The notes below the pieces were generated by a model. That model saw nothing but the letters and a program-made list of their open reading frames with translations. It searched no databases and had not been told where the DNA came from. A stretch of 64,000 nt of DNA from positions 62,001 to 126,000 of the forward strand of contig JANWUV010000002.1 of NCBI GenBank assembly GCA_025057975.1. Direction: 5' to 3'. This DNA is from Chloracidobacterium sp. (GTDB taxonomy: Bacteria; Acidobacteriota; Blastocatellia; Chloracidobacteriales; Chloracidobacteriaceae). A program made the translations under genes and the position numbers. Below, piece by piece: positions 1 through 64,000 of this stretch (position 1 is the first letter of the stretch; every line of letters starts with the position of its first letter).

Positions 1-2
1 CA

Positions 3-713
3 TTCTGGCCCGGCCAAGTGTTCAAAGATGCGGTGTTTTCACTGGTGGTCTTTGCCATTTTGGCCTACCTGTCATTGACGACCCTCGCGCCGCTGGAGCC
101 GAAAGCGGACCCGTCGCAAACCCAGTACGTCGCGCGCCCGGAATGGTACTTCATGTTCCTATTCCAGCTTCTGAAGTACTTCCCCGGCTCGACCGCCATT
201 ATCGGCTCGCTGGTAATTCCAGGTCTGGTTATGGCCGTTATTACCTTTTTGCCGTTCCTGGATCGCAGTCCCGAACGGCATCCGCTCAAACGTCCATTTG
301 TAATGCTGGGGACAATCGCCCTGCTGGTCGCCATTGGAACGTTGCACCTGTTAGCTAAGCGGGATGACGCTCAGAACTTTGCGGCGCAGCTTAAAGCCCA
401 GGAAGAGGAAGGTGTACGTTTCTTGAAGGAGCCGTTTGAGCCGAAAGACATCAGCCGGAAGGCGGCCGTTGCGGCGCCGGCGCCAGAGGCTTTTGTAAAA
501 AACTGCGCGGTTTGTCATGGCGAAAACGGTGAGGGCGGTCCAGCCGGGCCGAAGCTCATTGGCGTCGCCAAAAAGGCGAACCGCAGCAAGGAGGAAATCG
601 CCGGATTGATTGAGAATCCGTCCGCTTACGGTGCACCCAAGATGCCGCCGATGCCGCAAGTTTCGGCGGCGGATCGCATAGCGATCGCCGAATGGATTCA
701 CACGCTCAAGTAG
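3..713 (+). CDS. cytochrome b C-terminal region fused to cytochrome c (5' end outside window)
   Basis: This is the 3' part of a membrane quinol-oxidising cytochrome gene; the reading frame is open to the left edge, so the start lies outside the window. The visible part begins in a cytochrome b C-terminal (subunit IV-like) domain, with the PEWYFMFLFQLLKYFP segment typical of that family and about three hydrophobic membrane spans. A linker leads to a monohaem cytochrome c domain with a CAVCH haem-binding motif at 503-517 and a likely Met axial ligand in the KMPPMPQ segment near the end. Such fusions deliver electrons from the b haems to a tethered c haem on the outer face of the membrane. The partner Rieske and N-terminal cytochrome b genes should lie upstream. 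A strong terminator follows at 757-790. The family call is secure; the exact complex type (bc1 or b6f-like) cannot be settled from this fragment. Confidence 0.85.
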   Translation, partial: FWPGQVFKDAVFSLVVFAILAYLSLTTLAPLEPKADPSQTQYVARPEWYFMFLFQLLKYFPGSTAIIGSLVIPGLVMAVITFLPFLDRSPERHPLKRPFVMLGTIALLVAIGTLHLLAKRDDAQNFAAQLKAQEEEGVRFLKEPFEPKDISRKAAVAAPAPEAFVKNCAVCHGENGEGGPAGPKLIGVAKKANRSKEEIAGLIENPSAYGAPKMPPMPQVSAADRIAIAEWIHTLK

Positions 714-756
714 CCCGTCCCGTCCATCCCTACTACGTTCGTACAGTGTGGCGCTT

Positions 757-790
757 CGCGCCCGTCGCTTGGCGGGCGCGTCTTTTCTTT
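757..790 (+). terminator. Rho-independent terminator after the cytochrome gene
   Basis: A perfect 8-bp stem (CGCGCCCG at 757-764 pairing with CGGGCGCG at 773-780) with an 8-nt loop is followed by TCTTTTCTTT. It lies 44 bp after the cytochrome stop codon and would end that transcript before the hydroxylase gene. Confidence 0.75.
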
Positions 791-932
791 CTAGCGACTT
801 TCGCGTGCTTTGGCGGCGCGAAATTGGTTGGGGCGATTTATCGGAGGTGGCCGTTGTCCGGCTTTGTGGCTTCGCTAACGTTTAGGAAGCGTCCCCGGTG
901 AAATCACCCCTCGTGACGGAGGAGAGCCAAGA

Positions 933-1802
933 ATGTCCGCCGCCGTTGCGTTAAAGACTCTGCCTGCTAAGCTCTCCACGGAAGTAGTGTTCAAGGCTAA
1001 ACCTTCGCCACCGCTTGCGCCCAGCCCGTCGCCGGAGGGGACAATTGGGCGCGACATCCAGCCGCCCGTTTATGCACCTATTCAGCATGAAACATGGCGA
1101 ACGCTCTACGAACGACAGTCGGCGGCGATTGTGGGTCGGGTCTGTGACGAGTACCTTGAAGGACGCGCCAAGTTGCGCTACGAGCGCGACCGCATCCCAC
1201 GGCTGGCCGATTTGAGTGAGCGTTTACGCGCGTGTACTGGCTGGCAGTGCGTTCGCGTGGAAGGCTATGTGCCGGAGGCGACGTTTTTCCTCTTGCTGGC
1301 GCAAAAGCTCTTTCCATGTACGGACTTCCTGCGGCATCCGACAGAGTTGGAGTACACGCCTGCCCCGGATATGTTTCACGATCTGATGGGGCACTTGCCA
1401 ATGATCACCAATCCGCGCTTTGCTTCCTTCTTCCACAAGTTTGGGTTGGCCGGCATCAACGCTCGCAATGAGGAAGATACAGTCAAGCTGGGGCGGATTT
1501 ACTGGTACACGGTTGAATTCGGGCTGATCAATCCCACGGCGCACGCCGGCGCGGAGCGTGACCCACGCCTGACAAAAATCTATGGCGCTGGCATTAGTTC
1601 ATCGGTCGGCGAAATCGCGTACGCGCTTTCCGATGCAGTGAAAAAAACACCGTTTGATATTGAGCGGGTCGCTGACACGCCGGTTGAGATTCATCACATG
1701 CAGGAAGAACTGTTTGAGATTTCGTCCTTCGACGAACTTGAACAGGCCTTTGAAGCATGGGCGACAGCGCAGGGGTTGATGTCTGGAGAAGCCGGCGAGT
1801 AA
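933..1802 (+). CDS. phhA: phenylalanine 4-hydroxylase (aromatic amino acid hydroxylase)
   Basis: Converts phenylalanine to tyrosine using tetrahydropterin, O2 and non-haem iron, in the cytoplasm. The 289-residue product is the length of single-domain bacterial enzymes. The iron triad is visible: His149 and His154 in the FHDLMGH motif and Glu195 in the YTVEFGL motif, with the spacing of the known family. The PEATFFLLLAQKLFPCTDF and ISSSVGEIAYAL segments are also typical. The first 45 residues are Pro/Ala-rich and look like a non-conserved tail. The start is supported by a GGAGGAG ribosome site 7 to 13 bp upstream. It stands alone between a terminator and the convergent serA gene. Phenylalanine is the most likely substrate for a bacterial member, although the motif set alone does not exclude tyrosine or tryptophan. 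Confidence 0.9.
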   Translation: MSAAVALKTLPAKLSTEVVFKAKPSPPLAPSPSPEGTIGRDIQPPVYAPIQHETWRTLYERQSAAIVGRVCDEYLEGRAKLRYERDRIPRLADLSERLRACTGWQCVRVEGYVPEATFFLLLAQKLFPCTDFLRHPTELEYTPAPDMFHDLMGHLPMITNPRFASFFHKFGLAGINARNEEDTVKLGRIYWYTVEFGLINPTAHAGAERDPRLTKIYGAGISSSVGEIAYALSDAVKKTPFDIERVADTPVEIHHMQEELFEISSFDELEQAFEAWATAQGLMSGEAGE

Positions 1803-1895
1803 ACCCTACGCCGGCTCGGGTGTAAAACCACAGCGCCGTTTTCCCGCCGCCGTTTCTATGAGTCGTCCTTACCGACGCCTCGTTAGGGTAAGGCC

Positions 1896-3485
1896 CTAGA
1901 GGTGAATGCATCGCGCTTTAAGCACTGCCGGAAGCTCACTTAGCTTAGCCATAACATCGTCGGGAACGGGTGAGTCTACTTGAATGAGCGAAATAGCCGT
2001 GCCACCCATTTCCTTGCGTCCAAGGTAGAGCCGGGCGATGTTCACCCCGCCGTCGCCCAGCGTCGTACAAATTCGCCCTAGCGTACCGGGTTGGTCGCGG
2101 TTGGCGCACAGTAGCATGTGCCCTTTTGGAATCGCCTCAATCGGAACCCCGTTGACCCTTACAATCCGCAGGTCGCTTTCTCGGAACACCGCGCCGGCGA
2201 CATCGCTTTCACCAGTCTCTGTCTCCGCCCAAAGCGAAACCAAACTGGCGAAGTCCTTGGCAACGCGGTTTTTTGTTTCTGAGACGCTCATCCCCCGTTC
2301 CTCGGCGATGAGCGCCGCGTTGACAAAGTTGACCCGATCACTCGTACCGGAAAGCAAGCCGACGAGCACCGCCTGTGTAATTGGGCGTACGTCAAGGTCG
2401 GCGACCTTGCCGCTGTACTCAATTACCAACCGCCGGACGTTGCTCCCAAAAGCCTGCCCCTGAAACATCCCCAGCCTGAGGCCCAAATCTACATACGGCC
2501 GGAGTTCGGCCATGATTTCGGCGCTGACCGAAGGCGCATTGACGGCACCGAAAACAACGCCGTTCTCCAGAAAATCAACAATTTGTTTAGCGATGGAGAC
2601 GGCAACGCTAACCTGCGCTTCCGTTGTTGACGCGCCCAGGTGCGGCGTACAGGTCACGTTGTCCAGCTTGAGCAACGGGTGATCGGGCGGCGGGGGCTCT
2701 TCCTCAAATACATCAAGCGCGGCTGCCGCCACCGTCCCATCCTGCAGCGCCGCCGCCAGTGCGGCTTCATCAACAAGGCCGCCGCGCGCACAGTTGACGA
2801 GCCGAACGCCGCGCTTCATTTTGGCGAAGGCGTTGCGTCCAATGATGTGGCGTGTTTCTTCGGTCAGTGGGACGTGCAGTGTAATGAAGTCGGCTCGCGC
2901 CAACAGGTTGTCCAGCGTCACCAACTCAACACCCAGTTTGGCGGCGGCCTCTCTAGTCAGATAGGGATCATAGCCAATAATGTGCATGCCAAAAGCCGCC
3001 GCCCGCTGGGCGACCAAACTGCCGATGCGCCCGACGCCGACGATGCCTAGTGTCTTGCCGGAAAGTTCGACGCCGACCAACTTCTTGCGCTCCCAGCGTC
3101 CAGCCTTGAGCGTCAGCGTTCCCTGCGCAATGGGGCGGGCTGTCGCCAGCAACAGCGCAAATGTATGCTCGGCGGTCGTGACGCTGTTGCCGCCGGGCGT
3201 ATTCATCACCACAATGCCGCGCTTAGTGGCGGCTTCCACGTCAATGTTATCCACGCCTGTCCCAGCGCGACCAATGACTTTCAAGTTTTCCGCCGCTGCG
3301 ATGACTTTGGCGGTCGGGCGCGTATCGCTGCGGACAATGAGTGCATGATAAGGCGCGATGACAGCCGCCAGTTCGTCCTCGCGGAGTTCAGGTTTGACGT
3401 CAAGCGTAATGTTCGGTGCGCTGCGCAGAATATTGAGGCCGTCTTCCGCTAGGCTGCCGCAAACAAGGACCCTATGGGTTGTCAT
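1896..3485 (-). CDS. serA: D-3-phosphoglycerate dehydrogenase
   Basis: First step of serine synthesis: NAD-dependent oxidation of 3-phosphoglycerate. From the ATG at 3485 the protein has 529 residues, the size of the long SerA type with catalytic, intervening (ASB) and C-terminal ACT domains. The nucleotide-binding loop GVGRIGSLVAQRA, the substrate segment NTPGGNSVTTAEHT, the catalytic NCARGGLVDE and TPHLGASTTEA motifs and a terminal ACT domain (MLLCANRDQPGTLGRICTTL onwards) are all present; the ACT domain usually senses serine. An in-frame ATG nine codons further upstream (3512) would add residues not seen in relatives, so I prefer MTTHRVLVC. It lies just downstream of smpB on the same strand, separated by about 50 bp. 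Confidence 0.93.
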   Translation of the reverse strand: MTTHRVLVCGSLAEDGLNILRSAPNITLDVKPELREDELAAVIAPYHALIVRSDTRPTAKVIAAAENLKVIGRAGTGVDNIDVEAATKRGIVVMNTPGGNSVTTAEHTFALLLATARPIAQGTLTLKAGRWERKKLVGVELSGKTLGIVGVGRIGSLVAQRAAAFGMHIIGYDPYLTREAAAKLGVELVTLDNLLARADFITLHVPLTEETRHIIGRNAFAKMKRGVRLVNCARGGLVDEAALAAALQDGTVAAAALDVFEEEPPPPDHPLLKLDNVTCTPHLGASTTEAQVSVAVSIAKQIVDFLENGVVFGAVNAPSVSAEIMAELRPYVDLGLRLGMFQGQAFGSNVRRLVIEYSGKVADLDVRPITQAVLVGLLSGTSDRVNFVNAALIAEERGMSVSETKNRVAKDFASLVSLWAETETGESDVAGAVFRESDLRIVRVNGVPIEAIPKGHMLLCANRDQPGTLGRICTTLGDGGVNIARLYLGRKEMGGTAISLIQVDSPVPDDVMAKLSELPAVLKARCIHL

Positions 3486-3538
3486 AGCAGTCGAACCACC
3501 AGTTAGTAACATTCCTCGCCGAAGAAAACAGCAGGTGT

Positions 3539-4012
3539 CTAGGGGCGAGACTTGAGCGCGGCGCGCGTTTCCCGCTCAAGGTCGCGGCGACGTTCGGTCT
3601 CACGCTTGTCATAGGTTTTCTTGCCCCTCGCCGTTGCAATTTCGACCTTGGCGCGTCCGCGTTTGAAATACAGCTTGGTTGGAACAATGGTCAATCCACG
3701 TTCCTGCGCCGCTGCTGCCAGCTTGGCGATTTCACGCTTATGGAGCAACAGGCGGCGCGTCCGGCGTGGGTCATGGTTGTAACGGTTGCCGTGCGAATAA
3801 GGGCTAATGTAGGCGTCTAGCAGCCAGGCTTCACCATTGCGAATGGTGACATAAGCGTCCTTGAGGTTGACCCGCCCTTCCCGTAGGGCCTTGACTTCCG
3901 TCCCGACGAGTTCCAATCCGGCTTCGTAGGTATCGAGGATGAAATAGTCAAAGAAGGCTTCACGGTTCGAGGCGATGAGTTTAGCAGCGTCGGAGGCGGT
4001 CGGTGTCGTCAT
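3539..4012 (-). CDS. smpB: SsrA-binding protein SmpB
   Basis: Binds tmRNA and brings it to stalled ribosomes for trans-translation. The OB-fold core is clear: NREAFFDYFILDTYEAGLELVGTEVKALREG, then the surface needed for tmRNA binding, and the basic C-terminal tail KKTYDKRETERRRDLERE that enters the decoding channel. The frame is open for a further 35 codons upstream, to 4117, but the ATG at 4012 gives 157 residues, the normal family length, and aligns with the usual start. No good Shine-Dalgarno site precedes this ATG, so the start is the least certain part. The tmRNA gene itself was not seen in the window. Confidence 0.92.
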   Translation of the reverse strand: MTTPTASDAAKLIASNREAFFDYFILDTYEAGLELVGTEVKALREGRVNLKDAYVTIRNGEAWLLDAYISPYSHGNRYNHDPRRTRRLLLHKREIAKLAAAAQERGLTIVPTKLYFKRGRAKVEIATARGKKTYDKRETERRRDLERETRAALKSRP

Positions 4013-4677
4013 GTGGAGGAAGGCATGCACATTTAGACAGCGTTCGATGATTTCTGCCAGAACGCCGCTGGCGATGAGGCGCTGCGCGGCGCATAGGTCG
4101 GTGTCACGCAGATACATGCCCCAACGACGGCGTTAGAAAAAGCGATTCATCGCTAACAGGCTGTCAGAGACGATGAACAAGGGCGCACCAATAAAACCCG
4201 ATGATTTGCCCGTCCGCACGCCGCCGTCACGCCCATCAGCATCAAGACGACGGTGGAGTGCAGAATCAGCGTCACCCAGTCTGCGGCGCTTCTAATGACA
4301 ACGCCCGACCAACCCATAGGCGACAAGCTAGCGACGCGGATGAGTCCGTTCCGGCTTGTCCACACCGCCGCGCAAAGCTAGCAATGTAGCACAAGCGTGC
4401 GCTGGAGAAAGGCAATCAAACTGACAACAAGAACAAGAAGCGCTCATCGAGCGCCAACGCCACATCCTCCAGCAACCGACCTCCAGCAACCGACCAAAGC
4501 AACCTGCAACCAACCTCCCGCCCGACCGGCGTTGGCACCTGCCTAACACCAACCGGCTGCCAACAGCGTGGGAGAGGCTTTGAACAGCGCGAGCAGCGGA
4601 TGTTTCCACCCAATTAGCCCGCTCTAGTAACCGGCGGCCAGCAACGCAACCGGAGGCGCTACAGAACGGACACGGTC
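4013..4677. other. long intergenic region without a recognisable gene
   Basis: About 665 bp between smpB and the tyrosine-kinase gene, both on the minus strand. It holds a 14-bp tandem duplication (CTCCAGCAACCGAC twice, about 4468-4495) and short frames with no family resemblance. One 70-codon minus-strand frame (4153-4365) has a hydrophobic stretch but no ribosome site. It presumably carries the smpB-serA promoter. No tRNA or tmRNA fold was noticed. Confidence 0.5.
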
Positions 4678-7296
4678 CTATCCCGCATCGCGTTGCTCGG
4701 CCGTTCCATCGGCGGCTGCCGAGTTTGAGACGGACGGCCTCGCGCTTCCGCCCTTTTCAACGTCTGGAGGACTTGGCTCATCGCGTTCTTGGAGCGCCGA
4801 CTTAAGTTGCTCGAAAACCTCCGACGCCGACGGCGGTGGCTTGACAGCTGCTGCTTCACCGTTGCCGTTCACCGCCGCCGACCGGCTGTAGTAGTAGTAC
4901 GAACTGTAGCCGTAGTAATCGTAGCCGTAGTAGCTTGTCTGCTCCTGCGATATGGCATTGAGGACGACGCCTAGCACGCGCGTGTTGGCCTCATCGAGTT
5001 TGCGGCACGCCCGCTTGACGATGTCGCGCTTGGAGCGTTGGCAGTTGACGACCAAGATGACGCTGTCCGCCATCGCCGAGAGAATCGTTGCGTCGGCGAA
5101 TGACAGCATCGGCGGCGTATCCAGAATCACATAATCGAACTTTTCAACGGCATAGGCCAAAAGCGACCGCATCCGCTGCGAGCCAAGCAATTCGGCCGGA
5201 TTAGGCGGCATCTGACCGCACGTAATCAGGGTCAGGTACGGGATAGGCGATGGAACAAAGATGTCGCTAATCCTGCACTGCCCAGAAAGATACCGTGACA
5301 GGCCGGGCCGGAAGGCGTTGTCTTGGCCGTGCTTTTCAAAGAGTTTCTGAAGCTGTGGCCGCCGCAGGTCGCAATCCACCAGCAGCACCGACGCCCCGGT
5401 TTGAGCCAGCGAGATGGCTGTATTGAACGCGGTTGTGGTTTTACCCTCACCTGGCTGGCTGCTGGTAATGAGAATAATGCGGTTGCGCACGTCTTCGGAC
5501 GATGAAAGCAAAATCGAGGTCCGCAACTGGCGATAGGCTTCACCCACTGGTGAGGCCGACAACGCAAAGGCGCTTAGGCCGATGTTGAGGTTGGCCGGCA
5601 ACGGGCGTCCGTCGGCCAGCTTGGCCAGCACCTTCGTCTCACTACCGTAGCCGTAGTACCCACCGCCCTTGCTCAGTTCTTTAGGGGTGACCTTTGGGAT
5701 CAGCCCCAAAGTCGGTAGGTTCAGCAGCCGATCAACATCTTCAACCGACTTGATGCGTGTGTTGAGGTATTCGCGAGCAAACGCCAACCCGATGCCGCCG
5801 AAGAGTGACAGGAAAAACGCCACGCTCAACGTATAGCCGACACGCGGACTGATCGGCGCCCCCGGCGTCCCGGCGCGGTCAGCGACCGTGATGTTATTGA
5901 GGTCCATCCGCAGACCGATCTCGGTGTCTTTGGTCGTGGCATAGAGCGCCTGCAGCATTTTCTTTTTGTTGTCAATATTGTCCTGCATCATCCGCTGCAC
6001 GACGCCATCGCCGTTCTGGGTCACGACTTCATTGCGCTGCTTTTCCACACGCGCCCGTAGTTCCTCTTCCCGCTTCTTCGCGTTGAAGTAGGCAGTCTTG
6101 ATGCGCGCTAAGGCGTTGCTTTTAGCTTCCTTGAGCTCGCCTTCCGCCTGCGCCAGCATTTGGTCAATCTGAACCACCTCCGGGTGAATTTCGGTGTAGG
6201 TTCCCAGCAACTCCAGCCGCCTTTGCCTCAGCTCGGAAATCTTGCCCCGGAGCTTCTGGAGTTCCGGGTCGGACTGCATCTCCTCCAGCGAGTCAATTGG
6301 TTCGGTGAGACTGGCTTGATACCGCTCCTCCGCCCGCAGGCGCTCTTTTTCGGCTTCGAGCAGCGCCTGATTGAGACCTGCTAAGCGCGCAACTTCCGGG
6401 TTGTCTTCCGGTTTGAGCGAAACAATTTTGCGTGTCCGCAGGTACTCAGTCAGCTTGCGTTCTTCCTCGAGAATTTCCTGCTGCAACCGCGCCGCCGTAG
6501 AAGCCAAAAATTCCTTTTGGCTTATCCCCTGCTGAAAGCGGTCGGAAACATTGCGGCGCGCAAACACCTCGGCGATGGTGTTGACAACAAGCTTGGTTGT
6601 TTCCGGGTCATGGTGCTGGAACACGATACGCACCAAGCGCGTCCGAGGAACACCGTAGGCTTGCAGCCCACTCGCCAGCCTCCCAATCTGGGGCGCATAG
6701 CGTTGCATTTCGTCTTGCTCATTCGCCGCCGACGCCGGCTCAGCGTCCGGCAAGTCGCTTGATTGAGCCTCTTGCTTTTTCGCCGCTGTGGGCAGCCTGC
6801 GCGGCGACCGGATCAAATCGGCTAACGCTGCGCCGAGCGTCGTCGGCCCGGACGCCAGAAACTTTGGATCACGGTCAAGCTTGAGGGTTTTGACCACCTC
6901 AATCAACACCGGCGGACTCGAAATCTTACGAATCTGCGTGTTGAGATAGTCCGGGTCAACCGAGTACGGCATAAACGAAATGCGCCCGCTCGACGAGTAA
7001 AACTCCTTTTCTGGCGCAATTTCGATGTGGCAAGCGGCCTCATAAACCGGCTGCATACGGGACAGCGCCAGGCCGGTGATGGTCATCGTGATGACGACGC
7101 ACAACAGAACCGTGAACTTGTAGCGCAGAATCGTGAGAAACGCTTGACGCAACGGCAGACCGCCGTCTTCCTGCGGAAGCGTGTACTGATAGCTTCCGCG
7201 CCGTCGCATGCGGTCTTGCACGGTCGGCGTGACCAAGTCAACCTCGGCCGCCGTCGGCGCGAGCATCACATGATTAGCGGACGAGTCTTGGGGCAT
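4678..7296 (-). CDS. exopolysaccharide co-polymerase / BY-family tyrosine autokinase (Wzz-Wzc type)
   Basis: An inner-membrane protein that controls chain length and export of an extracellular polysaccharide. The 872-residue product joins an N-terminal Wzz domain, with a first membrane span at FTVLLCVVITMTITGLAL, to a long periplasmic coiled coil (about residues 250-450, rich in Glu/Arg/Leu), a second span (VGYTLSVAFFLSLFGGIGLAF) and a cytoplasmic BY-kinase. The kinase has Walker A SSQPGEGKTT (Lys near 619), Walker A' LLVDCDLRRP and Walker B YVILDTPP. The C-terminus carries the expected tyrosine cluster (YYGYDYYGYSSYYYYSR), the autophosphorylation tail, followed by an acidic, Ala/Pro-rich end. 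No sugar transferase or polymerase genes flank it, so the polysaccharide genes are elsewhere. Confidence 0.9.
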   Translation of the reverse strand: MPQDSSANHVMLAPTAAEVDLVTPTVQDRMRRRGSYQYTLPQEDGGLPLRQAFLTILRYKFTVLLCVVITMTITGLALSRMQPVYEAACHIEIAPEKEFYSSSGRISFMPYSVDPDYLNTQIRKISSPPVLIEVVKTLKLDRDPKFLASGPTTLGAALADLIRSPRRLPTAAKKQEAQSSDLPDAEPASAANEQDEMQRYAPQIGRLASGLQAYGVPRTRLVRIVFQHHDPETTKLVVNTIAEVFARRNVSDRFQQGISQKEFLASTAARLQQEILEEERKLTEYLRTRKIVSLKPEDNPEVARLAGLNQALLEAEKERLRAEERYQASLTEPIDSLEEMQSDPELQKLRGKISELRQRRLELLGTYTEIHPEVVQIDQMLAQAEGELKEAKSNALARIKTAYFNAKKREEELRARVEKQRNEVVTQNGDGVVQRMMQDNIDNKKKMLQALYATTKDTEIGLRMDLNNITVADRAGTPGAPISPRVGYTLSVAFFLSLFGGIGLAFAREYLNTRIKSVEDVDRLLNLPTLGLIPKVTPKELSKGGGYYGYGSETKVLAKLADGRPLPANLNIGLSAFALSASPVGEAYRQLRTSILLSSSEDVRNRIILITSSQPGEGKTTTAFNTAISLAQTGASVLLVDCDLRRPQLQKLFEKHGQDNAFRPGLSRYLSGQCRISDIFVPSPIPYLTLITCGQMPPNPAELLGSQRMRSLLAYAVEKFDYVILDTPPMLSFADATILSAMADSVILVVNCQRSKRDIVKRACRKLDEANTRVLGVVLNAISQEQTSYYGYDYYGYSSYYYYSRSAAVNGNGEAAAVKPPPSASEVFEQLKSALQERDEPSPPDVEKGGSARPSVSNSAAADGTAEQRDAG

Positions 7297-7593
7297 AGCA
7301 ATTCGGTTATGGCAATCGGGACGTTACACGTGCGGTCGAACGTCGAATGAAATCCTTGCGGCGAACAAATACATAAGTCGCCCAGTGTTGAATCAAGCGG
7401 ATCGCCCGGCGGTGTCCTGAAAGACGCGGCGCAATATCGTCGCCGCCGATCGACCCGGTTCTATCTTGCCGCGCACTATACCGCGTTATGCCCCGACTGA
7501 ACAGCCGAACGCCGACAAAGCCCATTGTTTTGCAGGCGCAGGTTCATCTACCTTACTTCGCGTTTGTGTACTTTGTCTATTGCGAGGTGTTGT
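7297..7593. other. divergent intergenic region
   Basis: About 300 bp between the leftward kinase gene and the rightward bcp gene; it must hold both promoters. I see no convincing -35/-10 pair, repeat or small gene. The bcp frame is open further left, to 7525, but that extension is not conserved. Confidence 0.5.
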
Positions 7594-8058
7594 ATGCCTG
7601 AAGTCGGTTCTCCTGCGCCAACCTTCACCCTGCCGGATATGCACGGCCAGCCGGTGAGTCTGGAACAGTTCCGCGGTCGTAAGGTGGTTTTGTACTTTTA
7701 CCCGAAGGATGACACGCCGGGTTGCACCAAAGAGGCGTGCGGCTTTCGTGACGCGCACGCCGAATATCAAGCAAAGGGCATCGTCGTGCTGGGCGTCTCA
7801 CTCGATGATGAAGCCTCACATCGCGCCTTCGCGGAAAAATACCAGCTTCCCTTCACGTTGTTGGCGGACACCAACCACGTCGTCTCCGAGGCCTACGGCG
7901 TTTACGGGGAACAGGAGTGGCAGGGGAAAAAGTTTATGGGACTGGCGCGGAAGACCTTTCTCATTGATGAGCAGGGCGTCATCGTCAAAATTTTCGACAA
8001 GGTGAATGTTGAAACGCACAGTCGTGAAGTGCTTGAGGCGTTCGGTCTAGCCAGCTAG
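7594..8058 (+). CDS. bcp: thioredoxin-dependent thiol peroxidase, Bcp/PrxQ peroxiredoxin
   Basis: Reduces hydrogen peroxide and organic hydroperoxides with electrons from thioredoxin. From the ATG at 7594 the protein has 154 residues, a normal PrxQ length. The active site reads YFYPKDDTPGCTKEACGFRD: the first Cys is the peroxidatic residue and the second, five residues on, is the resolving Cys of the PrxQ type. The sequence continues with the conserved GVSLDDEASHRAFAEKYQLPF and RKTFLIDEQG segments. A GAGGTG ribosome site 4 bp before the ATG supports this start over the upstream ATG at 7525, which would add 23 basic residues. The next gene begins 42 bp downstream on the same strand and may be co-transcribed. 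Confidence 0.92.
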   Translation: MPEVGSPAPTFTLPDMHGQPVSLEQFRGRKVVLYFYPKDDTPGCTKEACGFRDAHAEYQAKGIVVLGVSLDDEASHRAFAEKYQLPFTLLADTNHVVSEAYGVYGEQEWQGKKFMGLARKTFLIDEQGVIVKIFDKVNVETHSREVLEAFGLAS

Positions 8059-8100
8059 TCGGTTCTTCGCCGTCCTGCTGATGCAGCAAGTTTACGACGT

Positions 8101-9624
8101 ATGGGACTTTGTATCTCGGTGCTCAACGGCTCACTGAGCGGTCAATCCTACCGCCTCCACGAAGGCGTCCTACTGCTGGGGCGTAGTGTGGACGCGGGCG
8201 TCCGCTTTGATCCAGCGATGGACGGCATGGTGTCGTCGCGGCATTGCCTGTTGCAGGCTGAGCCGGACGGCTTCTACGTCGTGGACAACCAGAGTACCAA
8301 CGGGACGTACGTCAACGGCCAGCGTATCCAGCGCGTTCGGCTCAATCACGGCGATGTCATCGAGTTAGGGCGTCCTGGCGTTCGCATTAGCGTCGCGCTG
8401 GAATCACCTGCACCAGCGTCGAGCCCGGTGGCGTTCGCAGGGGGTCGCCCCTTGGCGGTACCCGGCGGGCGCACGGCTATGCTCAAGCAAACGCTGGGCA
8501 GCATCGGGATGTACAACCCAGAACATAAGGGACTCGCCCCAGAGCCGGAAAAGTCGCCGGTCGGCGCTTACATCGGCATGGCGGTTGGATTGCTGGTCTG
8601 TCTGATTCTTTCCCTGGTGGTCGCTCTCATCATGCTCTCCAATCTGGGTGTTGTCGCGGCCATCATCGCCACGATTGTTGCGTTTGTCCCGGCTTTTTTC
8701 TACATGCTGCCGCTGCTGTGGCTTGACCGGTACGATCCAGAGCCGGCGTGGGCCTTGGCGGCGTCGTTCGCTTGGGGCGGACTAGTCGCCGTCATTGTTT
8801 CTTACGTTTTGAACTCATTGTTCGGCACGATCGCCGCCAGCGTCGGCGGTGAAGTCGCTGGCACGATTGTCGGCGCCGTCATTTCTGCTCCTATTGTCGA
8901 AGAAGGCTCAAAGGGCTTGGGACTCATCCTCATCCTGCTGTTTCTGCGACGCGAGTTCGACGACATCGTGGACGGCATCGTGTACGGCGGCTTCATCGCG
9001 CTCGGCTTCGCCACGGTGGAAAATGTTCTCTACTACGGGCGCAGCTTGCTCAGCGGCGGGCTTGGGGGACTCATCGTCGTGTTTATTCTGCGCGGCGTTT
9101 TGTCGCCGTTCGCCCATGTGACCTTTACGGCGATGACCGGCATCGGCTGCGGCATCGCTCGCGAGTCACACAGTTTCGCCGTTCGTTTCCTAGCGCCGGT
9201 CGGCGGCTATGTCCTCGCGGTCGTCCTGCACATGATTTGGAACGGCATGGCGGTGTTTTTAGGCAACCGCTTTCTCATCGGTTATGCGCTGTTCGAGGTG
9301 CCGTTCTTCCTGCTGTTTATCGGCTTTCTCATCTATGTCGCCCGGCGTGAGAGCAAAATTCTCAAGGAAATGCTCGCGGTCGAAGTGGCGCGTGGACTCA
9401 TCACCCCGGAGCACTTGGCGATTGCAACCTCAAGCATTCGCCGGACGCTCTGGCCGCTGCAAGGCAACTTCGGGGCGCGGCGCGCTTTCCTGAAAAACGT
9501 CTCAAAGCTGGGGCTTTGCTACTGGCATGTTCAGCGGGCGGCGGCGGCCCAAAGCGAAACCCGCAGCCTGCCGCAGATTCCACGCCTACAGGCTGAAATT
9601 ATGCGCCTGCGGACGCAGGTTTGA
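8101..9624 (+). CDS. FHA domain fused to PrsW-family intramembrane protease
   Basis: A 507-residue protein with an N-terminal FHA domain (about residues 1-100; LLGRSVDAGVRF, SSRHCLL and NQSTNGTYVNG motifs, the phosphothreonine-binding loops), a linker, and a polytopic C-terminal domain of about eight spans. The membrane part has the PrsW signature: EEGSKGLGL (EExxK type), ATVENVLYY, HVTFTAMTG and HMIWNG, holding the Glu and His residues thought to form the metalloprotease active site. PrsW enzymes carry out site-1 cleavage of anti-sigma factors; here the FHA domain suggests recruitment by a Thr-phosphorylated partner (inference). A soluble tail of about 90 residues follows the last span. No sigma/anti-sigma pair is adjacent, so the substrate is unknown. 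Confidence 0.85.
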   Translation: MGLCISVLNGSLSGQSYRLHEGVLLLGRSVDAGVRFDPAMDGMVSSRHCLLQAEPDGFYVVDNQSTNGTYVNGQRIQRVRLNHGDVIELGRPGVRISVALESPAPASSPVAFAGGRPLAVPGGRTAMLKQTLGSIGMYNPEHKGLAPEPEKSPVGAYIGMAVGLLVCLILSLVVALIMLSNLGVVAAIIATIVAFVPAFFYMLPLLWLDRYDPEPAWALAASFAWGGLVAVIVSYVLNSLFGTIAASVGGEVAGTIVGAVISAPIVEEGSKGLGLILILLFLRREFDDIVDGIVYGGFIALGFATVENVLYYGRSLLSGGLGGLIVVFILRGVLSPFAHVTFTAMTGIGCGIARESHSFAVRFLAPVGGYVLAVVLHMIWNGMAVFLGNRFLIGYALFEVPFFLLFIGFLIYVARRESKILKEMLAVEVARGLITPEHLAIATSSIRRTLWPLQGNFGARRAFLKNVSKLGLCYWHVQRAAAAQSETRSLPQIPRLQAEIMRLRTQV

Positions 9625-9630
9625 ACGCCG

Positions 9631-9794
9631 TTTCCAGAGTGGGTCCCGCTTGAGCGTAGCGACCAGGGTCAGCCCTGGTTGCACGGGTGGGTTTATGGTA
9701 TTCACGCCCGCTTGATCCAGGCATTGACGTTGATTCACGCCGGCGACTTACCGGATGATATTTACCGCTACGAATTTGCGCCAGAGTCCCTGTA
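9631..9794 (+). pseudogene. decayed 3' end of a beta-carbonic anhydrase gene
   Basis: Between the PrsW and SDR genes a short frame at about 9670-9720 reads QPWLHGWVYGIHARLIQ, close to the (V/L)HGWVYG(I/L)H segment near the C-terminus of beta-carbonic anhydrases, and then stops. In another frame the text continues to 9794 as DDIYRYEFAPESL, which also resembles a carbonic anhydrase C-terminus. The catalytic zinc-binding part is absent. I read this as a frameshifted, 5'-deleted relic. The identification is by eye from a short segment. Confidence 0.45.
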
Positions 9795-9804
9795 AGCGTT
9801 TCCG

Positions 9805-10638
9805 ATGGCCAATGTCATGTTCGTGACCGGCGGCGCAAGCGGCATCGGCCGCCATGTGGCTGAAAGCTACTATCGCGCTGGTCACCGCGTTGTCTTCGCC
9901 GATTTGTCTGCCGCCCGGCTGGAACGGATTTGCGCGCAACTGCCAGCTGAAACCGGCGGTGAGGCGCTGCCTTTAGCCTTTGATGTCCGTGACGAACAAG
10001 GCTGGGAACGCGCTGTCGCGGAAACCGTCGCACGTTGGGGCCGGCTGGACGTGCTACTCAACATTGCTGGCTATTTGCACGTAGACGAGTTGCTTGCTGC
10101 GCCTTCGGCAGCCGTGCATGACCATCTCGACATTAACGCCAAGGGCGTTATCTTCGGCACGCTGTCGGCTGCACGTCAGATGCGCCGTCAGCCGGAGGGC
10201 GGCCATATCATCAATGTGGCGTCGCTGGCGGGTATTGTGCCCGTGCCGGGACTGACGTTGTATTCGGCGTCGAAGTTCGCTGTGCGTGGGTTTTCGCTCG
10301 CCGCTGCGTACGAGCTTGCCCCCTACAACATCGCTGTGACGGTCGTCTGCCCCGACGCCGTTCAAACCCCAATGCTGGCGTTACAAGTCAGCCGACCTGA
10401 AGCGGCGCTGACGTTTTCCGGCGGGCGGATTCTCACCGTCGCCGAGATTGCAGCGGCGATTGAGGACGCGCGGCGGCGGCGACCGCTAGAGGTGACGATT
10501 CCGCGCCATCGAGGTTGGCTGGCGAAACTGACAAATTTGTGTCCGCCTATCGCTCGTTGGTTGATTGAGCCGCTCCGGCGGCGTGGCCGTCGCCGGCAGG
10601 CGCAGTGGCGAGCCGCACATCAAGAAAAATTGCCTTGA
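9805..10638 (+). CDS. short-chain dehydrogenase/reductase
   Basis: A 277-residue classical SDR. The NAD(P)-binding motif TGGASGIG lies at residues 8-15, the structural NIAG near residue 88, and the catalytic Ser and YSASK (Tyr and Lys) near residues 135-155. The acidic FADLS after strand beta-2 favours NAD(H) over NADP(H). The last 60 residues are basic (RRRGRRRQAQWR), a tail seen in some membrane-associated SDRs such as those acting on lipids or retinoid-like substrates, but the substrate cannot be read from sequence. Its 3' end overlaps the following trpC gene, which implies co-transcription rather than shared pathway. Confidence 0.85.
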   Translation: MANVMFVTGGASGIGRHVAESYYRAGHRVVFADLSAARLERICAQLPAETGGEALPLAFDVRDEQGWERAVAETVARWGRLDVLLNIAGYLHVDELLAAPSAAVHDHLDINAKGVIFGTLSAARQMRRQPEGGHIINVASLAGIVPVPGLTLYSASKFAVRGFSLAAAYELAPYNIAVTVVCPDAVQTPMLALQVSRPEAALTFSGGRILTVAEIAAAIEDARRRRPLEVTIPRHRGWLAKLTNLCPPIARWLIEPLRRRGRRRQAQWRAAHQEKLP

Positions 10639-11414
10639 CGCCTTTGAACCGCATTCCGCCTTCGCTGTCCGAAATTGTGGCGACACGGCGCGCAGCGTAC
10701 GCCGGACGCGCCACGATGCCGCCTGCCGACCTGTCACCTGCATCGGGCCGGTTTCTTGCCGCTCTTGACGGGCAAAGTCCGGCGCTCATCGCGGAAATCA
10801 AGCCCCGGTCGCCAAGCGAGGGCGTCCTGCAGGCTGCGCCCGACCTGACGCGCCTGCTGCCCGTCTATGACGCCTACGCCGTGGCGATTTCCGTCCTGAC
10901 GGAGCCGGATTACTTCGGCGGCGGTTTTGAACTGTTAGCCGAAGTCACCCGGCGGTCGCTGCGTCCAACGCTGTGCAAGGATTTCATTGTGCATCCGGCG
11001 CAAATTCACGATGCGCGCCGCGCCGGTGCGGAAGCGGCGCTACTCATCGTGAAGATTCTCGACGACGCCCAACTGGACGACCTCCACGCCGAGATTCGGC
11101 GCTGGAAGATGACGCCCATCGTCGAAGTGCAAACTGAAGCCGAGTTGGAACGGGCGCTGCGCGTTGACCCGGCGGTGATCCTCATCAACAACCGCAACCT
11201 CGAAACCTTTGAGATTTCGTTGGATACGACGAAACGACTTGCGCCGCGCGTCCCGTCCGGTATCGTAACGGTCGCCGCCAGCGGGATTCACCGCCGCGCG
11301 GACATCGAAACGTTACTGCCGTACTGCACGCGCTTCCTTGTCGGGACGAGGCTGATGCGCGCCGCCGACCTTGCAACGGCCTTCGCCGACCTGCTCGGAC
11401 AAGGGCGTGCCTAA
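10605..11414 (+). CDS. trpC: indole-3-glycerol-phosphate synthase
   Basis: Fourth committed step of tryptophan synthesis: ring closure of the carboxyphenylamino-deoxyribulose phosphate to indole glycerol phosphate. The TIM-barrel signatures are present: ALIAEIKPRSPSEG with the catalytic Lys, VLTEPDYFGGG, LCKDFIVHPAQI, INNRNLETFEI and GTRLMRA. The start is unclear: a GTG at 10605 overlaps the SDR gene by 34 bp, while an in-frame TTG at 10635 would make a TTGA overlap with the SDR stop and give a 259-residue protein starting LTPLNRI, closer to the usual N-terminus. No other trp gene is adjacent; the TrpE-like gene lies 7 kb away and is degenerate. Confidence 0.9.
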   Translation: MASRTSRKIALTPLNRIPPSLSEIVATRRAAYAGRATMPPADLSPASGRFLAALDGQSPALIAEIKPRSPSEGVLQAAPDLTRLLPVYDAYAVAISVLTEPDYFGGGFELLAEVTRRSLRPTLCKDFIVHPAQIHDARRAGAEAALLIVKILDDAQLDDLHAEIRRWKMTPIVEVQTEAELERALRVDPAVILINNRNLETFEISLDTTKRLAPRVPSGIVTVAASGIHRRADIETLLPYCTRFLVGTRLMRAADLATAFADLLGQGRA

Positions 11415-11420
11415 CCACCT

Positions 11421-12806
11421 ATGCCCAATCACTTTGGAGAGGTCTTTCCACCGCCCACCTTTGACGCCGCACGTTACGCCAATCGCCGCCGCCGTGTCTT
11501 CAAGCTTTTGGGCGACGACGTTATGGTGCTTTACAACCCGCCGGAGGCCCATCGGACGCACGACCTGTACTACCGCTATCGTCCGGACAGCGATGTGTAT
11601 TACTTGACCGGCTTTGAGGAGCCGGACGCCGTCATCGTCCTCGTGGGCGGCGCATCGCCCCGCTTGGTGATGTTTGTCCGACCGCGCGATCCCGAACGCG
11701 AAACGTGGGACGGCGCGCGGGCCGGCGTCGAAGGCGCAAAGGCAATCTATGGCGCAGACGAGGCGTTTCCGATTGACGCCTTTGACGCGCATATCGGCGG
11801 GTACTTGGAAACGGCGCAGACACTGTATTTCAAGTTCGGGCGCGACGAACACCTCAACCAGCGCGTCATCGCCGCGTTTCGCGCAGCGGCTCGTCGTCGG
11901 CATCGGCAGGGGCCGGCCCCGTCGGCCATCCGCGACACCCTGCCGCTGCTGGGCAAGCTGCGCCTCGTCAAAGACGCAGACGAACTGCTGCGCATGCGGC
12001 GCGCGGCCGACATCGCCGCCGAAGCCCACCTTCGCGCCATGGCAACTGTGCAACCTGGTTGGTACGAGTTTCAGGTCGAAGCTGAACTCGAATACGTCTT
12101 CCGCCGGCGCGGCGCGTTAGGGAGTTCCTACACCTCGATTGTCGGCGGCGGCGCAAACGCGACGGTGCTGCACTACAACGCCAACAACAGCCTGCTGCGC
12201 GACGGCGAGTTGCTCCTGATTGACGCTGGCGCGGAGTACGGCTACTACGCCAGCGACATCACGCGCACCTTTCCCATCGGGAAGCGATTCACGCCAGCGC
12301 AGCGCGATATTTACGAACTGGTGCTCCAAGCCCAAAAGAACGCCATCGCCGCCGTTCAGCCTGGCGCGCGCTTTGACAAGTATCACCAAGTCGCGCTTGA
12401 CACACTGATTGACGGCCTCCGTGACTTGAAGTTGCTGACCGGCTCACCCGATGAAATCAAGGAGAAGAAAACCTACACGCGGTTTTACATGCACCGCGCC
12501 GGCCACTGGCTGGGTAGCGACGTACACGACGCCTGCACGTACTTCACCAATGAAACCGAAAACGGAAGCTTTCTCTATGAAAAGCTCCGTCCGGGCTGCG
12601 TCGTCACGGTTGAGCCGGGGCTGTACTTTGCACCGGGTCTCAAGGGCGTCCCGAAACGTTACGCCGGGATTGGCGTCCGCATTGAGGACGACGTGCTCGT
12701 TACGCGCACCGGCAATGAAGTCTTGACCGCCGCCGTACCAAAGGAAATCGCAGACATTGAAGCTGTGCGGCGTGCGGCGCTGTCCAATGGAGGAGGCCAC
12801 GCATGA
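11421..12806 (+). CDS. pepP: Xaa-Pro aminopeptidase (M24B)
   Basis: Removes the N-terminal residue from peptides with proline in second position. The 461-residue protein has the N-terminal creatinase-like domain (YRPDSDVYYLTGFEEPDAV) and the C-terminal pita-bread metallopeptidase domain. Ligands for the two metal ions are recognisable in DAGAEYGYYASDITRTFP (two Asp), HRAGHWLGSDVHD (His), VEPGLYF (Glu) and RIEDDVLV (Glu). It begins 6 bp after trpC and its stop overlaps the next small gene in an ATGA arrangement, so the three are probably one transcript. Confidence 0.92.
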   Translation: MPNHFGEVFPPPTFDAARYANRRRRVFKLLGDDVMVLYNPPEAHRTHDLYYRYRPDSDVYYLTGFEEPDAVIVLVGGASPRLVMFVRPRDPERETWDGARAGVEGAKAIYGADEAFPIDAFDAHIGGYLETAQTLYFKFGRDEHLNQRVIAAFRAAARRRHRQGPAPSAIRDTLPLLGKLRLVKDADELLRMRRAADIAAEAHLRAMATVQPGWYEFQVEAELEYVFRRRGALGSSYTSIVGGGANATVLHYNANNSLLRDGELLLIDAGAEYGYYASDITRTFPIGKRFTPAQRDIYELVLQAQKNAIAAVQPGARFDKYHQVALDTLIDGLRDLKLLTGSPDEIKEKKTYTRFYMHRAGHWLGSDVHDACTYFTNETENGSFLYEKLRPGCVVTVEPGLYFAPGLKGVPKRYAGIGVRIEDDVLVTRTGNEVLTAAVPKEIADIEAVRRAALSNGGGHA

Positions 12807-13102
12807 GTGAGTTACTGTTTGATACGGTGAAGTTCTGTAGCAGTTGTGGCCGCCGCGCCACCAACGGCGACGTGGCGGCGCTGGGGACGCGCATTCGCCC
12901 GTTGTTCCAAAAACAACTTGAGAAGGAAGGGCTGGCCGGCTGCGTCGCCATGAGCAGTCGGCCATGCTTCGCCAAATGCCCGGACAACGGCATCACCGTC
13001 GCGCTCAGTACAAGCGATGATTCCATGCCGCGCGAGGTCTATATCGTGGCGTCGCTCCGCGACTTGGATTACGTCTATGCGCGCTTGCGCGGCGAAGTGT
13101 AG
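12803..13102 (+). CDS. small five-cysteine protein, thioredoxin-like ferredoxin candidate
   Basis: A 99-residue soluble protein translationally coupled to pepP by an ATGA overlap. It has five cysteines: Cys12 and Cys15 (FCSSCG), Cys47, and a C-x3-C pair at 55 and 59 (PCFAKCPDNGITV). The C-x3-C followed by a Pro and a beta strand resembles the second cluster-binding pair of thioredoxin-like [2Fe-2S] ferredoxins and related DUF1636-type proteins, in which an N-terminal Cys supplies the other ligands. The remainder (REVYIVASLRDLDYVYARLRGEV) is consistent with a small alpha/beta fold. I do not recognise a specific function; redox or metal binding is an inference from the cysteine pattern. Confidence 0.6.
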   Translation: MSELLFDTVKFCSSCGRRATNGDVAALGTRIRPLFQKQLEKEGLAGCVAMSSRPCFAKCPDNGITVALSTSDDSMPREVYIVASLRDLDYVYARLRGEV

Positions 13103-13160
13103 CCCTGCGCAACCTGCCCCACTGTCTTCCGCCGTATCCCTGTAAAGCTACGTTCTTGTG

Positions 13161-15509
13161 ATGAAAACCATTCTGTTCCGCCTGATTGTCCTTGCCACGT
13201 GCCTGATTTGCCTTAGCGCGTCAAGCGCTGTCCTCGCCCAATCGAAATCCAAACCGAGCGACAAGTTCCGTCAGCTTGACGAAGTGCTGCCGACGCCGAA
13301 CGAATACCGCACGGCGTCAGGCGCGCCCGGTCACAAGTACTGGCAAAACCGCGCCGATCACGTCATCAACGTCGAACTCGACGACGAGCGCCAACGCCTT
13401 CAGGCGAGCGAAACGATTACCTACACGAACAACTCGCCGGATGAGCTGCGCTACCTATGGCTTCAGCTCGACCAGAACATCTTCGCCAAGGACAGCGATG
13501 CCTTTCGGTCGCAGACTTCCGGCGGGCTGGATCGCGTACCGTTGTCGGTGCTTGACGGCCTCCTGCTTCGCCCGGAGTTTGACGGCGGCTACAGGATTAC
13601 GGCCGTCAAGGACGCCAAGGGGCAGCCGCTCAAACACGTCATCGTCAAAACCATGATGCGCGTGGATTTGCCGACGCCGCTCAAGCCGGGGCAGCAGGTG
13701 AGTTTTTCGGTGGACTGGAACTACAACATCAACGACGCCGTGAAGCTCGGTGGGCGGTCGGGCTACGAATACTTCCCGAAGGACAAGAACTACATTTACG
13801 AAATCGCGCAGTGGTTTCCGCGCATGTGCGCCTACACGGACTATCGCGGCTGGCAGCACACGCAGTTCTTAGGCGCAGGCGAGTTCACGCTGGAGTTCGG
13901 TAACTACCGCGTGGCGATCACCGTCCCGGACGACCACATCGTTGCGGCGACCGGAGTCTTACAGAACCCGAAGCAGGTCTTGACGCCGGAACAGATCGCG
14001 CGGCTGGAACAGGCGCGGACGGCGAAAGCGCCGGTGTTCATCGTGACGCCTGAAGAGGCCCGCCGCGCTGAGCAGGGTCGCCCGACCGGCAAGAAAACGT
14101 GGATTTTTCAGGCGGAAAATGTCCGCGACTTCGCCTTTGCGTCGTCGCGCAAGTTCATCTGGGACGCCATGGGGCACAACGTCGAGGGCAACCAGGTCAT
14201 GGCGATGTCGTTCTACCCCAACGAAGGCAACCCGCTCTGGGAGCGGTACTCGACGCACGCCATCATCCATACGCTCAACGTCTATTCACGCTACACGTTC
14301 GCCTACCCGTACCCCGTCGCCATTTCCGTCAACGGTCCTGTCGGCGGCATGGAATACCCGATGATTTGCTTCAACGGCCCGCGCCCGCTTGAAGACGGAA
14401 CGTACTCGGCGCGGACGAAGTACGGTCTCATCAGCGTCATCATCCACGAAGTTGGACACAATTTCTTCCCGATGATTGTCAACTCCGACGAGCGGCAGTG
14501 GACGTGGATGGATGAGGGCCTTAACACGTTCCTCCAGTATTTGGCTGAGCAGGAATGGGAGGACAAGTACCCGTCGTTTCGGGGTGAGCCGCAGTACATC
14601 ACCGACTACATGAAGAGCGAAAACCAAGTGCCGATCATGACGCAGTCGGATTCGGTGCTTCAGTTTGGGAACAACGCCTACGCGAAGCCTGCAACGGCGC
14701 TCAACATTCTGCGCGAGACGATTCTGGGGCGCGAGTTGTTTGACTACGCCTTCAAGGAGTACGCCCGGCGGTGGAAGTTCAAGCGCCCGGAGCCGGCGGA
14801 CTTTTTCCGCACGATGGAGGACGCTTCGGGCGTGGATTTGGACTGGTTCTGGCGCGGGTGGTTTTACTCAACCGACCACGTGGATATTTCCATCGAGAAC
14901 GTCCGGTGGTATCGGCTGGATACGCAGAACCCCGATGTCGAAAAGGCGCTGCGGCGGCAGGAGCGCGATTCGCGGCCGGTGACGCAGTCGCAGGAGCGCA
15001 ACAAGCCGCTGCCGAAGCGGGTTGACCAGTACCCCGAACTCAAGGACTTCTACAACCAGTACGACGAGTTGGAGGTCACCGACGCTGACCGCGAGGCGTA
15101 CCGGAAGTTTCTGGAGATGCTGACCGACCGCGAGAAGGAAATCCTCAACGCCAACTTGAACTTCTACTTCGTGGACTTCAAGAACATCGGCGGACTGGTC
15201 ATGCCGATTATTCTGGAGGTGACGTACACGGACGGGACAAAGGAGGAAATGCGGTTTCCGGCTGAGATTTGGCGGCTCAATAACTTTGAGGTGTCAAAGC
15301 TCATCGTGACGCCGAAGGAGATTGCGAGCATCACGTTGGATCCGCGCCTTGAGACGGCGGACGCGGAACTGACGAACAATTTTTTCCCGCGTCGTCCGGT
15401 CAAGTCACGGTTTCAGGTCTTCAAGGAGCAGCGGCAGGGGCCGCCGAATCCGATGCAGTTGGAGCGTAAGCGGCAATCGCCGCCGCAGCGCGACAACCCG
15501 CGCCGGTAA
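13161..15509 (+). CDS. secreted M1-family metallopeptidase
   Basis: An exported aminopeptidase-like enzyme of 783 residues. The N-terminus is a signal peptide (MKTILFRLIVLATCLICL to a cleavage site near VLA). The zinc site is intact: HEVGH at residues 429-433 and the third ligand Glu452 in WMDEGLNTF, 19 residues later. The GGMEYP segment upstream matches the GAMEN-type exopeptidase motif with M-E conserved. The C-terminal third is long and charged and ends in a Pro/Arg-rich tail. The ATG at 13161 is preferred over the adjacent GTG at 13158. Many relatives are periplasmic or outer-membrane-associated peptidases used for scavenging; the exact specificity is not evident. Confidence 0.88.
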   Translation: MKTILFRLIVLATCLICLSASSAVLAQSKSKPSDKFRQLDEVLPTPNEYRTASGAPGHKYWQNRADHVINVELDDERQRLQASETITYTNNSPDELRYLWLQLDQNIFAKDSDAFRSQTSGGLDRVPLSVLDGLLLRPEFDGGYRITAVKDAKGQPLKHVIVKTMMRVDLPTPLKPGQQVSFSVDWNYNINDAVKLGGRSGYEYFPKDKNYIYEIAQWFPRMCAYTDYRGWQHTQFLGAGEFTLEFGNYRVAITVPDDHIVAATGVLQNPKQVLTPEQIARLEQARTAKAPVFIVTPEEARRAEQGRPTGKKTWIFQAENVRDFAFASSRKFIWDAMGHNVEGNQVMAMSFYPNEGNPLWERYSTHAIIHTLNVYSRYTFAYPYPVAISVNGPVGGMEYPMICFNGPRPLEDGTYSARTKYGLISVIIHEVGHNFFPMIVNSDERQWTWMDEGLNTFLQYLAEQEWEDKYPSFRGEPQYITDYMKSENQVPIMTQSDSVLQFGNNAYAKPATALNILRETILGRELFDYAFKEYARRWKFKRPEPADFFRTMEDASGVDLDWFWRGWFYSTDHVDISIENVRWYRLDTQNPDVEKALRRQERDSRPVTQSQERNKPLPKRVDQYPELKDFYNQYDELEVTDADREAYRKFLEMLTDREKEILNANLNFYFVDFKNIGGLVMPIILEVTYTDGTKEEMRFPAEIWRLNNFEVSKLIVTPKEIASITLDPRLETADAELTNNFFPRRPVKSRFQVFKEQRQGPPNPMQLERKRQSPPQRDNPRR

Positions 15510-15599
15510 GCACGGCAACTCCAACCAAAGTCCCGTCGCTAAAACGCTGAACCCGTGAGGTAGCGGGGCGGCCGTTGGCGTGCGAGATACGAGGATGAC

Positions 15600-17012
15600 C
15601 TAGCGACCGGCGCGCAGGTCAAGTAGATAGGTGTCCGACACGTAGCCGTCCGGATTCATGACTTGGACGCTCACGTACGGTTCGCGCGTCACTTCAGCCG
15701 GCAGGCGGAAATACACCCGCTGATTGAGCAGGCCACGCAACGACTTCCTGACGCTGCCTTGGCGTTCCACGCCGTTGACAATGAGCGTCGGCGTGTCGCC
15801 CAACCCTTGTCCACGCACAAACAGCCCAATGGTCGGCGCGTCTGATTTCGCCGAACTGTGCACGCGCGCGACGTTGGTCACCTGAATGTTGCTACAGACA
15901 ACGGTTTGGGTGTCGGTGATCTGCCGCCCATACTCGTCCGTCAACCAGACCGTGTAACGGCCCAGTTGCGCCGGCAGTTCAAACATCCCCAGCCGACTTG
16001 ACCAAGCCCGAAACGGAAGGCTCAAAAACGCTCCATCCTCAGTCAGCAGCGAGACGTAAGCCGCCTGTTCCAGTCGGTCGCCCAGTACCGTGACGCGCCG
16101 ATTTTTCAAAGTCACGAAGTTGTTGACAAAACCACGTAGGCGCGGTTCCGTCGCCGTCGGCCGCGCCGCCACTTCTACAAGCGTCACAAAGGGCGACCAC
16201 GCGCGGTCGTCGCCCAGCACGCCAACCACCAAGGCGCGCCCGACTGATGCTCCGTAGAGCGCAACCGTACTGTTGGAAAACACGCCCTCCACACAACCGG
16301 CGTCCAAGCTGAGCACGGCAAAGTCAAACACCGGAAGGCGTCCGGCCAGCGAGCGGGCAAAGCCCGTCCAAGTCATCCGCTCACCGACGTAAAGCGGCCA
16401 GTGCGGCGGCGGCGGTTCAGCCGCCACTCCCGAACGTATCGTCTCTCCTTCTTCTGCCGACGCTATTACCTTGACGGCCATGACCTGTGAAGCGACCGGC
16501 CCATTCGGAGCGCGACTTGCGCACACGGCCAGCACGCCCGCCGTTCCGGCACGCCGCGCCGTAACGCGCCAGACGACCTCATTGGCGGCGCGACTGGGCA
16601 GGATGTCCACACCCAGCACGGCCGACAGCCGGCTGCGGTCGGCCAAAATCTTTCCGGCCGAGTAGTAAATCGCATCGCGCACCGGATGGGACTCGAACAA
16701 CACCACCCCGGCCAGCCGGGCTGCAACGCCGTCGCCGGTGAACCGAAACGTCACCGTTCGTACATCGCCGACGCGCATCAGCGACGGCAAGCCTTCAACG
16801 GCAATGGGCGCATCGCCGACCGGCAAGGCGAACATTGGGCGGAGGTCGGCCAGCGTACGCATGGAGTTAGTCGTTGTTAGCGTGTATCCCGGCCCGAACG
16901 TCACGCGCGGGACGACGGCGACATCAGCTTGCGCGGTTAGCAAACCGCAGAGCAACACCAACAACACCGCCGTAAGCGCCCATAGCTTCGGCGGGCGAAT
17001 TACCGTGCGCAT
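15600..17012 (-). CDS. secreted protein of unknown function with Ig/IPT-like regions
   Basis: I do not recognise a characterised family. From the ATG at 17012 (GAGGTG ribosome site 7 bp upstream) the product has 470 residues with a clear signal peptide (KLWALTAVLLVLLCGLLTAQA). The rest is rich in beta-forming Val/Thr/Gly stretches. The C-terminal 100 residues (APTIGLFVRGQGLGDTPTLIVNGVERQG, then VSVQVMNPDGYVSD) look like an IPT/TIG-type immunoglobulin fold, as seen in surface proteins. Three Cys residues occur in the mature part. It converges on the M1 peptidase gene and is divergent from the phosphodiesterase gene. Surface or periplasmic localisation is the only safe inference. Confidence 0.65.
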   Translation of the reverse strand: MRTVIRPPKLWALTAVLLVLLCGLLTAQADVAVVPRVTFGPGYTLTTTNSMRTLADLRPMFALPVGDAPIAVEGLPSLMRVGDVRTVTFRFTGDGVAARLAGVVLFESHPVRDAIYYSAGKILADRSRLSAVLGVDILPSRAANEVVWRVTARRAGTAGVLAVCASRAPNGPVASQVMAVKVIASAEEGETIRSGVAAEPPPPHWPLYVGERMTWTGFARSLAGRLPVFDFAVLSLDAGCVEGVFSNSTVALYGASVGRALVVGVLGDDRAWSPFVTLVEVAARPTATEPRLRGFVNNFVTLKNRRVTVLGDRLEQAAYVSLLTEDGAFLSLPFRAWSSRLGMFELPAQLGRYTVWLTDEYGRQITDTQTVVCSNIQVTNVARVHSSAKSDAPTIGLFVRGQGLGDTPTLIVNGVERQGSVRKSLRGLLNQRVYFRLPAEVTREPYVSVQVMNPDGYVSDTYLLDLRAGR

Positions 17013-17119
17013 CGCGCCGTCACCTCGGAGAAGAAGTCGTGCGCCGACAGCTTTATGTAGCATAATCGGCCGCCGATACGAAAAGGCTCTGCTTGCGTGA
17101 GTTACTGATTGGAACGCCT

Positions 17120-17959
17120 ATGCCGACCAACCACCCGTCATCCGCCGCTCAAGCCGACGCTCCGGCGCACATCCTCCACATCACCGACACTCATCTGTTC
17201 GCCAAACGTGATGGGCGGTTGCTGAAGATGAACACCTACGACTCGTTGAGCGCCGTGTTGGCCGCCGCCGCACTAAATGCACCGGATGCCGTTTTGGCGA
17301 CGGGCGATCTGGCGCAGGACGGCGCAGCCGAAGCCTATGCGCACTTGACTGAAGCTCTGGCGAGCTTCGCCGCTGCCTACGACACGCCGCCGCCAGTGTA
17401 TTGGCTGCCCGGTAATCACGATGAGCCGTCGGTGATGCGCGCGACGCTGGTTCAGCCGCCGCTGCGTCCGGAACGTGAGGCTGTTATTGGGCGCTGGTAC
17501 GTCATCCTGCTTGATTCAACCGTACCAGGGGAGGTTGGCGGACGACTTTCCGACGACGAACTGACCCGACTTGACGCCGGGCTGGCGCGTCACGCCGACC
17601 GTCCGGCGCTTGTCTGCCTGCACCACAACCCGATTTCGGTCGGCGCGCAGTGGATGGACAACATCGGTCTGGCGAACGCCGAAGCGTTTTTCGCCACGCT
17701 TGATCGCCATACGAACGTCCGCGCCGTCCTGTGGGGACATGTTCATCAGGAAATTGACGTTGAGCGGCGCGGTGTTCGGCTGATGGCTTCGCCTTCAACC
17801 TGCATTCAGTTCAAACCCAAAACAGCCGAATTCGGCATAGACCAGCGCGCGCCGGGCTACCGCCGACTGTGGCTGTATCCCGACGGTCAGCTCGACACCA
17901 AGGTGTTCCGGGTTGAAGGTTTTGCCGGTTGCGCCGACCCCGACGCAACCGGCTACTGA
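17120..17959 (+). CDS. cpdA: CpdA-type calcineurin-like phosphodiesterase
   Basis: A cytoplasmic class III cyclic-nucleotide phosphodiesterase candidate. The five metal-binding blocks of calcineurin-like phosphoesterases are all present: ITDTHL, ATGDLAQDG, LPGNHDE, CLHHNP and WGHVHQE. The DTHLF and SPSTCIQFKP segments match CpdA, which hydrolyses 3',5'-cAMP. From the ATG at 17120 the protein has 279 residues, the expected size; a TTG at 17093 in frame is possible but lacks a ribosome site. No cAMP receptor or cyclase is adjacent, so the link to cAMP is by family only; other members cleave different phosphodiesters. Confidence 0.82.
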   Translation: MPTNHPSSAAQADAPAHILHITDTHLFAKRDGRLLKMNTYDSLSAVLAAAALNAPDAVLATGDLAQDGAAEAYAHLTEALASFAAAYDTPPPVYWLPGNHDEPSVMRATLVQPPLRPEREAVIGRWYVILLDSTVPGEVGGRLSDDELTRLDAGLARHADRPALVCLHHNPISVGAQWMDNIGLANAEAFFATLDRHTNVRAVLWGHVHQEIDVERRGVRLMASPSTCIQFKPKTAEFGIDQRAPGYRRLWLYPDGQLDTKVFRVEGFAGCADPDATGY

Positions 17960-17967
17960 GGCTGAGG

Positions 17968-18303
17968 TTACAAAACGACGACCGGACCGTGGTCGTCACA
18001 GTGACCGTCGTGGGCGTGGTGCAACCGACCGTTGACGAGGTAATCCACGTGGTCGCCGTGCGGTATGGCTTCGTGGCCGCAGCCCGGCCCGTGGACGTGG
18101 TTACACGCCGTCGCCGTCGGCGTACAGCCGTCGGGATTGGCGTCGCTGACGGCGATCACGTGTTCGTCGTAATGATCACCATGCTGGAAATGGAGATGGC
18201 CGTCGTGGAGGTAATCTACGTGGTCGTCATGGCGAATGCGGGTGTGACCGCAATCGGCGCTGTGGACGTGCGGATGATCGGTGTGGATGGTGCAACTGGT
18301 CAT
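17968..18303 (-). CDS. histidine-rich metal-binding protein
   Basis: A 111-residue protein, roughly a quarter His, with repeating units of the form H-D-D/G-H-V-D-Y-L-(H/V)-(D/N)-G-(H/R)-L-H that appear twice (from RHDDHVDYLHDGHLHF and PHGDHVDYLVNGRLHH). Two CGH motifs follow short linkers (SADCGH, GPGCGH). There is no signal peptide, so it is probably a cytoplasmic metal store, buffer or chaperone; Zn or Ni is the likely ligand. It lies 20 bp after an ArsR/SmtB repressor gene on the same strand, with an AAGGAAA ribosome site before the ATG at 18303; the frame is open upstream to 18444 but that part overlaps the repressor gene. The pair forms a metal-responsive operon by inference. Confidence 0.75.
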   Translation of the reverse strand: MTSCTIHTDHPHVHSADCGHTRIRHDDHVDYLHDGHLHFQHGDHYDEHVIAVSDANPDGCTPTATACNHVHGPGCGHEAIPHGDHVDYLVNGRLHHAHDGHCDDHGPVVVL

Positions 18304-18322
18304 GACGGCGTTTCCTTTCGAG

Positions 18323-18673
18323 TTAGGCCGGGGTGCTGTGCTGCCCATGGCGAGCATGGGCAAGTCCCTGGTGAAAGAGGTTGCGAATGTGTTCGTCCGC
18401 CAGCGCATAGTAGGCATGCTTCCCTTCCCGACGGACGGTGACAATGCCCAGCGTGCGTAGCAAACGAAGTTGACTAGAAACCGCTGGCTGCGACATGCCC
18501 AACGTCAAACATAATTCGCCGACGCACAACTCGCCTGCATCCAGCAGGGCGATGATTTTGACTCGTGTCGGGTCGGCGAATGCCCTGAACACATCCGCCG
18601 CCCGCCAGGCCAGTTGGGCGTCAAGCGGCGTCCGTTCAGAGGGTTGATGTTCGGTGGCGCAGGCCGAAGCCAT
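18323..18673 (-). CDS. ArsR/SmtB-family metal-sensing repressor
   Basis: A 116-residue winged-helix repressor. The recognition region ELCVGELCLTLGMSQPAVSSQLRLLRTLGIVTVRREGKHAYYAL is typical. The usual alpha-3 arsenic motif ELCVCDL is altered to ELCVGEL, so an As(III) site of the classical type is broken. The last helix (DEHIRNLFHQGLAHARH) offers Asp/His pairs like the alpha-5 zinc site of SmtB, CzrA and NmtR, pointing to Zn, Ni or Co. The ATG at 18673 is preferred over the TTG at 18682. It is transcribed with the histidine-rich protein downstream and a candidate operator lies just upstream. Confidence 0.85.
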   Translation of the reverse strand: MASACATEHQPSERTPLDAQLAWRAADVFRAFADPTRVKIIALLDAGELCVGELCLTLGMSQPAVSSQLRLLRTLGIVTVRREGKHAYYALADEHIRNLFHQGLAHARHGQHSTPA

Positions 18674-18689
18674 AGGCAACAAGCTTTAC

Positions 18690-18713
18690 ATAAATAGTTG
18701 CTTATATGTTTAT
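18690..18713 (-). promoter_or_regulatory. candidate ArsR/SmtB operator
   Basis: An AT-rich imperfect palindrome, ATAAATAGTTGC followed by TTATATGTTTAT, begins 17 bp upstream of the repressor ATG. The outer ATAAA/TTTAT arms pair fully and inner positions partly, like the ATAAACATAT-type sites of this repressor family. The stretch is clearly more AT-rich than its surroundings and overlaps the likely promoter, which fits autoregulation. Confidence 0.55.
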
Positions 18714-18806
18714 ACTCAGCCGCTCTGCGCTGTCAAGACATTTTTTGACGCTTGTTTTCAGGCTGGGGCGGAGCGACACACGGCGGCGGCAAGCGTCGGC
18801 GCGTTT

Positions 18807-20300
18807 TCAGGCTAGGAACGGGCGGCCGTGTTCAGCTTGTTCCAGCGCGGCGGCGATTCGCTGCGCCGTTTTTGCGCCACTAACCAACGCTGCGCTGAGG
18901 TCGGTGTCGCCGGTCAGCGACGCAAAGGCGTGAAAGCGGGCGACGCGCCCCGTCACCTCGACCAACTGTTGCGTCTCGCAGGCTATCAGCTCATCCGGTG
19001 ACGCCAGCAAGCAGAATTGGCTTCCAAAGTGATGGCGGCGAACTGGCTCTAGTTCAGTGGTAAGCCGCAAGGCGGGACGTTTGGGCAACCCTGTCCACAA
19101 GGCGCTGGGCAGGCGCACGGCAAGCACATCCAGATAGTCGCGTTCGGCGGCCAGTTGCGCCTGAAGGATTGAAATCAGACGCAGGTGGGTTGGGGTCTGC
19201 TCCACATTGGCGAGGGTTTCCAGCTCCACTGAGCCGTAGGCGGCGACCTGTCCCAAATCGTTGCGCAGGTCGTCCACAAAGAGCAAATGTTGACCGGCAG
19301 CCGCTTCGTCCGCCGCCAATTCGGCCGCCGCCAGCGCCGTTTCCGCTTCAGTTGCTCCGGGCGGGCGCTCATGGGTGGCGACGTATGCACGGAGCATCTC
19401 CCGGCGGGCATGGACCAAGTTGTCGGTTGCCCCGCCGAAAATGGCCGTGCCGCCCGAAGCGAAGAAAAAGGTCGCCGGTGCTTCCAAAGCTATGCGCAGG
19501 AGGCGGTATGCTGAAAATGGGGGTGCCGTGAGCGGGCGCTCCAACCGTTGGGCGAGCGTCGCACAATGCAGTTCACCGCGCCGAATGCGCTGCTCGGTCC
19601 TTTCCGCCGCCAGACGAAATTGGTCGGGTGTCAAGGGGGTGACGATAGCGTGCCTCCCTGCCGGCGTCGCCGTGGGCAAGGCTGGGAACGGCCCTTCAAG
19701 TTGCCGTACAACGGTCCGGATGGCGGCACAGGCTTCGGCGTAGGCCGTTTCAAGCCGTTCAGTGCGTCCGTCAGTGGCGACATTGACGACGATGTGCAGC
19801 CGTTGGCGCACATGGTCGAAAACGATGACCGTGCTGAACGCCGCAAGGACGCCTTCAACGGTGGGTGGCGTACGCGGCGGTATATTGTGCAGTTGGTACG
19901 CCGCTTCGTGTGCTAGGTAGCCGAACGCGCCGCTGGCTAGTCGAGGGATGGTTTCGAGCGGCGCGAGGATGTCGGCGCGTAGGCGCCGACGTGCGGCCTG
20001 GAGCAGCGACTCAGAACGTTCAAGCGTGGCGTACGGCGTTCGCAGTTCCACTTTGCCGTCCCGTCCCGTAATGACCCAGCGTGGCGCGAGACCGATGAAG
20101 GTGTATGGCGGCAGCCGCCGATCCAGTCGGTGGGTCTCAAAGAGGCAAACATCGGCCGCTTGTCCAGCCGTCTTCAAAAAAACCCCGACGGGCGTATGGA
20201 TGTCGGCCGGCAGGGTGACGGCGACTGGGACGACGGTAGCGCCCTGCGCGAGGCGGAGAAAGTCGTCGTAGGTCGCCGGATGAGGGGTTAGCGCGGTCAT
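18807..20300 (-). CDS. degenerate anthranilate synthase component I (TrpE-like)
   Basis: A 497-residue chorismate-utilising-enzyme homologue. The N-terminal domain aligns with TrpE (VCLFETHRLDRR, PYTFIGLAPRW, GAFGYLAHEAAYQL) and the C-terminal domain keeps the frame around HLLFVDDLRNDLG (about 336-349). The catalytic set is eroded: the Glu of the usual AEHxMLVDL motif is Gly-Gln (GQH), the LPAGTLSGAPK motif reads LPSALWTGLPK (about 396-406), the AGTRPRG motif reads ATHERPPG, and the terminal QAGAGIV...E.E block that supplies Mg ligands is not recognisable. A normal anthranilate synthase activity is therefore doubtful. It lies 8 bp downstream of hisIE on the same strand. It might be a regulatory, altered-specificity or decaying paralogue; the frame is intact, which argues against a simple pseudogene. 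Confidence 0.75.
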   Translation of the reverse strand: MTALTPHPATYDDFLRLAQGATVVPVAVTLPADIHTPVGVFLKTAGQAADVCLFETHRLDRRLPPYTFIGLAPRWVITGRDGKVELRTPYATLERSESLLQAARRRLRADILAPLETIPRLASGAFGYLAHEAAYQLHNIPPRTPPTVEGVLAAFSTVIVFDHVRQRLHIVVNVATDGRTERLETAYAEACAAIRTVVRQLEGPFPALPTATPAGRHAIVTPLTPDQFRLAAERTEQRIRRGELHCATLAQRLERPLTAPPFSAYRLLRIALEAPATFFFASGGTAIFGGATDNLVHARREMLRAYVATHERPPGATEAETALAAAELAADEAAAGQHLLFVDDLRNDLGQVAAYGSVELETLANVEQTPTHLRLISILQAQLAAERDYLDVLAVRLPSALWTGLPKRPALRLTTELEPVRRHHFGSQFCLLASPDELIACETQQLVEVTGRVARFHAFASLTGDTDLSAALVSGAKTAQRIAAALEQAEHGRPFLA

Positions 20301-20308
20301 GCAGGCGT

Positions 20309-21046
20309 TTATTCTGGAAGCGGCCGGCGTTTACCGGCGCGGCTGCGGAGGACTTCCGCGACATCGTGGGGCGTCAGGTCGCGTGCAGCCATGAGCACGA
20401 GCAAGTGGTAAAGCAGGTCCGCCATTTCGGCCGCCAGTTCCAGTCGCTGGTCGTTTTTGGCGGCGATGATGGTTTCAGCGGCTTCTTCGCCGACTTTTTT
20501 GAGGATTTTGTCGAGTCCGGCGGCGAACAGGTAGGTCGTATAAGCTCCTTCCGGGCGGTTGGCTTTGCGGTCACGGATGAGGTCGTACAGTTCGTCGAGC
20601 AGAATGCCGAGTTCGAGGGCACTGTGCGGGACGAGTTTGACTTCCGGCGGCGCGATTGGCAGGGAGGATGAAGCGGACACCGGGGTTTCAGCGGGTGTTT
20701 GGGGCTGGGGTGCGGCCGATTGTTCGGGCGGCGGAAAAACGCGACTAAAGAAGCAACTGGTTGCGCCCGTATGGCAGGCTGGGCCGCGCGGTTCGACTCG
20801 GACAACGAGGGCGTCATGGTCACAATCGAGCCGGATTTCAACGACGCGCTGCGTATGGCCGGATGTAGCGCCCTTATGCCACAGGGACTGTCGTGAGCGG
20901 CTCCAGAGCCAAACCTCGCCTGTTTCGCAGGTGAGTTGGTAGCTGGCGGCGTTCATGTAGGCGAGGGTGAGGACTTCGTTGGTGCTGGCGTCTTGGATGA
21001 CGACCGGCACGAGGCCGGCCGGATCAAAGCGAATCGTCTCCGTCAT
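20309..21046 (-). CDS. hisIE: bifunctional phosphoribosyl-AMP cyclohydrolase / phosphoribosyl-ATP pyrophosphatase
   Basis: Second and third steps of histidine synthesis in one polypeptide. From the ATG at 21046 it has 245 residues. The N-terminal HisI domain (about 1-115) shows [19 protein letters not shown], the DCDHDAL metal site and CHTGATSCF zinc site. A Pro/Ala-rich linker of about 40 residues leads to the HisE domain (about 155-245) with the KVGEEAAET Mg-binding helix. The frame is open a further 44 codons upstream, but [15 protein letters not shown] matches the normal HisI start. No other his gene is in the window. The downstream neighbour is the TrpE-like gene. Confidence 0.92.
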
Positions 21047-21337
21047 GGCGTTCAACAGGCCGATCACGACGGTTTTAGCACAGGCGGGCCGTTTCCCGAC
21101 AGAGATAAAGAGTATTGTCGTGCGCCGCCAGGAAAGGGCGTCATTTTCAACGGACGACGCCGGAATATCGTCATCCAATACGCCGCTGCGTACTCATTCC
21201 GTTTGCAGCTTTCCAGTCGCCTTACGCCTAGATGCGGTGACGCTCCGACGTGAACCCCGTCAACAGCCGGGTATGTGAACGGGCTGACGCCGCCTGCCGG
21301 ATGGTGGAACGCTCGCTACATCGCCTCGGAAGGCGCG

Positions 21338-22291
21338 CTAGGCATGACGCGCCAGCAGGTAATCGCAGACCTCAGGTAGGCGGGAAAAACTGTTGGGGAG
21401 GAAGAGGCAAACAATTGGGAGTGCAGCGACCAACCGGGTCAAGGTGTCTAAAATGACGGCTTGCGCCTCCGGCAGCGGCAGCCGGCCCGGGTAAATATTC
21501 GCCAGAAGCTTGCCGACGGCCAACGCCGGCGTCAGTGGGCGGCTCACCACAGGAGCGTCAGACGAATCTACTTCAAGCAGGTAGATCGTCGTCAGCGGAA
21601 CCCCCAGCATCCAGTCGCCGGTCGGTTCGTCAAGCGGCAGGTATTGCTTCTCCCAGTGTTTAGAAATCGGCGGCAGGGCGTCGGGGCGGCCGTATAACGC
21701 CGTCACGGACGGCGACCACAAGCGAATTGCGCGCGGGCCAAAGTGGACGCGAAAACCGCCGTCTCGTTCTTCAACGGCGGCGACATCCTCCGTGACAATT
21801 CGTGCGCCGCGCGCCAACAACGCGGCGGCCAGCGTGGATTTGCCGACGCCGTTCGGCCCGACAAACGCCACGCCCGCGTTGCCAATCGCTACTACGCTTG
21901 CATGGAGACAGACGCGATGGTGTAGCTGCAACACAAAACCAAGGATGGGGCCGAGCAGATACGTGCAAGTGTCTTCGAACGTCTGAGGCGCGCGCCAATA
22001 GGCCGTCAGTCGTCCCCCGTCGGATTCGTAATCAAAGCTCGTCCCCACGTCATAACGAAACCAAAACCGATGTGCCTCCGGCGCATGGTAGGCGACCAAC
22101 TCCGGCGACTGCTCGAAAGCCGACGGCCCGCAGTACCACGGCTCAACTTCCGGCCGCAACGCCGGCAGCATTCCTTCTTCAAAACCGAGGGCAAGGTCGG
22201 ACGCACCAGTTTTCCCAATCGGCGGGAGCAGAAAGGGCACCGCTGTCGTCGTGGTCAGCCGCAGCCCATACACCCCATAAACGAGGGTCAT
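21338..22291 (-). CDS. HPr-kinase-like protein of the lasso peptide cluster
   Basis: A 317-residue protein with a C-terminal HprK-like kinase core: Walker A FVGPNGVGKSTL at about residues 143-153 and TEDVAAVEERDGGF downstream. Such proteins are frequent in lasso-peptide clusters; the one from the paeninodin cluster phosphorylates the C-terminal serine of its precursor. Here it is the last gene of the cluster. The ATG at 22291 falls 4 bp after the precursor stop; the frame is open upstream to 22345, overlapping the precursor, but the internal ATG fits better. The predicted core has a single hydroxyl side chain, Ser19, making it the only obvious phosphate acceptor in the core. It lacks the HPr-interacting signature of true carbon-control kinases as far as I can see. 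Confidence 0.75.
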   Translation of the reverse strand: MTLVYGVYGLRLTTTTAVPFLLPPIGKTGASDLALGFEEGMLPALRPEVEPWYCGPSAFEQSPELVAYHAPEAHRFWFRYDVGTSFDYESDGGRLTAYWRAPQTFEDTCTYLLGPILGFVLQLHHRVCLHASVVAIGNAGVAFVGPNGVGKSTLAAALLARGARIVTEDVAAVEERDGGFRVHFGPRAIRLWSPSVTALYGRPDALPPISKHWEKQYLPLDEPTGDWMLGVPLTTIYLLEVDSSDAPVVSRPLTPALAVGKLLANIYPGRLPLPEAQAVILDTLTRLVAALPIVCLFLPNSFSRLPEVCDYLLARHA

Positions 22292-22295
22292 TAGA

Positions 22296-22484
22296 TCAGC
22301 GCGAGATGCGATTTGGACGCGGACCAATCCGATCCGCCCGCCCAACGCCGCCGACGGCCAAGGTCAACTCCAGTAACGTGCCGTAGTCCGTTAGTGTCGG
22401 CGCGCGGTATGATTTCTTGGATGATGGTTTTTCACTCATGGGCGGTTCGAAGGCTTCAGATTGGATTGAAATATGCGGCGTCAT
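22296..22484 (-). CDS. lasso peptide precursor
   Basis: A 62-residue precursor with a GGAG ribosome site 6 bp before the ATG at 22484. The leader contains YRAPTLTDYG, the YxxPxLxxxG motif bound by lasso RRE proteins, and ends LLELTL with Thr at the -2 position, the expected cleavage signal. The predicted core is AVGGVGRAD followed by RIGPRPNRISR (20 residues). Ala1 would be joined to Asp9 in a nine-residue macrolactam ring, leaving an 11-residue tail. The core has five Arg and no aromatic residue, so the plugs would have to be Arg, Ile or Asn side chains. The gene lies 34 bp after the cyclase gene. This order (B1-B2-C-A-kinase) and the leader motif make the call firm even though the core is novel to me. 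Confidence 0.85.
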   Translation of the reverse strand: MTPHISIQSEAFEPPMSEKPSSKKSYRAPTLTDYGTLLELTLAVGGVGRADRIGPRPNRISR

Positions 22485-22518
22485 AGAAAACTCCAAAGTT
22501 TAGACAACAAACGGCGTT

Positions 22519-24354
22519 TTAGGATGATGCGAGCTTGAATTGCATCCATTTGTATAAGGTTAGCGGGCCGAGGTCAATCAAAGATTCGGCTTCCCGTTGC
22601 GCATTCCACACAATTTCACGGTCGAAGGCGTCGTTTGTCACAAAACACGCCAGGCGGCGACGAATCTCATCTTCAGCCGGCAAGCGCGTCCATGCCGCGC
22701 CATACTTTCGGATATAACCGGTAATGGGGAACGCCCGCAGCGGCGTTTTCGGGCGGCGGACGACGGCGCGCGGAAGCTGATGGCTGAGCGACTCCCGGAA
22801 AAGCCATTTATCAAGGCAGGCCGGCACGGTCGGGATCGCCAGCAGGAACTCAAGCGCCCGCAGATCAAGCAATGGATAGCGCATCTCAACCAGCGCGCCG
22901 GTAAAGGCCGGGTCGTTGTACTCATGATCGTTGGCCATATGAACCCGACTGAGCGCCCGTACGGCGAGGCTGTGGAACGGGTGATGCGGCGGCTCGTCCG
23001 CCCGGCGCTCAAAGTAGCCGGACTGACGAAGCCGCGCGACAAAGTCAGGCGCAAGCCACTGGGGAAGGTCCAGCTCTGGAGGCGCTGGTCGCACGCGCCC
23101 AAGCCGCCGCCGCAGCGAATAGAAGCCGTTGCGCGCGTCGCTGACGAAATACTCCGCCAAAGCCTGCACCAGCGCCGCCACTCGGCGTTGCGCAAGCAGT
23201 TCGCGCAAGTACGGCGCCGTTTCCTGCGTCAGCGCCTCATCGCCCCACTGCCCCGTCAGCAACACCCGCGAGTGCGCCGCCGCCCGCCGGTAGCTTTCCA
23301 TGACGCCGCTCCAGAACGGCTCATGCACCGGCTCCGGCGGCGGCTGCGTCGCGTCCGGGTGCGGCGCGTAAGGCCGCCAATCGTCATGGGCAATGAACGT
23401 AATGGGAATACCGTGCGCCTGCGCCGCCATCTGCGCAAAACGCCGTTCATCGTCGGGAATCAGCCAATCGAAGACATTGGTGAAGGCATGCAGGGCGGTC
23501 GTCGGCGATGCGCGCCGCGCCGCCGCCGTAACGACGTTGGAATCAAGACCGCCGCTGAGAAACACCGAGGCGCGCGGCGTCCGCAGGCGATCCGCCACGG
23601 CTTTGTCCAAAATCGCCTGAAAATGCTCGACGTAGTCGCGGGAGCGGCGATACCGAAGACGCCCGTCGGTCGGCCAGTCCCAGTAACGCCACCGCCGGAG
23701 GCTTCCGTTTTCCAGACATAGGGCATGCGCGCGCGGCATGCGCCGGACGGCGCGGAAAAACGTCCCGTCTTCATCCAGTTTCATCCCGTGAATGAGAAAA
23801 TCCGCGACGGCGAACACATCCAAATCGTCCGGGATGGCGCTGGGCACATTCGGGTGGGCGCAGACGGTGTCCAACGCGCTTGCCGCCACAAACACATCCG
23901 GCCGATGACTGTAGTACAGCGGCTTGACCCCAAATCGGTCGCGCGCGCAGAAGAGCCGCCGACGTAGGGCATCCCACAGCGCAAAAGCGAAATCGCCATG
24001 CAGATAACGCAGGCAATCCGTTTCCCAAGCGCGGTACGCCCGCCACAGCAGCTTGGCGTCGCTGTCGGCAGGGGTGGCGTCAAAGCCAGCCGCTTGGAGG
24101 GCGCGACACAGTTCCTCCCGCGCGTCAAGCCGAATATCGGCTGCCAGCCATACTTGCTCATCAAAGGTCGGCGGCGGCGCCACGCTAGTGAGGTCGTCTA
24201 CCCGGAGATGGGCGTAGCCAAACGCGACATAGTCGTCGCTCCATTGCCATTGACCGTCAGGACCGCGCCAAACCAGCGATTGAAGCAACCGCGCGGGCAG
24301 GTCCGGCTCGATGAGGCTTCCGGGGGGCTGGACGATAACAACAAAGCTGCTCAC
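22519..24354 (-). CDS. lasso peptide macrolactam synthetase (asparagine-synthetase-like cyclase)
   Basis: A 611-residue AsnB homologue that adenylates the ring-forming Asp side chain of the cleaved core and closes the macrolactam. The N-terminal region resembles the glutaminase fold (FGYAHLRVDDL, DGDFAFALWDALRRRLFCARDRFGVKPLYY) but lacks the Cys2 nucleophile (the protein starts MSSF), as expected for a lasso cyclase that does not hydrolyse glutamine. The ATP pyrophosphatase loop FLSGGLDSN lies near residues 261-269. The start overlaps the protease stop by 4 bp (ATGA). The context (leader protease upstream, precursor downstream) separates it from a true asparagine synthetase. Confidence 0.9.
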   Translation of the reverse strand: MSSFVVIVQPPGSLIEPDLPARLLQSLVWRGPDGQWQWSDDYVAFGYAHLRVDDLTSVAPPPTFDEQVWLAADIRLDAREELCRALQAAGFDATPADSDAKLLWRAYRAWETDCLRYLHGDFAFALWDALRRRLFCARDRFGVKPLYYSHRPDVFVAASALDTVCAHPNVPSAIPDDLDVFAVADFLIHGMKLDEDGTFFRAVRRMPRAHALCLENGSLRRWRYWDWPTDGRLRYRRSRDYVEHFQAILDKAVADRLRTPRASVFLSGGLDSNVVTAAARRASPTTALHAFTNVFDWLIPDDERRFAQMAAQAHGIPITFIAHDDWRPYAPHPDATQPPPEPVHEPFWSGVMESYRRAAAHSRVLLTGQWGDEALTQETAPYLRELLAQRRVAALVQALAEYFVSDARNGFYSLRRRLGRVRPAPPELDLPQWLAPDFVARLRQSGYFERRADEPPHHPFHSLAVRALSRVHMANDHEYNDPAFTGALVEMRYPLLDLRALEFLLAIPTVPACLDKWLFRESLSHQLPRAVVRRPKTPLRAFPITGYIRKYGAAWTRLPAEDEIRRRLACFVTNDAFDREIVWNAQREAESLIDLGPLTLYKWMQFKLASS

Positions 24355-24827
24355 AAGACGCCAAGCAAGATGCTGGAAAGCGGCTGGTCAAAAGCGGCGT
24401 AGTGTTGTCTGATGTCGGCGGCTTCCAGCAGCGGTCTCCCCTGCCACTCGACCCACGCATGAGCTTCCAAAGCGCCAAGCGTCTTTTGAACGCCAAGCAC
24501 AATCTCGCATGTGACGCCGCGCCGCGTCAGCCAAAACCAAAGCGCCAGCGCCCGAATCAGGCAGGTCGTTGGGCGCAAAGTGTGCCGTGCCGCGCGGCCG
24601 ACAAGTTCCGCCTGACGCATTACCCATTCCTCCGGCGGCGATACGGAGGAACACCTAGCTGTCATTCGTTGCAGGCAATGCAGACAGCAACGTACGCCAA
24701 TAACTCGACACAGTACATCAACCGCTGTCAGTAGCGCCCAAGCCACCAAAAGGCCAGCGCGGTCGTCCGGCGACAGCCGCCAAAAAGTTCCAAGTTGGCG
24801 CAGACGGCGCTTCAATTGCATTGTCAC
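24351..24827 (-). CDS. lasso peptide leader protease (B2, transglutaminase-like)
   Basis: A 158-residue cysteine protease that removes the leader peptide. The catalytic Cys89 lies in PTTCLIRALAL and His123 in LEAHAWVEWQG, followed by the Asp-containing stretch LLEAADIR; this is the Cys-His-Asp triad of the microcin J25-processing B2 family. The N-terminal third contains a hydrophobic helix (AGLLVAWALLTAVDVLCRVIG), common in this family and perhaps membrane-associated. It overlaps both neighbours by 4 bp, so B1, B2 and cyclase are translationally coupled. Five extra cysteines in the N-terminal half are unusual but not interpretable. Confidence 0.85.
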   Translation of the reverse strand: MTMQLKRRLRQLGTFWRLSPDDRAGLLVAWALLTAVDVLCRVIGVRCCLHCLQRMTARCSSVSPPEEWVMRQAELVGRAARHTLRPTTCLIRALALWFWLTRRGVTCEIVLGVQKTLGALEAHAWVEWQGRPLLEAADIRQHYAAFDQPLSSILLGVL

Positions 24828-25117
24828 GATACCGAAAGGGGTGGGACGATCTCGATCAAGCCGGCTTCGAGCAGTTGGTTGAGCAGTTCCTCGAAATCCT
24901 CAACAAGCCGCTCCCGCGTAACGTCGTATTCATCCAACAACGCCTCAACGGCGTCCGCAAGTGTGCCACCGTTCGTGGATTGAAGCAGCATGGCATACCC
25001 AACACTGTCGAGTGCATAGTAGTGCTCCGTAGCCAGATTAAGCAGAACAGCTTCGTCGGCGACACGACGCACAATGACGTGATTTGGAATCGTAGCGCGA
25101 GAGTTGAAGTCAACCAT
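24824..25117 (-). CDS. lasso peptide RRE protein (B1, PqqD-like)
   Basis: A 97-residue stand-alone RiPP recognition element. The beta-strand IPNHVIVRRVADEAVLLNLATEHYYALDSVG followed by helices (GTLADAVEALLDEYDVTRERLVEDFEELLNQLLEAGLI) is the PqqD fold; it would grip the YxxPxLxxxG part of the leader and present it to the B2 protease, whose gene it overlaps by 4 bp. It is the first gene of the cluster, so the promoter must lie in the 370 bp upstream. The ATG at 25117 has only a weak ribosome site. No transporter or isopeptidase gene is attached to the cluster within the window. Confidence 0.85.
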   Translation of the reverse strand: MVDFNSRATIPNHVIVRRVADEAVLLNLATEHYYALDSVGYAMLLQSTNGGTLADAVEALLDEYDVTRERLVEDFEELLNQLLEAGLIEIVPPLSVS

Positions 25118-25486
25118 GGCTGCTTGCTTGGCTTTCCATCACGGACGTTGGCGGAACCGATATGTGGCTTCACCCGGCCGAGCAAGTCACACAAGGCAGG
25201 CGGCTCTAGAAAGACGAAGCTCATTCCTCCGGCGAGCCGGTTGGTGCCGCCTACGCTGCGCCGCCACGCTTCACGGCGGATGGGCGACCGGATTAAGGCG
25301 TTTCACTCACTGTTTTTTTTTTTCACATTGAGCCTTGCCTGCGCAAGGCGGCTTCAACTAGGCTGGGGGCGACTTCGTCCGTTTGCATACTTTAACCCTG
25401 TCACCCCGCACGGTGGACGCTGCGCAGGTTGAACTTCCCACACCATTACAACCACGCCTTTCCGAGATTTCACGAGGTGATTTGCT
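25118..25486. other. divergent intergenic region between lasso cluster and SBBP gene
   Basis: This 370-bp stretch separates two outward-facing genes and should contain both promoters. A run of 11 T residues (25313-25323) precedes a perfect hairpin, GCCTTGC then CTGC then GCAAGGC (about 25331-25348). The T-run is on the wrong side of the stem to be a terminator in either direction; read on the minus strand it is an A-tract upstream of the lasso operon and might act as an UP-like element. No gene was seen here. Confidence 0.45.
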
Positions 25487-28309
25487 ATGAGATCCATCAC
25501 GCCACGTCCATCCCGGCGGTGGCTGGCGACGGCCGCCGTACCGCTGGTCGCCTTCGCCTTTGCGCCGTTTGTCGCGCAGGCCGACCGCCACGTGCCAAAA
25601 CCAACGCCGCCGGCGCTGCAGCTCGCCAACTCAGCGCCAGCGTCCGCCGATCACGCCGCTGGCTGGCTTCTGTTTGAAGAAAACCTCGGCCAGCATGCCG
25701 AACCTGTCCGCTACAAAATGTTCGGCGGGGCAGTCTTCCTAACCGACCGTGCCGAAGCCTGCATGCTCGTCGAAGTCGGCCGCGAACCGCTATGGCGGCC
25801 GCAGGGCAAAGCGGCGCAAAACCCGCTGTGGCGGAAAGCGCCGGAATCGCGCCCCATCTACCGGGTGCTGCGGATGCAGCCGGTTGAGCGCGAAACCGGT
25901 CGCCCTGTCCCGCCGGTGCCGTCGGAAGGGCTGCTGCGCAGCCCCATCAAGCTGTCCTACTGCAAGGGCGAACGTTCGAAGTGGCGCAGCAACGTGCCGC
26001 TCTATCGCCAAGTCGTCTACCACAACGTCTATGCCGGCATTGACCTTGTGTATTACCCCAAAGATGAACGCCTGACCTATGATTTTCGCGTCGCGCCCGG
26101 CGCCGACCCATCCGCCATTCGGCTCCATATCGATGGCGCCGACCGGCTCGCGCTCGACCGCGAAGGCAATCTGCAGTGCTTCGTCGCCGGACGGACGGTC
26201 GTGATGCAAAAGCCGACGCTCTATCAGGACATCGCGGGCGAGCGACGCCTTGTGCCGGGGCGGTTTATTGTGGACGGCGACGACGTAGCGTTTGAGGTCG
26301 GCGCGTACGACCGCAGCCTGGCGCTGGTCATTGACCCGGTGCTGCCATTCTACTCGACCTACTTCGGCGGCAACCAAGACGATCAGGCCGTCGGCGTCGC
26401 CGTGGGTCGCGCCTACAACCGAGGCGCGACCACCGCCGCCGATGTTTTTACCAGCCCCAACACGATTCCGGTCTTTATCGGCGGCACAACGTTCAGCCCA
26501 TCGTTGCCGGTTCCTGTCGGTTCCGGATCAAACGCCAACACTCCGGTTGTCAGCCCGGATGTGGATGTTTTCGTGGCGCGGTTTGAATTTCGCGCCGACG
26601 GGAATATGCCGGGCAATCTTACCCAGGTCGGTATCGCCCCTTCACAGCGCTTTGCTCCATGGAATGACTTCATAAACGGTAGCTCTTCAGCCTTCACCTA
26701 CGACGACCGCGGGGCGGAGCGTGGGCTGGCGGCGGTTGTCGTCTATGGCGGCAGCGGCGATGATGTCTGTACCGGCGTGAGCGTCAACGCATCCTACAAC
26801 GGCACTGAAAACGTCACGTCACCTTCCAACTACTTCCGCCCTTCGCTAGGTCCGGCGCTGGTCGGCTACACCACGAGCACGAATTTTCCAACCGGCCGGC
26901 AGGGGCTGGGGAACGGCTCGGGCACGACCTTTCAAGCAAGCTTCGGCGGCGGCGCGACGGACGCCTTTGCGTTGCTGCTGCCGTTCTGTCTTGACTCCGC
27001 AGCGAACAACATCACGACCGACCCCATCACTTACAGCACTTACATCGGCGGCGCCGGCGACGACATCGCCTGGGCCTGCGCCGCCGAGCAGGGCGGCAGC
27101 GCGGAGCAGTTTGTGTTCGGCGGAGAAACCACCGGCAGTCTGCCGACGGGGAGCGCGTCGGGGCCGGTTTTTGACAACACCTACGGCGGCGGTGACGCCG
27201 ACGGTTTTGTGGCGCGCTTCAACCCGGAGCAGAATACCGTCTCCGCCCAGCGGCGGTATCTTACGTATTTTGGCGGGAATGACTATGACGCCGTCACCGG
27301 AGTCTCCGATTTCAACACGAGCACTGCGGCCACCGGCCTGACCCTTTCCAACCCGGAGGCAAACTTCATCAACGGCTCTTCCAGCGCCGTGTCAAGCGCG
27401 GTAAGCGGCGCAACGCGCAACGGCGCGATTGACGCCTTCGTGGTGGTGTTTATCGGCAACACCGGACCTACACGTGACTTTTCGACCTACCTTGGCGGCA
27501 ACAGCGACGACTGGGGCATCGGCATTGCCGTGCGACGGCGAACGGTGGACGGCGACAATCGGTACGTCGTTAACGTCGCCGGCTTGACGAACTCCGCGAC
27601 AACCGGCTTTGGGATTTCAAGCCTCACCGGTGCGTTTTCGGCGTTCAACAAGGGGGGACGGGATGCGTTCATCACCCAGATCAGGTGGGATGGACCCAGC
27701 ACTTCACCTTCTCCAGTGCGGACGGTGCAGTACTTCGGCTATCTCGGCACACCCGGCGACGACGACGCCTATGCGTTGGCGACGAGCAATCAAGCCGGAC
27801 CAACCAACTCAGTTGTCTATGTCGGCGGCTGCAGCGACGGGCCGACGCTGTTCTCTCCGGTTGGAATCGCCAGTTGCCCAAGTTCAGTCCTAGACATGCT
27901 TTACCCAACACCATTGGTTCCTCCGCCGCCGCCTCCGCCGTTGCCGGTTCCGCAGGAACGCGGCTTTCTTGCTCGTATCTCGGCGGTTGATGAGACCGGA
28001 TCGAATCTGCCGGCCCAGTTGCAGAACTTGGTCAATGTCGGCGGACGAACGTTTGTGCCCGGCGCGCAGCCGATACAGTATGTGCTTAGCGTCGCTCCTT
28101 ACCTTGTCACGGGCAACACCGGCGTGCTCTTCTTTGCGGGAACGACAAACACGAACGCCCTGTTGCCGTCTGCGCCGCCGCTTTCTATTGGCCCAATCAG
28201 TTGTTCGTCGCCGTCCTCGATTCCCTTCAACGTTTTCCAACCCGTGCGCGCCAACAACACGAGCGACCGCAAAGACGCCTTTCTCGGCTCGCTACGATTA
28301 ACACCGTAG
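25487..28309 (+). CDS. secreted SBBP beta-propeller-repeat protein
   Basis: A 940-residue exported protein: signal peptide to about residue 33 (ending FVAQA), an N-terminal beta-rich domain of the kind that precedes SBBP repeats (ENLGQHAEPVRYKMFGGAVFLTDRAEA onwards, DUF7948-like), and a set of degenerate repeats with the pattern YSTYFGG(N/A)xxDxAxGVAV. At least five are visible, including FYSTYFGGNQDDQAVGVAV, YSTYIGGAGDDIAWACA, YLTYFGGNDYDAVTGV and FSTYLGGNSDDWGIGIAV. These form beta-propeller blades. Near the end a run of six or more prolines acts as a linker. Outer-membrane surface attachment is likely but no sorting tail is obvious. It is followed by a clear terminator. There is no evident link with the lasso genes beyond position. 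Confidence 0.82.
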   Translation: MRSITPRPSRRWLATAAVPLVAFAFAPFVAQADRHVPKPTPPALQLANSAPASADHAAGWLLFEENLGQHAEPVRYKMFGGAVFLTDRAEACMLVEVGREPLWRPQGKAAQNPLWRKAPESRPIYRVLRMQPVERETGRPVPPVPSEGLLRSPIKLSYCKGERSKWRSNVPLYRQVVYHNVYAGIDLVYYPKDERLTYDFRVAPGADPSAIRLHIDGADRLALDREGNLQCFVAGRTVVMQKPTLYQDIAGERRLVPGRFIVDGDDVAFEVGAYDRSLALVIDPVLPFYSTYFGGNQDDQAVGVAVGRAYNRGATTAADVFTSPNTIPVFIGGTTFSPSLPVPVGSGSNANTPVVSPDVDVFVARFEFRADGNMPGNLTQVGIAPSQRFAPWNDFINGSSSAFTYDDRGAERGLAAVVVYGGSGDDVCTGVSVNASYNGTENVTSPSNYFRPSLGPALVGYTTSTNFPTGRQGLGNGSGTTFQASFGGGATDAFALLLPFCLDSAANNITTDPITYSTYIGGAGDDIAWACAAEQGGSAEQFVFGGETTGSLPTGSASGPVFDNTYGGGDADGFVARFNPEQNTVSAQRRYLTYFGGNDYDAVTGVSDFNTSTAATGLTLSNPEANFINGSSSAVSSAVSGATRNGAIDAFVVVFIGNTGPTRDFSTYLGGNSDDWGIGIAVRRRTVDGDNRYVVNVAGLTNSATTGFGISSLTGAFSAFNKGGRDAFITQIRWDGPSTSPSPVRTVQYFGYLGTPGDDDAYALATSNQAGPTNSVVYVGGCSDGPTLFSPVGIASCPSSVLDMLYPTPLVPPPPPPPLPVPQERGFLARISAVDETGSNLPAQLQNLVNVGGRTFVPGAQPIQYVLSVAPYLVTGNTGVLFFAGTTNTNALLPSAPPLSIGPISCSSPSSIPFNVFQPVRANNTSDRKDAFLGSLRLTP

Positions 28310-28336
28310 CGGCGACACCGTATCGGTTTTTCATCA

Positions 28337-28369
28337 ACCGCCGGGCTGTTTTCAGCTCGGCGGTTTTTT
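28337..28369 (+). terminator. Rho-independent terminator after the SBBP gene
   Basis: A 12-bp stem (ACCGCCGGGCTG with CAGCTCGGCGGT, one G-T pair) and TTTT loop is followed by six T, 28 bp after the stop codon. Confidence 0.85.
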
Positions 28370-28468
28370 GCCGCTGCGCTTGCGCTGTTTTCGTCCAACT
28401 TGTTTGCTGGCGCGCGGGGCGACTATGCTCCCGGACTCCAGCGCCAGTGACTTGACCTGTGCCGTTCG

Positions 28469-29623
28469 ATGTACGCCGACTACGTTGCCCTGACCTACCA
28501 TGCCTCGCTCATCGCCGATGAACTCCGGGTACAGGCCTTTCAAGCGGCTGTCGAGTCGGTCGCGCGTCCGGGCGATGTCGTGGCCGATGTCGGCTGTGGA
28601 ACAGGGATTCTCACGTTGTTCGCCTGCCGAGCCGGCGCGCGGCAGGTCTATGCGATTGACGACGGCCCGATCATCGAGCTGGCGAAGCTCATCCTGCATC
28701 GGAACGGCTACGCCGACCGAGTGACGTTTATCAATCGCCCATCGCGCCAAGTTCGTTTGCCGGAGCCGGTGGATGTCGTCATATCGGAAACCATCGGCAA
28801 CTACGGCGCGGAGGAACGCATCCTGCCGACGCTGTGGGACGCCTGCCGACGCTGGCTCAAGCCCGGCGGACGGATCATCCCCCAAACGCTGGAGCTGTAC
28901 TGCGCGCCCATCACGTGGCCGGAAGCGGAGCCGGCTCTGACGGTGTGGCGGCGGCCGGTCTGCGGCTTTGACTTTTCATCCGGGTTGGCGTTCGCCGTCA
29001 ATCAGCAGTATGCACGACGGCTGCGTCCTGAACATTTGCTGGCCGAAGGGCAATGCTATTGTCGGCTGGACACCTCCGCCGAGGCGCTGTCCGGCGCAAC
29101 ACCGCCTAGGGTGGCTGGAACAGCGACGTTTCGCGTACGGCGGTCGGGCGTGATGCACGGCGTCGGCGGCTGGTTCAAGGCGGCGCTGACGGCATCCGTC
29201 GGCGTCACGAATGATCCCGGCGGCAAGCCGACCAGTTGGGGTCATTTGTGCCTGCCTATCGCCGAGCCGCAGTCGGTGGCGGAGGGCGATGAGGTTGAAG
29301 TCCGTCTGACGGCTATCGGCGGCGGCGGCTTGCTGCGGTGGGAAGTGACGTGGCGGAGCGCCGATGGAGCGTCCCGAACGTTCCGGCATTCCGACTTTGA
29401 AGGCTGGCTGGCCACGCCGGAGCGCCTGCGCCCTTTGGCGTCCGACGCCGCACCGGGTCTTGGCGTTCGCGGACGGGCGCAGCTTTTTCTCTTAACAAAG
29501 CTTGACGCCGGCTGGACGGTTGGGCAGGTCGCCCAAGGTTTGTACGAACACTTCACGAATGAGTTTCCAACGCTTGAGGACGCGCTGGTTTATGTGAAGG
29601 GGCAGCTTTTCAAGTTCACCTAG
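28469..29623 (+). CDS. PRMT-like protein arginine methyltransferase with PqqD/RRE-like C-terminus
   Basis: A 384-residue class I methyltransferase of the protein-arginine type. Motif I is VADVGCGTGIL (about residues 38-48). The double-E loop is ISETIGNYGAEE with Glu107 and Glu116 nine residues apart, exactly the spacing of the catalytic glutamates in eukaryotic PRMT1. The beta-barrel domain follows (GVMHGVGGWFKAAL); the THW loop is TSW, so its His is replaced. The last 45 residues (KLDAGWTVGQVAQGLYEHF to the end) resemble the helical half of a PqqD domain, the fold used for recognising RiPP leader peptides. PRMT enzymes are uncommon in bacteria. The substrate is unknown; the lasso precursor 6 kb away, with five Arg, is one candidate (inference). 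Confidence 0.78.
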   Translation: MYADYVALTYHASLIADELRVQAFQAAVESVARPGDVVADVGCGTGILTLFACRAGARQVYAIDDGPIIELAKLILHRNGYADRVTFINRPSRQVRLPEPVDVVISETIGNYGAEERILPTLWDACRRWLKPGGRIIPQTLELYCAPITWPEAEPALTVWRRPVCGFDFSSGLAFAVNQQYARRLRPEHLLAEGQCYCRLDTSAEALSGATPPRVAGTATFRVRRSGVMHGVGGWFKAALTASVGVTNDPGGKPTSWGHLCLPIAEPQSVAEGDEVEVRLTAIGGGGLLRWEVTWRSADGASRTFRHSDFEGWLATPERLRPLASDAAPGLGVRGRAQLFLLTKLDAGWTVGQVAQGLYEHFTNEFPTLEDALVYVKGQLFKFT

Positions 29624-29673
29624 AGCAAGTTCCGAGAAGATGTAGCGACGCCCCGGTTGAGTCGCGTCAACGG

Positions 29674-29810
29674 TTTGGAGTGCGGCGGCTTGACGCGCCG
29701 GATGACTTCTCAGCTTGTCTTGGGACAAGGAACACGGCCACGCCTTCCAGCGTGGCGCGTGGCGTCGGGCCGCCACGCAGAAAAGCGGTGGAACGCCGCC
29801 GCACTCCAAA
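29674..29810. repeat. MITE-like element with 16-bp inverted ends
   Basis: TTTGGAGTGCGGCGGC at 29674-29689 is repeated as its exact reverse complement at 29795-29810, separated by 105 bp that themselves contain a hairpin (CACGCCTTCCAGCGTG). Elements with ends of this kind (reading LECGG at one end and AALQ at the other when translated) are interspersed in many bacterial genomes. It lies between the PRMT and formylglycine-fold genes and codes for nothing evident. Confidence 0.6.
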
Positions 29811-29863
29811 TGCTTAACGCCGTTCCGCAACGGTATATCGCCACATCATTACGGAAACCGCCC

Positions 29864-31012
29864 TTAATCTTCGTCGTTTGTTGGCTGTCCCTCGCCGTAG
29901 CGGTCGCTCAAAACGACGCGGAAGCCAAGGATGGTGAGCAAATCCTCGCGGTGGAGACCGTCCCGAATCGAGCACCGGCAGCCGTCGGGCAGCGCCGCCC
30001 ACGAGCCGCCGCGAATGGCGCGGGCTTGCCCTTCCTCGTCCTTGCGCGGGTTGCGCGCTGGCCCGCCGTACGCATGGGCGTTGGTCAAGCGCGGCGTATA
30101 GTCGTCCAGACACCACTCGCGGACGTTGCCGTGCATATCGGCCAGCCCGAAGGCGTTGACGCCCAGCGAGCCGACCGGCGTCGGTTGCCTGCGGGCCGGC
30201 GCGGCCGGTTCGTCGCCGTAGGGCAGCGAGCTATCGTAGTTTTCAAACTTCGCGGCCATGACCGGCCCGTAGGAAAACATCCCTGTCGCGCCCGCCCGAC
30301 AGGCGTACTCCCACTCGGCCTCCGTCGGCAGACGGTAGGGACGACCGGTTTTTTTCGCCAAGCGGCGGCAGAACTCAACCGCTTCGTCCCACGTAATGCT
30401 GTCCACCGGAAGGTTGTCGCCCTTGTACTTGGACGGCTCCGGCGGCAGATCGCGCTCGACTTTCGGCCAGCCGGCGACCGTACGCCACTGCGCCTGCGTC
30501 ACTTCCGTGCGTCCCATGTAGAAGCCGTACACTCGCGCTCGAATGGGCGGCTTTTCGTTGTCGCCGGCTTCGTCGCCGGACGCGCCCATCGTGAAGCACT
30601 CGCCCGGTATGGCGACCAGTTCCAGCGTTACGCCGTCGCCAAGGGTCTCCGTAAAGCGAGTGGTTTCCTTTTTGAGCGTCTCGACGACGTTGCCTTTGGC
30701 GTCGAGGCGCGGCGTTTCAAAGGTCAGGGTGGAAAGCTGTTCGGCGGGCAGGCTGACCGTCGGCGGCAGCGGATTCGCCGGACAGGGCGGTCCCGTTGGC
30801 CCGGTCGGACGGGACGGCTTGCCGCCGCCGCTGCGCTTGCCGCCGCCGGCCGGTTTGTCCGTCTCATCACCGCCGGCGGGTTTACTACTCACGCTGGTGC
30901 TGCGCTCCTGCGCCGGTGTCCATAGTGCGCCAATCAACAAGCTGACGACGACAGCGGCGCTCCGTATCCAAACGAGGCGTTGTCGTTGCAGTAGGGCGTC
31001 TCGACCGGACAT
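29864..31012 (-). CDS. exported formylglycine-generating-enzyme-fold (SUMF1) protein
   Basis: A 382-residue protein with an N-terminal signal or anchor (IRSAAVVVSLLIGAL), a Pro/Gly/Lys-rich linker to about residue 85 and a C-terminal sulfatase-modifying-factor domain: GECFTMGASGDEAGDNEKP, YMGRTEVTQAQW, VDSITWDEAVEFCRRL, RLPTEAEWEYACRAG, GLADMHGNVREW and RAIRGGSW. In true formylglycine-generating enzymes two active-site Cys follow GGSF by two and seven positions; here the first is Ala and only the second position (in DGCRCS) is Cys. The protein is therefore probably not a sulfatase activator; related proteins serve in nitrosyl, ergothioneine or structural roles. Its 5' end lies in a direct repeat found again at 33289-33480. 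Confidence 0.82.
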   Translation of the reverse strand: MSGRDALLQRQRLVWIRSAAVVVSLLIGALWTPAQERSTSVSSKPAGGDETDKPAGGGKRSGGGKPSRPTGPTGPPCPANPLPPTVSLPAEQLSTLTFETPRLDAKGNVVETLKKETTRFTETLGDGVTLELVAIPGECFTMGASGDEAGDNEKPPIRARVYGFYMGRTEVTQAQWRTVAGWPKVERDLPPEPSKYKGDNLPVDSITWDEAVEFCRRLAKKTGRPYRLPTEAEWEYACRAGATGMFSYGPVMAAKFENYDSSLPYGDEPAAPARRQPTPVGSLGVNAFGLADMHGNVREWCLDDYTPRLTNAHAYGGPARNPRKDEEGQARAIRGGSWAALPDGCRCSIRDGLHREDLLTILGFRVVLSDRYGEGQPTNDED

Positions 31013-31086
31013 GTCTAGGGTAGCCTTCCTTTGGCTGGTATTTGTGGTTTGTCCGCCGGATGGAGTTTAGCAGTTACCGGGTTGCC
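30895..31086. repeat. direct repeat copy A (5' end and upstream of the formylglycine-fold gene)
   Basis: About 190 bp covering the first 39 codons of the formylglycine-fold gene plus 74 bp upstream. It recurs in the same orientation at 33289-33480 with scattered substitutions. Longest shared runs include GCGCCAATCAACAAGCT and TATCCAAACG. Confidence 0.8.
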
Positions 31087-31119
31087 TGACGAAAACGGCT
31101 GAAGCAAGAGCAACAGCCG

Positions 31120-31150
31120 AAAAAGAAATCGGGACGCCAAACGGCGTCCC
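31120..31150 (-). terminator. terminator of the orphan 594-residue gene
   Basis: Read on the minus strand, an 8-bp perfect stem (GGGACGCC, loop GTTT, GGCGTCCC at 31131-31150) is followed by GATTTCTTTTT. It begins 64 bp after the stop of the leftward orphan gene. Confidence 0.7.
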
Positions 31151-31213
31151 AGAACCATAGACACACATCGTGTGAGTAAGGCTTGTTCAACCGAGACTTA
31201 CCAGAACCAAACC

Positions 31214-32998
31214 TCACCGTGTGTAAGAAATCTGGGTGTCCGCAAACCGATTTCGTACCTCCTGTGATGTGGACTCATACACTGCAGCGTATGTGTTACT
31301 ATCATTATTGGGATTCCCATCCGGGATATACGAGCTGTCTGGGTTGAGTATGCCAAACAGTACCATGAATGAACTTCTCAGGCTGTCAAGGTTTTGGCCA
31401 CCTGCTAATGTCTCTGGGGTAAAAGGCTTGCTTGCTATCTCAGCAAGTCTGTCACCTAACATCTTGAGAGCAACAGCCGCCAATGGGTGCAAGTTAAGTG
31501 CCTTTGCAGCCCCGCCCGTCGCAATTCCAATAATCTGCTTAGCCATTTCTTGTACTGCCTTTGCTTGCTCTTTTCTTGAGGCAACTTCGCTCACGAAGGC
31601 ATGGCTAATGGTTCCATCTAGCCTTCCTAGGATTCTCGCTGCCGTTTCCAGACCGTAGGCTTCACGAATCTGCCTTGCTCCGTTAGCAAGACCGTCGAAA
31701 AGACGTACTGTAGCCTCATCGCTTATAGGTGGTGCTCCGAACATCACAGACCTGAAGAATTGTGATAAGGTATTCCACCTTTCTTTCTGTGTGTCTCGGG
31801 ACACTTGCTCACGGCCAGTGGATGCAAAGTGCTCTATAAATTCTCTGCTGTGCGAGGCAAAGAATTTAGCTAACTCACTCCGCACAGCTACAGAAACTCT
31901 AGACAAATCGCCGTGTTTGACAACGGTATCGAAGAGTCTGACTTTTGTCTCAGAGTTCAAGTTCGCACTAGAAGCCAACCTAAGAATGTCAGTCAGCGGA
32001 CTTGCGCTGAAATGCAGTACGACTAGCCGATCTCTGAGAATGTCGGGCTGCGGAACTGCACTTGGACTGATCCTCGGTGGGTATACATCATAAGAGGAGG
32101 ATCTTCCGAGGTAATTGATGAAGCTCTTGAGATCAATACCTAACTCGGCTTTATGAAGCTTATCAACAAGCCGTTCAAACGCCTTAATCCGCTCTGCCGC
32201 CTGCGGATCGCTACCACCCACAAGGCCGCTCATCGCGCGCGCAGCGCTGCGGAGCATATTCTCCTTGATAAGGTCATGAACGTCCGCCTGTGATGCCTTC
32301 CGCAGTGTCGTTTCAACAAAGTCTTGTATGAGTTTTGGATCGCCGCTTTGCGCGACAACAATCCCCACGAAGCCCTCCAAGGCTCGAAGGCCAGGGTAGG
32401 ACTCATCTACAAGCCTATTGAGGTCAATCGCGTTACTCTTGTAGGCTTCAGCGAGGGCTTGTCCGATAACCTGCTGGTCGTCGGCGGAAATGGGGATTCT
32501 TTCATGGACGTGTGAATAGCCACCCGCTCCAAACAGGACGAGCGCGAGAATATTCTGCCGCTGAAGTTCGGCAAGGATTTGAGTGCGGAGTCCGGGATTC
32601 CTGCGCAATTCCTCAGCAAGCACACGGGCGGACTCAGCTGGTCCTTTATTAGCGTAAGCTTCTATAACTCTTTTGGTGATTGTTTCTACGCGAGTTGAGC
32701 GAGCACCCCGAGCTGGGTTGCTGGACCGCACTCCCGAGGTAAGCTGAACGCTGGACCCGCTGGACTGCGCTCCTGACGTAGGCCGAGCGACTGTGGTACT
32801 TGTCACTCGCGCCCTTGCCAGCGCACCGGCTAAACGTACTTCTTCGGGGCGTGCAGAGTTCGCATCAGCCACCGGCTGACGGTCGGCAGTGGGGTTAGTC
32901 TTTGTTGTTGTCTTGGTCGCCGGCGGAGTTGATTTGGGAGCCGGCGGAGTTGATTTGGGAGTTGGAGGAGGAGCAACAGGACCGCGAACTCGTGACAT
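31214..32998 (-). CDS. orphan protein with Pro/Thr/Lys-rich N-terminus, low GC, probably acquired
   Basis: I do not recognise a family. From the ATG at 32998 the protein has 594 residues. Residues 1-45 form a low-complexity Pro/Thr/Lys segment with two near-identical KSTPPAP/KSTPPAT units; residues 45-105 are Ser/Thr/Arg-rich; the rest is predicted mostly helical, with no signal peptide or membrane span. One mid-region helix (GGAAKALNLHPLAAVALKMLGDRLAEIA) is amphipathic. The disordered start followed by a large helical body resembles secreted effectors or toxins of polymorphic systems, but no toxin motif is visible. Base composition is distinctly lower in GC than the neighbours and codon choice is different. 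It is bracketed by the 190-bp direct repeats, which supports insertion. Confidence 0.6.
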   Translation of the reverse strand: MSRVRGPVAPPPTPKSTPPAPKSTPPATKTTTKTNPTADRQPVADANSARPEEVRLAGALARARVTSTTVARPTSGAQSSGSSVQLTSGVRSSNPARGARSTRVETITKRVIEAYANKGPAESARVLAEELRRNPGLRTQILAELQRQNILALVLFGAGGYSHVHERIPISADDQQVIGQALAEAYKSNAIDLNRLVDESYPGLRALEGFVGIVVAQSGDPKLIQDFVETTLRKASQADVHDLIKENMLRSAARAMSGLVGGSDPQAAERIKAFERLVDKLHKAELGIDLKSFINYLGRSSSYDVYPPRISPSAVPQPDILRDRLVVLHFSASPLTDILRLASSANLNSETKVRLFDTVVKHGDLSRVSVAVRSELAKFFASHSREFIEHFASTGREQVSRDTQKERWNTLSQFFRSVMFGAPPISDEATVRLFDGLANGARQIREAYGLETAARILGRLDGTISHAFVSEVASRKEQAKAVQEMAKQIIGIATGGAAKALNLHPLAAVALKMLGDRLAEIASKPFTPETLAGGQNLDSLRSSFMVLFGILNPDSSYIPDGNPNNDSNTYAAVYESTSQEVRNRFADTQISYTR

Positions 32999-33288
32999 GG
33001 CGCTATACCTCGGCAGTAAAGAGATTCTGTTGATGGGAGCAAGCCGTCTCACTCAGGTTATCGCCCACCCTACGCGCAATGTTGCGTCGTCACTGCCGCA
33101 AAGCGGTGCAGTTCACGTAGATTGTCGCTTTTTTCCGGTTATGTTCCCCGGCTTTATTTTCCAACGCGCAAACGCCCGCCGACGGTCGCCACGCCGCTGT
33201 CACTGTGCGCTACGAGTGGCTGGCTACAACGAGGCTGAGGTCTCGCGGGTTGGCTTGCTGGCGCGTCACTAGTCGGCTGTCCACTGAG

Positions 33289-33480
33289 GTCGGTACTGCG
33301 CCTCTGGGCAGTGTCCATCGCGCGCCAATCAACAAGCTAACGACAACGGTGGCGCTCCCTATCCAAACGCGGCGTTGTCGTTACGGCATGGCGTCTCGAC
33401 TCGGCAGGTCTAAATGACCTTCCTTTAGCTGGTATCTGTGGCCTGCCGCCGGATGAAATCCTAGCAGTCACAGGGTTGCC
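33289..33480. repeat. direct repeat copy B (decayed formylglycine-fold gene start)
   Basis: Second copy of the 30895-31086 segment, same orientation, roughly 80-85% alike by eye. The position equivalent to the start codon (CAT on the plus strand) is CAG, so it cannot start the protein. It represents a decayed duplicate of the gene's 5' end. The flanking 33053-33288 contains nothing I can identify. Confidence 0.75.
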
Positions 33481-33534
33481 AAGAGTAGTTTCCAACTGGC
33501 TTTGCCCCATTAATTCAGTACCCGCTGCGCGACA

Positions 33535-34599
33535 CTAGTCCGAAAGTGCGCTAGATGTTGAGCTTTTTGGTGATGATCGTGCGCCCAACTCGGCGGTAAA
33601 GCGACAGGCAGCGTCGCCCCAGCCAAGCGCCGCATGTAGCCGGCTGCGCGGCGCGAGTAATGACGGTAAAACAGCGTCCAGCGTCGTTTGGTCAAACGCC
33701 GCACAAAGCGTACACAGATGGCGTCCCAACGCTGGTGATTTCCCTTCCGCCGCCAGCACCACCCGTGTTTGCTCTTGGAAAGAGCAAGTCCGAATTGTCG
33801 TCTCGATGACCAGCGGCGGACCGCCCAACCATGACCCAACGACGGTCAGCAAGCCCTTCAATGGCTGGATATGCGTTTTTGATAAGTCATGCTCGGCGAA
33901 GACGCCGTTACGGCCCAAGCGCTCACCGACTGTACGCGGCGCGTCGGCTACACCGCTCAAAATGTTGACAAAGAAAAACTCATTGAGTCGCCGCCCAAAG
34001 TCCTGACGAACTTGATCAATGACGGCAGTCAAATCCGTCCGTGCATCGAGTTCGGCGAGCGTTAGCGCCGCCCGAATGGTTTCAACACTCTGCGCCGTTC
34101 GCGCCACCAGCGCCAGTTCACACCAAACAGCCCAAGTTTCTTCATCCGCCGGACGCCGCCGTGCCAGACCGGTCGCGGCATTGAACCTCGCTAGCCAGTC
34201 ACTTGGCAGTTCTGCGATCTCACCCAACGCCGCAACATCCAGCGTCGGAGCGCCCGGTAAGTCCGAGCGAATGTGCTCCCACAACCGCCGGCAATCTTCA
34301 AGAAACTCGGCTTGCCGGCGAATGACAGCAGGAGCAATGGAAGGTAGGTCTTGAAATGTCAATCCGAGCGCGGACAATGGCAGCGCATACGTCAGACGCT
34401 CGCGCTCCGCCGTGGCGACCCAGTACAGAACAGCCGGCTGGAAGCCGGGGAAACGATCGGCGTCAAGTTGTTCGGATGGGCCAAAGTACAAGTCAGTGAA
34501 ACATCTTTGCCGAAACAGCGCCGCCGCGCGCTGTAGGGCGATAGCCCAACGATGAACCCTTTCAATCACATACCGCGTCGGTGGAAAGCTCTCAGCCAT
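33535..34599 (-). CDS. conserved-looking protein of unknown function
   Basis: A 354-residue soluble protein from the ATG at 34599 (MAESFPPTRYVIERVHRW). I do not recognise it. The body is alpha/beta with a Leu/Ala-rich helical centre. The C-terminal part contains a stretch GWGDAACRFTAEL, which resembles the G-D-x-x-C-x-F ending of V4R and related small-molecule-binding domains; this is weak evidence. No signal peptide or membrane segment is seen. It is transcribed in the same direction as aceE upstream, 100 bp away, but there is no functional link to suggest. Base composition is like the genome average, unlike the orphan gene on its left. Confidence 0.6.
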   Translation of the reverse strand: MAESFPPTRYVIERVHRWAIALQRAAALFRQRCFTDLYFGPSEQLDADRFPGFQPAVLYWVATAERERLTYALPLSALGLTFQDLPSIAPAVIRRQAEFLEDCRRLWEHIRSDLPGAPTLDVAALGEIAELPSDWLARFNAATGLARRRPADEETWAVWCELALVARTAQSVETIRAALTLAELDARTDLTAVIDQVRQDFGRRLNEFFFVNILSGVADAPRTVGERLGRNGVFAEHDLSKTHIQPLKGLLTVVGSWLGGPPLVIETTIRTCSFQEQTRVVLAAEGKSPALGRHLCTLCAAFDQTTLDAVLPSLLAPRSRLHAALGWGDAACRFTAELGARSSPKSSTSSALSD

Positions 34600-34699
34600 A
34601 CCGCGTCTATGCACCTACCGCGCACGCGAGATTCGCACGCCCGGCGCGCAAAGGGCGGCTTTGCTGTCTCTAGACAGCATCCCTCTGTGGAAAAATACC

Positions 34700-37375
34700 C
34701 TAGCGACCACCAACCGGTTCGAGAACGCCTGCCTCGCCGTATAGCTCCGCCCTAGCGCGAGCTACCTCGTCAAAACTCAACCGCCCCATCTCCGCTAGCT
34801 TGTAAAGCGCAGCGTATGCAATAGACGGTGCATCCACTTTGAAGTGTCGCCGCAGTTGCTCGCGGGTGTCGCTCATGCCAAAGCCGTCTGTTCCCAGCGC
34901 CAAGAACGGCTGCTTAACCCAGCGGGCGATACTGTCCGGCCACGCCTTCATAAAATCGCTGACGGCGATGACCGGGCCTTCCGCATTGGCCAACACTTTT
35001 TGAATGTAGGGCGTACGCGGCGTTTCCAACGGATGCGCCAAGTTCCAGGCCTCTACCTCAAGGGCGTCATCGCGCAAGGCCCGGTAGCTCGTCGCCGACC
35101 ATACGTCCGCCGCTACGTCATAGCGTTCAGCCAAAAGGCGCTGTGCCTCCAGCGCCTGCATCATGATTGAGCCGCTGCCGAAAAGCTGTACCGTGTGGCG
35201 CTTAGCTTCAAGGCACGGCTTGAATAGGTACAACCCGCGCAGAATGCCGTCTTCAACGCCGCGCGGCATCGCCGGCATCAGGTAATTCTCGTTGTAAACC
35301 GTGATGTAATAGAAGATGTCTTCCTGACGGTCATACATCCGCCGTAACCCCTCACGGACAATGCAGGCGACCTCGAAGTGGAACGCTGGGTCGTACTGGA
35401 GGCAGCACGGGACGGTGGAAGCTAGGATGTGACTGTGGCCGTCCTGATGCTGCAGCCCCTCGCCATTGAGCGTTGTGCGCCCAGCCGTTGCGCCGATGAG
35501 AAAACCGCGACTGCGCGCGTCACCGGCGGCCCAGATTTGGTCGCCGGTGCGCTGGAAGCCAAACATCGAGTAAAACATATAAAACGGAATCATCGGCTCG
35601 CCGTGCGTGGCGTAGGCTGTACCGGCCGCCGTAAACGACCCCATCGCCCCCGCTTCCGTAATGCCTTCTTCGAGGAGTTGGCCGTCCTTCGCCTCGCGGT
35701 AGCTAAACAGCAAGTTGGAATCCACCGGATCGTAAAGTTGTCCCTTGGCGGCATAGATGCCGATCTTTTTGAAGAGAAAATCCATCCCAAACGTCCGCGC
35801 CTCATCCGGGATAATCGGCACAATCCGCGCGCCGATGTTTTTGTCGTCGAGTAGTTTGCGCAGCAGTCGCACAAGGGCCATCGTTGTTGAAACCGGTTGC
35901 TGCGTGGCGACGCTAAACTCCGCGTACAGGTCCTCTTTCGGCAGCGTCAACGGCTTTGACCGAACAACACGCTTGGGCAGTTCGCCGCCCAACCGCCGAC
36001 GACACTCACGCAGGTACTCGACTTCAGGCGATTTCTCGCCCGGATGGTAGTAGGGCGCATCGCCCACCTTCGCGTCGGGAATCGGCAACGCCATCAGATC
36101 GCGGAATTTCTTAAGCTCGGCTTCAGTGAGTTTTTTGAGTTGATGTGCAGCGTTGCGACCCGTCGCGCTTTCGCCCAACATCCAGCCCTTGACCGTCTTG
36201 ACCAAAATCACCGTCGGTTGTCCTTGGTGTTCGACCGCCGCTTTGTAAGCCGCGTAAATCTTCAGGTGGTCATGGCCGCCGCGCCGAAGCCGCTCCAGAT
36301 CACGGTCAGACATGTGTTCAACCATAGCCAGTGTGCGCGGGTCCTTACCGAAGAAGTGGCGTCGAATGTACGCGCCGGTCTCGACGGAGTACTTCTGAAA
36401 TTCGCCGTCGAGCGTGGTGTTCATAATGTGCAGCAGCGCGCCTTCGGTGTCCTTGGCTAGCAACGGATCCCAGCGCCGGCTCCAGATGACCTTGATGACG
36501 TTCCACCCCGCCCCCCGGAAGACGGCTTCGAGTTCTTGGATGATCTTGCCGTTGCCGCGTACGGGGCCGTCAAGCCGTTGCAGGTTGCAGTTGACGACGA
36601 AAATGAGGTTGTCCAGTTCCTCGCGCGCCGCCAGCTGTAGCGCGCCCAGCGCCTCCGGCTCGTCGGTCTCGCCGTCGCCCAGAAAAGCCCAAACGCGCGA
36701 GCCGGAAGTATCCACGATGCCGCGATTGTGCAAGTAACGATTGAAGCGCGCTTGGTAAATAGCATTAATCGGCCCCAAGCCCATCGAGACCGTAGGGAAC
36801 TCCCAGAAGTTCGGCATGAGGCGCGGGTGCGGATAGCTCGATAGGCCCTTCCCTAAGACCTCACGGCGGAAGTGCTCCAGCTGTTCGACGGTCAGACGGC
36901 CTTCGAGAAACGCGCGCGCGTAAATGCCGGGCGCAGCGTGTCCTTGGTAAAAGATGTGATCGCCGGCACTGCCGCCGTCCTTGCCGCGAAAGAAGTGGTT
37001 GAAGCCGACTTCATAGAGGCTGGCCGACGAAGCGTAGGTCGCCAAATGGCCGCCGATGCCCGGAAAGTGGTGATTCGCTCGGACGACCATCGCTACGGCG
37101 TTCCACCGGACGATGCGCCGAATGCGCAACTCCATCTCTTCATCACCCGGAAACGGCGGTTCCTGCTCCGGCGAAATCGTGTTGATGTAGGGCGTCTGAA
37201 CCAGTTCCGGCAGACCGACGCGCATCAGGCGCGACTTCTTGAGCAACTTGCGCAACAAAAACTGGGCGCGTTCACGTCCTCTTTGGTTGACAACCTGTTC
37301 TAGCGCCTCCAACCATTCAGCGGTTTCTTGAGGGTCGGCGTCCGGCAACTGCTGTTTGAACTCGTCGAGGTACAT
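34700..37375 (-). CDS. aceE: pyruvate dehydrogenase E1 component, homodimeric type
   Basis: Decarboxylates pyruvate with thiamine diphosphate and passes the acetyl group to the E2 lipoyl domain. The 891-residue length is that of the single-chain AceE type rather than the alpha/beta heteromer. Diagnostic segments: FPGIGGHLATYASSASLYEVG with the active-site His pair, the thiamine-binding GDGETDEPEALG...NCNLQ motif, WSRRWDPLLAKD, and the C-terminal VIAVSDFMKAWPD. A GGAGG ribosome site lies 10 bp before the ATG. E2 and E3 genes are not adjacent, so the complex is encoded at separate loci. The divergent gene on the right begins 190 bp away. Confidence 0.95.
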   Translation of the reverse strand: MYLDEFKQQLPDADPQETAEWLEALEQVVNQRGRERAQFLLRKLLKKSRLMRVGLPELVQTPYINTISPEQEPPFPGDEEMELRIRRIVRWNAVAMVVRANHHFPGIGGHLATYASSASLYEVGFNHFFRGKDGGSAGDHIFYQGHAAPGIYARAFLEGRLTVEQLEHFRREVLGKGLSSYPHPRLMPNFWEFPTVSMGLGPINAIYQARFNRYLHNRGIVDTSGSRVWAFLGDGETDEPEALGALQLAAREELDNLIFVVNCNLQRLDGPVRGNGKIIQELEAVFRGAGWNVIKVIWSRRWDPLLAKDTEGALLHIMNTTLDGEFQKYSVETGAYIRRHFFGKDPRTLAMVEHMSDRDLERLRRGGHDHLKIYAAYKAAVEHQGQPTVILVKTVKGWMLGESATGRNAAHQLKKLTEAELKKFRDLMALPIPDAKVGDAPYYHPGEKSPEVEYLRECRRRLGGELPKRVVRSKPLTLPKEDLYAEFSVATQQPVSTTMALVRLLRKLLDDKNIGARIVPIIPDEARTFGMDFLFKKIGIYAAKGQLYDPVDSNLLFSYREAKDGQLLEEGITEAGAMGSFTAAGTAYATHGEPMIPFYMFYSMFGFQRTGDQIWAAGDARSRGFLIGATAGRTTLNGEGLQHQDGHSHILASTVPCCLQYDPAFHFEVACIVREGLRRMYDRQEDIFYYITVYNENYLMPAMPRGVEDGILRGLYLFKPCLEAKRHTVQLFGSGSIMMQALEAQRLLAERYDVAADVWSATSYRALRDDALEVEAWNLAHPLETPRTPYIQKVLANAEGPVIAVSDFMKAWPDSIARWVKQPFLALGTDGFGMSDTREQLRRHFKVDAPSIAYAALYKLAEMGRLSFDEVARARAELYGEAGVLEPVGGR

Positions 37376-37562
37376 CGGCGGGGACCTCCTCCGTACGGCA
37401 TGGTCGGACTTGTCGCGGCAGTGTCGCCCTGTGGCTTCAAGAGGTGGGCCGCTGTTTTGTACGCCAAGGTACAGTCATCCGGCAAGTGATTTGAGAGCTG
37501 AGTCTTTCTAGGAAACAACGCTGCGCCGCCCACATTGACGGCCCTTTCAGGCGTCTTTTCAC

Positions 37563-38441
37563 ATGCGGCCTATGAAGGCTAACGCGCGCACCTGTCGTCC
37601 CCGCTGGAACGTTCAGCGCAGTATGGCTTGCCACTTGTGGCTTGTTTGCCTGACGGCCTGCTTGACGGCCTGCCGGGTATATCCCGCCAACCCACCGTAC
37701 CGGCCGCTGTCCATCCCACCCGGCATGGTGTTCATTCCCGGCGGGACGTTTGTTCGGTATGACGCTGCGGGCAATGGACACCTCACAACCGTTGCGCCAT
37801 TTTTCCTTGACCGGACTGAAGTAACAAATGCTGATTTCCGGCGCTTTGTGGAGGCGACCGGCTACCAAAGTGAGGGGCGCTGGGCGCTTTACGCCACGCC
37901 TAGCCGCGACCAACATCCGGTTGTCGCCGTAACATGGAACGACGCCGTGGCCTACGCCCGCTGGGCCGGCAAGCGCTTACCGACCGAGGCCGAATGGGAG
38001 TTCGCCGCACGCGCTGGGCGACCGACGGCCCTATACGGGACGGACGGCGCCGGCGACACACCGGACGACCATGCTACTTTCGGACGCATCGTTGTTTACC
38101 CGAAACGGACGCCGTTACGCGGAATCCAAACAACGCCCGTCGGGATGTTTCCACCCAACCCGTTTGGACTCTACGACATGGCGGGCAATGCGGCGGAGTG
38201 GTGCGCCGACTGGTTTGACGCGGATTACTATGCGGTCAGTCCAATACGCCGACCGCCGGGGCCGGCGTTCGGACGCGGCCGTGTCGTACGGGGCGGCTCG
38301 TGGAACGACCGCGCGGAATATCTCAAAGTTACGCACCGCTATGGACTTCCTCCCGGCACGATCGCCTTCACGCTCGGTTTTCGCTGTGCGGCGGACATAC
38401 CACAACCACCCCGCGGAGACGTGTGGGCGTCCACACCGTAG
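37563..38441 (+). CDS. SUMF1-fold lipoprotein without catalytic cysteines
   Basis: A 292-residue protein with a basic N-terminus and a lipobox-like end of the signal sequence (LVCLTACLTAC; either Cys could be lipidated). The rest is a formylglycine-generating-enzyme fold: PPGMVFIPGGTFVRYDA, FLDRTEVTNADFRRFV, VVAVTWNDAVAYARWAGKR, LPTEAEWEFAARAG, GLYDMAGNAAEWCADW and VVRGGSWNDRAEYLK. Neither catalytic Cys after GGSW is present, so sulfatase maturation is excluded. Such lipoproteins (e.g. gliding- and secretion-associated types) often act as structural or ligand-binding factors. It is a different paralogue from the 29864 gene and not part of the duplicated repeat. ATG 37563 is the furthest start; 37623 is possible but would shorten the signal. 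Confidence 0.8.
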   Translation: MRPMKANARTCRPRWNVQRSMACHLWLVCLTACLTACRVYPANPPYRPLSIPPGMVFIPGGTFVRYDAAGNGHLTTVAPFFLDRTEVTNADFRRFVEATGYQSEGRWALYATPSRDQHPVVAVTWNDAVAYARWAGKRLPTEAEWEFAARAGRPTALYGTDGAGDTPDDHATFGRIVVYPKRTPLRGIQTTPVGMFPPNPFGLYDMAGNAAEWCADWFDADYYAVSPIRRPPGPAFGRGRVVRGGSWNDRAEYLKVTHRYGLPPGTIAFTLGFRCAADIPQPPRGDVWASTP

Positions 38442-38584
38442 GACGTTTCCCGTTTTAGGTCAAAAGCTTGCGTAGGCGCAGACCGGCTTGTACATACACC
38501 ACTTGTTCTTGACCCTAGGCTAAAAGCCGTGTCATAGCTTGGCGACAAAAACCGTTATCCCAAGCCGAATCAACCGGTTCCCCT

Positions 38585-41170
38585 ATGCCGCACGGCGTTT
38601 TGAGCGTCCGACCTGAACATTTCGTTTCAAACCGCCCCATGCTTACTCCCGGCCACTACCTGTTTGACTTGACCGGCACACTGCGTCACGCGGCGATCAT
38701 GACCGAACCCGGCAATGCGCCAGCGACCGAATCAACGGATTTTGATCTTTCGGCGGCGCTTTCCACGCCGACGTTTCCGCCGGCGCTAACCCCTCTACTC
38801 GACTTGGTGGCGCGCGGCGAGGTTACGCTCCCACGAGTCGTCACCTTTGACGCTGCAACCAGCGCGACGCTCTATCCGGTCGAATTGCACGGCGAAAAAC
38901 TCATCGCGCTAGTCATGTCCCCGTCTGACACGGCTCAACAACTCAGCCGCCAGGCCGCCGTCTTGTTGGCGACCACCCGTGACATTCACGCCGGGCGCAC
39001 TATGGAAGAAATCTTCCAGACGCTTGCCCGCGAGGCTGCGCACTTGCTTCCATTTGACCGAGCCAGCATCACGCTATTCAGAAGTGACACTAACGAGGTT
39101 GAAATTTACGCCCTTCAGGAGGATGGCTCGAGTTCGGTTCAGGTCGGCGCGGTCGTGCCGGGTGAAAATACCGCTACCGCTTGGGTCGTCCAGCATGGGC
39201 GACCGATCATCACCCCGGACATTCGACAGGAAACGCGCTTCATTGTCTATGACGACTGGCTCAAGCAGGGCTTCCGGGCCACCCTCTGTCACCCACTCAT
39301 TGTTGAAGGGCAAGTCATTGGAACGCTGAACTTCACTAGTCGCAAGGCGAACGCTTACGGCGACGACACTGTGCGCCTTGTACAACCCCTAGCGGAGCAG
39401 GCAGCGATTGCCATCCACAACGTCCGAATGCGTCAGCGCCTGACTGCCGAATCGCAACGACTCCGGCGAATTGTCGAGGTCGCCAATCAGGTCAAGCACC
39501 ATTTGAGCCTGAACACGGGTTACTTGAGCGTTTCCGAGATTCTGCGCCGGATGTGCGAGATTGCCTGCGACATGGGTTGGGCGCGGGCGTTGTTTTGCCT
39601 GCGTGACGTGGCCGCCATGTCCGCTAACGAATCGTTTATTGCCGCTTTCGCCGGCGACTTCAGCGAAGCGCAACGGATTGAACTTGATGTTCTCAAAACG
39701 CAGCGCACCTATGTCGGCGGCTTTTCGACGACGCCGGGGGCGCGTCTGTCGGGCGTCCACCGACGCATCGGCGATCATTCCTTTCTCCTTGGGCGCAATG
39801 CTGAGTCGCCGCTGCGTTTGTGGCACACAGGTCGGCAGGTCGTTGTCGTCCCGCTGGCGCTGGAAGGCAAGCTTTTCGGGACCTTCAGCGTAGATCGCGA
39901 CGGACCGCCGCCCACCACAGAAGAGGTCGAAATTCTCGAACTGCTGACGGATCACGCAACGGTCGTTCTGCACAACTCACGGCTCATCGCTCAACTTCAG
40001 GAACAGTTGGCTGAAACCCAACGCCTGCGTGAGCAGGAACGCGCCTACCACCTCCAAATGCAGCAAACCGAACGGCTGCGGGCGCTGGGCGAACTGGCGT
40101 CTGGCGTCGCCCATAACTTCAACAATGCCCTAACCATTATTCAGGGCCGACTCGGTTTACTAAGGGCGCAAACAAAGGACGACGCGACACGGCGTGCGCT
40201 GGACATCATTTACAAAGTCGCCCAAGACGCCGCCAACATTGTCAAGCGGATTCAGGACTTTGCGCGCGTCCGTCAGGATGACGCCGATTTCGAGCGACTT
40301 GATTTGAGTCAACTTGTTCAGGAAACCATCGAGGCGACGCAGCCAGAATGGGCAGCCCGCGCCAGTGGCAATCCAGTGCGCGTTCTGTGTCAAGCGCCGA
40401 CCCCGGTTCACATCCGTGGGAATCCGACCGAACTCCGCGAAGTCCTAACCAACCTTGTCTTCAACGCGCTGGACGCTATGCCGCACGGCGGCGAAATCAC
40501 CATCAATGTGTATGAGAGTGATGGAGCAGGGAAACTGGTCGTCCGCGATACCGGCGTTGGAATGACGGAAGAAACCAAGCAGCGCTTGTTCGACCCCTTT
40601 TACACGACGAAGGGTCTCCAGGGGACAGGTTTGGGACTCAGTGTTTCGCACAACATCGTGAGCCGTCACAAGGGGCGTATCGAAGTCGAAAGCGAACTGG
40701 GACGTGGAACGACGTTCACGCTAACGTTCCCGCTGGCGCCCCGCTCGCTAACGCAGGAACTACTCCCCGACGCAACAACCCTGACGCCCCCACGACGGCT
40801 GCGCATTCTGATTGTGGACGACGAGCGCCCGGTGGCGGAAACGATTAGCGACATTATCGGCTTACTTGGCCACACCGCCCACATCGAAACCAATCCATTT
40901 CAGGCGCTCCGGCGGCTTCGGGAAGAAGCCTTTGATGCGCTCTTTGTTGATCTTGGCATGCCGGATATGAACGGCTGGCAGCTTATCGCCGAAGCGCGTC
41001 GGATCGCCCCCAACTTACCTATCACCTTGGTGACGGGATGGGCGAACACCATTCGCCCGGCGGATTTGCAGGCACAACAGGTTCGAGTCATGGCCAAGCC
41101 GGTTGACATAGGCGTCGTCGAGCGCACGTTGAGCGAAATCGTAAGTGAACTCCGGGTGACGCTCCACTAG
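38585..41170 (+). CDS. hybrid sensor histidine kinase: GAF-GAF-HisKA-HATPase-receiver
   Basis: An 861-residue soluble signalling protein. Two GAF domains (about 130-285 and 300-470), the second followed by a short coiled coil, precede the kinase. The H-box ASGVAHNFNNALTII puts the phospho-acceptor at His510. The ATP-binding lid has the N-box LREVLTNLVFNALDAMPHGG, G1 VVRDTGVGM and G2 GTGLGLSVS. The C-terminal receiver contains ILIVDDERPVAE and the phospho-Asp at about 789 (FVDLGMPDMNGW). No membrane spans are seen, so the stimulus is cytoplasmic. There is no neighbouring response regulator, so output passes through the receiver or a distant phosphotransferase. Its 3' end overlaps the convergent methyltransferase gene by 156 bp. 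Internal ATGs at 38640 and 38699 are alternative starts. Confidence 0.9.
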   Translation: MPHGVLSVRPEHFVSNRPMLTPGHYLFDLTGTLRHAAIMTEPGNAPATESTDFDLSAALSTPTFPPALTPLLDLVARGEVTLPRVVTFDAATSATLYPVELHGEKLIALVMSPSDTAQQLSRQAAVLLATTRDIHAGRTMEEIFQTLAREAAHLLPFDRASITLFRSDTNEVEIYALQEDGSSSVQVGAVVPGENTATAWVVQHGRPIITPDIRQETRFIVYDDWLKQGFRATLCHPLIVEGQVIGTLNFTSRKANAYGDDTVRLVQPLAEQAAIAIHNVRMRQRLTAESQRLRRIVEVANQVKHHLSLNTGYLSVSEILRRMCEIACDMGWARALFCLRDVAAMSANESFIAAFAGDFSEAQRIELDVLKTQRTYVGGFSTTPGARLSGVHRRIGDHSFLLGRNAESPLRLWHTGRQVVVVPLALEGKLFGTFSVDRDGPPPTTEEVEILELLTDHATVVLHNSRLIAQLQEQLAETQRLREQERAYHLQMQQTERLRALGELASGVAHNFNNALTIIQGRLGLLRAQTKDDATRRALDIIYKVAQDAANIVKRIQDFARVRQDDADFERLDLSQLVQETIEATQPEWAARASGNPVRVLCQAPTPVHIRGNPTELREVLTNLVFNALDAMPHGGEITINVYESDGAGKLVVRDTGVGMTEETKQRLFDPFYTTKGLQGTGLGLSVSHNIVSRHKGRIEVESELGRGTTFTLTFPLAPRSLTQELLPDATTLTPPRRLRILIVDDERPVAETISDIIGLLGHTAHIETNPFQALRRLREEAFDALFVDLGMPDMNGWQLIAEARRIAPNLPITLVTGWANTIRPADLQAQQVRVMAKPVDIGVVERTLSEIVSELRVTLH

Positions 41171-41941
41171 CTTCCGCACCCATACACGCTTCCGAGCTGT
41201 GCAGATGAGGGAGACGCCAAGCGGCAGATTGAACCAGCGGAGCAACCACCGTTCCCCGGCCAGAAGCCACACTAACCCCTGATTGAGCCAGCCCGGCAGG
41301 GGACGCAAGTCGCTTTGGGGACGAACGCCGCGCTTCCGTAGACTTTGCCACCAGCGGAGCGCCAAAACCGGCAGGAACAACCCGCACATAAAATGACTGA
41401 GCCGCTCTACTTCAAAGCCTATGGCGGTGAGTTTATCGTGCAGTTCACGCGGAGCGTACCGGCGACGATGATGGAGGGCTTCGTCGTGGGCGCTCCAGAG
41501 GAAGCCGTAGGCAGGCACGGTGACAATGACCACGCCGCCGGGTTTACACACCCGATGCAGTTCGGCCAATGCTTTGAGGTCGTCGTCAACGTGTTCGAGG
41601 AGGTCAAGCGCCGCTACGACATCGAATGTATCATCAGCAAAGCACAGTTGCTCGGTACGGCACCGCGCAAGGGACGACAGACCGCGCCGGCGCGACCAGT
41701 GTAGGGCCTCCGTCGAGACATCCGTCCCGATAACGCGCCCGAAACCCGCTAGCATGTCGGTGTTTGCGCCTGTACCGCAACCGACATCCAGCAGCCATCG
41801 TTCCATTGACGGCTCTGTTGATAGTGACGGCGTTCGGCGCAGCGCCGCCGCCACCCAGTCGCGAACTAACAGCCGGCGACCCACAAACCACCAGTAAGTG
41901 GTTTCCAAGTCGAACATCCGGCGATATTCGTCAGGTTCCAT
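41015..41941 (-). CDS. class I SAM-dependent methyltransferase with antisense-encoded tail
   Basis: A 308-residue methyltransferase of the Methyltransf_11/23 kind. The SAM-binding motif is LLDVGCGTGANTDML, with ALDLLEHVDDDLKALAELHRVCKPGG downstream. The N-terminal ETTYWWFVGRR segment is typical of methyltransferases found next to glycosyl or lipid carrier genes. The usual domain ends near residue 257 (SLICTARKR); the remaining 51 residues are encoded entirely antisense to the receiver domain of the kinase gene. This tail is probably the result of a lost stop codon. It is the last gene of a minus-strand run with the oxidoreductase and hydrolase genes to the right. Substrate unknown. Confidence 0.8.
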   Translation of the reverse strand: MEPDEYRRMFDLETTYWWFVGRRLLVRDWVAAALRRTPSLSTEPSMERWLLDVGCGTGANTDMLAGFGRVIGTDVSTEALHWSRRRGLSSLARCRTEQLCFADDTFDVVAALDLLEHVDDDLKALAELHRVCKPGGVVIVTVPAYGFLWSAHDEALHHRRRYAPRELHDKLTAIGFEVERLSHFMCGLFLPVLALRWWQSLRKRGVRPQSDLRPLPGWLNQGLVWLLAGERWLLRWFNLPLGVSLICTARKRVWVRKLVERHPEFTYDFAQRALDDAYVNRLGHDSNLLCLQIRRANGVRPSRHQGDR

Positions 41942-42040
41942 GGCGTGAAGTTGTTCCTGGCGCGACGCGCGCCGATGTCACTCGACCAGCTCGACGTTTC
42001 CCGCCTAGCGGCGGTCGCCAAACCTGAATGGAGCATAAGC

Positions 42041-42997
42041 TTATGGAACAAGTCCAGCGCGGCGGGCGTGCGCAGCGATCGCTTCCGTCACTTGCAACGC
42101 CAGTTCGAGCGCTGCGCGGCCGGCATACCCATCTACCAGCGGGCGTCGGCCGTCTCGAACACAGGCAATGAAGTGCTCTAGTTCGGCGCGCAACGGCTCT
42201 TCAGCGACGACCGTCACCGGACGCGACGTAATGGCTGGTTGCGGCTGCGTCTTCGAAGGACGTACAACCTCTAACGCCGTGACTTGCTGCGCTAGACAAT
42301 CCACCGAAACATAGCCTCCTAGATGGAAGCAGCGCAGCTTGCGCACCTTTTCGAGCGAGACGCGGCTGGCCGTAACGTTCGCCACGCAGCCGTCAGCGAA
42401 CTCAATCCGTGCGCTGGCGATGTCCACTTTTTCCGTCAGCGCCGGGACGCCGACGGCGTGAATGGCTACTGGTGGAGCAGCGACGAACCAACGCAACAGG
42501 TCGAGGTCGTGAATCATCACGTCTGCGACAACATCAATATCCAGACTGCGCGGCGTGAAAACATTGAGGCGATCAATCTCGAAGAAGCGTGGCGTTCGAA
42601 CCAGCGCATACGCCGCTTGAAGCGCCGGGTTGAACCGCTCCAAATGACCAACCTGCAACTGGACGCCTGCCTGTTCGGCTGTTGCAATCATTTGGTCGGC
42701 TTCTTCCAGCGTCGCCGCAATGGGCTTTTCAACCAGAACATGCTTACCCTGCGACAGCAGTTCGACGGCCAGCGAACAGTGCTCGCGGGTTGGTACAGCG
42801 AGGCTGACAGCAGCGACTTTGGCGGCCAGTTCGCGCCAGTCGGCAAAGTAGGCGACGCCATAGCGATCGGCGACCGCTTGCCCCACATCAGCGCGTAGAT
42901 CGCAGACGCCGACCAAGCGAACGCCTGTCAACTCGGCGTAGAGCCGGGCATGGTGCTGTCCCAGCGCCCCGACGCCGATTACCCCGACTTCAACCAT
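42041..42997 (-). CDS. Gfo/Idh/MocA-family NAD(P)-dependent oxidoreductase
   Basis: A 318-residue two-domain oxidoreductase. The N-terminal Rossmann domain shows GVIGVGALGQHH (about residues 5-16) and the catalytic EKPIA motif near residue 91. The C-terminal domain has the DVMIHDLDLLRWF block with the second catalytic His/Asp. The sequence GHLERFNPAL is typical of the branch that acts on UDP-GlcNAc-type nucleotide sugars (GnnA-like) in lipid A clusters, but the usual lpx partners are absent, so the substrate is not assigned. It begins 9 bp after the alpha/beta hydrolase gene and ends 99 bp before the methyltransferase; the run looks like one operon. Confidence 0.85.
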   Translation of the reverse strand: MVEVGVIGVGALGQHHARLYAELTGVRLVGVCDLRADVGQAVADRYGVAYFADWRELAAKVAAVSLAVPTREHCSLAVELLSQGKHVLVEKPIAATLEEADQMIATAEQAGVQLQVGHLERFNPALQAAYALVRTPRFFEIDRLNVFTPRSLDIDVVADVMIHDLDLLRWFVAAPPVAIHAVGVPALTEKVDIASARIEFADGCVANVTASRVSLEKVRKLRCFHLGGYVSVDCLAQQVTALEVVRPSKTQPQPAITSRPVTVVAEEPLRAELEHFIACVRDGRRPLVDGYAGRAALELALQVTEAIAAHARRAGLVP

Positions 42998-43006
42998 GGC
43001 CGGTGC

Positions 43007-44077
43007 TTATTGACCTGTTCCTGTGTCGCCTTTCTTGCCAGCTTCATTTCCAGGCTGCGGTTTTCCAGCCTCTGGCGATGTGGTAGCCGGAAGCGGTACA
43101 ATCGGAAAGCCGCGCTGGGCGAAAAAGGCGCAGACGCGCTCGTTATAGAGATCGGCTTCCTTGCCGGCCAGCGGCAAGTTTCGTGATTTCGGCATATCAA
43201 TACGTTCACACACTGCGCCGAAAGCCGTTGCAACGGCGGCAGCCGCCTGTTGAGCGGCGCGCGGCTGATTTTCGGCGACAAGCACGGCGACGCTTTTCCC
43301 CTTGCTTTGATAGTTGGCGACTTGACTCTGAACCGACCCTGTGTCGTAGATACCGCCTTGGTTAATTTGTAATCCGATGTCAAGCAAAACGTTGGTGATA
43401 AAGTTGTCAAAACCAAACATTTCTCGTGCGCGCAGATGAGCGAAATCGCGCACCGAGTCATATGGCATGTCGGCGAAGACGGCTCTCACGGCGTCATCTT
43501 CCCCTCCCACCATCAAGGACACATAGGCCCCAACATTCACACCATACAGCCCGATCTTGTTCGGATCCACTAATTGCTCCTGACGGCCGGCCACCGAAAT
43601 TTTTTGGGCTTTGAAGAATTCGAGCGCCGCCTTTAGGTCTTTTTTCTCGATAGCTCCAAGGGTTGTCACAATCGATGTGTTTTCACCATGGGCGCGGAGA
43701 TCGTAGATGAGCACGTTATAGCCGCGTTCCCAGAGACGATACCCCAAGTCCATCATGTCGGCGCGCGAACTGTTGAGTCCGTGAGTCACAATGATACCCG
43801 GCATGCCGGCGCCGCGAATAAAGAGCCACCCTTCAAGCGTACCGCTAGCGCCTGAAATCTGGGCCTCCTTCCAAGTAAAACTAACCACCTGACCCCATCT
43901 GTCGGGGAGCTTTTTGGGGAAGTTTTTGACTAAAAGCAAACTGCGGTTGGGCTTTGTAATTGCATTGACGGCGTAAACTGTGTAGCTAATGGCAGCCACA
44001 AGCGCCACCACGACGGCCGGAATAAAAAATTTCAGGTAAAGCCAGAGACGTTTTTTCCTTTTTTTACGCGGCGGCAT
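43007..44077 (-). CDS. membrane-anchored alpha/beta hydrolase with Asn in place of the nucleophile
   Basis: A 356-residue protein with a very basic start (PPRKKRKKR), one N-terminal membrane span (FFIPAVVVALVAAISYTVYAV) and an alpha/beta-hydrolase domain outside: GIIVTHGLNSSRADMMDLG, IYDLRAHGEN and a nucleophile elbow GVNVG. The elbow should read GxSxG; at residue 181 it has Asn, so normal Ser-hydrolase chemistry is not possible. The Asp/His positions are also not obvious. A Pro/Gly/Lys-rich tail ends the protein. It is most likely a pseudoenzyme acting as a binding protein or scaffold. It precedes the oxidoreductase gene by 9 bp. Confidence 0.8.
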   Translation of the reverse strand: MPPRKKRKKRLWLYLKFFIPAVVVALVAAISYTVYAVNAITKPNRSLLLVKNFPKKLPDRWGQVVSFTWKEAQISGASGTLEGWLFIRGAGMPGIIVTHGLNSSRADMMDLGYRLWERGYNVLIYDLRAHGENTSIVTTLGAIEKKDLKAALEFFKAQKISVAGRQEQLVDPNKIGLYGVNVGAYVSLMVGGEDDAVRAVFADMPYDSVRDFAHLRAREMFGFDNFITNVLLDIGLQINQGGIYDTGSVQSQVANYQSKGKSVAVLVAENQPRAAQQAAAAVATAFGAVCERIDMPKSRNLPLAGKEADLYNERVCAFFAQRGFPIVPLPATTSPEAGKPQPGNEAGKKGDTGTGQ

Positions 44078-44122
44078 AGAAGAGCTCCCAGAGGTCTTAC
44101 TCCACAGAAGTCAGAACAGGAA

Positions 44123-45169
44123 TTAGGGCTTCCGCCCCAACACAACGTGGTCAAACCACCAAGCTTGTTCCAGCGGCGTGACTCTGATCCGTAAGAATCC
44201 GGATTGGTTGAGCCATAATGCAATTTGTTCAGCCGAGTAAGTTCCACCGGACATCATGTTGAGGCTAAAAAGGGCAGCGAACTGCGCCGCCGTTGGTGAC
44301 GGTGCATCCGGCGTCATTTCTTGTACGATAACGCACCCACCCGGATTCAACGCGGCGTAGGCTTTCTTGAGCACGCGCAGGATGTGGCGTTCGCCAAGTC
44401 CATGGAGCACGCCCGACAGTAACACTACATCATAGCCGCCGCCGTAGTCGGCGTTGACGAAATCGCCCGGACGTATCCGTACGCGGTCGCCGACGGACGA
44501 CTGTCGAATCAAGTCTTCCGCAACAGCGAGGACTTCCGGCAGATCAAGCACTTCCGCCGTTAGCGTTGGGTACTGTTCAGCGAAACGAATTGCATAAGTA
44601 CCCGACCCGCCGCTCACATCAAGCAAGCGGGTGTAGCCGCTCAGGTCCACCGCTCGACAAAGCGCCTCGGCTTGGCCGCCCATGGCGATCTCGTGCATTG
44701 CCAGCACCCAGGCCCGTTCCGCCGCCTGTCGCTCGGCGTCGGGACGCGCCAGCATAAAGGCTGTCTCACGCGGGCCACTCTCGCCAGTCTGAAGCAGGTA
44801 CTCCAGTTCGCCAAACCGCGCCCACAAATCCGCTAGGTAATCCAACAAGTGACCTTGGTAGGTTGGCTTGCCGCGTACCAAAAAGGTGCCCGCCAACGGA
44901 CTATTCCGGTATCGGCCTGCTTCATCGCAGGCAACAAGGCCGAGACTTAGACAAGCCGTCAACAGCTTGCCAGCTCCGTCCGGGGTCAAACCACAGACGC
45001 CCGCCAGTTCGGCGACAGTACGTGGTTGCGCATCAAGCACATCAAACACTGTCAGTCGGTGCGCAGCGAAGAGAACGCCGCTGCTCCAAAAGGCCGTCCC
45101 CAGCCGATACAGCGGCTCTGGAGTCGGATGTGTCGCCCGCCGCGAGCGACGTTTTGCTGACGTGGGCAT
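44123..45169 (-). CDS. O-methyltransferase, dimerisation-domain type (BchU/CrtF-like)
   Basis: A 348-residue SAM-dependent methyltransferase. An N-terminal dimerisation winged helix (LFDVLDAQPRTVAELAGVCGLTPDGAGKLL region) precedes the catalytic domain with TRLLDVSGGSGTYAIRFAEQYP as SAM site and the VIVQEMTPDAPSP loop. The fold is shared by hydroxyneurosporene O-methyltransferase, the bacteriochlorophyll C-20 methyltransferase BchU and polyketide O-methyltransferases. Sequence alone does not choose between them; in a phototroph BchU would be attractive, but no pigment gene is nearby. A GGAG ribosome site 6 bp before the ATG at 45169 favours it over an in-frame upstream start at 45250. It is probably the first gene of the four-gene run to the left. 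Confidence 0.78.
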   Translation of the reverse strand: MPTSAKRRSRRATHPTPEPLYRLGTAFWSSGVLFAAHRLTVFDVLDAQPRTVAELAGVCGLTPDGAGKLLTACLSLGLVACDEAGRYRNSPLAGTFLVRGKPTYQGHLLDYLADLWARFGELEYLLQTGESGPRETAFMLARPDAERQAAERAWVLAMHEIAMGGQAEALCRAVDLSGYTRLLDVSGGSGTYAIRFAEQYPTLTAEVLDLPEVLAVAEDLIRQSSVGDRVRIRPGDFVNADYGGGYDVVLLSGVLHGLGERHILRVLKKAYAALNPGGCVIVQEMTPDAPSPTAAQFAALFSLNMMSGGTYSAEQIALWLNQSGFLRIRVTPLEQAWWFDHVVLGRKP

Positions 45170-45412
45170 GTCAACTCCGAACACTCTGGGCGCAGGCTGC
45201 GGCAAAGCTCTTGCCCAAACTGCTCGCCAAAGTGAGTAGAAATAAAACAATGGGCGACGCAGACGCTAGCATGGCCGCCGCTGTTCATGCTACGGGTGCG
45301 GCGTCAACACTTGCTCCCCTCCTAACTGCCATCCAGAATGATGCGGCTGAAACGTTACTAGCCCTCAAAGGTTTCGATGCCTTGTACGTCTATGCCGCCC
45401 CTGCCTTCGCTG

Positions 45413-46438
45413 ATGCGTGCAAACGTCCTTGTCGAACCCGGCGTCATTGAAATGCGCGAAGTACCCATCCCTGACCCGGAGCCAGGCGGCGTAGTCGTCA
45501 AGGTCGCTGTGGCGCTGACTTGCGGCACTGACCTGAAAGCGTTTCTGCGTGGACACCCGAAGTTCCCAACGCCGACGCTTTTTGGGCATGAGTTTGCAGG
45601 CGTCGTCGCCAAGGTCGGTCATGGGGTGACGCGCTTCAAGGAAGGTGATGTTGTGATGTCCACGCATTCAGCGCCGTGCGAGACCTGCTACTACTGCCAG
45701 CGCGGGCAGGAAAACCTCTGTGACACGATTATGTCCACGATGGCGCTGGGCGCGTATGCGGAATACATCGGTATTCCAGAGCGGATTGTGCGCCGAAACA
45801 TGTACCCCAAGCCGGAGCACCTCCCTTATCGCGAAGCGGCGCTGATGGAGCCGCTGGCCTGTGTCGTTCACGGACTGGAAAACGTCACCGTACGCGAGGA
45901 CGACACGGTTGTGATCCTCGGCAACGGCGCGATCGCCCTGTTGCATGTTGCGGCGCTCAGAACGCGCGGCGTCGAAACAATCATCGTGGTCGGCCGCCGG
46001 GCCTACCGACAACAGGTTGCTCAGGCGTTAGGAGCCGCTCACACCCTTGATTTTGAGGCGGACACCCTACCGGCGCGCATTCGAGATTTGACGGGCGGGC
46101 GCGGCGCTGACCTCGTGATTGAGTGCACCGGACAGCCACACATTTGGGAACTCGCCGTACAACTGGCGCGGCGCGGCGGCACGGTCATCTTCTTTGGTGG
46201 CTGCAAGCGCGGAACGACGGTGACGTTCGACACAGAGCGAATTCACTACGATGAAATCACCTTGCGCAGTCCATTCCACATGACGCCGCGCGCCGTTCAG
46301 CAAGCGCGTCAGATGCTGCTTGAGCGGCGTGTTGACTGGGGGCGACTTATCACGGCGGACTATCCGCTCGACCGCCTTGGCGACGCGCTGGAGCAACTGC
46401 AACGGGGTGATTGCATCAAGTTCGCCATCCTCCCGTAA
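45413..46438 (+). CDS. zinc-dependent medium-chain alcohol/polyol dehydrogenase
   Basis: A 341-residue MDR-family dehydrogenase. The catalytic zinc site is marked by LTCGTDLKAF (Cys), GHEFAG (His, Glu) and MEPLACVVHG (Glu). The structural zinc loop has four Cys (APCETCYYCQRGQENLC). The Rossmann motif is VVILGNGAIALLHV. The overall pattern (MRANVLVEPGVIEMREVPIP) is that of threonine/sorbitol dehydrogenase-like enzymes rather than simple alcohol dehydrogenase. The ATG at 45413 matches the family start; an upstream ATG at 45377 in the same frame adds 12 residues without support. It is divergent from the methyltransferase, with about 240 bp between them. The substrate is not evident. Confidence 0.85.
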   Translation: MRANVLVEPGVIEMREVPIPDPEPGGVVVKVAVALTCGTDLKAFLRGHPKFPTPTLFGHEFAGVVAKVGHGVTRFKEGDVVMSTHSAPCETCYYCQRGQENLCDTIMSTMALGAYAEYIGIPERIVRRNMYPKPEHLPYREAALMEPLACVVHGLENVTVREDDTVVILGNGAIALLHVAALRTRGVETIIVVGRRAYRQQVAQALGAAHTLDFEADTLPARIRDLTGGRGADLVIECTGQPHIWELAVQLARRGGTVIFFGGCKRGTTVTFDTERIHYDEITLRSPFHMTPRAVQQARQMLLERRVDWGRLITADYPLDRLGDALEQLQRGDCIKFAILP

Positions 46439-46635
46439 CAAGTTCCCATTGTCGCCGGTGGCGGGGCGTACGGGGCTGGCTGCCGGCGTTCGGAAGTATC
46501 TTTGGTGGTGCGCCGGGAGAGTCGTCGAATTGCCAAGAAAACAGGCTTTCACTTAGTATCTAAAGCACTTCCCAAAGTGGGCGAAAAGTATCCCGCGCAG
46601 ACGGCCTTTTCGAGACAAGGAGAGACAGTCACCCG

Positions 46636-47823
46636 ATGACTACTGCTGCCGCGCTAAGTGAAACTGCTCCCCAGCGGGTTTTGCTCAACCCTGACATCAA
46701 GAGTCCCCGCGCGCGCGAGTTTGAAGAAAAGCTGATGGCGCGTGTCGTGGGGCAGGAACGCGCCGTACGGCGACTGGCTAACCTCTACCAGATTTATCTG
46801 GCTGGGCTGGCGCAGCCAGGCCGGCCACTGGGAACGCTGCTCTTCCTCGGTCCGACCGGTTCAGGTAAAACGCGCGTGGTTGAAGCGGCGGCGGAGGCGC
46901 TTTTTGGCGACCCCTACGCCGTCGTCAAGATTGACTGCGCCGAGTTTCAGCACAGCCACGAAGTCGCCAAGCTGATTGGGTCACCGCCTGGCTACCTTGG
47001 ACACCGCGAAACACCGCCGCTACTAACGCAGGAAAATCTCGATAAATACCACACCGAACAGGACAAGTTAACGTTTGTTCTCTTTGATGAAATTGAGAAG
47101 GCGTCGGACGCCCTCTGGCAACTCCTGTTGGGCATTCTGGACAAAGCTACGTTGACGTTGGGCGACAACCGGCGCGTGGATTTCTCGAAATGCCTGATTG
47201 TGATGACGAGCAATCTGGGCGCGAAGGAAATGTCCGAACTCATCAACGGCAGCATCGGCTTTGCTCCGGTACGTCCTGAAACGCAACGTGATGACCTCGA
47301 CCAAAAAATCTACCGGACGGCAACCGAGGCGGCGCGGCGGAAGTTCTCGCCGGAGTTTATGAACCGGATTGACAAGGTGGTGGTGTTCCGCAGTCTCAAG
47401 GAGCACCATCTAGAGCGGATTCTCGAACTGGAACTGAACGCGGTTCAGGAACGCATCACTCGAGCGGCGTCCGAAAAGTTTGTCATCCGCTGTTCGCCGG
47501 AGACTAAGCGGTTTTTACTGGATGAAGGTATTGACCTGAAATATGGCGCGCGGCATCTCAAACGCGCCATTGAACGGTTTCTCGTCAACCCGATTGCGAG
47601 TTTGGTCGCCACTAAGCAGGTACGCACCGGCGATTTGTTGCTGGTGGACTATGACCCGGAGGAAAAAAAGCTTCGATTCTCGAAGGAACACCACGGAGCG
47701 CTAGTGCTCAGTGCTGGAACCGAGTCACCTGCTGCCTCCGTAGAGCAGGAATCGTTAGGGGGTGCGGCGGCGCTTCCGATACATGCCTCGCCGGCTTCAG
47801 TCAAAACGGTGAGCGAAAACTAA
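46636..47823 (+). CDS. single-domain ClpA/ClpB-type AAA+ ATPase
   Basis: A 395-residue AAA+ protein equivalent to the second ATPase module of ClpA/ClpB, without the N-domain or first module. Walker A is GPTGSGKT, the pore loop is GSPPGYLG, Walker B is FVLFDEIEKA, sensor 1 is MTSNLGAKE, the Arg finger is in FSPEFMNRID and sensor 2 is KYGARHLKRAIER. After sensor 1 the sequence GSIGFAP lies where ClpP-binding IGF/IGL loops are found in ClpA and ClpC, so partnership with ClpP is plausible but unproven. The length matches stand-alone Clp-like ATPases of several phyla. A GGAGAG ribosome site precedes the ATG. No clpP gene is in the window. Confidence 0.88.
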   Translation: MTTAAALSETAPQRVLLNPDIKSPRAREFEEKLMARVVGQERAVRRLANLYQIYLAGLAQPGRPLGTLLFLGPTGSGKTRVVEAAAEALFGDPYAVVKIDCAEFQHSHEVAKLIGSPPGYLGHRETPPLLTQENLDKYHTEQDKLTFVLFDEIEKASDALWQLLLGILDKATLTLGDNRRVDFSKCLIVMTSNLGAKEMSELINGSIGFAPVRPETQRDDLDQKIYRTATEAARRKFSPEFMNRIDKVVVFRSLKEHHLERILELELNAVQERITRAASEKFVIRCSPETKRFLLDEGIDLKYGARHLKRAIERFLVNPIASLVATKQVRTGDLLLVDYDPEEKKLRFSKEHHGALVLSAGTESPAASVEQESLGGAAALPIHASPASVKTVSEN

Positions 47824-47851
47824 GCGGCCTACCAACCGACGGCGTGACGGC

Positions 47852-48180
47852 TCAACTGGTGCGCTGTCCTAACAGGGCGCGCAAACGCTCCAGTTCCGCT
47901 TCCAAAGCCGCTGCCCCTGTTCCGCTTTGGCGCGCGCACGCTTGGGTTTCCACTTGTACTTCAGCTGCTTCTGCACACGCTTTAGCCTTTTCCGCACGAG
48001 GTGCGTTCGGCTTGCGCCTGCGCTTTGGCGGCTTCTATACGGATGCGCTCTTCCTCCACACGCCGCTATGCAGCCTCCACCTTGGTTGCGCACGCTCGGC
48101 CTCCGCCGCTTCCGCCGCTCTTGGCGCAAGCCGCCCCGCCGCGTTGTATAAGCGCAACCGCCAACCCGTACCCCGTGAGA
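47852..48180 (-). pseudogene. decayed Uma2-type (DUF820) gene, C-terminal part
   Basis: On the minus strand three frames carry a continuous-looking but broken protein: WRLRLYNAAGRLAPRAAE, then RRVEEERIRIEAAKAQAQAE preceded by an in-frame stop, then LEAELERLRALLGQRTS ending at a stop at 47852. This is the end of the Uma2-family domain (LRLYDxxGRL) followed by its Glu/Ala-rich coiled coil. Frameshifts separate the pieces. The N-terminal nuclease-like portion is not detectable upstream to 48461. The Ala/Cys-rich plus-strand frame in the same place is a shadow of it. Confidence 0.5.
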
Positions 48181-48461
48181 CTCCCCTGCCCTCCCCACAA
48201 TGCCCTAAGCTGGTCACTCCACAGACGATCATGGCGCTTCGTATCCGAAACAGGGCGTCATTGCTGCAGGGAATCTCGACTGGCATATTCTTGACTTCTA
48301 TTGCCGAGTACTTTGTCCAACGTGCGGGAAAGGCTCCCGAGGCCAACGACACAGGCGCTTACAAAGCTTTTGAGTTTGTCGGATGCGCCAGCGCCTCACA
48401 GCGACGACAACTGCTCTGGATAGCTCCGCCGCCTGCCGCTTAGCAGTAAGGTCGGTTGTGT

Positions 48462-49007
48462 TCACTTGATGCGCCATGGAATGCCGGCGACGACCCAGTA
48501 AACTTCTGTCGCTGCCGCTGCAACCTTTTGGTTGACGAGCCCCAGCAAGTCGCGGTAGCGCCGCGCTAAAGCATTATCCGGAACAATCCCTAACCCAATC
48601 TCGTTCGACACGACAATGACTGTCTGCTCGCGGCGCGCGAAGGTCTGCAAAAACGCCGCCAGCGTCGTTTCGAGGGCGGTAAGGCAGCCGTCCGCGTCAT
48701 CCGGCATTGAAAGCAGCCAGTTGGAAACCAACAGAGTCAAGCAGTCCACTAGGACGACGCCTGCTTCGGCAGCCTGCGCATAGGCGGCGGCCAGCGCACG
48801 CGGCTCTTCAATCACACGCCAAGCGGCCGGACGCTCTTCTCGATGGCGAAGAATCCGCGCCCGCATGTCTTCGTCAAGCGCCTCCGCCGTAGCGATGAAG
48901 CACACTGAGGCTCCCGTGGCGTCAGCCTGTTTCTGCGCCAGTTCCTGCGCGAAGCGACTTTTTCCGGCGCGTGCGCCGCCCAGAATGAAAATCAGCGCCC
49001 GCGTCAT
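48462..49007 (-). CDS. cobU: adenosylcobinamide kinase / adenosylcobinamide-phosphate guanylyltransferase
   Basis: Activates the corrinoid intermediate for nucleotide-loop assembly in late cobalamin synthesis or salvage. The 181-residue protein from the ATG at 49007 has the CobU P-loop [13 protein letters not shown], the [18 protein letters not shown] segment containing the guanylylated His, and [22 protein letters not shown]. The ATG overlaps the hutU stop in an ATGA arrangement with GGAGGCGGG just upstream, so it is translationally coupled to urocanate hydratase although the pathways differ. No other cob gene is in the window. Confidence 0.93.
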
Positions 49008-50698
49008 CCCGCCTCCCGCTCCAGCATCGGCAGGCGCAACCCCTGTTCGCGCGCGCACGCCATCGCTTCAGCGTACCCCGCGTCGGCGTGGCGCATCACG
49101 CCCGTCGCCGGGTCGTTCCACAGCACGCGCTCCAGTCGGCGGGCGGCGTCTTCCGTGCCATCACAGACAATGACCATCCCCGCATGCTGCGAGTAGCCCA
49201 TGCCGACGCCGCCGCCGTGATGCAGCGAAACCCACGTTGCGCCGCTCGCCGTGTTGAGCAGCGCGTTGAGCAGTGGCCAGTCGGAAACCGCGTCCGAACC
49301 GTCCCGCATGCCCTCCGTCTCGCGGTTCGGCGAAGCGACCGAGCCAGCGTCCAGATGATCACGCCCAATGACAATCGGTGCTTTGACTTCGCCGCGCCGT
49401 ACCATCTCATTGAACGCCAACCCCGCCCGATGGCGTTCTCCCAGCCCCAGCCAGCAAATCCGCGCTGGCAACCCCTGAAAAGCAATGCGCTCACCGGCCA
49501 TCCTCAGCCATCGGTGCAAGTGGTCGTTTTCGGGGAACAGCTCCATCAACCGTTCGTCCGTCCGGCGAATGTCCTCAGGGTCGCCCGACAACGCCACCCA
49601 GCGAAAAGGTCCCTTGCCGCGACAAAACAACGGACGAATGTAGGCCGGTACAAAACCGGGTATCGAAAAGGCTTCGCTTACGCCCTCGTCAAAGGCGACC
49701 TGCCGCAGGTTGTTCCCGTAGTCCACCACCGGCACGCCCATCGCCTGAAAGTCAAGCATGGCGCGGACATGACGCGCGCAGCTTTCTGCCGCCGCGCGGC
49801 GCAGCGCGCCATGCTGCGCCGGGTCGTTTTGCGCGTCCCGCCACTGCTCGACCGTCCAGCCTGCCGGCAAGTACCCGTGAATCAAGTCATGTGCCGAAGT
49901 CTGGTCGGTGACCATATCCGGCCGTATCCCGCCCTCACGCGCCCGCCGGACAAGCTCCGGCAGGATTTCCGCTGCGTTGCCGAGTAATCCAACCGAGACA
50001 GCGCGTTTTTCGGCTGTGTAACGCGCTATCCGCGCCAGCGCGTCATCAAGGTCGGCCGCCTGTTCATCGAGGTAGCGCGTCCGCAAGCGCGCGTCAATGC
50101 GGCTCTGTTGACACTCAATGACCAGCGCCGAAGCGCCGGCAAAGACGGCCGCCAACGGCTGCGCGCCGCCCATGCCGCCCAAGCCAGCCGTCAGAATCCA
50201 GCGCCCGCGCAGGTCGCCGCCGTAATGCCGCCGGCCCATTTCGGCGAAGGTTTCATACGTCCCCTGCACAATCCCCTGCGTGCCGATGTAAATCCACGAA
50301 CCGGCGGTCATCTGGCCGTACATCATCAGCCCGCGCCGGTCGAGTTCGTCAAAGTGTTCCCACGTCGCCCATTTGGGAACGAGATTTGAGTTGGCGAGCA
50401 GGACGCGGGGCGCGTCCGGGTGGGTGCGAAAAACGCCGACTGGCTTGCCCGACTGAATCAGTAGCGTGTCGTCCGCCTGCATCTCGCGCAGCGTGCGGCA
50501 AATCGCTTCAAAACACGCCCAGTTGCGCGCCGCCTTCCCGATACCGCCGTAAACGACAAGGTCTTCCGGCCGCTCGGCGACCTCGGGATCGAGGTTGTTG
50601 TGCAACATCCGGTAGGCGGCTTCGAGTTGCCAGTTGCGACAGACAAGCTGCGCGCCGCGCGGCGCGCGTACCGGGTATGGCGTTGTGGAAGACGACAT
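49004..50698 (-). CDS. hutU: urocanate hydratase
   Basis: Second step of histidine breakdown: urocanate to imidazolone propionate with tightly bound NAD as electrophile. The 564-residue protein contains the [29 protein letters not shown] block, the glycine-rich [14 protein letters not shown] nucleotide site, the DQTSAHD segment, and the [10 protein letters not shown] motif with the conserved Cys. The ATG at 50698 is taken over one at 50746 that would add 16 residues. It diverges from hutI, with about 220 bp between the two genes for a shared promoter region. hutH (histidase), the first enzyme, is not in the window. Confidence 0.95.
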
Positions 50699-50920
50699 GG
50701 CGGCAAGAAAAGCGTTCTTCGGAGTGGACGCTGCACAGCGATGCACCGACGTTAGTTGGGAGCGTTTTGAGCGTCAAGCGACGCCCTTGTTGGGCGCGCA
50801 TACGGCGCGTAGGATGACCTTCGACGTCTGCGCGCCGGTCTCTAAATCGCCACGCTCTGGACGGTGTTTTTTTCATCTCGCCAAACAGAAAACGTACACG
50901 CACCCAAGAGCCTGCAAGTT

Positions 50921-52162
50921 ATGCTCACCCTTTGGCGACACGCCCAACTGGCGACCATGACCGACAACGTTCCGTGGGGACGGCTTGCGAACGGCGCGTT
51001 GCTGGCCTCCGATGACCGCATCGCTTGGGTCGGAGCTGAAGCCGACCTGCCCCGCAACGTGCAAGTTGACGCAGAATACGACCTTGAAGGCGCGCTTGTG
51101 ACGCCGGGCTTCATAGACTGCCATACGCACTTGGTGTACGGCGGCGCGCGGGACGACGAGTTTGAAGCCCGCTTGCATGGCGCGAGTTACGCCGAAATCG
51201 CCCAACGCGGCGGCGGCATTCTTTCAACCGTCCGCGCCACCCGCGAAGCTTCCGAGGAAGCGTTGTTCGCAGCGGCGCGGCGGCGGGCGCTGGCGCTGCT
51301 GGCGGAAGGTGTCACCACCATCGAGATCAAATCCGGCTACGGCCTCACGCTCGCCGACGAAGCCCGCTGCCTGCGTGTCGCCCGCCGCTTGGGGTGCGAG
51401 CTGCCGCTGACGGTTGTGACCACTTACCTTGGCGCGCATGCCCTGCCGCCGGAGTTCACCGGACGCCCCGACGACTACATCGCGGAAGTCTGCGCGTGGC
51501 TACCTGCGCTCCATGCTGAAGGGCTGGTGGACGCCGTGGACGCCTTCTGTGAAACGATAGCGTTTTCAAGCAATCAGGTACGGCGCGTCTTTGATGCAGC
51601 GCGCGCGCTGGGATTGCCGGTCAAGCTCCATGCCGAGCAACTGAGCGATCAGGGCGGCGCGGTGCTGGCGGCGCAGTACAGGGCGTTGTCCTGCGACCAT
51701 CTGGAATACCTTGGCGAAGACGGTGTGCAGGCCATGGCGGCGGCGGGGACGGTCGCCGTCCTGCTGCCCGGCGCGTTCTATTGCTTACGGGAAACGCGCC
51801 TGCCGCCGATTGCGACGCTGCGGGCGGCGGGCGTCCCACTAGCCGTAGCGACCGACCACAACCCCGGTTCGTCGCCATTGTTGTCGGTGCGGCTGGCGCT
51901 CAATCTGGCGTGTACGCTGTTTCGCCTGACGCCTGAAGAGGCGCTGCGCGGGGCGACCGTTAATGCGGCGCGCGCGCTGGGACTGACGGATCGCGGCGTT
52001 TTGGCGGTCGGTAAACGCGCGGATTTTGTCGTCTGGCCGCTCGACCATCCGCGTGAGTTGGTCTATTGGATGGGCGGATGCTTTCCGAACCGCGTGGTGA
52101 TCGGCGGCAAGGAGGTCAACCGTGATGAACGCATCGCCGACGGAAACAATCTTCAACCTTGA
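50921..52162 (+). CDS. hutI: imidazolonepropionase
   Basis: Third step of histidine breakdown, hydrolysing the imidazolone ring to formiminoglutamate. An amidohydrolase of 413 residues from the ATG at 50921; in-frame start at 50864 adds a non-conserved stretch. Metal ligands are in [10 protein letters not shown] (two His), LHAEQ (His) and TDHNPG (Asp). The [13 protein letters not shown] and [13 protein letters not shown] blocks are specific to HutI. Its end overlaps the start of hutG by 38 bp, in a rightward hutI-hutG-hutF operon divergent from hutU. Confidence 0.95.
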
Positions 52163-52958
52163 GCCGGGCGATGCGCCGCTGCTGATCAGCCTGCCGCACA
52201 TTGGAACCGACTGCCCGCCGGAGATCGCCGCCGACTGGACGGAAGCGGCGCGCGCACTGCCCGATACGGACTGGCATCTAGCGGACATCTATGACTTCGC
52301 GCGACGGCTCGGCGTCACGGTGCTTGGCGCTTGTCTGTCGCGCTATGTCATTGACCTGAATCGCCCGCCGGATGACGCGCCGCTTTACGCGCAAGCCAAC
52401 CGGACGGAACTGTGTCCGACGCGCCTGTTCGACGGAAGACCCATCTACCGTGACGGGCGATCGCCCGGCGCCGCCGAGATTGCGCGCCGCCGCGAACGGT
52501 ACTGGCGGCCTTACCATGACGCGCTTGAACGCGAACTGACGCGCCTACATGCGCGTCATGGGTATGTTGTTCTGTGGGACGGCCACAGCATCAAATCGGA
52601 ACTGCCGTGGCTGTTTGACGGCAAGCTGCCCGACCTCAATCTCGGCACGGCCGACGGGCGAAGTTGCGCGCCGTCGCTCAGACGGGCGCTTGGCGACGCG
52701 CTTGCCGAACAAAAGCTTTTTACCTACGTTGTGGACGGGCGTTTCAAGGGCGGCTACATCACGCGCCGGTACGGGCGACCGGCCGCCGGCCGCCACGCCG
52801 TCCAGTTGGAAATGTGCTGGTCCTGCTACATGGATGAAGCGCCGCCCTACGTGCTGGACGCCGCCCGCGCCGCGCGCCTGCGCCCGGTGTTGCAGACGCT
52901 CGTTGGCATCGCGCTGGACTGGAAACCTTCCGATGACGACCGACTCGCTGCAACCTGA
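52125..52958 (+). CDS. hutG: N-formylglutamate amidohydrolase (deformylase)
   Basis: Last step of the five-enzyme histidine route: N-formylglutamate to glutamate and formate. The 277-residue protein shows [13 protein letters not shown], the metal-site segment [32 protein letters not shown] and [15 protein letters not shown], which are the HutG blocks. An AAGGAGG ribosome site inside the end of hutI serves either the ATG at 52125 or the GTG at 52122. It overlaps hutF by 26 bp. Because hutF is present, this is the deformylase type rather than the agmatinase-like formimidoylglutamase also named HutG. Confidence 0.93.
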
Positions 52959-54336
52959 CGCGCTCTGGACGCCTTTCGCTCTGCTTCCTGACGGTTGGCG
53001 ACGCGACGTGTACCTGACCGTCGGCGCAGACGGCCGCTGGGCAAGCGTCGAGCCGGATACGGCGACGCCGCCGGTCGGGGCCGAGGTTGTTGAAGGCGCG
53101 TTACTGCCGGGCGTCGTCAACGCCCACAGCCACGCCTTTCAGCGGGCGTTTGTTGGGTTGACTGAACCGCCTGACGGTGAACCAGACGATTTCTGGAGTT
53201 GGCGCACGCGCATGTACGCCGTCGCCAACCGCCTGACGCCCGACATCCTGCGCGCCGTCGCCGCGCAGCTTTATCTGGAACTGCTTGAAGGCGGCTATAC
53301 GCATGTGTGTGAGTTCCACTACGTGCACCGCGATGTGGGCGGCAAACCTTACGCCGACCGCACGACGATGCCGGCGGCGCTGGTTGAAGCCGCCGACGAG
53401 GTTGGCATCGGGCTGACTCTGCTTCCGACGGTCTATGAACGCGCTGGTTTTGGGCGGCTGGATATCCTGCCGGAGCAGCGGCGGTTCTTTGCGACGCCGG
53501 ACGACGTATGGGCGACGGCGACGGCGCTTGAAGAAGGGCGCTCAATACGCTTCACCGTTGGACTGGCGCTGCATTCTGTCCGCGCCGTGCGGCTGGAAAG
53601 TTTTGACCGCCTACGTCGCATAGCGGAGAACTTCACCGGGCCGATTCACATTCACGTCGCCGAACAGACAGCTGAAGTTGAAGCTTGTCTGCTCGAGACT
53701 GGAGCGCGTCCGGTCGCTTGGTTGACGCGGGAAGGACTTCTTGATCCACGGTGGCAACTCGTTCACGCCACGCATACAGACGAAGCCGAACGCGCTGCCG
53801 TCGCCCAAAGCGGCGCGGGTATCGTGGTCTGCCCGACGACCGAGGCGAATCTAGGCGACGGGCTGTTTGATTTGCCAGCGTGGACGGCGACTGGCGTCCC
53901 GTTGGCCGTCGGCTCAGATAGCCACGTTACGCGCGATTGGCGCGAAGAACTGCGGTGGCTGACGTACGGCGCGCGCTTGGCGACGCGCCGGCGCGGGCTT
54001 GGGGTGTCGGCCTCAACGCTCTTCACAGGCGCGCAGTCAGGTGGCGGTGACGCCGCCGGTGAGCCGGTCTGGGGACTGATGCCCGGCGCACGCGCCGACG
54101 CGCTGCGGCTCGACCTGAAGCAGCCGCCGCTGGTCGGCGTCCCGCTGGAGCAGTGGATAGATGCAGTGGTTTTTTCAAGTCCGGGGGCGCTCTGGGCGGA
54201 TGTGATGGTCGCCGGACGCTGGGCGCTGCGGCGCGGTCGCCATCCCTGTCGTGCGCGCATCTTGGCGCGTTTTCAGGAAGCGATGAACCAGCTCTGGCGG
54301 GACGAGACAAGAGCAGTCACCTCAGGACAGGTTTAG
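52933..54336 (+). CDS. hutF: formimidoylglutamate deiminase
   Basis: Deiminates N-formimidoyl-L-glutamate to N-formylglutamate and ammonia, feeding HutG. The 467-residue amidohydrolase has the zinc ligands of the family: NAHSHAFQR (two His), HVAEQTAEV (His), HATHTDEAE (His) and GSDSHVTRDWREELR (Asp). The frame is open leftwards through hutG, but the ATG at 52933, inside the end of hutG, gives the usual N-terminus (a short beta domain then GALLPGVVNAHSH). With HutU and HutI this completes the formylglutamate pathway except for histidase. The last residues (RDETRAVTSGQV) are a non-conserved tail. Confidence 0.93.
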   Translation: MTTDSLQPDALWTPFALLPDGWRRDVYLTVGADGRWASVEPDTATPPVGAEVVEGALLPGVVNAHSHAFQRAFVGLTEPPDGEPDDFWSWRTRMYAVANRLTPDILRAVAAQLYLELLEGGYTHVCEFHYVHRDVGGKPYADRTTMPAALVEAADEVGIGLTLLPTVYERAGFGRLDILPEQRRFFATPDDVWATATALEEGRSIRFTVGLALHSVRAVRLESFDRLRRIAENFTGPIHIHVAEQTAEVEACLLETGARPVAWLTREGLLDPRWQLVHATHTDEAERAAVAQSGAGIVVCPTTEANLGDGLFDLPAWTATGVPLAVGSDSHVTRDWREELRWLTYGARLATRRRGLGVSASTLFTGAQSGGGDAAGEPVWGLMPGARADALRLDLKQPPLVGVPLEQWIDAVVFSSPGALWADVMVAGRWALRRGRHPCRARILARFQEAMNQLWRDETRAVTSGQV

Positions 54337-54563
54337 AAGGACAACATTTCGCCGAATACGGCAACATTTCTCGCAAACTTGATGAAAAAGACGCGCACTT
54401 GCGGCGTGCGCACCCAGTTCTTGGCGGCTTCAGTCCCCCAACATTGACCAACCTGAACCAGAAAGACCTCCCTAATCACCGCGCAAAGCTGGACAACCGT
54501 GATGACGGCCGTTATGCTGCCGCAGCTTTTTTGTCAATCTTATGACAAGCAAACCCGCCCTTC
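54337..54563 (+). other. leader region upstream of the cmr operon
   Basis: This 227-bp stretch must hold the promoter of the CRISPR operon. Two short direct copies of CAACATTTC (54342-54350, 54362-54370) are 20 bp apart. No CRISPR repeat, spacer or convincing terminator is present. A short stem GCTG-CCG-CAGC followed by T6 (near 54523-54540) is too small to call a terminator. Confidence 0.4.
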
Positions 54564-57206
54564 ATGCCGGTCAGCTGGACAGACCTCCTGCTTGCTTATC
54601 TGCATGACCCACCGGACAAAGCACTAGACATTCGCGGTCACGAAAAGCGCGCCGCCGATCTCGCCCGCATTGCGCTTGGCGACGACGTGACCAAAGAAGG
54701 CGTCAAACGTGTGGCGGGCGCAGCGGACACTCTGGCTTCCATCGTCGAGCGATTCCCGATGCCGACAGCCGGCGGCGACGGCGAGCGCGCCGTCAGCCCT
54801 GAAAACCAAACGCTCCATATTGTCCATCCGCTGTCGGCGACACAGCGGACGCTCGAGCTGCCGCCGCTCGGTGCGTTGACTACTGCGCAGCAGAACGCTC
54901 TACGCGACGCCATGGACGGTTTCTCCGATGACCATGATCCGACGGCGCGCAAACGTTGGCTGGCGGTCTGGCGCAACTGGCCGGAAAAACTGGCTGAAGT
55001 CCAGCCCTGCACGGCTTTCCTACCGGCCGACACCCGAACGCCCGATCATACAATCTGGCATCACCTCGATACTGTTGCGGCTTTTGAAGCGGCGCGTTCC
55101 GAAGGCGGCGGCATAGCGCTGCTGGCTTTTGCGCTCGGCCCGGTGCAGCGATTTATCGAGGCGGCCCGCTCGGTCCGCGATTTGTGGTCGGGCAGCATGA
55201 TCCTCTCTTGGCTGGCTTTTCAGTCATTGCTGCCCGTCGTTGAGCAACTCGGTCCGACGGCGCTGCTGTATCCGGCGCTGCGCGGCAATCCGCTGCTGGA
55301 CTTATGGCTGGCGCAAGATGCACAGTTGGGCGCACGCGCACCGCAGCCGACGACGCGGCAGAAAATGACGCCCTCGCTTCCGCATCGCTTTCTGGCGCTT
55401 GTGCCATGGGGAAAGAACGGCGCAGCCGCCCACGAACTGGCCGAACGCTGCCGTCAAGCCTGCGCCAAGGCGTGGCGTGAACTGGCCGAAAGCGTTCGGG
55501 CGCGGCTCAAGCAGGAGCTTGACGGGCAATGGACTGACTGGGACGCCCGCTGGAACCACCAAATCGCTGATTACTTCAGCGCGGCGACCGCCGTTCTGCC
55601 GCTAAGCGGAATAGGGGACGAAATTGACCGTCAATTGGCTGATTTGCTTGCCGGGAAAGACACCTTTGCCGACGCCTTTCCCGCAGCCGAGCACGTCCGC
55701 GCGATGGCGCGGTCAATCCCCCGAAGCGACCGCCCCAACTACGCCCAGGAACAAGCCGGTCAGTGGCAATACCAGATTGAACTCGTCCAGCGGTCGCTGG
55801 CGGCGGCGCGTACTGTTCGGCACATTCCGTCCAGCACGGCGGGCGAGGGGCCGTGGCCGCCAAAGTGTACGCTGTTTGGCAGCTTCGAGCAGATGGGACC
55901 CGCCCAACTGAGTGCATCAAGCGACTTTTGGAACAACCTCGCCCAACCCAACGGCGGCTTGAGCCTTGACGGCGTGCGCATTCGCGCCGGTGAAGCCCTC
56001 TGCGCCGTCGCCCTCGCCAAACGGTTTTCCGGCCCGGCGTTCTTCGTTAAACAACTTGGCGTCACGCCCCAAGACCTGCGTTTCCCTGATACGTGGACGG
56101 TCGCCGCCGCCGTCTGGCTTGAAAAAGCCAACATTCGCCCCGACCAAGTTCGTCGGGAGTACGGTGAATGGAACGGCCGCTGGCTGCACTGGTCAAAGCC
56201 TGACCAAGATTTGGAAACCGCCGGCCCGTGCCCGGAAGATGTTTGGCGGCGAATCCAACACTACAGCCGGAAGGAACAACTTGGGCCGCCGCCGACCTAC
56301 TACGCCATCCTAAAACTCGACGGCGACGATCTGGGCGGTTGGCTGCGGGGCGAACAATCACCGCAGGCGCGCGAGGTCATCCATCCCAAGTTGGTCGCGT
56401 ACTTTGAAGAGGTTGACGCCCAAAACGCCGAGCGGCTCAAGGCGCGGCGACCTGTCGGGCCGGCGCTCCATGCCGCCATCAGTACGGCGCTGGCCAACTT
56501 CGCGCTGCACGTCGCGCCGCCCGTCATCGAAGCCCACTCCGGAACGCTCATCTACGCGGGCGGCGATGACCTACTGGCGCTGCTGCCGGTTGAAAAAGCC
56601 CTACCTTGCGCGGCGCAGCTGGCGCAGGCCTACCGGCAAAACTGGTACGCAACTGACCAAAACCGGCGCGAGGCCAACCGACGCGAATGGCTGCTGATGG
56701 GCAAGCGAGCAACGATTTCCGGCGGGATGGTCGTCGTCCACGCCAAGGACGACCTACGGCTGGCGTTGCAGGACGCCCGTGCGGCCGAGCATCAGGCCAA
56801 GGCCACTGGTAAGGACGCGCTGGGCATGACGGTACGGCGGCGCTCCGGCGAGCATACGTCGGCGGTGTGTCCGTGGCCCTTCGCCGAGAGCGTTATCGGC
56901 TGGACGGACGGCTTCCGGCGTGGCGCATCCGACCGCTGGGTCTATCGGCTTTACGGCATGCGGGGGACGCTGGCCGGGCTTCCGGCCAAAGCCATTCAGG
57001 CGGAATTCCAACGTCAGCTTCGTCGCGCTGAAGCGCCGACGCCGGACTTGATCCCGCCGAAAGATTTCGCAGAGGCATTTGATGCTTTCCAAGCTTTGAA
57101 GCTTCCCAACGGCGTGCGGCGTTTCTCCGACGCGAGGGCGGCGCTGGAGCCGTTTCTGACGCTGTGCCACACGGCGGCGTTTCTGGCGCGTGGGAGGGAC
57201 GTATGA
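54564..57206 (+). CDS. cmr2: Cas10 / Cmr2, type III-B large subunit
   Basis: Signalling subunit of the Cmr complex: target RNA binding triggers cyclic oligoadenylate synthesis. The 880-residue protein starts with the HD-type segment LLAYLHDPPDKALDIRGHE (His14, Asp15), a candidate DNase site. The first Palm domain has LDGDDLGGW near residue 586 and the second has the catalytic GGDD at residues 666-669 in YAGGDDLLALLP. The SGGMVVVHAKDDLR and KDALGMTVRRRSGE segments are typical of Cmr2. All four cyclase residues are intact, so cOA production is expected, consistent with the CARF gene at the end of the operon. Cmr3 follows with an ATGA overlap. Confidence 0.95.
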   Translation: MPVSWTDLLLAYLHDPPDKALDIRGHEKRAADLARIALGDDVTKEGVKRVAGAADTLASIVERFPMPTAGGDGERAVSPENQTLHIVHPLSATQRTLELPPLGALTTAQQNALRDAMDGFSDDHDPTARKRWLAVWRNWPEKLAEVQPCTAFLPADTRTPDHTIWHHLDTVAAFEAARSEGGGIALLAFALGPVQRFIEAARSVRDLWSGSMILSWLAFQSLLPVVEQLGPTALLYPALRGNPLLDLWLAQDAQLGARAPQPTTRQKMTPSLPHRFLALVPWGKNGAAAHELAERCRQACAKAWRELAESVRARLKQELDGQWTDWDARWNHQIADYFSAATAVLPLSGIGDEIDRQLADLLAGKDTFADAFPAAEHVRAMARSIPRSDRPNYAQEQAGQWQYQIELVQRSLAAARTVRHIPSSTAGEGPWPPKCTLFGSFEQMGPAQLSASSDFWNNLAQPNGGLSLDGVRIRAGEALCAVALAKRFSGPAFFVKQLGVTPQDLRFPDTWTVAAAVWLEKANIRPDQVRREYGEWNGRWLHWSKPDQDLETAGPCPEDVWRRIQHYSRKEQLGPPPTYYAILKLDGDDLGGWLRGEQSPQAREVIHPKLVAYFEEVDAQNAERLKARRPVGPALHAAISTALANFALHVAPPVIEAHSGTLIYAGGDDLLALLPVEKALPCAAQLAQAYRQNWYATDQNRREANRREWLLMGKRATISGGMVVVHAKDDLRLALQDARAAEHQAKATGKDALGMTVRRRSGEHTSAVCPWPFAESVIGWTDGFRRGASDRWVYRLYGMRGTLAGLPAKAIQAEFQRQLRRAEAPTPDLIPPKDFAEAFDAFQALKLPNGVRRFSDARAALEPFLTLCHTAAFLARGRDV

Positions 57207-58336
57207 GCCACGCCGGAACGCCGCACACCATCGGCCTCAGGCTCGAACCGCTTGACGTACTGTTTTTCCGCGACGGGCGGCCCTTCGGTAGCGAGCGCAA
57301 CCTCAGCGGATGGCCGACGCCGCAGACCTTTGCAGGCGCAATCCGTACGGCGCTGCTCGAAGCCGCCGGCTGCAACTTCGCCCGACTGGCGCAAGCCATT
57401 CAGACCGGAAAATCCTTCGCGGAAGCGGTTGAGGCAAGCTGTCCGACGGCGTTTCACTGGATCGGGCGCGTCATGGCGCGCGGCGTATGGCCGGCGCGGG
57501 TGACGCCAAACGGTCAACCGGATGTGCTGACGCCAGCGCCGTCCGTGCTGCATGTGGAAAAAAATCAACCGACGAAGCTGCATCGGCTGCAACCGCTGCC
57601 GCCCTCTCAGCTTCCCGGTTGGCAGCCGCCGCCTGACGACTCGAAGTGGCGTCCGCTATGGCTGAAAAACTTGGCGCCGACGGAGCCAGTGGAAGGCTAC
57701 CTGACGCAAAACGGGCTTGCGACATTTTTGGCGGGCGGCGTTCCAAACAGCGACGAAATTGTTTCGCCGTCGGCTCTCTTTGCGCTGGATTACCGAACCG
57801 GCGTCACCATTTCCCCCGACAGCCTGACGGTCGAGGCGTCGCAGATTTTCAGTTGCGGCTTTTTGGCGCTCAAGCCGGGCGTCACCCTTTACGGCGAAGT
57901 TGACGTTCCTGACGACGTGCGTCATGACGCGGAAAAGCTGATTGACGCGCTCAAGTTGATGGCGTTCGGGGGCGAAGGTCGGCGCGTCGTTGTTGCGCGC
58001 TTGGCGCACTCCTGCCCTTGGCCGCAGCGGTCGCCAAGCAGGGACAAAGAAAGACCGCTAACGCTGCTCATCACGCCCTGTCCCTTTGCCTCTCGCTGGA
58101 AGCCGCATGCGTTGACTGGGAGGGTGATTGCAGCGGCCGTCCCCGGCGCGACGGCGTTTTCCGGTTGGGATTTGGCGCGCGGCGGCCCGAAACCAACACG
58201 CTTCGCCGCCGCCGCCGGAAGTGTGTACTTCCTTGATGAGGCCCCGCCGATGTGGCCGGCGTCGCTCGCCGAAAGCAACGAAGACGCTGCGCTGGGTTGG
58301 GGCGGCTACTTGAAAGGAGTGTGGAACGATGTCTGA
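57203..58336 (+). CDS. cmr3: Cmr3 (Cas5-like subunit)
   Basis: Cas5-group subunit that binds the crRNA 5' handle with Cmr2. The 377-residue protein begins GLRLEPLDVLFFRDGRPFG, the standard Cmr3 N-terminal motif, followed by WPTPQTFAGAIRTAL. The GEVDVPDDVRHDAEKLIDALKLMAFGGEGRR segment and GYLKGVWNDV end are also typical, with a glycine-rich C-terminal loop (GWGGYLKG). The ATG at 57203 overlaps the cmr2 stop; the frame is open further left but is antisense-free overlap with cmr2. It overlaps cmr4 by 8 bp. Confidence 0.92.
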   Translation: MSHAGTPHTIGLRLEPLDVLFFRDGRPFGSERNLSGWPTPQTFAGAIRTALLEAAGCNFARLAQAIQTGKSFAEAVEASCPTAFHWIGRVMARGVWPARVTPNGQPDVLTPAPSVLHVEKNQPTKLHRLQPLPPSQLPGWQPPPDDSKWRPLWLKNLAPTEPVEGYLTQNGLATFLAGGVPNSDEIVSPSALFALDYRTGVTISPDSLTVEASQIFSCGFLALKPGVTLYGEVDVPDDVRHDAEKLIDALKLMAFGGEGRRVVVARLAHSCPWPQRSPSRDKERPLTLLITPCPFASRWKPHALTGRVIAAAVPGATAFSGWDLARGGPKPTRFAAAAGSVYFLDEAPPMWPASLAESNEDAALGWGGYLKGVWNDV

Positions 58337-59237
58337 ACCTGCCGCGACCAACGGCCGCGCCGGTGTAACGCAGGCGGCGGCGTTGTTGTTCATCCATGCG
58401 CAGACCAGTTTGCATCCGGGGTCAGGGACGGCGCTGGGCGTCGTGGACTTGCCTGTCCAGCGCGAACGCCATACGCAGTGGCCGGTAATTCCCGGTTCGA
58501 CGCTGAAAGGCATTGTCCGGGACGCCTGCACCCGGCGGAACGGCGACCGGGAAAAGCTTCAGGCGGTGTTTGGCCCTGAAAAGAGCAACGCCGCCGACCA
58601 CGCCGGCGCGCTGAGTCTGACGGATGCGCGTCTGCTGGCCTTTCCGGTACGGTCGCTCAAAGGCGTTTTCGCTTGGGTCACCTGCGCAGCCGTTCTGGAA
58701 CGACTACGACGCGACGTGCAGTTGACCGGGGCCGGCGAGTTGGATTGGCGACCCCCAACGGCTGAGCCTGACAAGGCGCTTTGTCCAAAGGAGAGTCCAC
58801 TACTGACGGACGGCGACAAGCTCATCCTCGAAGAGTTTGAGTTTACGCGCGTCGGCGAAGCGGACGCCGTCGCCGCGTGGGTCGCCGAGCGTGCGACGAA
58901 CGACGATTTCACACAACAACAGCTCAAACAGCGCCTTGTCGTCCTGCACGACGACGATTTCACGCACTTCGTCCGCCATGCAACTGAGGTAACGGCGCGC
59001 GTCGCGCTGGATTACGAACGCAAGACCGTCAAGCGCGGCGCGTTGTTTTATGAGGAGTTTCTGCCGCCGGAGACCGTTTTCTACGCCGTGGCGCTGGCCG
59101 GCGCGAGCCGTCGGAAGGGACACGAACTGAACGCCGGCGACGTGATGGAGTACGTGCGCGCCCATCTTCCGCCGGTACTCCAAATCGGCGGCGATGAAAC
59201 CATCGGCAAGGGCCTCTGCGCCGTACGGCTGACATAG
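58329..59237 (+). CDS. cmr4: Cmr4 (Cas7 backbone subunit and target-RNA nuclease)
   Basis: Repeated backbone subunit that lines the crRNA and cuts target RNA at 6-nt intervals. The 302-residue protein has the Cmr4 start LLFIHAQTSLHPGSGTALG, then VVDLPVQRERHTQWPVIPGSTLKG; Asp40 in VVDLP is at the position of the catalytic Asp of other Cmr4 proteins. The C-terminal IGGDETIGKGLC is the glycine-rich RAMP loop. The ATG at 58329 lies inside the end of cmr3. A strong AAGGAGGT site follows for cmr5. Confidence 0.93.
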   Translation: MSEPAATNGRAGVTQAAALLFIHAQTSLHPGSGTALGVVDLPVQRERHTQWPVIPGSTLKGIVRDACTRRNGDREKLQAVFGPEKSNAADHAGALSLTDARLLAFPVRSLKGVFAWVTCAAVLERLRRDVQLTGAGELDWRPPTAEPDKALCPKESPLLTDGDKLILEEFEFTRVGEADAVAAWVAERATNDDFTQQQLKQRLVVLHDDDFTHFVRHATEVTARVALDYERKTVKRGALFYEEFLPPETVFYAVALAGASRRKGHELNAGDVMEYVRAHLPPVLQIGGDETIGKGLCAVRLT

Positions 59238-59255
59238 CCTAAGGAGGTGTTTCAG

Positions 59256-59678
59256 ATGCCGCTCGTCGCTTCCAAATCACGGACGCTTGACCAGCGCCGC
59301 GCTGCGCACGCTTGGGACGCCGTCCAACGCGCTAAACAGCTTGGCGCGGACGACGCCAAAAAGTACGGTGGACAGGCAAAGAAACTACCCGTTCGGATTT
59401 TGACTTCCGGTTTAGGGCCGGCGCTAGCCTTTCTCAAAGCCAAGGCTTACGCCCCGACTTTGAAGGCTTACGCCCCGACTTTGGTTGATGATCTTTCCGC
59501 ATGGCTTGAGGAGCGCATACCGCCGAAGAAGGACGAACCGCACGATCTACTTGAACGCATCGTGAGGGGCGACAGCCACTTTCTGCGCCGCGCCACGGAC
59601 GAGGCGCTGGCTTATTTGGACTGGCTCAATCGCTTCGCCGAAGCGGAGGGACTAACCGACGACGAGCAGGCGCAATGA
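59256..59678 (+). CDS. cmr5: Cmr5 (small alpha-helical subunit)
   Basis: Small helical subunit that stacks along the complex and supports target binding. The 140-residue protein starts at the ATG at 59256, preceded by AAGGAGGT; RTLDQRRAAHAWDAVQ and the KYGGQAKKLPVRILTSGLGPALAFLKAK segment are typical. It contains an exact tandem duplication of seven residues, KAYAPTL twice, encoded by two 21-bp repeats at 59442-59483, so it is slightly longer than relatives. Its stop overlaps the following ATG (ATGA). Confidence 0.92.
   Translation: MPLVASKSRTLDQRRAAHAWDAVQRAKQLGADDAKKYGGQAKKLPVRILTSGLGPALAFLKAKAYAPTLKAYAPTLVDDLSAWLEERIPPKKDEPHDLLERIVRGDSHFLRRATDEALAYLDWLNRFAEAEGLTDDEQAQ
59442..59483 (+). 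repeat. 21-bp tandem duplication inside cmr5
   Basis: Two perfect adjacent copies of a 21-bp unit encoding KAYAPTL. It keeps the frame and sits in a helix-forming part of Cmr5, so it looks recent. Confidence 0.9.
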
Positions 59679-62128
59679 CGAAGATGCTGCCCAAATCTCT
59701 TGGCAAGCTGCTGGAACGACTTCCGGTGGAAAGCCGTCATCCGGGTCTCCAACTCGACAAGTTCAGTGCAGCCGGGGACCAGAAAGCGCAACGGGACGCG
59801 CTAGATGCGGTCGTTGAGGCGAACAGCGGCGCAGCGAAGTCGAGTGATTACGCAGCGCGTTACCAACGCTGGCAACAGACACTGCATGCCGTCGGCGCGC
59901 GGACATTCGAAGCGACGACGACCACGCCGCTGACGCTGCACCTGTCGCGCGCGACGGCGCTGGAAAACGCCGGATTGAGTTTGCATCCGGTGTACGGCTT
60001 TGCCTATCTCCCCGGCGGCGGCTTGAAAGGGTTGGCGCGCGCCTATGCCGAAACCGTTTGGCTGCCCGCGCAGCCCGACCCAGCAACGGCCTGGCGGACG
60101 ATTGAAGACGTGTTCGGTTGGGCACCCAATCCTGAACGACGGCAAAGGATTCAAGACCAACGGCATCCGGCCCGACGACGGTACGCCGCCTACTACGACG
60201 AAGCCGATCCGAACGCGCCGGAAATCACGGCGCAGGTTGGCGGCGTCATATTCTACGACGCCTGGCCAAAGGTGTGGCCGACGCTGCTGCTGGACATTGT
60301 CAACAATCACCACCCGGATTACTACCAGCCGCCCGGAAAAGACAAGCCATACGCGCCCGGCGACTGGGAAGCCCCAAGGCCGGTGTATTTCCTGGCGGTT
60401 GCGCCGCAGGCCACGTTTCTTTTCGCCCTTGCCAAGCGCCGCGCCGACGTAGCCGACGCGCTAGTGGCGCAGGCGCAGGAGTGGCTTCGGGGCGGTTTGT
60501 GTACGTTGGGCGTTGGTGCCAAAACCAACGCTGGGTACGGCGTTTTCAGGCCGCTGGAAGGCGGACGACCCGATGTCGTCGCGCCGGAGACAGAGGTGTT
60601 TGAAACCACGCTGACACTGACGACGCCGGCGTTTTTGGCCGGCGCGCGACAGCAGGCGGAAGACTGTGACCTGCGCGCGGCGACGCTACGCGGTCAACTG
60701 CGCTGGTGGTGGCGGACGCTCCACGCCGGTTCTTTAGACGCCAACCAACTCCGCGCCCTAGAAGCTGCGCTGTGGGGCGATACGGCGGCAGGCGGCGCGG
60801 TGAAAATCGTCGTCGAGCCGGTCGGTGGCAGCAAGACTCATCCTTATGAGAAGAGGAACAAAGCGCATTTCAGCGAAGAACAAAAGACGGGCGACTATGG
60901 CATTCCAAGTAAAAACAGTGGTCGAGATCGAAACAAAGAAAGAGCGAAAAAAATCACACAGGGTTTGTGGTATGTCTCCTACGGCATGGATGAGTCCAAG
61001 GGACGCCGCTACTACCTCGAACCCGGCGCACAGTGGCGGCTGCGGCTGATTGCCCGCCCAACCGCCTTTTATCCCGACCGAAAAGCTTTGTCCGATCCGA
61101 AGGCTGATGCGCAGCGCGCAGGGAGAGCAATTTCAGCGGCGCAGGTCATGGCGCAGGCGAAGGCGGCGCTGTGGCTGCTGTGCCATTTCGGAGGCGTCGG
61201 CGCGAAGGCGCGTAAGGGCTTCGGTTCGCTCACAACACCCGACTTGAACGACCACAACCTTGACGGCTGTAAGCAAACGGCGCAGAAACTTCGAGCGGCG
61301 TTGGGACTGCCGACGCAGTTTGTCCAAACGCGGGCGCAATCATCGGCCTTGGAGCAGATGTTGCCGGTCGTCGAAGTGGGCTTCAACTGGCCGGACATAT
61401 GGCAAGTTCTTGACCAAGTAGGCTTTGCCTATCAGGCGTTTGCGAAGCAATACGCGCACAAGTTAGAAAAGAAGGCGCTGGGGCTGCCGCGTAAAATCCC
61501 ACCGCCTTGTCAAGGCGCGTTCAAGCCCTTGTCTCCAGTCGAAGACCGTCATGCTTCGCCGGTGCACATCCACCTTGACCGCCGCGATGAGCGATGGCTT
61601 GTTCGGGTGACGGCGTTTCCGGCCGCCAAGCTGCCCAACCTCACCGACAGCCAAAGCTTTCTCAAAGAATTTCTGAAAGAAGTCGAACGAGATCTCCAGC
61701 GCCGCGCCGCTCTGCCACCGCCGCTTCAAACCGGCAATCAACATCGGCCGCCGACAGCCCAACCTGCCCATCAGGGGGGCGCCGTACCGCTGGCTTCCGC
61801 CGCTGCGTTGGAGCAGCCGGCTTCGCCGGCGTTCCCCAAAAGCCCTAAAAGCGGCGAGCAAGTGGAGGCGGTGCTGCTCGAAGAAAGGACCAAAAAGGGT
61901 GGCTGGAAGGCGAAGCATGAACCGTCCGGTCTCTCCGGCCCGATCCAGAACAGCGACGCCGTACCGGGCGACAAACAACCCGGCGACCGGCTGACGCTGA
62001 TTGTGGCGTCGGCGAATGAGCGGGAGATTGCCTTCAAGTTTCCCACCGAAGCCGAACTGCAACGCGCCGCCAAAGTGCAAACAAGTCCGCCTCACAAAGG
62101 CGGCAAGCCATCTAGAGGGGTCCGCTGA
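59675..62128 (+). CDS. Cmr6-Cmr1 fusion with C-terminal OB-like domain
   Basis: One 817-residue frame holds two RAMP proteins. Residues 1 to about 300 are Cmr6: LHPVYGFAYLPGGGLKGLAR (the glycine-rich loop at about 101-120) and GVGAKTNAGYGVF (about 279-291). Residues from about 310 to 680 are Cmr1: TLTLTTPAFLAGARQQAEDCDLR, then RGQLRWWWRTLHAG (about 337-350), LWGDTAAGGAVKI and GGVGAKARKGFGS (about 505-517). A Pro/Ala-rich linker (about 681-725) leads to a terminal domain of 70-80 residues, GEQVEAVLLEERTKKGGWKA onwards, of OB/S1-like character. In known Cmr complexes Cmr6 and Cmr1 are neighbours at the end of the backbone, so fusion is structurally sensible. Overlaps with both neighbours indicate translational coupling. 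Confidence 0.9.
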   Translation: MTKMLPKSLGKLLERLPVESRHPGLQLDKFSAAGDQKAQRDALDAVVEANSGAAKSSDYAARYQRWQQTLHAVGARTFEATTTTPLTLHLSRATALENAGLSLHPVYGFAYLPGGGLKGLARAYAETVWLPAQPDPATAWRTIEDVFGWAPNPERRQRIQDQRHPARRRYAAYYDEADPNAPEITAQVGGVIFYDAWPKVWPTLLLDIVNNHHPDYYQPPGKDKPYAPGDWEAPRPVYFLAVAPQATFLFALAKRRADVADALVAQAQEWLRGGLCTLGVGAKTNAGYGVFRPLEGGRPDVVAPETEVFETTLTLTTPAFLAGARQQAEDCDLRAATLRGQLRWWWRTLHAGSLDANQLRALEAALWGDTAAGGAVKIVVEPVGGSKTHPYEKRNKAHFSEEQKTGDYGIPSKNSGRDRNKERAKKITQGLWYVSYGMDESKGRRYYLEPGAQWRLRLIARPTAFYPDRKALSDPKADAQRAGRAISAAQVMAQAKAALWLLCHFGGVGAKARKGFGSLTTPDLNDHNLDGCKQTAQKLRAALGLPTQFVQTRAQSSALEQMLPVVEVGFNWPDIWQVLDQVGFAYQAFAKQYAHKLEKKALGLPRKIPPPCQGAFKPLSPVEDRHASPVHIHLDRRDERWLVRVTAFPAAKLPNLTDSQSFLKEFLKEVERDLQRRAALPPPLQTGNQHRPPTAQPAHQGGAVPLASAAALEQPASPAFPKSPKSGEQVEAVLLEERTKKGGWKAKHEPSGLSGPIQNSDAVPGDKQPGDRLTLIVASANEREIAFKFPTEAELQRAAKVQTSPPHKGGKPSRGVR

Positions 62129-63480
62129 TGAATGCGTCAAACGCCTTAGTGTGTACGGTCGGCACCGGCGACAAAAACAGGATTGAAGAAACTTTGCTCA
62201 ATCCACTCAAGCAGTCGCTGCGCACAGGGCAGTGGGAAACCATCGTTCTGTTGCCTTCACAGGGGACGAAGGTCTACGCAGAACGGTTGTGCGAAGAAGA
62301 GCAACCGGCAATGCCGGGCTGTTCCATTGAGATTCGGCCGTTGCCCGCCGCCGGGGAAGAAGATGACGCCGACGCTTGCTTTGCGCATTTCGACAGCGTA
62401 CTGGCGTCGCTGATCCAAGCAGGCGTACAACCAAGGAATATCACGGCTGATTTTACGCGCGGCACAAAGGCGATGAGCGCGGCGCTGGTCTTAGCGGCGG
62501 TACGCCACGGGCTGCCGGTCGTGCGCTACCTTTCCGGCGCGCAACGCGATGAGCGCGGTATGGTCGTCGCCGGCAGCGAAAAGGTTTTGGAAATTCAGAC
62601 GATTGTTGTAACCGCGCAGCGGCGGCTTGACGATGCAGTCCGGTTCTTCCGGCAGGGTGACTTCCCAGCGGCGGCGGATACGGTGCGCCCATCTGTGACC
62701 GAACAATGGCCGGAAACACTGCGGAATGAGGCGGAGCGATTGCGCACATGGGCGGATTTTTACGCCGCTTGGGACCGACTTGACTACAGGGAGGCGGCCC
62801 GGCTTGCCGACCAATTTCACGCTGTCGGCGCGGATCAGAACCTTCCTACCGACCTCAACAGCTACGCGCCGACGCCCAAAGTGATCGAATGGGTCAAATA
62901 CTTGGCGGCGGACCTTCCAGATGAGCTACAGGGAAAGGCGCGGTCGCTGCGGTCGCTGGTGATTGATCTGTTGGCCAACGGCGAACGGCGACTGGCGCAT
63001 CGGCAATATGAAGACGCCCTGATTCGCGCTTATCGCGTCCTGGAGTTGCTTGGGCAAGCGCGGCTTTTTGACAAAGGGTACGACTCGGCCGCGCTCCCCC
63101 CGGAGGATGAAAAAGTCAGGGATTTCCAAGATCATCTCACCAGAAAGAAAGACAGACCGCTTGAAGCAGATCAGCGAAGCGGAAAGCTCAAGGCGTCGCG
63201 TGAGCAAGTCGCTCGTTTTCTGAAGTTTCTCAACGATGACTTCGGCCAAAAGCTTATTGACACGGCCGAAGCCAAAGAAGGCGGGACAGCGAGCAAGCGG
63301 CGTAACCAGAGCGTCCTCATTCATGGCTTTGCCGTCGTATCCGACGCGGAAGGTCTTGCGAAGTTGTACCGGCAACTTGAAGCGCTTGTGCGAGAGGACG
63401 GCGGCGCGGAGGTTGACGACCGCCTCAAGACGGCGCGCTCGGTTCCCTACCCTTCGCCTGAGCTGCGCCAAAAAACCTAA
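62128..63480 (+). CDS. CARF-domain CRISPR ancillary protein (TIGR02710-type) with HEPN-like motif
   Basis: A 450-residue effector presumed to be activated by cyclic oligoadenylate made by Cmr2. The N-terminal CARF domain (about 1-165) has the nucleotide-binding loop CTVGTGDKNRIEETL and the conserved ADFTRGTKAMSAALVLAA helix, as in the TIGR02710/Cas_02710 family. The C-terminal half is helical; RNQSVLIHG gives Arg392 and His399, an R-x6-H pattern close to the R-x4-6-H ribonuclease signature of HEPN domains in Csm6 and Csx1. The ATG shares one base with the fusion gene's stop (TGATG). It is the last gene of the operon and converges with the next gene, overlapping it by 3 bp. Confidence 0.85.
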   Translation: MNASNALVCTVGTGDKNRIEETLLNPLKQSLRTGQWETIVLLPSQGTKVYAERLCEEEQPAMPGCSIEIRPLPAAGEEDDADACFAHFDSVLASLIQAGVQPRNITADFTRGTKAMSAALVLAAVRHGLPVVRYLSGAQRDERGMVVAGSEKVLEIQTIVVTAQRRLDDAVRFFRQGDFPAAADTVRPSVTEQWPETLRNEAERLRTWADFYAAWDRLDYREAARLADQFHAVGADQNLPTDLNSYAPTPKVIEWVKYLAADLPDELQGKARSLRSLVIDLLANGERRLAHRQYEDALIRAYRVLELLGQARLFDKGYDSAALPPEDEKVRDFQDHLTRKKDRPLEADQRSGKLKASREQVARFLKFLNDDFGQKLIDTAEAKEGGTASKRRNQSVLIHGFAVVSDAEGLAKLYRQLEALVREDGGAEVDDRLKTARSVPYPSPELRQKT

Positions 63481-64000
63481 CCGGCGCGCGACATCCGCCG
63501 CTGGTGATACGCCAAGAACGCTTCGGCTTCGGCGCGGCCCATGTAGCGTTCCAGCGTCCGCCGGTCGCTGTCGAGCAAATCCACCATAATCAAACCGTCC
63601 AGCGCGTCCCCGAAGTCAGGATCTATGTTGAAGGCTAACACCTTGCCGCCCAGCTTGAGGTACTGCCGCAACAAGACCGGAACGCCCTTGGCGTCCGGCT
63701 CAATGTCGGCGACAAAGGCTGAAACTTCCTCGATGTCCGCCGCCGGAATACTCGGCGACTTCAACCCCAACAGCGTCTGCGCAATCGCCGCCGTCCGCGA
63801 TTCAAACGGCATACGCGGACGCACCAGCCGCGCCAGTTGCGGCTGAAAGTTGTTGGCCTTGAGAAACTCAACCATCAACCGCCGCGACGCCGTACGGTAC
63901 TCATTCGTAATGCTCACCGGGCCGAACAAAACGCGGTAGCGCGGATGCTGCGCAATGTAGCGCCCAATCCCCTTCCAAAGCAGCATCAACGGCGCGTAGC
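63477..64000 (-). CDS. GNAT/hemolysin-family acyltransferase, C-terminal part
   Basis: The gene enters from the right edge, so only the last 174 codons are visible and the start lies outside. The segment YAPLMLLWKGIGRYIAQHP then LFGPVSITNEYRTASRRLMVEFL is characteristic of the OlsB-like and 'hemolysin' N-acyltransferases that load acyl chains from acyl-ACP, sometimes found fused to or next to PlsC acyltransferases. ADIEPDAKGVPVLLRQYLKLGGKVLAFNIDPDFGDALDGLI is also typical of the C-terminal half of this family. Stop at 63477-63479. A role in ornithine-type or related lipid synthesis is likely by family only. Confidence 0.78.
   Translation of the reverse strand, partial: YAPLMLLWKGIGRYIAQHPRYRVLFGPVSITNEYRTASRRLMVEFLKANNFQPQLARLVRPRMPFESRTAAIAQTLLGLKSPSIPAADIEEVSAFVADIEPDAKGVPVLLRQYLKLGGKVLAFNIDPDFGDALDGLIMVDLLDSDRRTLERYMGRAEAEAFLAYHQRRMSRAG

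Follow-up and report, generated by a model that had tools for sequence, protein, structure and literature searches.

The lasso peptide cluster

The window (the whole stretch of 64,000 nucleotides of Chloracidobacterium DNA that was analysed) carries on its minus strand, between positions 21338 and 25117, what is, judging from the genes encoded there, essentially certainly a complete lasso peptide cluster in the order B1-B2-C-A-kinase (Table 1). The RRE (B1), the leader protease (B2) and an AsnB-like macrolactam cyclase (C), the set by which a lasso cluster is recognized, are encoded together, and we have very little doubt that the cluster is functional. Five minus-strand genes in this order and place had been proposed in a sequence-only reading of the DNA, and both the coordinates and the family matches agree with that proposal; it had, however, left out a sixth conserved gene, which lies on the plus strand and specifies a methyltransferase.

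The overlaps described earlier for the first three genes (B1/B2 and B2/C) are exactly 4 bp. Residue inspection of B2 located Cys89 and His123, the pair previously named for the leader protease, together with Asp138, and the family match points the same way. The cyclase begins with VSSF and thus lacks Cys2, as had been claimed; it carries the ATP motif SGGLD at residue 267, and its best match is NF033535, the lasso lactam cyclase "exception" model, with a score under the cut-off of that model. Identification of the fifth gene product as an HprK-like kinase was likewise borne out by its family match. For the precursor the most likely start codon is the ATG at 22484, which has TTTGGAG upstream, giving a leader of 42 residues and a core of 20. 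For the kinase it is the ATG at 22291, directly after the precursor stop, rather than the TTG at 22345.

Table 1. Genes at the locus, and the predicted cores of the window precursor and its relatives in the genus
Feature	Position in window	Strand	Evidence or sequence
B1, PqqD-type RRE, 97 aa	24824..25117	-	Pfam PqqD, E=8.8e-15
B2, transglutaminase-like leader protease, 158 aa	24351..24827	-	NCBIfam lasso_biosyn_B2, E=3.3e-16, above cut-off
C, AsnB-like lasso cyclase, 611 aa	22519..24354	-	NF033535, E=9.3e-81; Asn_synthase, E=3.6e-31
A, precursor, 62 aa	22296..22484	-	lasso_cyano leader, E=1.7e-5, below cut-off; genus conservation; ATG start
K, HprK-like lasso kinase, 317 aa from ATG	21338..22291	-	Hpr_kinase_C, E=4.1e-8, just above gathering score
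DUF7948 protein, 940 aa	25487-28309	+	between B1 and methyltransferase
PRMT-like methyltransferase, 384 aa	28469..29623	+	PRMT6 (phmmer); PRMT2/PRMT6 (Foldseek); synteny; recurrence
Core, window	about 22299-22358		AVGGVGRAD-RIGPRPNRISR
Core, G003			ASFGDGRVD-RIGPRPNRASR
Core, G001			AAFGSTRAD-RIGPRPNRFSR
Core, genus mate			ATSGGIRAD-RIGPAPNRVSR
Core, genus mate			ASGTGFRVD-RALRTSRASR
Core, genus mate			AAFGITVRD-RVGPPPNRLSR
Core, genus mate			ASGNGGTPD-SILMRNASR

Elsewhere in the window, at 54564-62128 (+), there is a run of genes resembling a type III CRISPR (Cmr-like) module, the translations having been judged by eye. A second RiPP-like gene set occurs in the same genome outside the window (L124, G000:C2:271000-290500, positions 8716-14497). 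It comprises an ATP-grasp protein, a lasso B2 homologue (above cut-off), a weak HprK-like match, a radical SAM protein, PqqD and NTP_transf_5; the cyclase profile recognized no lasso cyclase in this set. B1/B2-like matches were seen in L125 (G005) and a B1-like match in L126 (G006).

The precursor family and the kinase

A search of relatives revealed cyclase homologues, 66-78% identical, in five other genomes of the genus, and readable precursors in four of these, with two each in G001 and G005. Five species of the genus retain the cluster, which is therefore no chance arrangement, and contig ends interrupt it in two further assemblies. In G002 and G004 the C-terminus of the kinase lies at the start of a contig, and the cluster has probably been split by assembly; we therefore dropped the notion that G002 lacks it, an assembly gap being more likely. 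A search for plasmids gave no match.

The leader of the window precursor contains YRAPTLTDYG and Thr(-2). A YxxPxLxxxG leader, Thr(-2) and Asp or Glu at core position 7-9 are common to seven cores from five species, and Thr(-2), Ala1, Asp9 and a C-terminal Ser-Arg are kept in all seven cores of the genus, that of the window included. The cleavage point after Thr(-2) and the nine-residue Ala1-Asp9 ring put forward earlier thus now rest on comparison, as do the core boundaries, and these conserved features support the lasso assignment. The core had been described as having no known match; its sequence is as described, but it belongs to a genus family with close cores in G003 and G001. The absence of aromatic residues holds for the window core and is not a family trait, Phe being present in several sister cores. 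Every genus core contains Arg, Arg20 is invariant, and four species retain the RIGPxPNRxSR tail. In another locus (L106, 8693-8905, plus strand) a precursor-like ORF with the lasso leader motif and the core TCGITTKATGNMLRVCL, which has no Asp or Glu for a ring, adjoins C, B2, kinase and methyltransferase genes.

In BsfK, a characterized lasso kinase, a His, the P-loop Gly/Lys/Ser and a pair of Asp residues matter (PMC10368454). Residue alignment of the window kinase with BsfK reveals that the His, Gly, Lys, Ser and second Asp are kept, while the first Asp of the pair is replaced by Glu, as it is in the genus. The precursor is the substrate of known lasso kinases, which modify a C-terminal Ser in the paeninodin group, as described in PMC9266682, and Ser3 in the case of BsfK (PMC10368454). 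The window core has a single hydroxyl residue, Ser19, and all the genus cores have Ser at this place, from which we surmise that Ser19 is the likely target of the kinase. This invariant Ser is penultimate and followed by Arg, rather than C-terminal as in the paeninodin type, and the cluster is for that reason filed as kinase-containing and not as a strict paeninodin-type member.

A PRMT-like methyltransferase beside the cluster

The sixth conserved gene was revealed by comparing neighbourhoods across the genus. Every genus mate examined has it next to the lasso cluster, and in G001, G004, G005 and G006 it is head-to-head with B1. In the window it is on the strand opposite to the cluster, 3.3 kb from B1, and here, as in G003, the DUF7948 gene separates the two; this gene is not found between them in the other four genomes.

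Pfam reveals a methyltransferase domain in the product, with weak matches to the PRMT_C and PRMT5_C barrels. Among PDB sequences, phmmer aligns residues 2-283 with PRMT6 (E=2e-33). An AlphaFold model (mean pLDDT 81) matches the structures of PRMT2, PRMT6 and CARM1 in Foldseek, with E values of about 1e-28 to 1e-26, and has the Rossmann methyltransferase domain and beta-barrel that typify the PRMT fold. In PRMTs, the guanidinium group is held by the two glutamates of the double-E loop. This loop is intact here (SETIGNYGAEE): E107 and E116 fall opposite the two glutamates of PRMT6 and are invariant in an alignment with eight other bacterial homologues. The THW loop reads TSW (residues 255-257) throughout the genus, Thr and Trp being kept and His replaced by Ser. 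By sequence and predicted structure, then, the product is a genuine PRMT homologue, kin to animal and plant arginine methyltransferases. It has a C-terminal extension of about 85 residues, which we considered as, but do not claim to be, an RRE/PqqD domain; it has no Pfam match, and its hhalign alignment with B1 is weak (25 columns, probability 13%).

In a sample of 396 Acidobacteriota genomes, profile searches matched the methyltransferase in 37 and lasso B2 in 90. At some 37 loci the methyltransferase gene has a lasso C, B1, B2 or kinase gene no more than roughly 10 kb away; these loci represent many genera and several gene orders, and the methyltransferase gene frequently adjoins or overlaps that of the kinase. 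Homologues away from lasso genes have unrelated neighbours where checked, and possess the canonical double-E loop and mostly a THW-like loop. They include L029-L036, L111, L121, L143, L159 and L160, from Myxococcota, Poribacteria, Planctomycetota and Acidobacteriota records. A pattern-based contig scan with the methyltransferase alignment yielded mostly generic methyltransferases, true PRMT homologues being confined to L029-L036, near which the lasso profiles found no lasso genes.

The two glutamates covary with the composition of the core. Among loci with callable precursors, all eight whose enzyme has both glutamates (those of this genus, G305, G418 and one of the two copies in G424) have cores containing Arg. 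Cores are Arg-free in 14 of the 16 loci where the loop is not intact, Arg being present in the other two; L155, with Glu at the second position and Asp at the first, was counted among the 16. The association gives a Fisher p of 6e-5 by locus and 0.006 at about one locus per genus, values that are descriptive because the comparison was framed after part of the data had been seen and the loci are not independent. GC content partly covaries with the pattern, and Arg-free loci reach 71% GC. The lasso cluster of L135 (G424) encodes two PRMT-like methyltransferases (7866-9386, minus strand; 12996-14069, plus strand), of which one has an intact double-E loop and the other a degenerate one.

Most lasso-associated homologues combine a degenerate loop with an Arg-free core, so one cannot speak of an Arg methyltransferase family overall. 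The majority of the loop-degenerate lasso enzymes form one large group in a phylogenetic tree, and the double-E lasso enzymes fall elsewhere; this was a quick tree with many weakly supported forks, and how many times the double-E loop was gained or lost is accordingly uncertain. At the loop-degenerate loci most cores end in Lys-Thr, or have Lys-Thr or Lys-Ser close to the end, while the ends are Arg-Thr in G305 and G418 and Ser-Arg in this genus. A kinase and a methyltransferase working on neighbouring residues would be in keeping with such a pairing of one hydroxyl and one basic residue at the end of the tail. As a control, clusters devoid of the methyltransferase provided a handful of plausible precursors, too few to count, none of which ends in KT, RT or SR.

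Proposed pathway and relation to known systems

In the pathway that we propose, B1 would bind the leader and B2 would cut it after Thr(-2)-Leu(-1), whereupon C would join the amino group of Ala1 to Asp9, so that a ring of nine residues would encircle the basic tail of 11 residues. Ahead of cleavage, and on the precursor, the HprK-like kinase would phosphorylate Ser19 and the methyltransferase would N-methylate at least one Arg, most likely in the tail. The calculated monoisotopic mass of the lasso form is 2085.178 Da, rising to 2165.144 Da on phosphorylation and by 14.016 Da with each methyl group. We consider it quite probable that the methyltransferase tailors this lasso peptide, and Arg is its likely target given the loop and the cores. 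That the locus makes a threaded lasso peptide which is both phosphorylated and Arg-methylated, with Arg as the acceptor, is a reading to which we give about an even chance.

The five genes might on their own suffice for a plain paeninodin-like phosphorylated lasso peptide, the methyltransferase being a conserved neighbour that acts on another protein. Its position in the window, on the opposite strand and beyond the DUF7948 gene, would suit such a neighbour, as would the existence of PRMT homologues in other bacteria with no lasso genes nearby. We nevertheless regard this as unlikely, since the gene accompanies the cluster in every genus mate examined and recurs in the lasso clusters of many genera under varied gene orders, often abutting or overlapping the kinase gene. 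Marginally less probable is a methyltransferase that tailors the lasso peptide elsewhere, modifying a non-Arg side chain, the phosphoserine or the carboxylate at the C-terminus. According to PMC9266682, lasso peptides of the lassomycin type include examples with C-terminal methyl esters. The prevalence of loop-degenerate enzymes with Arg-free cores indicates that the family can act on something else; against this, the genus enzyme retains both guanidinium-holding glutamates and each of the genus cores has Arg. A decayed or silent cluster, to which the lack of a recognized transporter gene in it might point, is highly improbable, given that the frames are all intact, the proteins are 56-81% identical between species with catalytic residues kept, and the tail is conserved in the four species noted above.

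Returning to the doubly modified product, we tentatively extend it, with somewhat less than even confidence, to an Acidobacteriota lasso branch in which a PRMT was recruited for tailoring. Double-E lineages such as the present one would methylate a core Arg near the phosphorylated Ser or Thr; elsewhere the loop would have decayed and the acceptor moved, perhaps to the Lys of the C-terminal Lys-Thr, specificity and core having shifted together. If the proposed Arg methylation is correct, it would add a modification to the lasso repertoire, and would provide a bacterial PRMT whose substrate is small and genetically linked, making its specificity directly testable. Genera differing jointly in the loop glutamates and in core Arg would offer a natural experiment on change of acceptor in a methyltransferase. 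The locus also illustrates how easily a reading confined to one operon overlooks a tailoring gene that has another gene between it and the cluster.

Among known systems the cluster is closest to that of phosphorylated paeninodin, which also has an Ala1-Asp9 ring, and by itself it is another member of a known lasso class. The paeninodin cluster of Paenibacillus dendritiformis (kinase PadeK) likewise has split B1/B2, a cyclase, an HprK-like kinase acting on the precursor and a conserved Ser at the C-terminal end, as set out in PMC9266682. The present cluster differs in the penultimate Ser (Ser-Arg end) and the basic, Arg-rich tail of its core, and in the PRMT-like methyltransferase beside it. 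The Bsf cluster of Bradymonas sediminis also encodes an HprK-like kinase, BsfK (PMC10368454), and ours retains its His, Gly, Lys, Ser and second Asp. BsfK, however, targets Ser3 and the leader there has Ile(-2), in contrast to Thr(-2) and Ser19, the sole core Ser, in our case; no methyltransferase is described among the seven bsf genes (PMC10368454).

Tailoring of a lasso precursor by a methyltransferase, as proposed here, has a parallel in the lassomycin-type systems with StspM/LasF. These enzymes are presented in PMC9266682 as carboxyl O-methyltransferases modelled on mitomycin-7-O-methyltransferase, unlike the PRMT homologue with a double-E loop found here. In the passages of the same review that the analysis covered, the lasso modifications described are C-terminal methyl esters, phosphorylation, citrullination and succinimide formation, and not Arg methylation (PMC9266682). 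Our search of the open-access literature found no report of Arg methylation in lasso peptides or of a PRMT in a RiPP pathway. The enzyme resembles eukaryotic PRMT6, PRMT2 and CARM1 in sequence, predicted fold, motif I, loop glutamates and beta-barrel; it differs from them in being bacterial and encoded beside a RiPP cluster, in having TSW for THW, and in its C-terminal extension. A lasso peptide with a kinase is thus of a kind already known, and the proposed PRMT-like tailoring enzyme is the new element.
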